From positions 1 through 26,552 of IMG/VR virus record IMGVR_UViG_3300035698_023116: DNA of 26,552 nucleotides, one strand, 5' to 3'. Positions 1-26,552 of the stretch are shown piece after piece (the first letter of the stretch is position 1; each line of letters starts with the position of its first letter). The translations under genes and the position numbers were made by a program. The notes under the pieces are model-generated. The model was not told the DNA's origin, made no database searches, and worked only from the letters and a program-made list of their open reading frames with translations. The DNA comes from a virus.

Positions 1-144
1 ACTATAGAGGCCGCTATGCGCTTTGGTTGCCATAGTGTCGGGATCGAACTCAATCCCGAGTATGCCGATATTGCAGTTGAGGCATTGACCCCTGTTTCTC
101 AGGTGGCTAAACAGGACGTATTTGGATGGTTATTCATTAAATAA
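1..144 (+). CDS. DNA methyltransferase, C-terminal fragment (start outside window)
   Basis: The first 47 codons are open from the window edge to a TAA and give the end of a protein containing FGCHSVGIELNPEYADIA. In DNA N6-adenine and N4-cytosine methyltransferases of the beta-type motif order, the S-adenosylmethionine-binding motif I lies near the C-terminus and is followed by just such a segment, where the acidic residue of the GIE(L/R)NPEY strand contacts the cofactor. The GxGT part of motif I would lie upstream of the window. The role inferred is methylation of phage DNA, for example to evade restriction; the target site cannot be read from this fragment. It could alternatively be a solitary host-type methylase. 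The last codons fall in an AT-rich stretch that continues into the next genes. Confidence 0.72.
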   Translation, partial: TIEAAMRFGCHSVGIELNPEYADIAVEALTPVSQVAKQDVFGWLFIK

Positions 145-535
145 TAGTCCATCTAATTTAGACTATATGAATAGAAGCAAACATCGTTTTTGTCATAATT
201 CTATTCAGTCTTGCGTTGTCGAATTAATAAAAAATGGTATAGTTGAATTTAACGAATCTAACGGAAAATATGAGGCTACAATATGAGTAATTCTTGGAAA
301 TATTTGGTAATAATTGAAGGTCCAGGCAAGATAAAGAAATTCAATTCTGCGTTAGGTAAAGATTATAAAGTTATTGCTACAAAAGGTCATTGTATAGATT
401 TGCCATCTAAAGGTATTAATATAAAAATTTCTCAAAATAAAAGAACTGCTAAATATGATTTTTTACCTAATTACCAAATTATGGATGATAAAAAAGATGT
501 AGTAAGTGATCTTATGAAATTATCCAAGCAAGCGA
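121..535. other. AT-rich island ending inside topA
   Basis: By hand count of 60-base blocks, G+C is about 53% and 48% in bases 1-120, then 18-32% in every block from 121 to 540 (25, 28, 30, 32, 27, 18 and 32%), then 50, 47 and 45% in the three blocks after 540. The island covers the last methyltransferase codons, the 39-codon ORF and about the first 84 codons of topA. The change inside the topA reading frame is abrupt, with no loss of frame or of Toprim motifs. This suggests a recombination joint, a replication or regulatory element, or selection on the 5' end of the message; the sequence alone does not decide. Confidence 0.7.
167..286 (+). CDS. small unknown protein, 39 aa, overlapping topA start
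   Basis: An ATG at 167 opens a 39-codon frame whose TGA stop overlaps the topA ATG as ATGA, the same coupling seen at several other junctions here. The product begins MNRSKHRFCHNSIQSC and ends NGKYEATI; no domain is recognised. There is no convincing Shine-Dalgarno sequence before it, and the whole frame lies in the AT-rich island where short open frames are less meaningful. Its case rests on exact coupling to topA and on filling the gap between methyltransferase and topA. It could instead be a leader peptide tuning topA translation, or spurious. Confidence 0.4.
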   Translation: MNRSKHRFCHNSIQSCVVELIKNGIVEFNESNGKYEATI

Positions 536-2322
536 CAATGGTTTATCTGATGACAGATTGTGACAGAGAGGGGGAGGCGATTGCATGGCACATCGCCAAT
601 TATCTCCCCAAAACAGTAAAGACCGTTAGAGCCGCAACGAATAGCCTAACAAAGAGCGCCATCGAAGCAGCCATGAAGAAGGCAGCGAAGATCGATAATG
701 ATCTCGTTCATAGCTACGAAGCTCGTCGCATACTTGATCGAGTAGTCGGTTATAAATGTTCGCATCTTGCCAAAACTGCAACAGGCGGAACTTCTGTTGG
801 TCGAGTCCAGTCTGCGGCTCTTCGTCTTATTGCTGAGCGAGAGCAAGATATCCGAAAGTTCAAGCCAGAAGAATATTGGGAGATCAAAGCAGAGCTTCTT
901 TCTTCTGGCAAGGATAAATTTTGGGCAAACCTGATTGATCCGGACAAGATGACCGTCAAGGACCAAAAGTCAGCCGAAGTAATTGTCAAGGCAGTTGAAA
1001 AGCAGGTTGTAACATGCACAAAGCATGAAGTTAAGACTCAGGCGAGCAGGCCGTATGCTCCATTTATAACTTCGACTCTTCAACAGTCAGCTTCGACCTT
1101 CCTTGGCATGTCGCAGAGTCAGTGTATGAACGCTGCTCAGAAGCTTTACGAGAGCGGAGACATTACTTATCATCGAACGGATTCCGTCAAGTTTTCGAAA
1201 GAGGGCATGAAGGATATTCGGTCCTACGTCTCTGCAACCTATGCTTCAAATTATCAGACATCAAGTCCAAACTATTACAAGACGACCGCTAAGAACGCTC
1301 AAGAAGGCCATGAAACAATCCGTCCAACAGATGTCAAAAAGCTGTCTGCCGGTGCTGATGCCTACCAAAAGCGTCTGTATGACATGATCTGGAAGCGAGC
1401 AGTCTCATCTCAGATGACTGATGCTCAAACAGAGCGGATTGTTGCTGAATTCGAGGTCAAGAAGTATAAGTTTGAAACCCGAGGCGCTCGACAGTTGTTC
1501 GATGGTTGGAGGAAAGTCTGGTCGTATGGCGGCAGTTCCGATATTCTTTTGCCTCTCATAGCAGAAAAAGACAAGTTCGATATCATAGATGTTGAATCGG
1601 ACCAGAAGTTCACTCAGCCTCCGCCTAGATATTCTTCTGCTTCGTTTGTCAAGACGCTTGAGAAGCAAGGTATCGGTCGTCCCTCTACTTTTGAGTCCAT
1701 TACTCGAACGCTTAAAGATAGAGGGTACATTGAAATGAAGGCTAAGGCTTTTCAGGGGACCGATCTCGGTATTGGAGTCGTTGAGTTCCTAAAGAAAGCC
1801 AATTTTTGTTTCATAGACTTGGCCTTTACCGCTTCGATGGAAGACGATCTTGACAAGGTGGCTGAATCAAAGTTATCCAAAGAGAATGTTCTTCATAACT
1901 TCTATTCTCGTTTACTAAAAGATATCGAGGCTGGCAAGCTACTCAAAGATCAATTGCAACATACATCGGAGGCTTGTCCTGACTGCTCTAAACCTCTACT
2001 CATGAAGCATGGCACTTATGGCTCGTTCTTTGCCTGCGAAGATCGCAAGGGTTGCGGTTTTACTGCGAACGTTGGCGAAGACGGAAAACCCAAAGCCAAG
2101 GAGCCCCCGAAGCCCAAGGAATATGGAAAAGATCCGTGTCCTGATTGCGGCGAGCAGATGATAAAGAGAGAGAGCAAGTTTGGAGTTTTTTACGGTTGTT
2201 CTAAGTTTCCAAAGTGTCGGGGCATGCGAGACGAAGCTGGCGATCCGATAGTAAAGAAGGCCAAGTCAAAAAAGAAATGGTCAAAGAAGAAATCTAGTGG
2301 CAAGTCCAAGAAAACAAAATGA
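283..2322 (+). CDS. topA: DNA topoisomerase I (type IA)
   Basis: This enzyme relaxes negatively supercoiled DNA by cutting one strand through a 5'-phosphotyrosine link. The Toprim domain opens with LVIIEGPGK (catalytic Glu12, Lys16; most bacterial enzymes have ESPAK here) and carries DCDREGEAIAWH at about 92-103 with the metal-binding acidic residues. The core includes SVGRVQSAALRL near 171, the catalytic tyrosine in ITYHRTDS (Tyr296) and GIGRPSTFESI. Two C-terminal four-cysteine zinc ribbons begin at CPDC and are followed by a lysine/serine-rich tail. At 679 residues it matches shorter bacterial TopA proteins rather than the 865 residues of the E. coli enzyme. The ATG overlaps the stop of the 39-codon ORF. 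The first 84 or so codons are far richer in A+T than the rest. It leads a tightly packed replication gene set and probably manages supercoiling during phage replication and transcription. Confidence 0.96.
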   Translation: MSNSWKYLVIIEGPGKIKKFNSALGKDYKVIATKGHCIDLPSKGINIKISQNKRTAKYDFLPNYQIMDDKKDVVSDLMKLSKQATMVYLMTDCDREGEAIAWHIANYLPKTVKTVRAATNSLTKSAIEAAMKKAAKIDNDLVHSYEARRILDRVVGYKCSHLAKTATGGTSVGRVQSAALRLIAEREQDIRKFKPEEYWEIKAELLSSGKDKFWANLIDPDKMTVKDQKSAEVIVKAVEKQVVTCTKHEVKTQASRPYAPFITSTLQQSASTFLGMSQSQCMNAAQKLYESGDITYHRTDSVKFSKEGMKDIRSYVSATYASNYQTSSPNYYKTTAKNAQEGHETIRPTDVKKLSAGADAYQKRLYDMIWKRAVSSQMTDAQTERIVAEFEVKKYKFETRGARQLFDGWRKVWSYGGSSDILLPLIAEKDKFDIIDVESDQKFTQPPPRYSSASFVKTLEKQGIGRPSTFESITRTLKDRGYIEMKAKAFQGTDLGIGVVEFLKKANFCFIDLAFTASMEDDLDKVAESKLSKENVLHNFYSRLLKDIEAGKLLKDQLQHTSEACPDCSKPLLMKHGTYGSFFACEDRKGCGFTANVGEDGKPKAKEPPKPKEYGKDPCPDCGEQMIKRESKFGVFYGCSKFPKCRGMRDEAGDPIVKKAKSKKKWSKKKSSGKSKKTK

Positions 2323-2596
2323 ACCAGACCCGTCTATTGATAGGCGTAAGCGCCAATGGCTTCCTAATACGGAAAAAGAGGCTTCTGTAATCAGGCGTTT
2401 CCTTGGTCTCTGCCAAGAGAAGTTACCCTCGGCAGTCATAGTCGAAACACCTCAGTCTGTTTTGCAGCAGACAGTGGACAAGATACTTGCTGACGAAGTT
2501 AGTTTTGAGCAGCTACAAGAATTGGATATGGACGAGTTTTACGATTACTTGATTGGTCAAAGGAGGCTGTTTGATGACTTGCAGTCGGGAGATTAG
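2297..2596 (+). CDS. unknown protein, 99 aa
   Basis: A GTG start at 2297 lies inside the lysine-rich tail of topA and gives a protein rich in charged residues: a basic start (SPRKQNEPDPSIDRRKRQW), then predicted helices ending in an acidic segment (ELDMDEFYDYLIG). No family is recognised. The next gene starts inside its last codons, so it sits in the translationally linked series. A competing ATG at 2319, overlapping the topA stop as ATGA, is in another frame and stops after 23 codons, which is why the longer GTG frame is preferred. Start choice is uncertain; function is unknown. Confidence 0.6.
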   Translation: MASPRKQNEPDPSIDRRKRQWLPNTEKEASVIRRFLGLCQEKLPSAVIVETPQSVLQQTVDKILADEVSFEQLQELDMDEFYDYLIGQRRLFDDLQSGD

Positions 2597-2807
2597 AGGC
2601 CTCAAGGCCGGTAGGTATTTTGGGTCGGACGGAGCATCTGTTATTGTCATTGATCGCAATGATGATGGTGTAAATATCGAGATCGCCGACGTTGAAGCCG
2701 ATAGCGTTTATAAGTTCGTCATCCCTTTAGATGCCGAACCGAATAATGAAGTACCGTTTGTGTTTCAAACGTTGAAAGAACAAAGAGAATTAGAACAGGA
2801 GTTGTAA
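2574..2807 (+). CDS. unknown small protein, 77 aa
   Basis: The ATG at 2574 is chosen over an upstream TTG at 2553 because a perfect AGGAGG lies at 2561-2566, seven bases before it. The product begins MTCSREIRGLKAGRYFGSDG and alternates short hydrophobic runs (ASVIVIDR, VNIEIADVEA, VYKFVIPLDAE) with turns, which suggests a small beta-rich fold, ending in a helix EQRELEQEL. The start overlaps the preceding gene by 23 bases, and its TAA is directly followed by the next ATG. No homologue is recognised; a small beta-barrel accessory protein is only a guess. Confidence 0.68.
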   Translation: MTCSREIRGLKAGRYFGSDGASVIVIDRNDDGVNIEIADVEADSVYKFVIPLDAEPNNEVPFVFQTLKEQRELEQEL

Positions 2808-3248
2808 ATGCCGCAAGTTGCACCTAATTACGAAGAGTTGCCCGAGTTTATCCATATGGCTGATCAATTGATCGACCGTTTCCCTGAGATGTTTGGAGGG
2901 ATCGATCTTGGTCGAATTGCTGCTTTCGCGATTACAAACAAGGATCGCAAGGATGAATCAAAGCCCATTTGGGAAGTCGTTTCAGTAAAGCCGCCCGTCA
3001 GTATTTTGTGTAACAAAGACTACATCATCAATGTCTATCAGAATAGCTATGAAGCTCTTGGTGAAAAGCATCGAGTAGCGCTCGTTGCCGATGCCATGAA
3101 TGCCATCTCCACTGAAGGCAAGGGCAAGGTAAACCCGAAAGACCTAAAGGAGTATGCGGTCATGGTTCGAACTCTTGGAGTAGACTTCATGGATAATCCA
3201 AATATTCCAGACTTGCTAAGTGACGATGTAGACTGGGTTCGAGGCTAA
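2808..3248 (+). CDS. phage metallopeptidase-like protein, active site lost
   Basis: The 146-residue protein follows the plan I know from the putative phage metallopeptidase family: an N-terminal helix, a central hydrophobic strand (here DYIINVYQ), a helix ending in the zinc motif, then a lysine-rich turn with K-H-D-L-E-E-F and a conserved arginine/glycine segment. Here the end of the helix reads RVALVADAMNAIS where family members carry ALLDHELCH, so the HExxH residues are replaced by Asp95, Ala96 and Ala99; the later histidine is Lys111 in NPKDLKEY. Zinc peptidase activity is therefore unlikely. The tail VRTLGVDF and IPDLL keeps the family pattern. It starts one base after the previous stop. 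It may be a structural or binding derivative of the fold. The family assignment is from memory of the pattern and needs a profile search. Confidence 0.6.
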   Translation: MPQVAPNYEELPEFIHMADQLIDRFPEMFGGIDLGRIAAFAITNKDRKDESKPIWEVVSVKPPVSILCNKDYIINVYQNSYEALGEKHRVALVADAMNAISTEGKGKVNPKDLKEYAVMVRTLGVDFMDNPNIPDLLSDDVDWVRG

Positions 3249-3278
3249 GCTAATACCCTAATTTAGAAGGAGAACACG

Positions 3279-3704
3279 ATGAAATTTCAGGTACTATCAA
3301 CTGATGAATACGGGCAGACTTCAATTCTGAATACGCTGCCAACCCTTAAGGATGCTCGTAAATTCCTTGGGGACCAAGTAAGTGACCTCAACTTTTCCAA
3401 TGCTTTGACTACTGACGACAAGTTCAGGACCGTCGAGGCGTATGGCGTTGAGTTTGTTGATGGAGACGAGGTTCAAGAGGAACTCGTTTATTCTGGTAAC
3501 ACGAGCGATGGAAGGCCGAGAGTCCTAGTCCCTAGCGGCGATGGTTATTCCAATGAGGTTGTTGGAGATCGGGTAGTTCGCATTATGCTCGGAAGCAATG
3601 AAGGCAACCCGTTCTTCCTTAAGACCATCAAGGGCGAAGCTGTTTCCAGTTTGAAGCATGAGCTTCTTGAAGGTAAGACTCAATTTTTCATTAGGGTGGT
3701 GTAA
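3279..3704 (+). CDS. unknown protein, 141 aa
   Basis: A strong AGAAGGAG stands seven bases before the ATG, so this gene can be translated independently of its upstream neighbour, from which it is separated by 30 bases. The product begins MKFQVLSTDEYGQTSILNTL and has a helical segment (TLKDARKFLGDQV) followed by beta-like stretches (VEAYGVEFVDGDEV, RPRVLVPSGDGY, DRVVRIMLGS, KTQFFIRVV). No signal peptide or membrane segment is visible, and no family is recognised. Its TAA abuts the ATG of the dNMP kinase gene, which places it in the nucleotide and replication module; that says nothing certain about its role. Confidence 0.72.
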   Translation: MKFQVLSTDEYGQTSILNTLPTLKDARKFLGDQVSDLNFSNALTTDDKFRTVEAYGVEFVDGDEVQEELVYSGNTSDGRPRVLVPSGDGYSNEVVGDRVVRIMLGSNEGNPFFLKTIKGEAVSSLKHELLEGKTQFFIRVV

Positions 3705-4421
3705 ATGGCTTTTTTGCTAGCAGTTTCGGGTAAGAAACAGAGCGGCAAAGATACCCTAGTCAACTTCATCAACCCTTTTCTTGAAGCGGCGGGAAAGGTA
3801 GAACAGTTTACCTTTGCTGATCAACTCAAGAAGTTTCTAGTTGAAGGAATGGGTCTTGAGCCGTCGAGTGCTTGGGGTTCGAACGAAGAAAAAAATCTCC
3901 CCACGAACTATGTTTGGGACAGACTCCCTTACGAGATTCGTAAAGCGAATGCTTTTCCGGGCACGACCGATGTTAGGTCAGGTCCAATGAGCGGCAGAGA
4001 GATCATGCAGGTGTTCGGAACGGATATCATGCGCGAGTTTTTTGACGATCGCATATGGGTCAATGCATGCTTCCGAACTATCGCATTTTCCGATCCGGAC
4101 TTTGCTTTGCTTCCAGATATGAGGTTTCCCTCTGAAGTCAGTCCATGGATAGAAGAAGGCGGATACATTATTCGCTTGATGCGAGACGTATCTGAGGGCG
4201 ACAGGCATGCAAGCGAGACATCGCTTGATGATTGGGATTGGGAACAGTATGGTAATCGAGTCTTGCTTATACCTCAAGATGCTAGCAAAGAGCAGTGTTC
4301 TTCTATGACGATGCAGTGGTTGACGCCTCTGATCGATGACTATCTTGCCGATTACTCAAATTACAATGCTCGCATGGAAGCTCTCCGCATATCCACAAGC
4401 ATCAAGATCAGGATGGATTGA
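3705..4421 (+). CDS. deoxynucleoside monophosphate kinase (T4 gp1-like)
   Basis: The protein (238 aa) starts with a P-loop, GKKQSGKDT at residues 9-17, of the GxxxxGKD type used by phage dNMP kinases, which transfer phosphate from ATP to dNMPs to feed the dNTP pool. Further family features are FADQLKKFL after the first strand, GREIMQVFGTDIMREFFDDRIW in the middle and LLPDMRFPSEVSPW followed by GGYIIRLMRD, the pattern D-x-R-F-P-x-E of this group. Its size is close to that of T4 gp1 (about 241 aa). It lies immediately before the clamp-loader gene with no gap, consistent with supply of precursors for phage DNA synthesis. Substrate range cannot be read from sequence. Confidence 0.87.
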   Translation: MAFLLAVSGKKQSGKDTLVNFINPFLEAAGKVEQFTFADQLKKFLVEGMGLEPSSAWGSNEEKNLPTNYVWDRLPYEIRKANAFPGTTDVRSGPMSGREIMQVFGTDIMREFFDDRIWVNACFRTIAFSDPDFALLPDMRFPSEVSPWIEEGGYIIRLMRDVSEGDRHASETSLDDWDWEQYGNRVLLIPQDASKEQCSSMTMQWLTPLIDDYLADYSNYNARMEALRISTSIKIRMD

Positions 4422-5555
4422 ATGAACAAAGACGCTTTCGCTCTGAAGTATCGGCCCAAGAAGATAGGCGATCTCGTTGGTCAGGATCATGTCAAGCAAG
4501 TATTGACGAACTCGATCAACAAGAACAAGTTTCATCACGCTTATATTTTCGCGGGAAAGTTCGGTTGTGGCAAAACGAGTACCGCTCGCATATTCGCTGC
4601 TTCTGTAAACAATCCAAAGGGCTCTTCTCTTGAACCTGACCTCGATAGCGACATCGTTCAGAGGATATTTGCTGGCAAGCATCCTGATGTCAAGGAACTC
4701 GATGCGGCTGCGACCAGAAGTATCGATGATATTCGAGAGATCAAACAGGAAATTCAATACAATCCCATTGAATGCCGCAAGAGGTTTGTCATTCTGGACG
4801 AGTGCCACAGGCTAACCGGTGCTGCTGCTGAGGCCGCTCTGAAGATGATCGAGGAGCCTCCTCCGAATGTCATTTTCATTCTCTGCACGACTGATGCAGA
4901 CAAGCTCAAAGACACGATACATAGCCGATGTTTGCCTTTGCGGTTCAATAAGATTGCTTGGAATCTAATTCACCAGCATCTCAAGCATGTAGCAGATCAG
5001 GAAGGTTTGCAGTATGATGAGAAGGCGTTAAAGATAGCTGCCCGCAAATCCAAAGGTTCTCTGCGGAATGCTCTTCAGAATCTCCAAATGCTGGTCACTT
5101 TTTCAGGCGACGAGGGCATTACGGCTGAAATAGCCAAACAAGCCTTATCCGCTGTTGATGAAAGACATTACTTCGAGTTGGTCGATGCTATTATTAAGCC
5201 CGACGCTGGACAAGCAATGCGAATCATCGATCTCATGATAGCTGATGGTCGCGATGTCGGGGAGGTTCTGGACGGCTTTGTTGGTCATCTTAGGAACTTA
5301 CTGATTGTCAAGACCTGCCCCTCTACCAAGGGTCTAATGTATGCAACCGATGACGACGCAAAAAGATACTTGCACCAACTTGAACAGATACCTGGCGACA
5401 ATAAAGCCGGAGTTCTTGTTGAAATGATTGGATTCCTCGCTGAGGCAAGCAGAGGAATCTCTCTGAACCTCAATCCGCAAGTCATGTTTGAAGCATTCGT
5501 TGTTCGCTGCATCATTAGAGTCCATGATCACAAGAGGACGGCTCAAAGCACTTAA
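4422..5555 (+). CDS. dnaX: clamp-loader ATPase, DnaX (gamma/tau)-like
   Basis: This AAA+ protein (377 aa) should open and load the sliding clamp using ATP. Visible motifs are YRPKKIGDLVGQ near the start, Walker A GKFGCGKT (45-52), IDDIREIKQEIQYNP, Walker B FVILDECH (Asp126, Glu127), the helix AALKMIEEPPPNVIF, sensor-1 CTTD (155-158) and the SRC motif with arginine finger Arg169. In cellular DnaX four cysteines form a zinc module after Walker A; here that stretch (about 60-90) has no cysteine at all. There is also no long tau-type C-terminal extension, so it resembles gamma. The ATG follows directly on the dNMP kinase stop. A single DnaX-like ATPase plus the HolA-like protein downstream could form a two-gene loader like T4 gp44/gp62. 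Confidence 0.9.
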   Translation: MNKDAFALKYRPKKIGDLVGQDHVKQVLTNSINKNKFHHAYIFAGKFGCGKTSTARIFAASVNNPKGSSLEPDLDSDIVQRIFAGKHPDVKELDAAATRSIDDIREIKQEIQYNPIECRKRFVILDECHRLTGAAAEAALKMIEEPPPNVIFILCTTDADKLKDTIHSRCLPLRFNKIAWNLIHQHLKHVADQEGLQYDEKALKIAARKSKGSLRNALQNLQMLVTFSGDEGITAEIAKQALSAVDERHYFELVDAIIKPDAGQAMRIIDLMIADGRDVGEVLDGFVGHLRNLLIVKTCPSTKGLMYATDDDAKRYLHQLEQIPGDNKAGVLVEMIGFLAEASRGISLNLNPQVMFEAFVVRCIIRVHDHKRTAQST

Positions 5556-5567
5556 GGAACAAAATCT

Positions 5568-6356
5568 ATGCCTCGACCTAAAAAGGTCGGGGCCTCTAAG
5601 TCTAAAGCAACTAAGAAGACTACCAAGAAGAAAACAGAGCCGGTTCTATCAGAAGAAGAACTAGAAGCTCAGCGTTGCGAGGAACTGGTTAGCACGATCA
5701 GAACCTCCATCAAGAAGAAAGAAGTCGATGAAGCATTCAATGAGATTGCAATCAGGCTAAGGCCCCGAATACAAAAACTAGTTAATAGATTCAATATAGC
5801 TGGTTTTGATTCTTCAGATATTATGCAAGAGGCGCTCTACGCTCTCAGGTATAAGGCTATTAAAGACTACAATCCTGAACGAGGCAACGGCATCGGCTGG
5901 GCTCCGTTTGACAGATTTGCGGTTCTATGTATACGCCGACATTTGTCTACTGAATACAAAACAAGTCATCAGAATAAGAAGAAGGTTCTGAACTCTAGTA
6001 TTTCGCTTAATCAGGAATTTATTAGAGCCGGACCTGGCGAAGACCTTTCATTGATTAGCATTATTGCGGCTGATGACGAGCCCATAATTGATCAATTAGA
6101 GGATAAAGAATACTATATGGACCTTATGACTCGACTCCTCAAGAGTCTGTCCTCTTTTGAGAAAGAAGTGTTTGTGCTTTATGCTCAAAGGTATTCGTAT
6201 GAGGAAATTGCTGATCTAATCAATGAGAAGCGTGTCAAAGTCAAAGTCAATATCAAGGGAGTCGATAATGCTCTTAGCAGGATCAAGCAGAAAGCCAAAA
6301 CGATCTTGTATCAATATGAGCAGTGCAATAGTAATGACAAAGACGACGAACTGTAG
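5568..6356 (+). CDS. RNA polymerase sigma factor, SigH-like
   Basis: This 262-residue protein would direct RNA polymerase to phage promoters. A lysine-rich N-terminal tail (1-25) precedes the sigma core. Region 2 is clear at about 79-127: GFDSSDIMQEALYAL, then AIKDYNPERG and FDRFAVLCIRRHL. Region 4 lies at about 190-245: LSSFEKEVFVLYAQRYSYEEIADLI and KGVDNALSRIKQKAK, close to the pattern of the Bacillus SigH group. Between the two helix-turn-helix halves are extra residues (KRVKVKVNI) encoded by tandem 6-base units. An AAGGAA precedes the ATG. The gene sits between the DnaX-like and DnaN-like genes, a position that suggests replication-linked transcription. Its target promoters are not identified. 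Confidence 0.9.
   Translation: MPRPKKVGASKSKATKKTTKKKTEPVLSEEELEAQRCEELVSTIRTSIKKKEVDEAFNEIAIRLRPRIQKLVNRFNIAGFDSSDIMQEALYALRYKAIKDYNPERGNGIGWAPFDRFAVLCIRRHLSTEYKTSHQNKKKVLNSSISLNQEFIRAGPGEDLSLISIIAADDEPIIDQLEDKEYYMDLMTRLLKSLSSFEKEVFVLYAQRYSYEEIADLINEKRVKVKVNIKGVDNALSRIKQKAKTILYQYEQCNSNDKDDEL
6234..6251 (+). repeat. tandem 6-base repeat in sigma region 4
   Basis: Two exact GTCAAA units followed by GTCAAT encode VKVKVN. They fall between the two halves of the helix-turn-helix of the sigma factor, where SigH-type proteins have a shorter turn. The repeat keeps the frame, so loss or gain of a unit would change the turn by two residues. Confidence 0.6.
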
Positions 6357-6368
6357 AAGGAGTAATTG

Positions 6369-7646
6369 ATGAAGTTCAAAGTTCGCAAAAAAGGTTTCAG
6401 CCTAGCGACGGATGTAGCAGTTGCGGTAGCAACGACAAATGGGATTAAGGATTACGAGAATGCGGGCAGGTTGACCCTTATCGCTGATAAGGAAGGCATA
6501 ACTGCTTTTGCGGACAATGGTCTTGTTCAGATGAAGAACGATCTGTTCAATGACGATTTTCCTGATCTTGATTACGAGTTCGAAGAGAACGGTTCGGTTA
6601 CGGTTCGAGCCAAAGAGTTCCAAGAGGTCTTGTCGTCGTTTAATGACGGTGACACGATTCACATGGAACTCTTTTCTGATGGCGACTCAGGCCAAGATCT
6701 TCGCTTTATTAGCGCGAGCGATAATGAGGTCTATCAGTCTCTTTCAACTCTTCCTAATGCAATTCATTTCCCTCAAATCGTTGAGGATCAACTTGAGACG
6801 GTTGACTCTTCATTCGAGATTCGGAGAGACATTTTTGGTATTGCTTCCAATCGTCTAGCCTTTGCCCGAGGGTTTGAGGATTACCGTCCCGAGTATCAGT
6901 ATTGGGTTATTCGAGCCAGCAAAGACTCGATTCGTTTCGCGGCGGGCTCAGGCGGTCGATTCGCCATTCTTGACTACGAGGGCAGCGGCTTGTCCAACGC
7001 TACCGAGGACACAAATGTTCTAATCCCCGGCGTTCAGTCTCTCATTCTTGGCAAGGTTATTGCAAAAATCCATGATGAACAGGTTCGAGTCATTCCTCTT
7101 GAGAATCATCTTGTTGTCAGAACAGACAACCTGATTATGTCTATGCCAAATTATGAGCCGGACATGCAATGGCCCGATGAGAACAAGTATCTCGATAGGA
7201 CGAGCAAGTATCGCATGGTAACAAGGCTCGGTGATTGGCCCTCTATTGTCAAGGGCATCCTTGCAACTCGCGATGATGACTTCAAGCAATCTAATCGCTT
7301 CCATGTCGCCACCTTTACCATCAAGCCAGATTCTAACGAAATCCTGGCAGAGGCTTCTAGCGGATCTATGCGGGCACGACGCAAGGCTCGTATCTCTGAT
7401 TTCAAAGGCGATCTACCTGCTGGTCATAAGATTCGCCTCGAATCCGCATACGTTGCTGAGGCATTCCGTTCTGCTTCCGAGGATGACTACGCTCAATGGG
7501 AGTTTGATGATGAGGGCGTATTGATCTTGCGCTTCTTTGCTTCTCCTGACATTGGCGATCCGTCTGACTTTGCCAAGGTTAACGAGGCAACCGGTCTCAA
7601 GGAAAGATACTCCATGTTTATTGCCACCCATGGCGAAGACACCTAA
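6369..7646 (+). CDS. dnaN: sliding clamp, DnaN (beta)-like
   Basis: The beta clamp is a ring that tethers DNA polymerase and other enzymes to DNA. The 425-residue length, somewhat above the usual 365-380, suits three clamp domains. Signs of the family are the domain-2 opening with SNRLAFARGFEDYRPEYQYWVI (compare the common pattern of a helix ending in FA-S-D-E-R-P), the domain-3 helix GHKIRLESAYVAEAF with following strands VLILRFFASP, and the alternating strand layout throughout. Similarity is distant. The ATG at 6369 is preferred to a TTG three bases upstream because GAAGGAG ends six bases before it. It lies between the sigma gene and the delta-subunit gene. A hairpin follows the stop. Function as a clamp is supported mainly by family pattern plus two clamp-loader neighbours. 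Confidence 0.75.
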   Translation: MKFKVRKKGFSLATDVAVAVATTNGIKDYENAGRLTLIADKEGITAFADNGLVQMKNDLFNDDFPDLDYEFEENGSVTVRAKEFQEVLSSFNDGDTIHMELFSDGDSGQDLRFISASDNEVYQSLSTLPNAIHFPQIVEDQLETVDSSFEIRRDIFGIASNRLAFARGFEDYRPEYQYWVIRASKDSIRFAAGSGGRFAILDYEGSGLSNATEDTNVLIPGVQSLILGKVIAKIHDEQVRVIPLENHLVVRTDNLIMSMPNYEPDMQWPDENKYLDRTSKYRMVTRLGDWPSIVKGILATRDDDFKQSNRFHVATFTIKPDSNEILAEASSGSMRARRKARISDFKGDLPAGHKIRLESAYVAEAFRSASEDDYAQWEFDDEGVLILRFFASPDIGDPSDFAKVNEATGLKERYSMFIATHGEDT

Positions 7647-7651
7647 TTTCT

Positions 7652-7681
7652 GTATCCGCTCGCTGAAAGGCGGGTGGATAT
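7652..7681 (+). promoter_or_regulatory. strong hairpin covering the holA ribosome site
   Basis: After the clamp stop, bases 7653-7663 (TATCCGCTCGC) pair with 7670-7680 (GCGGGTGGATA) around a six-base loop TGAAAG, with two G-T pairs and one further G-T pair possible outside. Bases 7681-7684 are TTTT and the delta-subunit ATG begins at 7685. The only ribosome-site candidate, GGTGGA at 7674-7679, lies in the 3' arm. The structure could act as a translational operator, a partial terminator, or both. Confidence 0.65.
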
Positions 7682-7684
7682 TTT

Positions 7685-8866
7685 ATGGCTGAAGACAGTA
7701 AGATTCATGTAGCATGGCTGTCTGGCAGCTATCATCGTCGCAGAGCTATGATGTCGCGTATCCGAGATCGCTTTCCGGATTCCGAATACATCGTGGTGGA
7801 CTCGGATAAAGAATTTGAGTTCTTGATGTCTAAACTGCGGAGCGGAGGTTGTTTCGACAGTTCTCGTTTGATTTCTGTCATGGCTATACCCAAGACAAAG
7901 AACGCCAACGAGAAAAAGAAGTATATTGAGCGGATGGAGAAGATCATCAGCGGACCGATGACGGGTTGCTTTTTGGTCTTCAATGGCATCGAGCCAACCA
8001 AAGAGAAGGCCATTTTCAATGCGGTCAAGAGCCATGCTAAGCTATATGAATTTGAGTCCGTTATTCCTGCCAGAGAAATAGGCGGCTACATGCCTAAGAG
8101 GTTGAAAGCCTTTAATCTGAGAGCAAATCCGGATGTTTCTCATATGATAGCCGAATACTGCGCAAAACAGCCTTCTGCAAAGGGTTACAACGCAGACATG
8201 ATTGAGATGGCTTTGTCTTCGCTTTCTGCCGCTCTGTCTGATGGAGCAGAGGTTACGGCTGATCATGTAGAAACAATAACATTCAGGCACGATGAATTTG
8301 TTATTTGGGATATGATGAATGCTCTTGACGCCAAGGACTGCGATAAAGTCCTCGGTTTGTTGTCTAAAATGCAGCTTATGGGCAATAGCTTTGCTCAATC
8401 GATTACAGAGATGGTAACGACGTTTCTATGGCGATATCGTTTGATTCTGATGATCAGAGAGGGCTACAGCGTCAAGGACAGCAGAGAGAAGATCATGGAG
8501 AATATTCTCTCGATGCGCAAGATGTCTAAGACGGGCGTTGGTCTGTCGGCTCAGTATGAACCGGACACGGTAAAGACGGGTCCAAACCAAGGAAAACCGG
8601 CGAGCGTTTGGAGTCAACAGGTGGCATCAATCGCGATGGACGGCCTCTACGGTTCCACTCCTGCTGCAGATCAATGGAGCAGAGGGGAAATCTATGTCTT
8701 TATCAATGCCCTTACAACCGGATTATCCATCCTTAGAGGTGCAAGCGAGAACGAAGCTCTCTTGATTGCCGATACTATTCTAATGCTTGGCTGCAAGCAG
8801 CTTTCTCGACGAGAAGCCGATGCGGTTTTGGATGAGATGAGGCAACTAAGAGAACACTATGCTTGA
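7685..8866 (+). CDS. holA: clamp-loader delta subunit, HolA-like
   Basis: In bacteria the delta subunit binds and opens the beta ring. This protein (393 aa; E. coli HolA is 343) follows the delta layout: an N-terminal half ending with SRLISVMAIPKTKN, the helix YIERMEKIISGPMTGCFLVFNG and FNAVKSHAKLYEFESV, a helical middle with a YNADMIEMALSSLSAAL helix and VTADHVETITFRHDEFVIWDMMNALDAKD, then a collar-like helical C-terminus. The series 'SLSAAL / V-T-x-x-x-V / F-x-I-W-D-x-x-x-A-L' corresponds to the delta pattern where the helix leading into the last domain begins. Similarity is remote and no nucleotide-binding motif exists, as expected of delta. Position directly after the clamp gene and a few genes from DnaX strengthens the call. 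A strong hairpin covers its ribosome site. Confidence 0.72.
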   Translation: MAEDSKIHVAWLSGSYHRRRAMMSRIRDRFPDSEYIVVDSDKEFEFLMSKLRSGGCFDSSRLISVMAIPKTKNANEKKKYIERMEKIISGPMTGCFLVFNGIEPTKEKAIFNAVKSHAKLYEFESVIPAREIGGYMPKRLKAFNLRANPDVSHMIAEYCAKQPSAKGYNADMIEMALSSLSAALSDGAEVTADHVETITFRHDEFVIWDMMNALDAKDCDKVLGLLSKMQLMGNSFAQSITEMVTTFLWRYRLILMIREGYSVKDSREKIMENILSMRKMSKTGVGLSAQYEPDTVKTGPNQGKPASVWSQQVASIAMDGLYGSTPAADQWSRGEIYVFINALTTGLSILRGASENEALLIADTILMLGCKQLSRREADAVLDEMRQLREHYA

Positions 8867-9125
8867 TAAATACGCTTCTTACAATCGTTTTTCCGGACGC
8901 TCTATGGAACTGATCTCTTGCTTAAGTTCCATGCATAAAGAGATTCAGAAGCTCGCATCTGATCCTTCGCAGGATAACGTAAACAAGATAGCGTCAATCT
9001 GTAGCGACTTCGAGATTCTGACCGAGGCCTACAAAGAAACTCTTTTATCCGCAGTCAAAGAAATTACCGGCGAGGAATCTGATTCCGTAGAAGGCATTTC
9101 TGACGGAAAGGGAATCAAGTTATGA
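8859..9125 (+). CDS. unknown small helical protein, 88 aa
   Basis: The ATG overlaps the last codons of the delta-subunit gene by eight bases and its TGA overlaps the next ATG as ATGA. The product is largely helical, with a heptad-like middle (MELISCLSSMHKEIQKLASD and IASICSDFEILTEAYKETLLSAVKEI) and an acidic, glycine-containing tail. It has no membrane segment. No family is recognised. Two neighbours are clamp-loader and chaperone genes, so a small partner of the replication complex is possible but unproven. Confidence 0.68.
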   Translation: MLDKYASYNRFSGRSMELISCLSSMHKEIQKLASDPSQDNVNKIASICSDFEILTEAYKETLLSAVKEITGEESDSVEGISDGKGIKL

Positions 9126-9430
9126 GCGATTCAGATAAGAAGTCAGAGGACGAAGGCGCTCCGCTCGACGATCAGGGCATACGCAATGATGAGATCATCG
9201 ATATACTTGAAAAGATCATCAAAGATACCTGGCAAGAAACGGTCCTTAGAGATAAGAAACTAACTATTTCAGAGCGAAAAGAAGTTGCCATGACCATGCA
9301 TATTACATGGGAACTTGCTCGCGAGATCATGGATATTGATGACAAGTTTAGGATGATGGCTGAGTTCTTTGAAGACCAGGCAGACGAAGACATTGACCAC
9401 GACGACGATTTTCCTTTCGAAGAGCCTTGA
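9122..9430 (+). CDS. unknown acidic protein, 102 aa
   Basis: Starting within the ATGA overlap with the previous gene, this frame encodes a strongly acidic protein. The N-terminus (SDSDKKSEDEG) and the C-terminus (DQADEDIDHDDDFPFEEP) are acidic and probably disordered; the middle (about 22-85) is helical, with DEIIDILEKIIKDTWQETV and WELAREIMDIDDKFRMMAEFF. Highly acidic phage proteins are sometimes DNA mimics or inhibitors of DNA-binding proteins, but nothing here shows that role. It is followed three bases later by dnaJ. Confidence 0.68.
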   Translation: MSDSDKKSEDEGAPLDDQGIRNDEIIDILEKIIKDTWQETVLRDKKLTISERKEVAMTMHITWELAREIMDIDDKFRMMAEFFEDQADEDIDHDDDFPFEEP

Positions 9431-9433
9431 TCC

Positions 9434-10519
9434 ATGAATTATTATGAAGTGCTTGGCGTCCCCAAGGATGCAGACGAAGATGCGATAAAAAAGGCCTACC
9501 GCAAATTGGCTATGAAGCATCATCCTGACAAGAACCCGGATAACCCTGAGGCTGAGTCCAAATTCAAGGAAGCTTCTGAGGCTTACGAGGTCTTGTCTGA
9601 CCCAAATAAACGTCAGCAGTATGATCGCTTCGGTTCAGTAGGTAGGCGTCAAGCTCCGCCTCGCAGTAACCCGTTTAGCGACTTCATGAAGCATGCATAT
9701 GCTCAACGGCGTTATACCCCTCCTCAGAATATTCATGTCACTATCAATGTATCTGTACCTCTTGATGACGTTGTTGACCGCAAGGCTTTCAAAGTTTCAT
9801 ACAATGTATCAGACCGGTGTTCTGAATGCAAAGGTAAGGGTCATGAGAAGGATGCCAAGAAGGAAGAATGCTCGGTATGCCGCGGTTCAGGTCAAATAAG
9901 CCAGACTCAAAATCTTGGCAATACGCATTTTGATTTTCAGGGAACTTGTCCCAATTGCCAAGGATCAGGTAGCGTATACGACCCGTCTTCTGCTTGCAAA
10001 GAATGCAAAGGCAAAAGGTACGTTCCCCAAAAAAGAGAAACAGAAGTCCCCATGAGGCCGGGTGTAACCGATGGAGTGACAATCATCGTGCCCGGAGAGG
10101 GAGCGATGAGCCAAACCGGAGCCAGAGGACATCTCCATGTTCGATTCCGGCTCAACAGGCACGAACTCTTCATTGTAGACAATTACGACCTCCATATACA
10201 AGTACCTGTATCTCATTCTCTAATGTATCAGGGAGGAAAAGTTCAGGTTCCAACTCCAAGGGGCGAACGAGAGATAGAAGTGCAACCATTTGCATTCTCT
10301 ATGGATCCTGTCAAGATGCACGGTCAGGGCCTTATGATGGATGGCGGTTCCATGGGCGATTTGTATGTTCACTTAGTCACCGAAAACCCGAAGTTCAACA
10401 AGAAGACCACAGAAAAGCTGGTTTCTCTGCTTGAAGAGGTAGAAAACGATAAAACTTTACCTAAGAGGGCCAGCTTCCAAGAAAAAGCCTCAACTTATTT
10501 AGATAGGAGAAGAAAATGA
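9434..10519 (+). CDS. dnaJ: DnaJ chaperone, type I
   Basis: DnaJ stimulates the ATPase of DnaK and delivers unfolded clients; in phage lambda and P1 this system remodels replication complexes. The protein (361 aa) has an N-terminal J domain (about 1-66) with HPD at 30-32, no true glycine/phenylalanine-rich linker but a short [14 protein letters not shown] stretch, then four CxxC repeats at 129/132, 146/149, 172/175 and 188/191. Three repeats keep CxxCxGxG; the last is CKECKGKR. C-terminal beta domains follow ([27 protein letters not shown]). It lacks only the extra length of the E. coli protein (376 aa). Its neighbours form the replication module and no DnaK is in the window, so it probably works with the host DnaK or one encoded elsewhere. 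Confidence 0.95.
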
Positions 10520-10815
10520 GCAACGAAAACCATCAAGGCGGACAGAACTTTCTTAGCAATGGAGAACTAATAGGCAGAAATGCCAATTCCAGCATTAGCT
10601 TCAAAGCAGGAGATAAGTTCTACTTGGAAAATGAGAATTATCTCGGCCAGTTCCTTGTGCTAAGCGTCACTAGGGATACCGGAATAACCTTTGTTAAAGC
10701 TGCAGGAGCCGCCGCTGATGGCGATGCTGTCTTTGACCTTGCATATCTTCACAGATGTTATGCTAAGGGCAAGATGAAGCTATATGATGAAGATGGTAAA
10801 CTGATAGACAACTAA
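10516..10815 (+). CDS. unknown protein, 99 aa
   Basis: The ATG overlaps the dnaJ stop as ATGA, so translation is probably coupled. The product has a polar N-terminus ([19 protein letters not shown]), then beta-like segments ([34 protein letters not shown]) and an alanine-rich turn followed by [19 protein letters not shown] and an acidic end. It looks like a small beta-barrel or SH3-like fold, but no family is recognised. It closes the tightly linked block that begins at the methyltransferase, since the next gene starts 93 bases later with its own ribosome site. Confidence 0.66.
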
Positions 10816-10908
10816 AGTTTTCAAATAAACTGACCGATAACATATGCGACGATATCAATTTGCTGGTCTATTTCAATTTCAATAGATTAGTCAAAAGAGG
10901 AGAAAATT

Positions 10909-11820
10909 ATGACCGAGACAACGCCCGTTCTGGACAAGCCCAACATTGCGTATCCTATTATTTTGCATGATAGGGACAACGCCTGTATACCTACCAAGAG
11001 TATACTAAATTCGCTCACGCCTGAAGGCTATGCCTTAGTTAAGGTAGACGAATCTGCTCCTGACATAGAAGAAGCTTCGGTACCTCTTCGAAAGCTTGTA
11101 GGAATTGCAAACTCCGAAGCGGCCCATGCTTCAGGTTTATTCACCAAGCATCCTGATTCAAATCGAATAGAACTTGATGAGAAAGATTTTGTCCTTGACA
11201 GCGCTCTTTCTTTTCGACAATTGGCTGATGATTTGAATGAAAAGCTTCCCGACTTGCCTGAATTCTTATATGCTTCAAAAGTGCCTGCGGATAAGAAGCT
11301 TCATGTTGCTGATTTTACTGAAGAGGAACTCTTGGAGGCTATTACAGAGAAACTCTTACGGAACCGGCCTCATATGAGGCATATAAATCCTGACTCAGCA
11401 AAGATCAAACCTGTCAGTGTTAACATTACAGAGGAACTCTTGGAGGCTATTGCCGAAATGCGACTACGGAACCGGCCTGTCAGTGTTAAAATTACAGAGA
11501 AACTCTTACGGAACCGGCCTCATATGAGGCATATAAATCCTGACTCAGCAAAGATCAAACCTGTCAGTGTTGAAATTCCTTTGCATGAGATAGAAAAAGT
11601 CTACTACGGGCTTGACATTGACTTTATCGCTGACAGGCTAGAAAGCGCCAATCGATCTAAGGAAGAGCATGAAGCGGCAATTCTTCGAGCCGAAGAAATC
11701 CATAAAGAAAACGAAGCTGATAGACTTTGGAAGAGTAAAGTCAAGGAAAGACTCCAAGGACTTTTGGACGCCTTTGACGAAGAAGATTCAAAATCGGAAG
11801 GCTCATCTAGTAGCCCATGA
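10909..11820 (+). CDS. unknown protein with nested repeats, 303 aa
   Basis: A strong GAGGAG stands seven bases before the ATG after a 93-base gap. The N-terminal half (about 1-135) is globular in composition, with EEASVPLRKLVGIANSEAA and FRQLADDLNEKLPDLPEF. The middle (about 139-221) is made of repeated modules: EELLEAI occurs twice, LLRNRPHMRHINPDSAKIKP twice and PVSV three times. The underlying DNA includes an exact 81-base repeat. The C-terminus (about 226-303) is charged and helical, with many glutamate and lysine residues, ending in a serine-rich tail. No function is recognised. The repeats and acidic helices suggest a scaffold or binding protein. Confidence 0.7.
   Translation: MTETTPVLDKPNIAYPIILHDRDNACIPTKSILNSLTPEGYALVKVDESAPDIEEASVPLRKLVGIANSEAAHASGLFTKHPDSNRIELDEKDFVLDSALSFRQLADDLNEKLPDLPEFLYASKVPADKKLHVADFTEEELLEAITEKLLRNRPHMRHINPDSAKIKPVSVNITEELLEAIAEMRLRNRPVSVKITEKLLRNRPHMRHINPDSAKIKPVSVEIPLHEIEKVYYGLDIDFIADRLESANRSKEEHEAAILRAEEIHKENEADRLWKSKVKERLQGLLDAFDEEDSKSEGSSSSP
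11323..11571 (+). repeat. nested in-frame direct repeats, including an 81-base perfect pair
   Basis: An 81-base segment at 11341-11421 recurs without change at 11491-11571, a period of 150. A second unit beginning GAGGAACTCTTGGAGGCT starts at 11323 and recurs at 11431, a period of 108. A shorter piece (ACGGAACCGGCCT) and CCTGTCAGTGTT occur again between the long copies. Both periods are multiples of three, so the frame is kept. Each long copy holds a 14-base perfect palindrome (GCCTCATATGAGGC) at 11367-11380 and 11517-11530. Perfect identity over 81 bases implies recent duplication or ongoing gene conversion. Confidence 0.95.
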
Positions 11821-11862
11821 CGCAACAGAGCCGTAGCAACTTTTGAAGCAAGGGTAATCCCG

Positions 11863-12783
11863 ATGAGAGTATTGATAACTGGCGGAAGCGGATTCATCGG
11901 CAGCAATTTGACCGTCGCCTGCGAGAGGCAGGGATGGGAAGTTGAGGTCGCTGATTATGACGATGCAAGACTCCATGAATGGAGAGACGAAGTTCCGCAA
12001 ACTCAGTTTCATGTCTCGGATTACTCAGATGACGCAGTACTCGATAGAGTAAAAGACGGAGCATACGATACAATCTTTCATCTTGCCGCTGTGCCGAGGG
12101 TTTCCTACTCTGTAGAACATCCCTCGTTTACAACCGATGAGAATGTAGGAAAGATGGTACGCCTTCTAGAAGCGGCGTCAGGAAACTGTCGCCGCTTCGT
12201 TTTTTCATCATCCTCATCGGTATACGGAGGGGCGAATCAGCTTCCGACTCCAGAAACCGCAGAAATAAACCCGCAGTCTCCATACGCTCTTCAGAAGATT
12301 GTTGGAGAGACCTATCTGAATCTATTCAGCAAACTGTATGATCTTGATTGCATCAGTCTTCGATACTTCAACGTCTTTGGCCCAAGACAGTATGGGGACA
12401 ACGCATATGCAACCGTCCTTTCGGCATGGCTGCAAGGCGTCAAAGACGGAACTCCGATTCGGCTTGACGGCACTGGCGAACAGTCGAGAGACTTCTGCTT
12501 TGTTCAGAACGTCGTTGAGGCAAACATTCTTGCCGCTGTAAGCACTCATACTTTTACTGGTCAAGCTTTTAATATAGGCTGCGGCAACCGTATTTCTTTG
12601 AACGATATTTTGGGTATAGTCAAAGAACTTCGAGATGTTGAGGTTGTTCATGCCCCTTCACGCGCAGGCGATGTAGATCATTCTCAGGCAGATATATCAA
12701 GGGCTAAGGAAGTTCTTGGATATACAGGTTCAGTAGGTTTTCAAGAGGGATTTAAGAAGACCTTTGAATGGTGGAGACTCTAA
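11863..12783 (+). CDS. NAD-dependent nucleotide-sugar epimerase/dehydratase
   Basis: This is an extended short-chain dehydrogenase (306 aa) of the UDP-glucose/UDP-GlcNAc 4-epimerase type. It starts with MRVLITGGSGFIGSN, a Rossmann GxxGxxG (7-13), shows FHLAA (72-76), the substrate serine stretch FSSSSSVYG (114-122), the catalytic pair Tyr141 and Lys145 in SPYALQK, and the family signature RYFNVFGPRQ (167-176), followed by RDFCFVQNVVEA and FNIGCG. Such enzymes interconvert sugar nucleotides for glycan synthesis. The exact substrate cannot be read. The gene starts 42 bases after the repeat-containing gene and ends the + strand run before a convergent pair. In a phage it may serve glycosylation of virion parts, perhaps with the glycosyltransferase-like gene at 25214. 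Confidence 0.92.
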   Translation: MRVLITGGSGFIGSNLTVACERQGWEVEVADYDDARLHEWRDEVPQTQFHVSDYSDDAVLDRVKDGAYDTIFHLAAVPRVSYSVEHPSFTTDENVGKMVRLLEAASGNCRRFVFSSSSSVYGGANQLPTPETAEINPQSPYALQKIVGETYLNLFSKLYDLDCISLRYFNVFGPRQYGDNAYATVLSAWLQGVKDGTPIRLDGTGEQSRDFCFVQNVVEANILAAVSTHTFTGQAFNIGCGNRISLNDILGIVKELRDVEVVHAPSRAGDVDHSQADISRAKEVLGYTGSVGFQEGFKKTFEWWRL

Positions 12784-12800
12784 TTGACTAGCTTCGGTCC

Positions 12801-12832
12801 ATTGTAAACATCGTAGCTTTCTATTTTACAAT
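12801..12832. terminator. possible bidirectional terminator between convergent genes
   Basis: ATTGTAAA at 12801-12808 is the exact reverse complement of TTTACAAT at 12825-12832, with a 16-base loop. It lies between the ends of the epimerase gene and the - strand cysteine hydrolase gene, where a shared terminator would be useful. The stem is short and AT-rich and the loop is long, so the call is weak. Confidence 0.3.
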
Positions 12833-12847
12833 AAACAACTCTGGTAG

Positions 12848-13309
12848 TCATGCGAATTTGATATTCCTGAGTTTTTCAGAATGCTTTTTGAAATCTTTCC
12901 ATGCCTCTCTTTTTTCGTAATAAGAGAGGCAGGCTTTTCTCTTTATCTTAAACTGCGACTCAGGCATTATTTCGGCCATCGTAGTTACAGTTAATTTGAC
13001 GCACCATTCTGCGTAGAGACCTGCAACGAGAACCGTATCCGTATGTCGCATTTTGAGATTCTTCATTCTTTTTGCAACATGGTTTCCGCCGTCCTGATCT
13101 TTCTTGCGGAATTTGAAGCAATTTTCGTAGTTCTGCAGTAGCTCTCTAACCTCTTCCCATGTAGAACCGTAGCCTTGAAATTCCACAAGGGCGATATCGG
13201 CTCCGTCGTTGATAGCATCAACGATAAGTGCCGTGATGTTTTCCAGGTAATCCGGATCTGGTTCTTCAAACTGAGTTTGTAGGTCTATGAGGAGAAGAGT
13301 GTATGGCAT
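12848..13309 (-). CDS. cysteine hydrolase, isochorismatase/nicotinamidase fold
   Basis: The 153-residue protein has the three expected active-site positions: Asp9 in TLLLIDLQTQF, a lysine in FRKKDQDGG (69 or 70) and Cys103 in VLVAGLYAEWCVKLTV. That arrangement is typical of the family that includes nicotinamidase and isochorismatase-like hydrolases; it is shorter than most (about 180-210 aa). Nicotinamidase would feed NAD salvage, which several phages exploit, but the substrate is not determined here. The ATG at 13309 is preferred to the TTG immediately upstream. It is downstream of the small membrane protein gene on the - strand, ten bases after its stop, with a hairpin at the junction. Both genes run against all others in the window. 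Confidence 0.75.
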   Translation of the reverse strand: MPYTLLLIDLQTQFEEPDPDYLENITALIVDAINDGADIALVEFQGYGSTWEEVRELLQNYENCFKFRKKDQDGGNHVAKRMKNLKMRHTDTVLVAGLYAEWCVKLTVTTMAEIMPESQFKIKRKACLSYYEKREAWKDFKKHSEKLRNIKFA

Positions 13310-13311
13310 CA

Positions 13312-13329
13312 AATCAGATTACTCTGATT
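13312..13329 (-). promoter_or_regulatory. hairpin at the junction before the cysteine hydrolase start
   Basis: On the + strand AATCAGA at 13312-13318 and TCTGATT at 13323-13329 form a perfect seven-base stem around a four-base loop. In the - strand message the hairpin spans the last codons and stop of the membrane protein gene and ends at the possible TTG start, just before the ATG of the hydrolase gene. It covers the place where a ribosome site would be expected, so translation may depend on ribosomes arriving from the upstream gene. Confidence 0.5.
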
Positions 13330-13522
13330 CGGTTTCACTTTCTTTTTGACTGTTACACGGGCAGCAGTTCTTGCACCAGCCGCCTTTAGCCTGCTGCTCT
13401 GACTGGCGAGAAGTCTCTTTCCTCATTTCGCGAGTGATCCACCAGCCTTGAAAGAACATGCGCCCTATGTCCCATAGAACGACGACCAATCCCATAATGA
13501 GAGCAGATACTACGGTTTCCAT
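13319..13522 (-). CDS. small membrane protein with cysteine cluster, 67 aa
   Basis: The product has one hydrophobic segment at about 4-28 (VVSALIMGLVVVLWDIG followed by RMFFQGWW), then a charged helical part (TREMRKETSRQSEQQAKGG) and a cysteine cluster CKNCCPC (50-56) before an acidic tail. An AAGG lies seven bases upstream of the ATG on the - strand. It could be a holin-like or other small membrane-anchored protein, or a metal or disulfide-bearing factor; none is shown. It is the first gene of the - strand pair, ahead of the cysteine hydrolase. A longer overlapping - strand frame exists but is less credible. Confidence 0.6.
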   Translation of the reverse strand: METVVSALIMGLVVVLWDIGRMFFQGWWITREMRKETSRQSEQQAKGGWCKNCCPCNSQKESETESE

Positions 13523-13770
13523 AGTATGACCTTTCCCATCCGTCGTCCAACAACGATACGCAAACCATCTCTTTGAGAGCGGTCACTAGTCGGCACAACC
13601 AACTATTGCCAGGACCATCGTCGTCCATCGGGTGAACTTCTCCAACTACCTTGAGCTTTGAGGCAGCACTTCTTCTTCCAAGATTCCATCGGCTTTCCTT
13701 CTTTGTCTACCGCATTCGGCACAAGGTTTATTGACCGAAAAGTACGAAAAGATAGTAGGAGAACCGCTAT
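13523..13770. other. divergent intergenic region, 248 bases
   Basis: This gap separates the - strand pair from the + strand ruvC run, so promoters for both directions are expected. A TTGACC at 13731-13736 resembles a -35 box, but no good -10 box at the right distance was found. On the - strand all three frames show short protein-like fragments in sequence (a CAECG piece, then VDKEGKPMESWKKKCC, then SKLKVVGEVHPMDDDGPGN), none complete, which might be remains of a broken gene. No confirmed feature. Confidence 0.4.
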
Positions 13771-14424
13771 ATGTCTAAACCTGATTTGATTATTGGTATC
13801 GATCCAGGCATTAATGGAGCTATTGCTGTTATTGATGTTAAGAACGATACAGTTGAAGTTTTTGATGTTCCAACTATCAAAGTGGAAGCTTCGAGTCGCA
13901 AAAAGACTGCTAGAAAAAAGAGCGAATATGACAAGCCTGCCATGAGCGCATTGCTTGCGAAATATTCGAATCGGAAAGTAGCGGTTTTAATGGAACAGGT
14001 TCATGCTATGCCGGGACAGGGCGTAACGAGTATGTTCAACTTCGGAAGGGGCGTAGGGCTCTGGGAAGGCATGTTCGCTGCTTTTGGCTGGGAAGCAGAG
14101 TTCGTGACACCTCAAGCATGGAAGAAGGAATACGGCGATAGATTATTCAAATCTATGACTAGGCCGGACATTCTTAAAGACATAAAGAAAACAGATTACA
14201 ACAGAGCATCTTTGACGAAGAGAAAAGAGTACGACGAGGCTAAGAAAAAGTTCGAATCGGAGAAAAAGTCAGCGAAGGACGGAGTGAAGGACGAAGCTCG
14301 CGATCTTGTAGTCGAGCTATATCCGGAGTTGGTCGATTCATTCAAGAGGAAGAAGGATTCCGATCGAGCCGAAGCTCTTCTGATTGCTGAAATGAAACGG
14401 AGAGACATCTATGAACAGAGATAA
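13771..14424 (+). CDS. ruvC: RuvC-type Holliday junction resolvase
   Basis: The protein (217 aa) has an RNase H-like nuclease fold that cuts four-way DNA junctions, allowing branched replication intermediates to be resolved before packaging. Active-site candidates are Asp11 in LIIGIDPGINGA, Glu75 in VLMEQVHAMPG and the final pair Asp198 and Glu201 in SDRAEALLIA; the last position is Asp in E. coli RuvC, and phage relatives often have Glu. Between them TPQAWKKEYG is typical, while lysine-rich stretches near 43-50 and 135-195 lengthen it beyond the bacterial enzyme (about 173 aa). A TAGGAG stands upstream of the ATG. It begins a new + strand run, and the next gene overlaps its end by 14 bases. 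Confidence 0.88.
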   Translation: MSKPDLIIGIDPGINGAIAVIDVKNDTVEVFDVPTIKVEASSRKKTARKKSEYDKPAMSALLAKYSNRKVAVLMEQVHAMPGQGVTSMFNFGRGVGLWEGMFAAFGWEAEFVTPQAWKKEYGDRLFKSMTRPDILKDIKKTDYNRASLTKRKEYDEAKKKFESEKKSAKDGVKDEARDLVVELYPELVDSFKRKKDSDRAEALLIAEMKRRDIYEQR

Positions 14425-15151
14425 AGAGAGAGCATCAGATGTAAGAGAAGAGGTGCGGCAACAGACATCCCTTGAAGGGATGCTTGGTTCGCTTGCTAGT
14501 TCCCTTGGCTCAGGGTCTCCTATGCCCAAGGCTTCTTCTTCCGCCTCTTCTGGCCCTAGGACGGCCAACGGAGTTGCGCTTCCGGAGGATCATCACATTG
14601 ACATATCCTCCATCGCAGGTAACGTGCCTGAGAGTCGGCATAAGGGCGCTGGGCACAGAATAGGCAACAGCGGTTGGGGACAGTCTCTCCTTGTCAACAA
14701 CGATGTGTCTTCGCCTACCGAATCTATGCAAAAGCAGGCTTCGTCGGAAGTTCCAGATCTTGACCTTGATGACCTGTCTCCATTGATAGGAGATATTCTG
14801 TCTTTCCGTTTCTCAGAAAACAGAGAGAAGGAGATCAAGCAGATACATGCTGCTCTGAAGTCAGAGATGACAAGGCTTTGCGCAAACAGAGTTGTTGCTA
14901 ACACGCAAGCTAAGGTCAAGACAGCCAAGAACTTCTATTATGGCAAAACAGGATCTCTTCGTATTGAGTTCAGTATTCTCAATCAAAAGTATTCCATGCT
15001 TGCCAAGGGTTCATTTACTGGCGATGAAATACTGTATCCGACTGTTGAAGGTGACAGGGTTGTTGGCCTTGTTATGAGAAAGACATCTTCTGGACTAGAG
15101 AACGCTACCGAAAACTTTAGCGTAAGCATTAGTCAAGGCTGGAAAGAATGA
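14411..15151 (+). CDS. unknown protein, 246 aa, disordered N-terminus
   Basis: The first half (to about 120) is low in hydrophobic residues and rich in serine, glycine and alanine (for example GSLASSLGSGSPMPKASSS), probably disordered. The second half looks folded: SPLIGDILSFRFSENREKEIKQIHAALKSEMTRL is helical and RIEFSILNQKYSMLAKGSF with GDRVVGLVMRK is strand-like. No family is recognised. Its ATG lies inside the end of ruvC and its stop overlaps the next ATG as ATGA, so it is coupled to both. It could be an adaptor acting with the resolvase or with packaging proteins downstream. Confidence 0.68.
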   Translation: MNRDKERASDVREEVRQQTSLEGMLGSLASSLGSGSPMPKASSSASSGPRTANGVALPEDHHIDISSIAGNVPESRHKGAGHRIGNSGWGQSLLVNNDVSSPTESMQKQASSEVPDLDLDDLSPLIGDILSFRFSENREKEIKQIHAALKSEMTRLCANRVVANTQAKVKTAKNFYYGKTGSLRIEFSILNQKYSMLAKGSFTGDEILYPTVEGDRVVGLVMRKTSSGLENATENFSVSISQGWKE

Positions 15152-15519
15152 ACTGGTACAAGCGAGCGCAAACTGAATTTGCCATGGACGGTTTTGATGA
15201 TCGCAACCGTCTCAATGAGAAGATCAGCATGCTCGAAGGTATTGCAGCCATGCTATCCTATGCTTCAAGGCTGATTTTTCAGACGCAAAGAGGTGCAAGA
15301 ATGCTCGTTCAGCAAGCGATGGCCGAAAAGAGCTTATCTTCTTATCCTCAGGTGATCGAGATACTCGGACAGGCCGATTCGGTTGCCCTCGATTCTCCTT
15401 ACAAGTTTTCTGATTACTGTCTTGCTAGTATGGACGAGATAGTAATTAAGACAAAGAATTTGAAGAGGCAACGAGAGGACTGGACTAATAATGGCGGTCC
15501 TAAAAAGGGCCTCTTCTGA
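15148..15519 (+). CDS. unknown protein with NWYK N-terminus, 123 aa
   Basis: The frame begins MNWYKRAQTEFAMDGFDD and continues as a helical protein (NEKISMLEGIAAMLSYASRLIF, ARMLVQQAMAEK), ending with a charged, glycine-containing tail (REDWTNNGGPKKGLF). No family is recognised. The opening resembles the start of the segment at 18710 (MASNWYKKIKADASS), which is the point of a proposed internal start in the cca gene. It overlaps the previous gene by ATGA and precedes the packaging-like gene by nine bases. Confidence 0.66.
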   Translation: MNWYKRAQTEFAMDGFDDRNRLNEKISMLEGIAAMLSYASRLIFQTQRGARMLVQQAMAEKSLSSYPQVIEILGQADSVALDSPYKFSDYCLASMDEIVIKTKNLKRQREDWTNNGGPKKGLF

Positions 15520-15528
15520 GGTGCGTAT

Positions 15529-16188
15529 ATGTCAAAAGAAGAAACTGATGAAAAGCAACTTGAGAAACAGATTGTTCCTATCGAGAATAAGCTTGCAACG
15601 CTATTCAAGGTAACTGACGAACTCAAAGGTGACGTTGTATGCAAGTCAAACTGTAAGCTTTGCAATTCTCATATGAGAGCGGAAGCTGAAGAGAAGTTTA
15701 TGGCAAGCGGCAATTACTTTGCCGTGTATAAACATCTCAATTCCAAAGGCGAGCATATTTCTCCGAATGCTGTTCGCAACCATCTTGAAAATCACTTTAT
15801 GAAGCCTCTTCTTGAGCTTCGTATGAAGGATTATGCAGAAGATCTCAAAGGTTGGCTGAATACATATCAAACTAAGGAGCAGCGTCTTGAGGGCTATTTG
15901 TCTCTCATAGATAGACAGATACACCTTTTGAATGCTAACACAAGCAACACCAATACTGATCAGATGAGAAAAACAACTGACGCTGTTGTTAAGCTCATGA
16001 AGGAAGCCTCCAGTATTGAGGAAGTTCTTGAAAAGCATCGAAATGGAATGAGGCCGATCATGATCTTTGTTGAAAGGTTTAGAGAGGCTATTAGTGAACA
16101 ATTACAGAGCCTTGAGTCGGCAGAGGCTCGTATGGCTTTGGTTCAGATTCTAGAGATCATTGAAAAGGAAGTTGAGGGGATCGGCTGA
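15529..16188 (+). CDS. putative terminase small subunit-like, DNA-binding
   Basis: The 219-residue protein has a CKSNCKLCNSHMRAEAEEKF segment, a short metal-binding cysteine group, then YKHLNSKGEHISPNAVRNHLENHF, which has the shape of a helix-turn-helix. Pairs of a C-x-L-C motif and an A-V-R-x-H-L-x-N-H helix are familiar from small phage proteins annotated as terminase small subunits or DNA-binding factors. The remainder is long helices (EQRLEGYLSLIDRQIHLLNAN, RKTTDAVVKLMKEASSIEEVLEKH) that could form oligomers. It would recognise phage DNA for packaging if the call is right, but no large terminase follows in the window, so a regulator remains an alternative. Confidence 0.5.
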   Translation: MSKEETDEKQLEKQIVPIENKLATLFKVTDELKGDVVCKSNCKLCNSHMRAEAEEKFMASGNYFAVYKHLNSKGEHISPNAVRNHLENHFMKPLLELRMKDYAEDLKGWLNTYQTKEQRLEGYLSLIDRQIHLLNANTSNTNTDQMRKTTDAVVKLMKEASSIEEVLEKHRNGMRPIMIFVERFREAISEQLQSLESAEARMALVQILEIIEKEVEGIG

Positions 16189-16382
16189 TGACAGATATGC
16201 AAAACCAGAAAAATCGAATCATCGGTAAGATCAAGCGAGGTTCCGGAGCCAGCGCTTCTACTCAGTCTTCTTCGAATCAACCTCCGGCTCCGGGTGGGGC
16301 CTCCTCGGGGAGTCAGCCGGTTCAGCAAACTCAAAGACGAAAGAAGGGGTGCGGCTGTAGGCGCAAGCGAAAGGGTGGATGA
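16188..16382 (+). CDS. small basic protein, 64 aa
   Basis: The ATG shares a base with the previous stop (TGATG) and its TGA overlaps the next start in the same way. The product is low in hydrophobic residues: QNQKNRIIGKIKRGSGASAS, a proline/glycine/serine middle (QPPAPGGASSGSQPVQQ) and a strongly basic cysteine end, RRKKGCGCRRKRKGG. It looks like a nucleic-acid-binding tail-only protein. No family is recognised. Confidence 0.62.
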   Translation: MTDMQNQKNRIIGKIKRGSGASASTQSSSNQPPAPGGASSGSQPVQQTQRRKKGCGCRRKRKGG

Positions 16383-19039
16383 TGAAAGAAACAAATGAGC
16401 TTATCGATCTTGTAAGAGCGATCGGTAGTTCTAAATCAACATCCGGTTTTGATCGCAAAGATGCAGAGCGCGTCTTGGGCGGTCTTTTTGTCTACAGAGG
16501 AATAGAGGGGGCCATAGCGTCCGCTCCTCAGCATTTCTTTGATACAATGTTTTCTCTGTCTAATAAATCATACAACACTGCTCTGTACCCCTGCGACGCT
16601 GTTGATCTCAGGGATATCCTTGAAGATAATATCCTTTGTCACGCCGCTCCCCTTGTTTTGTTCTCCAATCAAGCAGCCAAAAAACTCGTAAATAAGCATA
16701 AGGTTTTCTTGGTCATCGACATTGAAGACCTTGATGCAAATGTCATTGGCGGATGCGCTCTGTATGACTGCTGCAAGATGGATATCAAAAACCGGATAAC
16801 AGGAATCCTTGTTACTCGTAAGGGGCCGGAAAGACAGGTCAGAAATATTGTCTCTGATATAGAGCCAAGTATTCCGGTACATAATCAGATCGATCCTCCT
16901 GGCCTGGAAAGGTACAAAGTAGCTCAGGCTTCCGAAAAAAGAAAGTTCCGCATCAACCTCCCTGCCCTCAAGGTAGTTGAGGAAATTGTCGCGGAGAATG
17001 AATTCGAAGCCGTCAAGCGAGCCTTATCTACTCGTTGGGACCGGCACCCTGATAGCGAGACTAAAAGAAAGCCAGCGAGATACTCTGCTGAGTATTGGTT
17101 TCATTCTGGTTTTTGGGGAGAGATTGTCAAGGAGGCCCGCTCGGATTTTTCTATAAAGACGGCTCAGCAGGCACCTAGCCTTGAGCTTACTGCTGACGAG
17201 CAGGCCGTCTTTCAGACAATCATGGCTATAGATCAGCAGTTTGGTCTTGGTCAGCAATACCGGGTTGCAGGAGGCTGGGTCAGAGACCGTCTACTGGGAG
17301 TCGAAAGCGATGATATCGATATTGCTCTAGACAAAATGACCGGTCAAGAGTTTCGCAAGTACGCTGAACAATATGCTGCTCAAAACCCGAATGCAGGAAT
17401 AGGTAAGAGCTACGTTGTTGATCAGAATCCTGATGCTTCCAAGCATCTTGAGACAACGGCTATTCAAATGGGTCCGTTCAAGATTGACTTCGTAAATCTT
17501 AGAACTGAGGACTACGCAGACGATAGTCGCATACCGAACATGAGGCCTGGCACTCCAGAAGACGATGCTCAAAGGCGAGACCTTACGATCAATTCCATGT
17601 TCTACAACATCGGAAGCGGACAGATTGAGGACTACGTTGGGGGTCTCCAAGATATTCAAACGCTGACTCTCCGGACGCCTCTTGATCCGAAGCAGACGTT
17701 CATGGACGATCCTCTAAGAATGCTTAGGGTTCTTCGTTTTCATAGCCGTTATCCTGGTTCTACGATTGCAGATGAAACAATGCAGGGCATGTCCGACGAG
17801 AGCGTTCATGAAGCATACCGGAACAAAGTATCTCCAGAACGGGCCGGTCCCGAGATTATGAAGCTGTTCAACGGAGCCACTCCGGAAGAGTCTCTGCGCG
17901 TTTTGTATCAGACCGGCATGCATTCTGCATTGCTCAATCTTCCCGAGTTCTCTGGGCTTCATTCTCCGGACATGGATCAGAGAAACCCTCATCATGAACT
18001 CAACTGGCTAGAGCATACTCTGAAGGTTGTCAAAAACCTGAACGATCTTCTCGCGGAAAAAGGAATCGATGGCAAGGATCGATCTCTTGCTCTGCTTGGA
18101 GCATGGTTTCATGATTTTGGTAAACTACATCCTGAAATAGGTAGACCGAAGGATAGTAACCCGGAGCATATGAGTTACCGAGGGCACGAGAACGTATCAG
18201 CAGAACTATCTGAGGCTTTTTTGAAGAGCATCGGAGTGGGAGCAGATGACCGTAAGGTCGTCAATATGATTGTCCAGGAGCATATGTTTCCTCATGCTCA
18301 TGACGGTTCTTGGGGTAATCGACAGATGGGTAAGCTCAGAGAGCGCTCAACGATTCCGGGTCAAGAAGATCGAGATGATCTTTGGAAACTGGTCATGTGG
18401 CATGCTCAGGCCGATGCTGCAGCAAAGTCCGAGGTATCGACTTTGACGGACGTTCCCGAGTACGATGAGAGATTCGGTCGCATGGAAGAATACATGGCGG
18501 CTCCGCCGCCGGTAAAGCCGCTCGTAGACGGCAGAAGGCTCATGGAGTTGTTTCCCGGCATTAGTCCGAAGAGCGGTTTCATCCGAGATATACATGAACG
18601 CCTGATGGTAGAACAGCAGGCAGGAAACATCCTAGATCCCTCTCAGTCAGAGACTTTTGTCGAGGGCATTCGCTTTGATATTGAGTCAAGGTACGGAGGA
18701 GGAACGACTATGGCATCGAACTGGTATAAGAAGATCAAGGCTGACGCAAGCTCCGGGCAATCTCCCGATGGTTATGATCCGCCAACCCTTGTAGATGATC
18801 CAGAACTTATTCGTCATAACGGCGAGAAGAAAATGATCTACTATGAGCCGGGTCAGAATAGTAAGTTCAAGGTTGGGGATCGAGTCCGGAGAAGGCAGTC
18901 TGGCATGGCCTTCCCTCAACGCGAAGGTAAAATTGTCCGAAAGAAAGATAATAGCATCCTTGTTCGATGGGACAGCGGCGAAGAGTCCGAGTTCGATATT
19001 AACGAAATTGAAACTCAAGCATTCATTGAGCGGGTCTAA
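16379..19039 (+). CDS. cca: CCA tRNA nucleotidyltransferase with N- and C-terminal extensions, 886 aa
   Basis: The middle is a class II CCA-adding enzyme, which builds or repairs the 3' CCA of tRNA. Motifs are GGWVRD (298-303), the metal-binding SDDIDIAL (Asp312, Asp314), RRDLTINSMFY (399-409), then GGLQDIQTL and DDPLRMLRVLRFHSRYPG. An HD phosphohydrolase domain follows, with LEHTLKVV and WFHDFGK (His578, Asp579). The usual E. coli enzyme is about 412 aa; here about 280 unknown residues precede it, ending in FSIKTAQQAP. The last 109 residues form another unit, starting MASNWYKKIKADASS and containing a KOW/SH3-like segment (FKVGDRVRRRQSG, ILVRWDSGEESEFD); an internal ribosome site and ATG lie at its junction. 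The start overlaps the preceding stop. No tRNA gene is in the window, so its clients lie elsewhere. It could be a natural fusion or three products in one frame. Confidence 0.86.
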   Translation: MMKETNELIDLVRAIGSSKSTSGFDRKDAERVLGGLFVYRGIEGAIASAPQHFFDTMFSLSNKSYNTALYPCDAVDLRDILEDNILCHAAPLVLFSNQAAKKLVNKHKVFLVIDIEDLDANVIGGCALYDCCKMDIKNRITGILVTRKGPERQVRNIVSDIEPSIPVHNQIDPPGLERYKVAQASEKRKFRINLPALKVVEEIVAENEFEAVKRALSTRWDRHPDSETKRKPARYSAEYWFHSGFWGEIVKEARSDFSIKTAQQAPSLELTADEQAVFQTIMAIDQQFGLGQQYRVAGGWVRDRLLGVESDDIDIALDKMTGQEFRKYAEQYAAQNPNAGIGKSYVVDQNPDASKHLETTAIQMGPFKIDFVNLRTEDYADDSRIPNMRPGTPEDDAQRRDLTINSMFYNIGSGQIEDYVGGLQDIQTLTLRTPLDPKQTFMDDPLRMLRVLRFHSRYPGSTIADETMQGMSDESVHEAYRNKVSPERAGPEIMKLFNGATPEESLRVLYQTGMHSALLNLPEFSGLHSPDMDQRNPHHELNWLEHTLKVVKNLNDLLAEKGIDGKDRSLALLGAWFHDFGKLHPEIGRPKDSNPEHMSYRGHENVSAELSEAFLKSIGVGADDRKVVNMIVQEHMFPHAHDGSWGNRQMGKLRERSTIPGQEDRDDLWKLVMWHAQADAAAKSEVSTLTDVPEYDERFGRMEEYMAAPPPVKPLVDGRRLMELFPGISPKSGFIRDIHERLMVEQQAGNILDPSQSETFVEGIRFDIESRYGGGTTMASNWYKKIKADASSGQSPDGYDPPTLVDDPELIRHNGEKKMIYYEPGQNSKFKVGDRVRRRQSGMAFPQREGKIVRKKDNSILVRWDSGEESEFDINEIETQAFIERV
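18695..18712 (+). promoter_or_regulatory. internal ribosome site and start within cca
   Basis: GGAGGAGG occurs at 18695-18702, before an in-frame ATG at 18710-18712. Initiation there would give a separate 109-residue protein from the end of the cca frame. Its first residues resemble those of the protein starting at 15148. The purine run also encodes a natural Gly-Gly-Gly linker (YGGGTT), so coincidence remains possible. Confidence 0.5.
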
Positions 19040-19047
19040 GGTGGTTC

Positions 19048-22000
19048 ATGCCTGTATCTGACGTAACATCTGTAACCTTTCAACAGGAATATTTTCTTGG
19101 CGATCCTCCTCCGTTCTTTACTTCGGTAGAAGAAATTCAGACGGAGACATCGGTCATAACAATACCTGGAGATTCTCCCTTTCCGGGATATCTTTATACT
19201 ATGGATGTTCCGGCTTCTCCGCCGAATCCTGATAGAATACTAACTACTGTTGCTCTGCAAACTCAGTCTGGTACGGATTCTGAAGGTATCATTTACGGAG
19301 GTAACTTTAGACCCCTAATAGACTCCATAGTCATTGTTGGAATTACAGACCCTCTTGAACGGGTCGCGGTACAGTCTGCTCTATCGATTACTCAGGGCTC
19401 TCTTGTCGGCAATACTGTTACTGATCAGTATGTTGTCAACACGTTCGGTCTGGCAAGTCTTGGGATATCTGAGTTTGGCTATATCATCCCTTATAGAGAG
19501 CAAGACATAACCATACCCGGAGGGACTCAGAACGAATCCTTTTTCCGTATGTTCGAAAGCGGCTCGCCTTCTGATGTTACTTACTCGATCGGTCCTGATA
19601 ACCCGAGAACTCTAACTATTCAGATTGACTCTGAATCTGTGCAAGAAGATGTTCTTCAAATTGAAAACGCATCCATTCCCGGCGTGCGCAATTTCGACTT
19701 CTTTTCTATTGAACCCTTATCTGATCGACTATCATTTACTTGGGAAGAAAATGTTCTTAGCAGGTTGATTTTTGAAATCAAACTTGATGAGGATGCCGTT
19801 CCTTTCCCAAGAGAATACGATAATTCTTCGTTTAGCTCTAGCTATCCAAGAATGAAGTGGGCAATGAATTTCAATCAAGCATGGAGAAGTCAGGTTTCTA
19901 CAAGCGTTAGTCTTTTGACCGATTCATTCCGAGTTAGACCTCTAGCTATTCCCTCATCTAATCCAACCAGTATTGTTCAGACAGGTCAGCCTCATTATGC
20001 TAATATATACCTAGGAAAAGGGCTTGGAATACGCTGGAATTGGTCTCCAAGGTTTCCCGATCCTATCTTGAGAAAAGGCGATTGGCGATGGAGAGTAGAC
20101 TCAGCCGAGACCGACGCCAATAGGACTTCTTCTGATATACTGTTATTTAGTAATCAGAGTTCTCGCACCCTAACAGTTGAGTGTAGTTCATCTTTTAATT
20201 ACCTCAGAGTTTCCGGTTTTAGAGATGATGGTTCAGGCGGAGACGAGCTTGACGCCATCGTAGCTTCCTACTTTTTCGCAGGAGTAACCGAGCAAAGGAA
20301 CATTCGAGAGATTGTAGACGATATCAATTCTCAGATCGCGGCGATCCCGGATTGGGAGGATGCTCTGTTTTCCGTAAATCAGACCCAAGAAGGGGTCTAT
20401 GAGTATACCGGAGCCCAGTATCTAATAGATATCGAAGAAGTCACTGTAGCACCTAGCGGTACGACTTCATTTGGCGTCCGTCTTCCGCAGATTACCCTCA
20501 ACGATACCAATTATGATTGGGAACTTGACTCGGATGACAAATCGTTTAGATGGTTCTTTGATGTAAGATCTAGATATGAGGAAGTATATGGCAGAAGGCT
20601 TAATTTGCCAATCGGAAACCATGTCACTAACATGCCAGACTCTTGGGCTGATTGGCGTGATTGCGCAAGGCTTGTAGAAGACGACACTTATACTCCATCA
20701 ACTCTAGCCCGAAGCGTTGCTGTTTTTGGGGAAATACAAGACGATAGCCCCTCAAATCCCCGGTATCATTTGTATTACCTGGAAAGCACCACTGGCTCTA
20801 ACCGATGGAGTTGGTCTGAACTTGAACTTCTTCGCGGAATTGAAACTATACAAGATTTCTGTAATTTCTATCGCTCCTGGAGAGAAGATCTATCTGGAGA
20901 ATTTCTTGATGTAAATCCAGGACTTTATTACGGTAATTTGGATGTAAATGCGATCATACCTATTAGCGGAACTTGGAGAAGACTAGGTTGGGATGTATTT
21001 GCTCCGCTTCCTGAGAACAGTTCTACAAATGCTACTCAGATCATAATTAAGGGCGGTCAGTCAAATATCGGAGGAACCGCGGACTATCAGACTCTTCCCT
21101 TCCCTGGCTCTCAAACTTACCTGTATAGCAGTAATCCCACTATAGGTCAGCTTGCTGCATCAATAAGCAACAATAACATTGGTCTTTTGGATACTACTGT
21201 TCTCAATGGGTCAGAAAACATACGGACATCAGAGATTGTTACGCCAGCAGGACCGTTTGATATAGCTCAGCCCGATCAGGTTGCCGAACTCGAAGCAACA
21301 TTCGAGCAGGAAATCATAGAGCAGTATCGTCTTGATAACTATGGAACGATCGAGGCCCTTGTCGGAGATCTGTCTTCTGATTGGTCCTCAAGGGGCATTG
21401 GTTTTGAAGTTATAACTGGTACGGATGATCGTCCGGATGCTATACCTCAAAATTTGGACTCAATCGACCCGCCTCGAATCAAAGACCTCAGCATGGGGGA
21501 TGTCACTTTTATAGGACAGGTCTCTCTTGTTGATCCTCCCGATAGTGTTCCGCAAGAAATTGTTTATCTCGACTACAAACTCAATTGGGTCGGAGATGTC
21601 AACCTTACGATTGATGAGCAAGGCATTCAGGTCGCTCTCGGGGGTTATCAAAGCAAAGACGGCGACTACTTTATCAACCCGGCTCCCAACGCCTTCTTTG
21701 AGCCCGGATACAATTCGCTGTTTGATGCCACGTTCAGCGTAACGGAAGCAAACGAAATCTACATTCTCGTCCGCACCCGACAGAATGTGGAAGGCGATTC
21801 GTTTACTTCTAATATTCAGGACTACCAGGGACTAGTTCGTTACAGCAACGGTTTCCCTTCTGCCACTGTGGGCGGTGTCTCTTTGAGCGGAAGTCCTTTT
21901 GACGTTTGGGCTGATTCCGATTGGAACAGCGGTAATATACCTGCAGTAATTGTGGTTTCTGCGGAAGCAAACATTATGACACTGTTTGCTGATGACACCA

Positions 22001-23184
22001 ATATCATAGATTCTATGCAAGTTCAGGTCAATAACTTCCCGGCAGAACTTGATGAGTTTGCATATCTTGCCTTGAATAGGACGAACCAGAACGCCTCAAT
22101 GACGGAATCTCAACAAGGTCGAGTCTTTGGTCTTGTCCTTGACAACCGAGGCATATGGGATGTATTGATCGGTCCTGAGTCTGAGATTCAAAGAGTTATC
22201 GATGGAGAGTTTGATTACCTAAACTTCTCTTTCAATCATGAAACTATCGATTCTGATGAAGCGTACAACTTCGAGTTCTTCAATATAGACCCAAACATAG
22301 CGGGTAGCGTTGATCTCATACCTGTTCCCGGTTTCCCAAGAGTGGCTGTCTTGAGACTTAGCTCAGGCGTCAAGCGTTATTTGACTCAGCTTAGGGCCGA
22401 AGCTCCTCCGAATTCTCTAGACGGATGCGCAGTTGACATTGATATTCTTGCCGAGGGCAGAGAGTCTGGGGCTCAAGGCATTGCTCGCGTAACTGTATTC
22501 GCTGATTACCGATGCGTTTATGACATCGGGCTTTGCGATTTCTTCTGGAACCTTACTGACCCGCCAAGCCCTGAGCCGCCAGATTCCGTTGAGAATTCTA
22601 TTGAGATCAGTTACACGGACTACATCGATTGCGCTAAGCTCGATGTAGATGGCGATGGCGATAATGCTCGTATCAGTTTTCCTCTTCTTATTACGTTCCA
22701 AGGCGTTCCGATCTTTGAGAATGCAAACTCCTTGCTTCTCATCAAGGGCACATACTCTGAGTCGGTAGAAGGCTACTACTTCCCTCCGAGATCGAGCTTT
22801 GCAGCCATTCAGAATCCGGCTTGTGATGACATAACGGATAATGAGCCTTTGTCCGATAGGCTTAACCAGGAGATACTATTTATCGAAGGGCAAGATGATC
22901 CAATTACGGATATCAATGAGATATCTAGGATCATCAATATTGGAACGGAGCCTTATTTGTATATCAAGCCTCAATTCCAATTTCCAGGTATTGATAGCGA
23001 ATTTGAATGCGGTCCAAACGAGGTAGTTATAGCAGGTATTGGATATCAAACAAGGGATTGGGCGGAAGTCGGAATAAGGCAGGATGATATTTTGATAGGA
23101 GTCAATTCTATCATCGCGAATTCAACGTTCTCTGCTCCGGAGATCGAATTCTGCTACAAGTTCTATTACAGGCGAGAGAGCTAA
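19048..23184 (+). CDS. large putative virion or surface protein, 1378 aa
   Basis: AAGGTGG precedes the ATG at a good distance. The 1378-residue protein has no catalytic motif that I recognise. It is rich in Ser, Thr, Asn, Asp, Gly, Pro, Tyr and Trp, with many short beta-like stretches (for example FDFFSIEPLSDRLSFTWEEN) and few lysines. A DVDGDGDN at 1199-1206 resembles a calcium-binding loop, and a proline-rich linker (DPPSPEPPDSVEN) stands nearby. This composition fits a tail, fibre or adhesin protein. There is no obvious signal peptide, which suits an assembled virion part rather than a secreted host protein. It is followed three bases later by a cysteine-rich protein, which continues the structural-looking series. 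Confidence 0.65.
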   Translation: MPVSDVTSVTFQQEYFLGDPPPFFTSVEEIQTETSVITIPGDSPFPGYLYTMDVPASPPNPDRILTTVALQTQSGTDSEGIIYGGNFRPLIDSIVIVGITDPLERVAVQSALSITQGSLVGNTVTDQYVVNTFGLASLGISEFGYIIPYREQDITIPGGTQNESFFRMFESGSPSDVTYSIGPDNPRTLTIQIDSESVQEDVLQIENASIPGVRNFDFFSIEPLSDRLSFTWEENVLSRLIFEIKLDEDAVPFPREYDNSSFSSSYPRMKWAMNFNQAWRSQVSTSVSLLTDSFRVRPLAIPSSNPTSIVQTGQPHYANIYLGKGLGIRWNWSPRFPDPILRKGDWRWRVDSAETDANRTSSDILLFSNQSSRTLTVECSSSFNYLRVSGFRDDGSGGDELDAIVASYFFAGVTEQRNIREIVDDINSQIAAIPDWEDALFSVNQTQEGVYEYTGAQYLIDIEEVTVAPSGTTSFGVRLPQITLNDTNYDWELDSDDKSFRWFFDVRSRYEEVYGRRLNLPIGNHVTNMPDSWADWRDCARLVEDDTYTPSTLARSVAVFGEIQDDSPSNPRYHLYYLESTTGSNRWSWSELELLRGIETIQDFCNFYRSWREDLSGEFLDVNPGLYYGNLDVNAIIPISGTWRRLGWDVFAPLPENSSTNATQIIIKGGQSNIGGTADYQTLPFPGSQTYLYSSNPTIGQLAASISNNNIGLLDTTVLNGSENIRTSEIVTPAGPFDIAQPDQVAELEATFEQEIIEQYRLDNYGTIEALVGDLSSDWSSRGIGFEVITGTDDRPDAIPQNLDSIDPPRIKDLSMGDVTFIGQVSLVDPPDSVPQEIVYLDYKLNWVGDVNLTIDEQGIQVALGGYQSKDGDYFINPAPNAFFEPGYNSLFDATFSVTEANEIYILVRTRQNVEGDSFTSNIQDYQGLVRYSNGFPSATVGGVSLSGSPFDVWADSDWNSGNIPAVIVVSAEANIMTLFADDTNIIDSMQVQVNNFPAELDEFAYLALNRTNQNASMTESQQGRVFGLVLDNRGIWDVLIGPESEIQRVIDGEFDYLNFSFNHETIDSDEAYNFEFFNIDPNIAGSVDLIPVPGFPRVAVLRLSSGVKRYLTQLRAEAPPNSLDGCAVDIDILAEGRESGAQGIARVTVFADYRCVYDIGLCDFFWNLTDPPSPEPPDSVENSIEISYTDYIDCAKLDVDGDGDNARISFPLLITFQGVPIFENANSLLLIKGTYSESVEGYYFPPRSSFAAIQNPACDDITDNEPLSDRLNQEILFIEGQDDPITDINEISRIINIGTEPYLYIKPQFQFPGIDSEFECGPNEVVIAGIGYQTRDWAEVGIRQDDILIGVNSIIANSTFSAPEIEFCYKFYYRRES

Positions 23185-23187
23185 GCT

Positions 23188-25227
23188 ATGGCTTCATGCG
23201 AAGATTTTAGAAAATGGTTCCATGTTAGGTTTTCTATTCAGAATCGTTCTAACGGTTCTGATATCTATACGCTTTCAAGCGTCAGCAATAACCTTGGAGA
23301 CATTGACAATAGCGGTAAGATATTTGTAAGAACCGAAGACTGTTCTTCTCTTAGCGCTCCCCCTAGGGCATGGGATACAAACGAGGCTCCTGGTTTTTTC
23401 TACTTCAGACCAACGGTAGCTGATCTTGATCAGTCATTTGTTGATGTAACTTCTTTTGAAGATATCATAGACGAAACCAATCGTAGAATATTTGTCTATG
23501 AGCTTATTGCAACTATCGATACTAGCGATACTGTCGGAGGTGCAACATTTTGCAACGCAACAGGGCCGCCAGATGCCCTTTGTCCAGATGGAAACAATAT
23601 CTATGACCGCATTGTTGATAATAGTAATAGCGTTGTTTTTCGATGGCCCGAAATTGATGCACTAACTGAGATTGGCTGCTGCCGTATTGAGTTGGATGAT
23701 CCTGGCGATCCTGGAGATCCTCCAACTGACATTCGAGATTGTTCTCGCATTTGGGCTATCATCAAAAATGGCGATGACTACGAGCTTCGTTACTACGATT
23801 TTGAGTCCCCGCCATCTCAGGCCCTTGTTGTTCGAGGTCGAATAAGTAACGTAGCTGGCATCGATACCGAATCTGTTTGGCTTGATCTTGCTTGGGACAC
23901 TCGGGATTTTCTTTGGGGTCTTGAGAAAAATGGACTCAGAAGAATACTGCCCGGCAGAGCAAGTCTAGCTCCTGATGTTTCTGGCATTGCTCAAGCCCAA
24001 CAATACGCAACGTTTACGGGAGACTCTCAGAATGTTAGCGAGCTTACTGGTCTTTTCGCAGCAGGTCTAGATGATACAGGTATTCTCGGCAAAGCGGGCA
24101 TGTCTTACAATCAAACGATTGAGTCTCTCTTCATTGCTGCAGGAGATAAGCTCTTTAGTTTGACATATATTGATGAAACCACTTGGCAAGTAGACAAAGT
24201 GTCAGGAAATATAGCTGCTGGCGAAGACGGATTAGGCGATCTAGCTTTTGACATATTTGGCAATTGCTATTGCGTTCTTGATGATGACCTAGCTGAAATC
24301 GATTTTGAAAGCAACGTTGGAGCGGGCTTTGGTCAATTGACTCCCATTGGCAATGGAAGTCTTCTCAGGTCTATGACCGGTATGGATTTTATTCTCGATT
24401 TGGCGAGCGGCGAATTTATTAGTTTCTACGGAGCTATCAGCGCCGGTCAACTCTACCGTATAGATAGGTTTACGGGCGAGCGAGATTTCCTTTCGGGCGT
24501 CAATCTTGGCCCTAATGTTGTTGGTATTTCAAGTTGCCAGGCTGGCGAAGATTTGCGTGCTTACGAAATCCCATTCTTTCCTGGCGATACTCCGTGGCTT
24601 TTCATGTTGGATGGTTCTGGCTCTATGGCATACACTAATGGGTGCATAGCTAGAGACGACCTTATTCGAAGGGACTTGTCTGCATATATTGATCAGTACG
24701 TTGAAGAGGGCGAGATAATGTCGTTTGTCTTCTTTGGGGGCGGGTTTTCTAAGCAGTTTGTAACTGCCAACAAATCTGCTGCTATCAATCATATTCAGAA
24801 TCAATACAGAAGTGCTGCTAACAATCAGCCGGGCGGCGAATTTTATTGCGACCCAGGAGGCTCTCACTTCTGTAACCCTAGATGTTGCGGAGAAACATTC
24901 GTTAGTATAATTGAGAAAGTAAACAACGATATCATAAACCTCAGTAGCGGCGATCTAAAACTTCGAGCTTGTATGTTTATTGGAGATGGAGAGTTTGTTG
25001 ACGACGTTTGCGACGGGGCATTTCTTAGAAGCGAAATGGAAAGCTATATGGCTCAAATTTTGCCTCAGGTAGATCCTCGCTTTGTTGTGAGATCCGTTGG
25101 CATTCAGCCCAATTCAGGTTTGTCAAACCTGCAGATTATTGCCGAGGCTGGCGGCGGGGATTATGAATCATGGGTCGTACAGGCTCCGGAAGATTGCTGC
25201 GAATTGGATATCAATGATTGCACATAA
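23188..25227 (+). CDS. propeller-like protein with von Willebrand A domain, 679 aa
   Basis: A C-terminal von Willebrand A domain begins near residue 470: WLFMLDGSGSM gives the metal-site D-x-S-x-S motif (Asp475, Ser477, Ser479), followed by helix IRRDLSAYIDQYV, and the third strand LRACMFIGDGEF. The middle, from about 180 to 460, has recurring strand units (RIWAIIKNGDDYELRYYDF, LFSLTYIDETTWQVDKVSG, QLYRIDRFTGERDF) like a beta-propeller. There are many cysteines, including CDPGGSHFCNPRCCGE and a CCELDINDC end, which suggests disulfides and an outside location. VWA domains bind proteins through a divalent metal, so adhesion or virion assembly is inferred. It shows no signal peptide. The next gene begins inside its last codons. 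Confidence 0.75.
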   Translation: MASCEDFRKWFHVRFSIQNRSNGSDIYTLSSVSNNLGDIDNSGKIFVRTEDCSSLSAPPRAWDTNEAPGFFYFRPTVADLDQSFVDVTSFEDIIDETNRRIFVYELIATIDTSDTVGGATFCNATGPPDALCPDGNNIYDRIVDNSNSVVFRWPEIDALTEIGCCRIELDDPGDPGDPPTDIRDCSRIWAIIKNGDDYELRYYDFESPPSQALVVRGRISNVAGIDTESVWLDLAWDTRDFLWGLEKNGLRRILPGRASLAPDVSGIAQAQQYATFTGDSQNVSELTGLFAAGLDDTGILGKAGMSYNQTIESLFIAAGDKLFSLTYIDETTWQVDKVSGNIAAGEDGLGDLAFDIFGNCYCVLDDDLAEIDFESNVGAGFGQLTPIGNGSLLRSMTGMDFILDLASGEFISFYGAISAGQLYRIDRFTGERDFLSGVNLGPNVVGISSCQAGEDLRAYEIPFFPGDTPWLFMLDGSGSMAYTNGCIARDDLIRRDLSAYIDQYVEEGEIMSFVFFGGGFSKQFVTANKSAAINHIQNQYRSAANNQPGGEFYCDPGGSHFCNPRCCGETFVSIIEKVNNDIINLSSGDLKLRACMFIGDGEFVDDVCDGAFLRSEMESYMAQILPQVDPRFVVRSVGIQPNSGLSNLQIIAEAGGGDYESWVVQAPEDCCELDINDCT

Positions 25228-25867
25228 CGTATCAGCTTTGATTGTTCCCGGTAAAAGAGGGTCGGTGTATAAGTGCGCCACTCAGGTCACTTCTATGTTG
25301 ACTTCCAAGCCGTCAGAAACATTTGCCATTGTGAGTAATTCGCATCGGGTTGAGTCTGATTTGACCTCGAAGGTCAAATATATAGGCAAGATCAGGGTCA
25401 ATCCTTTATATAGACTGTCAGAGTTAATGACGCTTGTTTATAAGTTTGTAAACAATGATTGCATTGCTTTTATCGACGGAGACTGCCAGGTTGGTCCGTC
25501 TTCTTTTCAAAATATGATGTCAGCTTTTGAGGATGATCCAACTAGGGTATACTGCTCAGCTTTGCGAGAGCTAGGAGACGTTGATGGCTTTGTCTGCGGC
25601 GCTCGAATAGATGAAAATGGTCTATCATCTCCGCTAGTGGATGACGAGCGGGGTGAAGGCATCGAGCCGATATCTTGCTTGCAGCCCGGCTTCGTACTCT
25701 TCCCAAGGCATGCCCTAGATAGAGCTTCCGAGGGCGGAATTTGCAAGAGCATAGAAAAATTGTCAACAAACCTCGGGGAAGCCGATATTGAGATTTGTTG
25801 CAACAGAAGCGCTGTTATCAGTTACAAGGGATTGACTAACTTGGGAGTCGAGACAATACATGCCTGA
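25214..25867 (+). CDS. glycosyltransferase-like protein (GT-A type), 217 aa
   Basis: The strand and helix NNDCIAFIDGDCQVGPSSFQ carry D-G-D in the position of the DxD metal/nucleotide-sugar motif of GT-A family 2-like enzymes. Other matching pieces are the N-terminal SALIVPGKRGSVYKC, CLQPGFVLFPRHAL and GEADIEICC, where family members often have a G-E-D-x-E segment. It is shorter than full enzymes (usually 250-350 aa) and has no membrane part, so substrate use is uncertain. The ATG at 25214, overlapping the VWA gene by 14 bases, is preferred to an open upstream extension that would lie wholly within that gene. Together with the epimerase it may modify virion proteins. Confidence 0.55.
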   Translation: MIAHNVSALIVPGKRGSVYKCATQVTSMLTSKPSETFAIVSNSHRVESDLTSKVKYIGKIRVNPLYRLSELMTLVYKFVNNDCIAFIDGDCQVGPSSFQNMMSAFEDDPTRVYCSALRELGDVDGFVCGARIDENGLSSPLVDDERGEGIEPISCLQPGFVLFPRHALDRASEGGICKSIEKLSTNLGEADIEICCNRSAVISYKGLTNLGVETIHA

Positions 25868-26552
25868 TAGAGATCCATTTGATGTTTCCCAATACTCTCA
25901 ATCGTTTGAAATCCAAAACACGTTTGAGCCCGATGTCTTTGTGTTTGCTGATTTTGAAGATTCGTTCGCTTTTATAGCGGACCTTATTCTTCAGAGGCAG
26001 GAAGCAATCAAGATCGGTTTTGATATCGAACCGGATTTCTTTCTCATTGATGTCGAAAACTATAGCGTTGAGACTCCTGCTGCCGCTGTATCTGCAGTTC
26101 GAAGATTTCAGGATGCTATAAGTCAGTTTGTTGTAGGCACGGTTCTTGATAGTTTTGGTCGGCTGTCAAACTGTGAAACATATATAGGTTTCTTTATTCT
26201 CGAAAATGGCGTTCCCATTGTCGGCCTACCTAGCGCCTTGCCTAACGGGGCTCCTGATTGGTCCGAGCCACCTAACCCAAATCAGATTACTAATATCATT
26301 GATTTTGCCAAAGAGATTGGCGATCTTCTTAATGAGATGATTTTCACCTTGAATCGTCTTGTTCATTTACATGGTCGCATGGTTGTTGAATATCCATTTG
26401 ATGATTCTTGCGAGATTACAAATCCTCCTCCACCGCCACCGTCACCGCCTCCACCTTCCCCGCCTCCACCGAGTCCTCCTCCACCTTCACCGCCTCCACC
26501 GAGTCCGCCTCCACCGAGTCCGCCTCCACCGAGTCCTCCTCCACCGTCACCG
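25860..26552 (+). CDS. putative structural protein with proline-rich tail (runs off window)
   Basis: The ATG overlaps the end of the glycosyltransferase-like gene and the frame is open for 231 codons to the window edge. The N-terminal domain (about 1-188) begins MPDRDPFDVSQYSQSFEIQ, has aromatic/acidic segments (VFVFADFEDSFAFIADL) and a helix FAKEIGDLLNEMIFTLNRL. From residue 189 the sequence becomes PPPPPPS and then repeated PPPPS units to the edge. Such runs form stiff extended hinges, so this may be a fibre or adhesin stalk with more domains beyond. No family is recognised; overlap with the preceding surface-like genes supports the virion idea. Confidence 0.62.
   Translation, partial: MPDRDPFDVSQYSQSFEIQNTFEPDVFVFADFEDSFAFIADLILQRQEAIKIGFDIEPDFFLIDVENYSVETPAAAVSAVRRFQDAISQFVVGTVLDSFGRLSNCETYIGFFILENGVPIVGLPSALPNGAPDWSEPPNPNQITNIIDFAKEIGDLLNEMIFTLNRLVHLHGRMVVEYPFDDSCEITNPPPPPPSPPPPSPPPPSPPPPSPPPPSPPPPSPPPPSPPPPSP
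26424..26552 (+). repeat. PPPPS-encoding tandem repeat, cut by window edge
   Basis: From 26424 to the last base the frame is only proline and serine codons, with a repeated 15-base unit of the type CCTCCACCGAGTCCG. Eight PPPPS-type units are visible. Proline codons alternate among CCT, CCA and CCG, and serine among AGT, TCA and TCC, so some copies have diverged at silent sites while the protein is kept. The three units near 26490-26530 are almost identical. Confidence 0.9.

Follow-up and report, generated by a model that had tools for sequence, protein, structure and literature searches.

What does a sigma factor gene do between the genes of a phage's clamp loader and sliding clamp, and does this position tie late transcription to replication? 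We addressed this question in the IMG/VR record IMGVR_UViG_3300035698_023116, whose 26,552 nt (the window) carry dnaX, a sigma gene, dnaN and holA in this order on the + strand across 4422-8866. A preliminary description of the sequence had read these ORFs as consecutive DnaX-like, sigma, DnaN-like and HolA-like genes. The coordinates given there were correct, all four genes are on the + strand, and profiles and folds confirmed the identities of these adjacent genes.

The clamp, clamp loader and sigma genes

The gaps between dnaX and sigma, sigma and dnaN, and dnaN and holA are 12, 12 and 38 nt, respectively. Shine-Dalgarno sequences overlap or adjoin the stop codon of the preceding gene; that of dnaN (AAGGAG) stands immediately 3' of the sigma stop codon. 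Sigma-70 promoters and terminators in the window were no more numerous than in shuffled sequences. The annotated features are listed in Table 1; L025 is a related contig described below.

Table 1. Annotated features of the window.
Feature	Coordinates	Strand	Evidence
Topoisomerase I	283..2322	+	PF01131, 3.5e-109
Deoxynucleoside monophosphate kinase	3705..4421	+	phrog_139, 1e-33; PF21448, 1.2e-15
DnaX-type clamp-loader ATPase (gamma-like, 377 aa)	4422..5555	+	TIGR02397, motifs, L025 identity
SigH-like sigma-70 family factor, regions 2 and 4	5568..6356	+	TIGR02937, SigH-type models, L025 identity
Divergent three-domain DnaN-type sliding clamp (425 aa, ATG 6369)	6369..7646	+	TIGR00663, phrog_947, predicted fold
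HolA-type delta subunit of clamp loader (393 aa)	7685..8866	+	TIGR01128, fold match, alignment
DnaJ-like co-chaperone	9434..10519	+	PF00226, 3.8e-30
Phage-type Holliday junction resolvase	13771..14424	+	phrog_1770, 1.9e-32

DnaX matched TIGR02397 (8.6e-94, 314.7 bits) above the cut-off of 250, was 59% identical to its L025 counterpart, and carries, as read from its sequence, a Walker A motif (GKFGCGKTS), DECH and the SRC motif HSRC. It has no Cys4 zinc module, residues 50-100 being without CxxC; the module is also missing in L025 and L137 and present in L027 and L209. This module is not decisive for membership, because the DnaX of Streptococcus phage Dp-1 lacks it as well. The placing of the holA product in the delta family was borne out by profile (TIGR01128, 1.9e-23, 83.3 bits, above the cut-off of 80) and by fold: its model, with a pTM of just 0.49, matched B. 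subtilis delta YqeN (3zh9, 2.0e-10) and E. coli delta (1jqj, 1.6e-9; 1jr3, 1.8e-8). Phe57 was invariant across five aligned phage deltas; it may be the counterpart of the Leu-Phe wedge with which E. coli delta opens the clamp.

The clamp was more divergent. It matched TIGR00663 (2.5e-10, 39.8 bits) below the cut-off of 137.65, and phrog_947 with 4.6e-7. Its AlphaFold2 model (m6893d0ccfe15; pLDDT 79, pTM 0.74) matched B. subtilis DnaN (6e8d) over its whole length (E 1.4e-22, TM 0.71) and gave 521 PDB matches with E <= 0.001. The predicted fold thus settles the product as a DnaN-type clamp, a class assigned by the single-chain model and not as an equivalog. The earlier placing of this product in the clamp family therefore held, by fold together with a profile match under the cut-off.

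The sigma factor matched TIGR02937 (1.7e-13, 50.5 bits) above the cut-off of 42.9, while its Pfam region 2 and region 4 matches fell slightly under theirs; it was 55% identical to the L025 sigma. Its best NCBIfam match was a SigH-type model (3.9e-23), a likeness to the bacterial SigH family that does not extend to orthology: the equivalog cut-offs were missed by far (82.1 bits versus 212, and 74.1 versus 294.8).

The window is a 26.5-kb fragment of a jumbo phage. No DNA polymerase gene or known structural gene was seen within it; the phage-type Holliday junction resolvase identifies the record as phage. The alternative, a piece of bacterial chromosome with ordinary replication genes, could appeal to the cellular-type families of DnaX, DnaN, HolA, TopA and DnaJ and to one relative in a contig binned as Patescibacteria. 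We regard it as very improbable: the resolvase and the dNMP kinase are phage-type, the record is viral, the synteny runs to IMG/VR contigs of 219-494 kb, and the divergence of the clamp puts DnaN under the cellular cut-off.

Conservation of the gene order

Single-protein scans for close relatives of DnaN, sigma, HolA and DnaX found none, and we therefore used alignment-guided scans. The dnaX-sigma-dnaN-holA order was found in L025 (334 kb), L137 (494 kb), L027 (236 kb) and L208 (255 kb), and in L138 (219 kb), where a single additional gene separates sigma from dnaN. L209 showed dnaX-sigma-dnaN as far as the retrieved DNA reaches, and looser or profile-level versions occurred in L026, the L054 contig and L062. 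With its order repeated in five other phage contigs, the clamp block is more than a chance arrangement, and adjacency in related genomes, which the preliminary description had proposed to check, was kept; the orthologous sigma gene was not found elsewhere in relatives. The order survives down to about 30% DnaX identity, and also in contigs whose DnaN shares about 20% identity with that of the window or none that can be detected. Window DnaN and HolA gave no tblastn match among annotated phages. Matches named 'Listeria phage LM 4-11-1/4-14-1' and 'Bacteriophage sp.', mostly short unannotated records, were left out as phage evidence.

Of 18 sigma-bearing contigs, 11 had a sigma gene no more than 5 kb from dnaX, against an expectation of 2.5 (P 1.9e-6), and in all 11 it lay on the strand of dnaX. 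When related sigmas were collapsed, such proximity held for 8 of 14 (2.2 expected, P 3e-4). The surroundings are conserved as well. Topoisomerase I, 51% identical to that of L025, opens the syntenic stretch; the dNMP kinase gene, in the same gene run as dnaX, is the upstream neighbour in L025, L137, L138 and L209; and the dnaJ-like gene follows the block in L025 and L137.

Such surroundings fit a neutral or historical co-location, with sigma as one more early or middle gene functionally unconnected to the replisome. Throughout the region, genes are densely packed on one strand, with conserved topA, dNMP kinase and dnaJ among them; intervening genes occur in L026 and L138, and G027, G042, G045 and G048 carry sigmas distant from dnaX. 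This account is nevertheless improbable, as the order persists at about 20% or undetectable DnaN identity and adjacency exceeds chance.

All five jumbo-phage relatives searched (G001, G051, G052, G003 and G053) encode Pol III alpha; the RNA polymerase large subunit (PF00562) was absent from the same five. C-termini of the phage Pol III alpha proteins read GNIFG and GADIFG. We consider it probable that a replisome operon makes a sigma factor for host RNA polymerase together with the clamp and loader, timing later transcription after replication. The block would be the clamp-and-loader part of the phage's own Pol III-type replisome, the SigH-like sigma gene sharing its transcription unit. The DnaX-delta loader would open the phage DnaN ring and load it for a phage Pol III alpha, whose gene is outside the fragment but occurs in the five relatives. 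Sigma from the same message would dock on host RNA polymerase and steer it towards phage promoters of a later class; being co-expressed with the replisome, it would time this transcription to replication onset. DNA copying and late gene activity may thus be linked in these phages. Against this reading, at least G001 and G051 encode additional sigma-like genes distant from the clamp block, and a product of one of these could instead be responsible for the late switch.

Sigma termini and promoter motifs

The preliminary description had gone further, proposing replication-coupled late transcription with a clamp-binding peptide in the first 25 residues or the acidic C-terminus of sigma. No clamp-binding motif was found in the basic N-tail (MPRPKK) or the acidic C-tail (NSNDKDDEL), and no clamp-binding tail was found in the sigmas of the four nearest relatives (L025, L137, L138 and L209); these and the window sigma terminate shortly past region 4. 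For the window, the peptide was thus not borne out. Two more distant relatives keep the wider idea alive for their own branch. The L027 sigma ends in EVQLALFE, a candidate canonical QLxLF-type beta-clamp peptide, and is the sole strict-motif match in the last 10 residues among the 244 ORFs of this 236-kb phage (3.6 such matches were expected among 2549 ORFs). The L208 sigma, 44-46% identical to it, ends in DVKIPLFDED at the same place. The two ends have a hydrophobic-x-Leu-Phe-acidic pattern in common.

These tails bear on a T4-like mechanism, independently built, in which sigma would hold host RNA polymerase and bind phage DnaN through a short C-terminal peptide, so that late promoters would fire on replicating DNA only. 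The gene order is consistent with it, and T4 gp55 likewise uses a hydrophobic-acidic C-terminus (PMC2988020). We judge it unlikely: just two sequences have such a tail, the window sigma and its four nearest relatives have none, and the essential clamp-binding arm in T4 is reported to be gp33, not gp55 (PMC2988020), with no gp33 counterpart identified here. Proteins of 116, 216 and 99 aa with clamp motifs in G051 were rejected as gp33-like candidates, none being conserved in G001 or matching a family, and the short ORFs 3' of holA (8859 and 9122) had no significant family match.

The absence of the T4-type late promoter TATAAATA, found in 0 of 267 upstream regions in G051 and G001, also told against the T4-like mechanism. 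The earlier suggestion of a shared promoter motif was followed up in these two large relatives, and no late-promoter class linked to sigma emerged, a result that weighs against the favoured co-expression explanation. CTAAACTT was enriched and was rejected as a class, being almost limited to G051 and grouped in one part there. G[ACT]CGATA was sense-biased (27 versus 8 regions), yet the genes downstream (glycosyltransferase, phosphoesterase, ATPase-like and unknown) formed no clear late class. The strict SigH dyad was absent or rare, and an EM motif search scored no higher than its reverse-strand control.

On sequence grounds, T4-like contact between sigma and clamp is not supported for the window sigma and is hinted at in L027 and L208 alone. 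That sigma has stayed in the clamp operon despite such divergence could also signify contact. A broader proposal, which we hold to be doubtful, is that the SigH-like sigma docks on phage DnaN in both branches: sigmas of the L027/L208 branch would use their C-terminal [QK][LI]xLF-acidic peptide, and those of the window branch a different surface. If true, these phages would have evolved, independently of T4, a switch that couples late transcription to replication. The two tails are a directly testable peptide. The favoured explanation, co-expression, needs no T4-style tether for timing, and none is predicted for the window sigma: even without contact, the operon would be a simple timing mechanism, giving the replisome and the next-stage sigma from one message.

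Comparison with known phage systems

No description of a conserved sigma gene within a clamp operon was found in the literature. The conserved placing, in large phages, of a sigma gene between a bacterial-type loader and clamp is a concrete second place to seek replication-transcription coupling. Phage T4 likewise encodes a clamp, a loader and a sigma-like factor (gp44/62, gp45, gp55 and gp33). It uses a PCNA-like homotrimer as its clamp, and its gp55, which corresponds to sigma region 2 and bears a clamp-binding tail, acts alongside gp33. In contrast, the window combines a bacterial three-domain clamp and a delta/DnaX loader with a sigma that has regions 2 and 4 and lacks the tail. The DnaN fold and the DnaX and delta families stand in place of a PCNA-like trimer with a gp44/62 loader.

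The cellular-type DnaX, DnaN, HolA and SigH-like set was present as first described; phages with a clamp and loader of cellular type are already known, namely Dp-1 and the Pseudomonas jumbo phage PaBG (PMC7412058), and this feature is not new. The replication region of Dp-1 (HQ268735) carries DnaN (gp10), DnaX (gp17), a second DnaX/delta-prime protein (gp18), HolA (gp19) and a sigma-like regulator (gp24), all within about 10 kb. However, its dnaN does not adjoin sigma but precedes dnaX by about 4 kb; gp24, of just 131 aa and annotated sigma3/sigma4, has no similarity to the window sigma; HolA was unalignable by BLAST and DnaN marginal. PaBG, of the Lupandier group, has its own Pol III beta, Pol III gamma and sigma-70 factor, but its DNA polymerase is of the polymerase I type and, by the gene numbers of the paper, sigma (118) stands well apart from the Pol III genes (180-207) (PMC7412058). 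Jumbo phage groups 2.2 and 3.2 encode Pol III alpha, including a split version, and sigmas (PMC7824862). There, the split alpha parts are far apart and accompanied by a family B polymerase and an RFC/PCNA-type clamp (PMC7824862), whereas in the jumbo-phage relatives studied here the alpha halves adjoin and the clamp set is DnaX/HolA/DnaN.

Identity and packing of the four genes

The window is the entire 26,552-base viral record and, judged by its size and content, is a fragment. Profile searches were run on the four closely packed genes that the preliminary description had called DnaX-like, sigma, DnaN-like and HolA-like. DnaX matched TIGR02397 (8.6e-94) and HolA matched TIGR01128 (1.9e-23), both above the cut-off; the sigma factor fell into the sigma-70 family, with SigH models nearest (3.9e-23) and TIGR02937 above its cut-off. 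Because the match of the DnaN-type clamp to TIGR00663 (2.5e-10) was under the cut-off, we aligned six phage clamps and used the alignment to predict its structure. The model (mean pLDDT 79, pTM 0.74) resembled bacterial DnaN structures over its full length (best E 1.4e-22; 521 matches with E <= 0.001), and the delta model matched B. subtilis YqeN and E. coli delta. Thus, the profile and fold matches indicated that all four gene calls stand.

The genes were consecutive, as had been described, with gaps of 12, 12 and 38 nt. AAGGAA before the sigma start overlapped the dnaX stop, and AAGGAG lay directly after the sigma stop, before the dnaN ATG at 6369. This packing suggests the layout of one transcription unit. 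Promoters and terminators showed no excess in the block region.

Conservation of gene order

Single-protein scans found no relatives. A DnaX scan guided by an alignment gave 80 viral loci, and locus L025 (333,623-base contig) was syntenic with the window from topA through the CCA enzyme. A sigma-guided scan added L137 (494,120 bases) and L138 (219,188 bases), and a scan guided by L027 (235,624 bases) added L208 (255,142 bases). The gene order was kept in these relatives: all five carried dnaX-sigma-dnaN-holA on a single strand, with an acyltransferase-like gene separating sigma from dnaN in L138. Profile matches on the L054 contig (G021) followed the same order, as did L026 with intervening genes; L209, whose contig was binned into a Patescibacteria MAG, showed dnaX-sigma-dnaN as far as the fetched DNA reached. 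The L208 protein at the HolA position gave a profile match (1.9e-15). TIGR00663 failed to recognise the clamps of L025 and L137 (about 30% in alignment with the window clamp) and the L208 clamp-position protein, and the L208 clamp is therefore assigned by position only. CxxC-type cysteines were kept in DnaX of the more distant L027 and L209; loss of the Cys4 zinc module in window-branch DnaX appears lineage-specific.

Fifty dnaX contigs, selected by dnaX rather than sigma and picked to avoid near-duplicates, were used for adjacency statistics. At least one clear sigma match (E about 1e-9 or better) occurred in 18 of the 50. In 11 of these 18, a sigma shared the strand of dnaX and lay no more than 5 kb from it, against 2.5 under random placement (P 1.9e-6, ignoring deeper kinship and general early-gene clustering). 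After the related sigmas of contigs G011, G012, G014, G044 and G049 were merged to one, the count was 8 of 14 against 2.2 expected (P 3e-4, ignoring the same two effects). The co-location is conserved and non-random.

Possible sigma-clamp contact and promoters

T4 late genes are tied to replication via gp45 with gp55 and gp33 (PMC2988020, PMC7892883). By membership, the window block is not a system of the T4 type, because its clamp, loader and sigma are of other families and its sigma is tail-less. Replication-coupled late transcription had been raised as a possibility for it; the co-location part of this idea held, whereas the contact part found a hint in two relatives only. The sigmas of the window, L025, L137, L138 and L209 stop soon past region 4 (e.g. 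YQYEQCNSNDKDDEL, TKYEEKK, RKYEKKK, ERYGLEEENE, EKYGK). The clamp-binding peptide looked for in the window sigma was not seen: the strict motif was absent over the full length of the window, L025, L137 and L138 sigmas, and L138 had loose internal matches only. Pol III alpha ended in GNIFG (contigs G001 and G051) or ADIFG (G052), endings similar to QADMFG, the clamp motif of E. coli alpha.

The L027 sigma ends in EVQLALFE, and no other of the 244 ORFs of that phage has the strict motif within its last ten residues; across 2549 ORFs, there were 11 strict matches against 3.6 expected. The L208 sigma (44% identical to that of L027 by tblastn, 46% in the alignment) ends in DVKIPLFDED, aligned with the L027 tail. 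These two motif-like tails are a lead, not proof, and the L027/L208 branch could still work in a T4-like mode. Physical coupling of sigma and clamp is not supported for the window, whose sigma lacks the tail; the two relatives give a specific, testable hint of it.

The promoter search covered 304 upstream regions of G051 and G001, of which 267 were left once tRNA-like regions had been removed. Neither the SigH-like dyad nor TATAAATA showed enrichment there; two other words did, and neither of them marked a structural-gene class. The GACTAAACTT repeat preceded many genes of G051, often near the start codon, and G001 was almost without it.

Other genes and known systems

Pol III alpha was found in six contigs (G001, G051, G052, G003, G021, G053), lying in two ORFs with a methyltransferase-like ORF in between in G001 and G051. 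DNA polymerase A was absent from the six relatives searched. PF00562, the large-subunit domain of RNA polymerase, was absent from the five relatives searched, and sigma therefore presumably works with host RNA polymerase. Additional sigma-like genes lay at a distance in G001, G051 and G052.

Dp-1 is already known to encode its own DnaN, DnaX and HolA close to a small sigma-like regulator, and PaBG to encode Pol III beta and gamma together with a sigma factor (PMC7412058). Searches confined to the open literature gave no description of this operon. The contig end is likely an assembly break.

Coordinates of the block and of further features in the window and its relatives
Locus	Position	Feature
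Window	4422-8866	Four-gene block, + strand
Window	4422-5555	DnaX, Cys4 zinc module missing
L025	9992-11098	DnaX, Cys4 zinc module missing
L137	6751-7863	DnaX, Cys4 zinc module missing
L138 (219 kb relative)	5084-7789	DnaX, intein-like insertion
L152 (219 kb relative)	2175-4653	Alpha C-part, intein-like insertion
L150	1077-5810	Split phage Pol III alpha; Dam-like methyltransferase between halves
L151	11-4946	Split phage Pol III alpha; Dam-like methyltransferase between halves
L163-L169	G051, about 220-330 kb	GACTAAACTT repeat
L025	6-4021	IMP dehydrogenase-like gene, apparently split by intein-like insert holding endonuclease-like and methylase-like ORFs
Window	15148-15519	Protein opened by short signature (M)xWYKKA/S, otherwise unlike the next three
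L025	18813	(M)xWYKKA/S opening
L138	13922	(M)xWYKKA/S opening
L176	2738	(M)xWYKKA/S opening
Window	16379-19039	886 aa ORF, CCA-adding enzyme domain plus about 290 additional N-terminal residues; (M)xWYKKA/S internal, preceding the C-terminal part
Window	23188-25227	679 aa protein, von Willebrand-type DGSGSM motif, no Pfam/PHROG match
Window	26420-26552	Contig terminates within proline-rich PPPPSPPPPSP repeat
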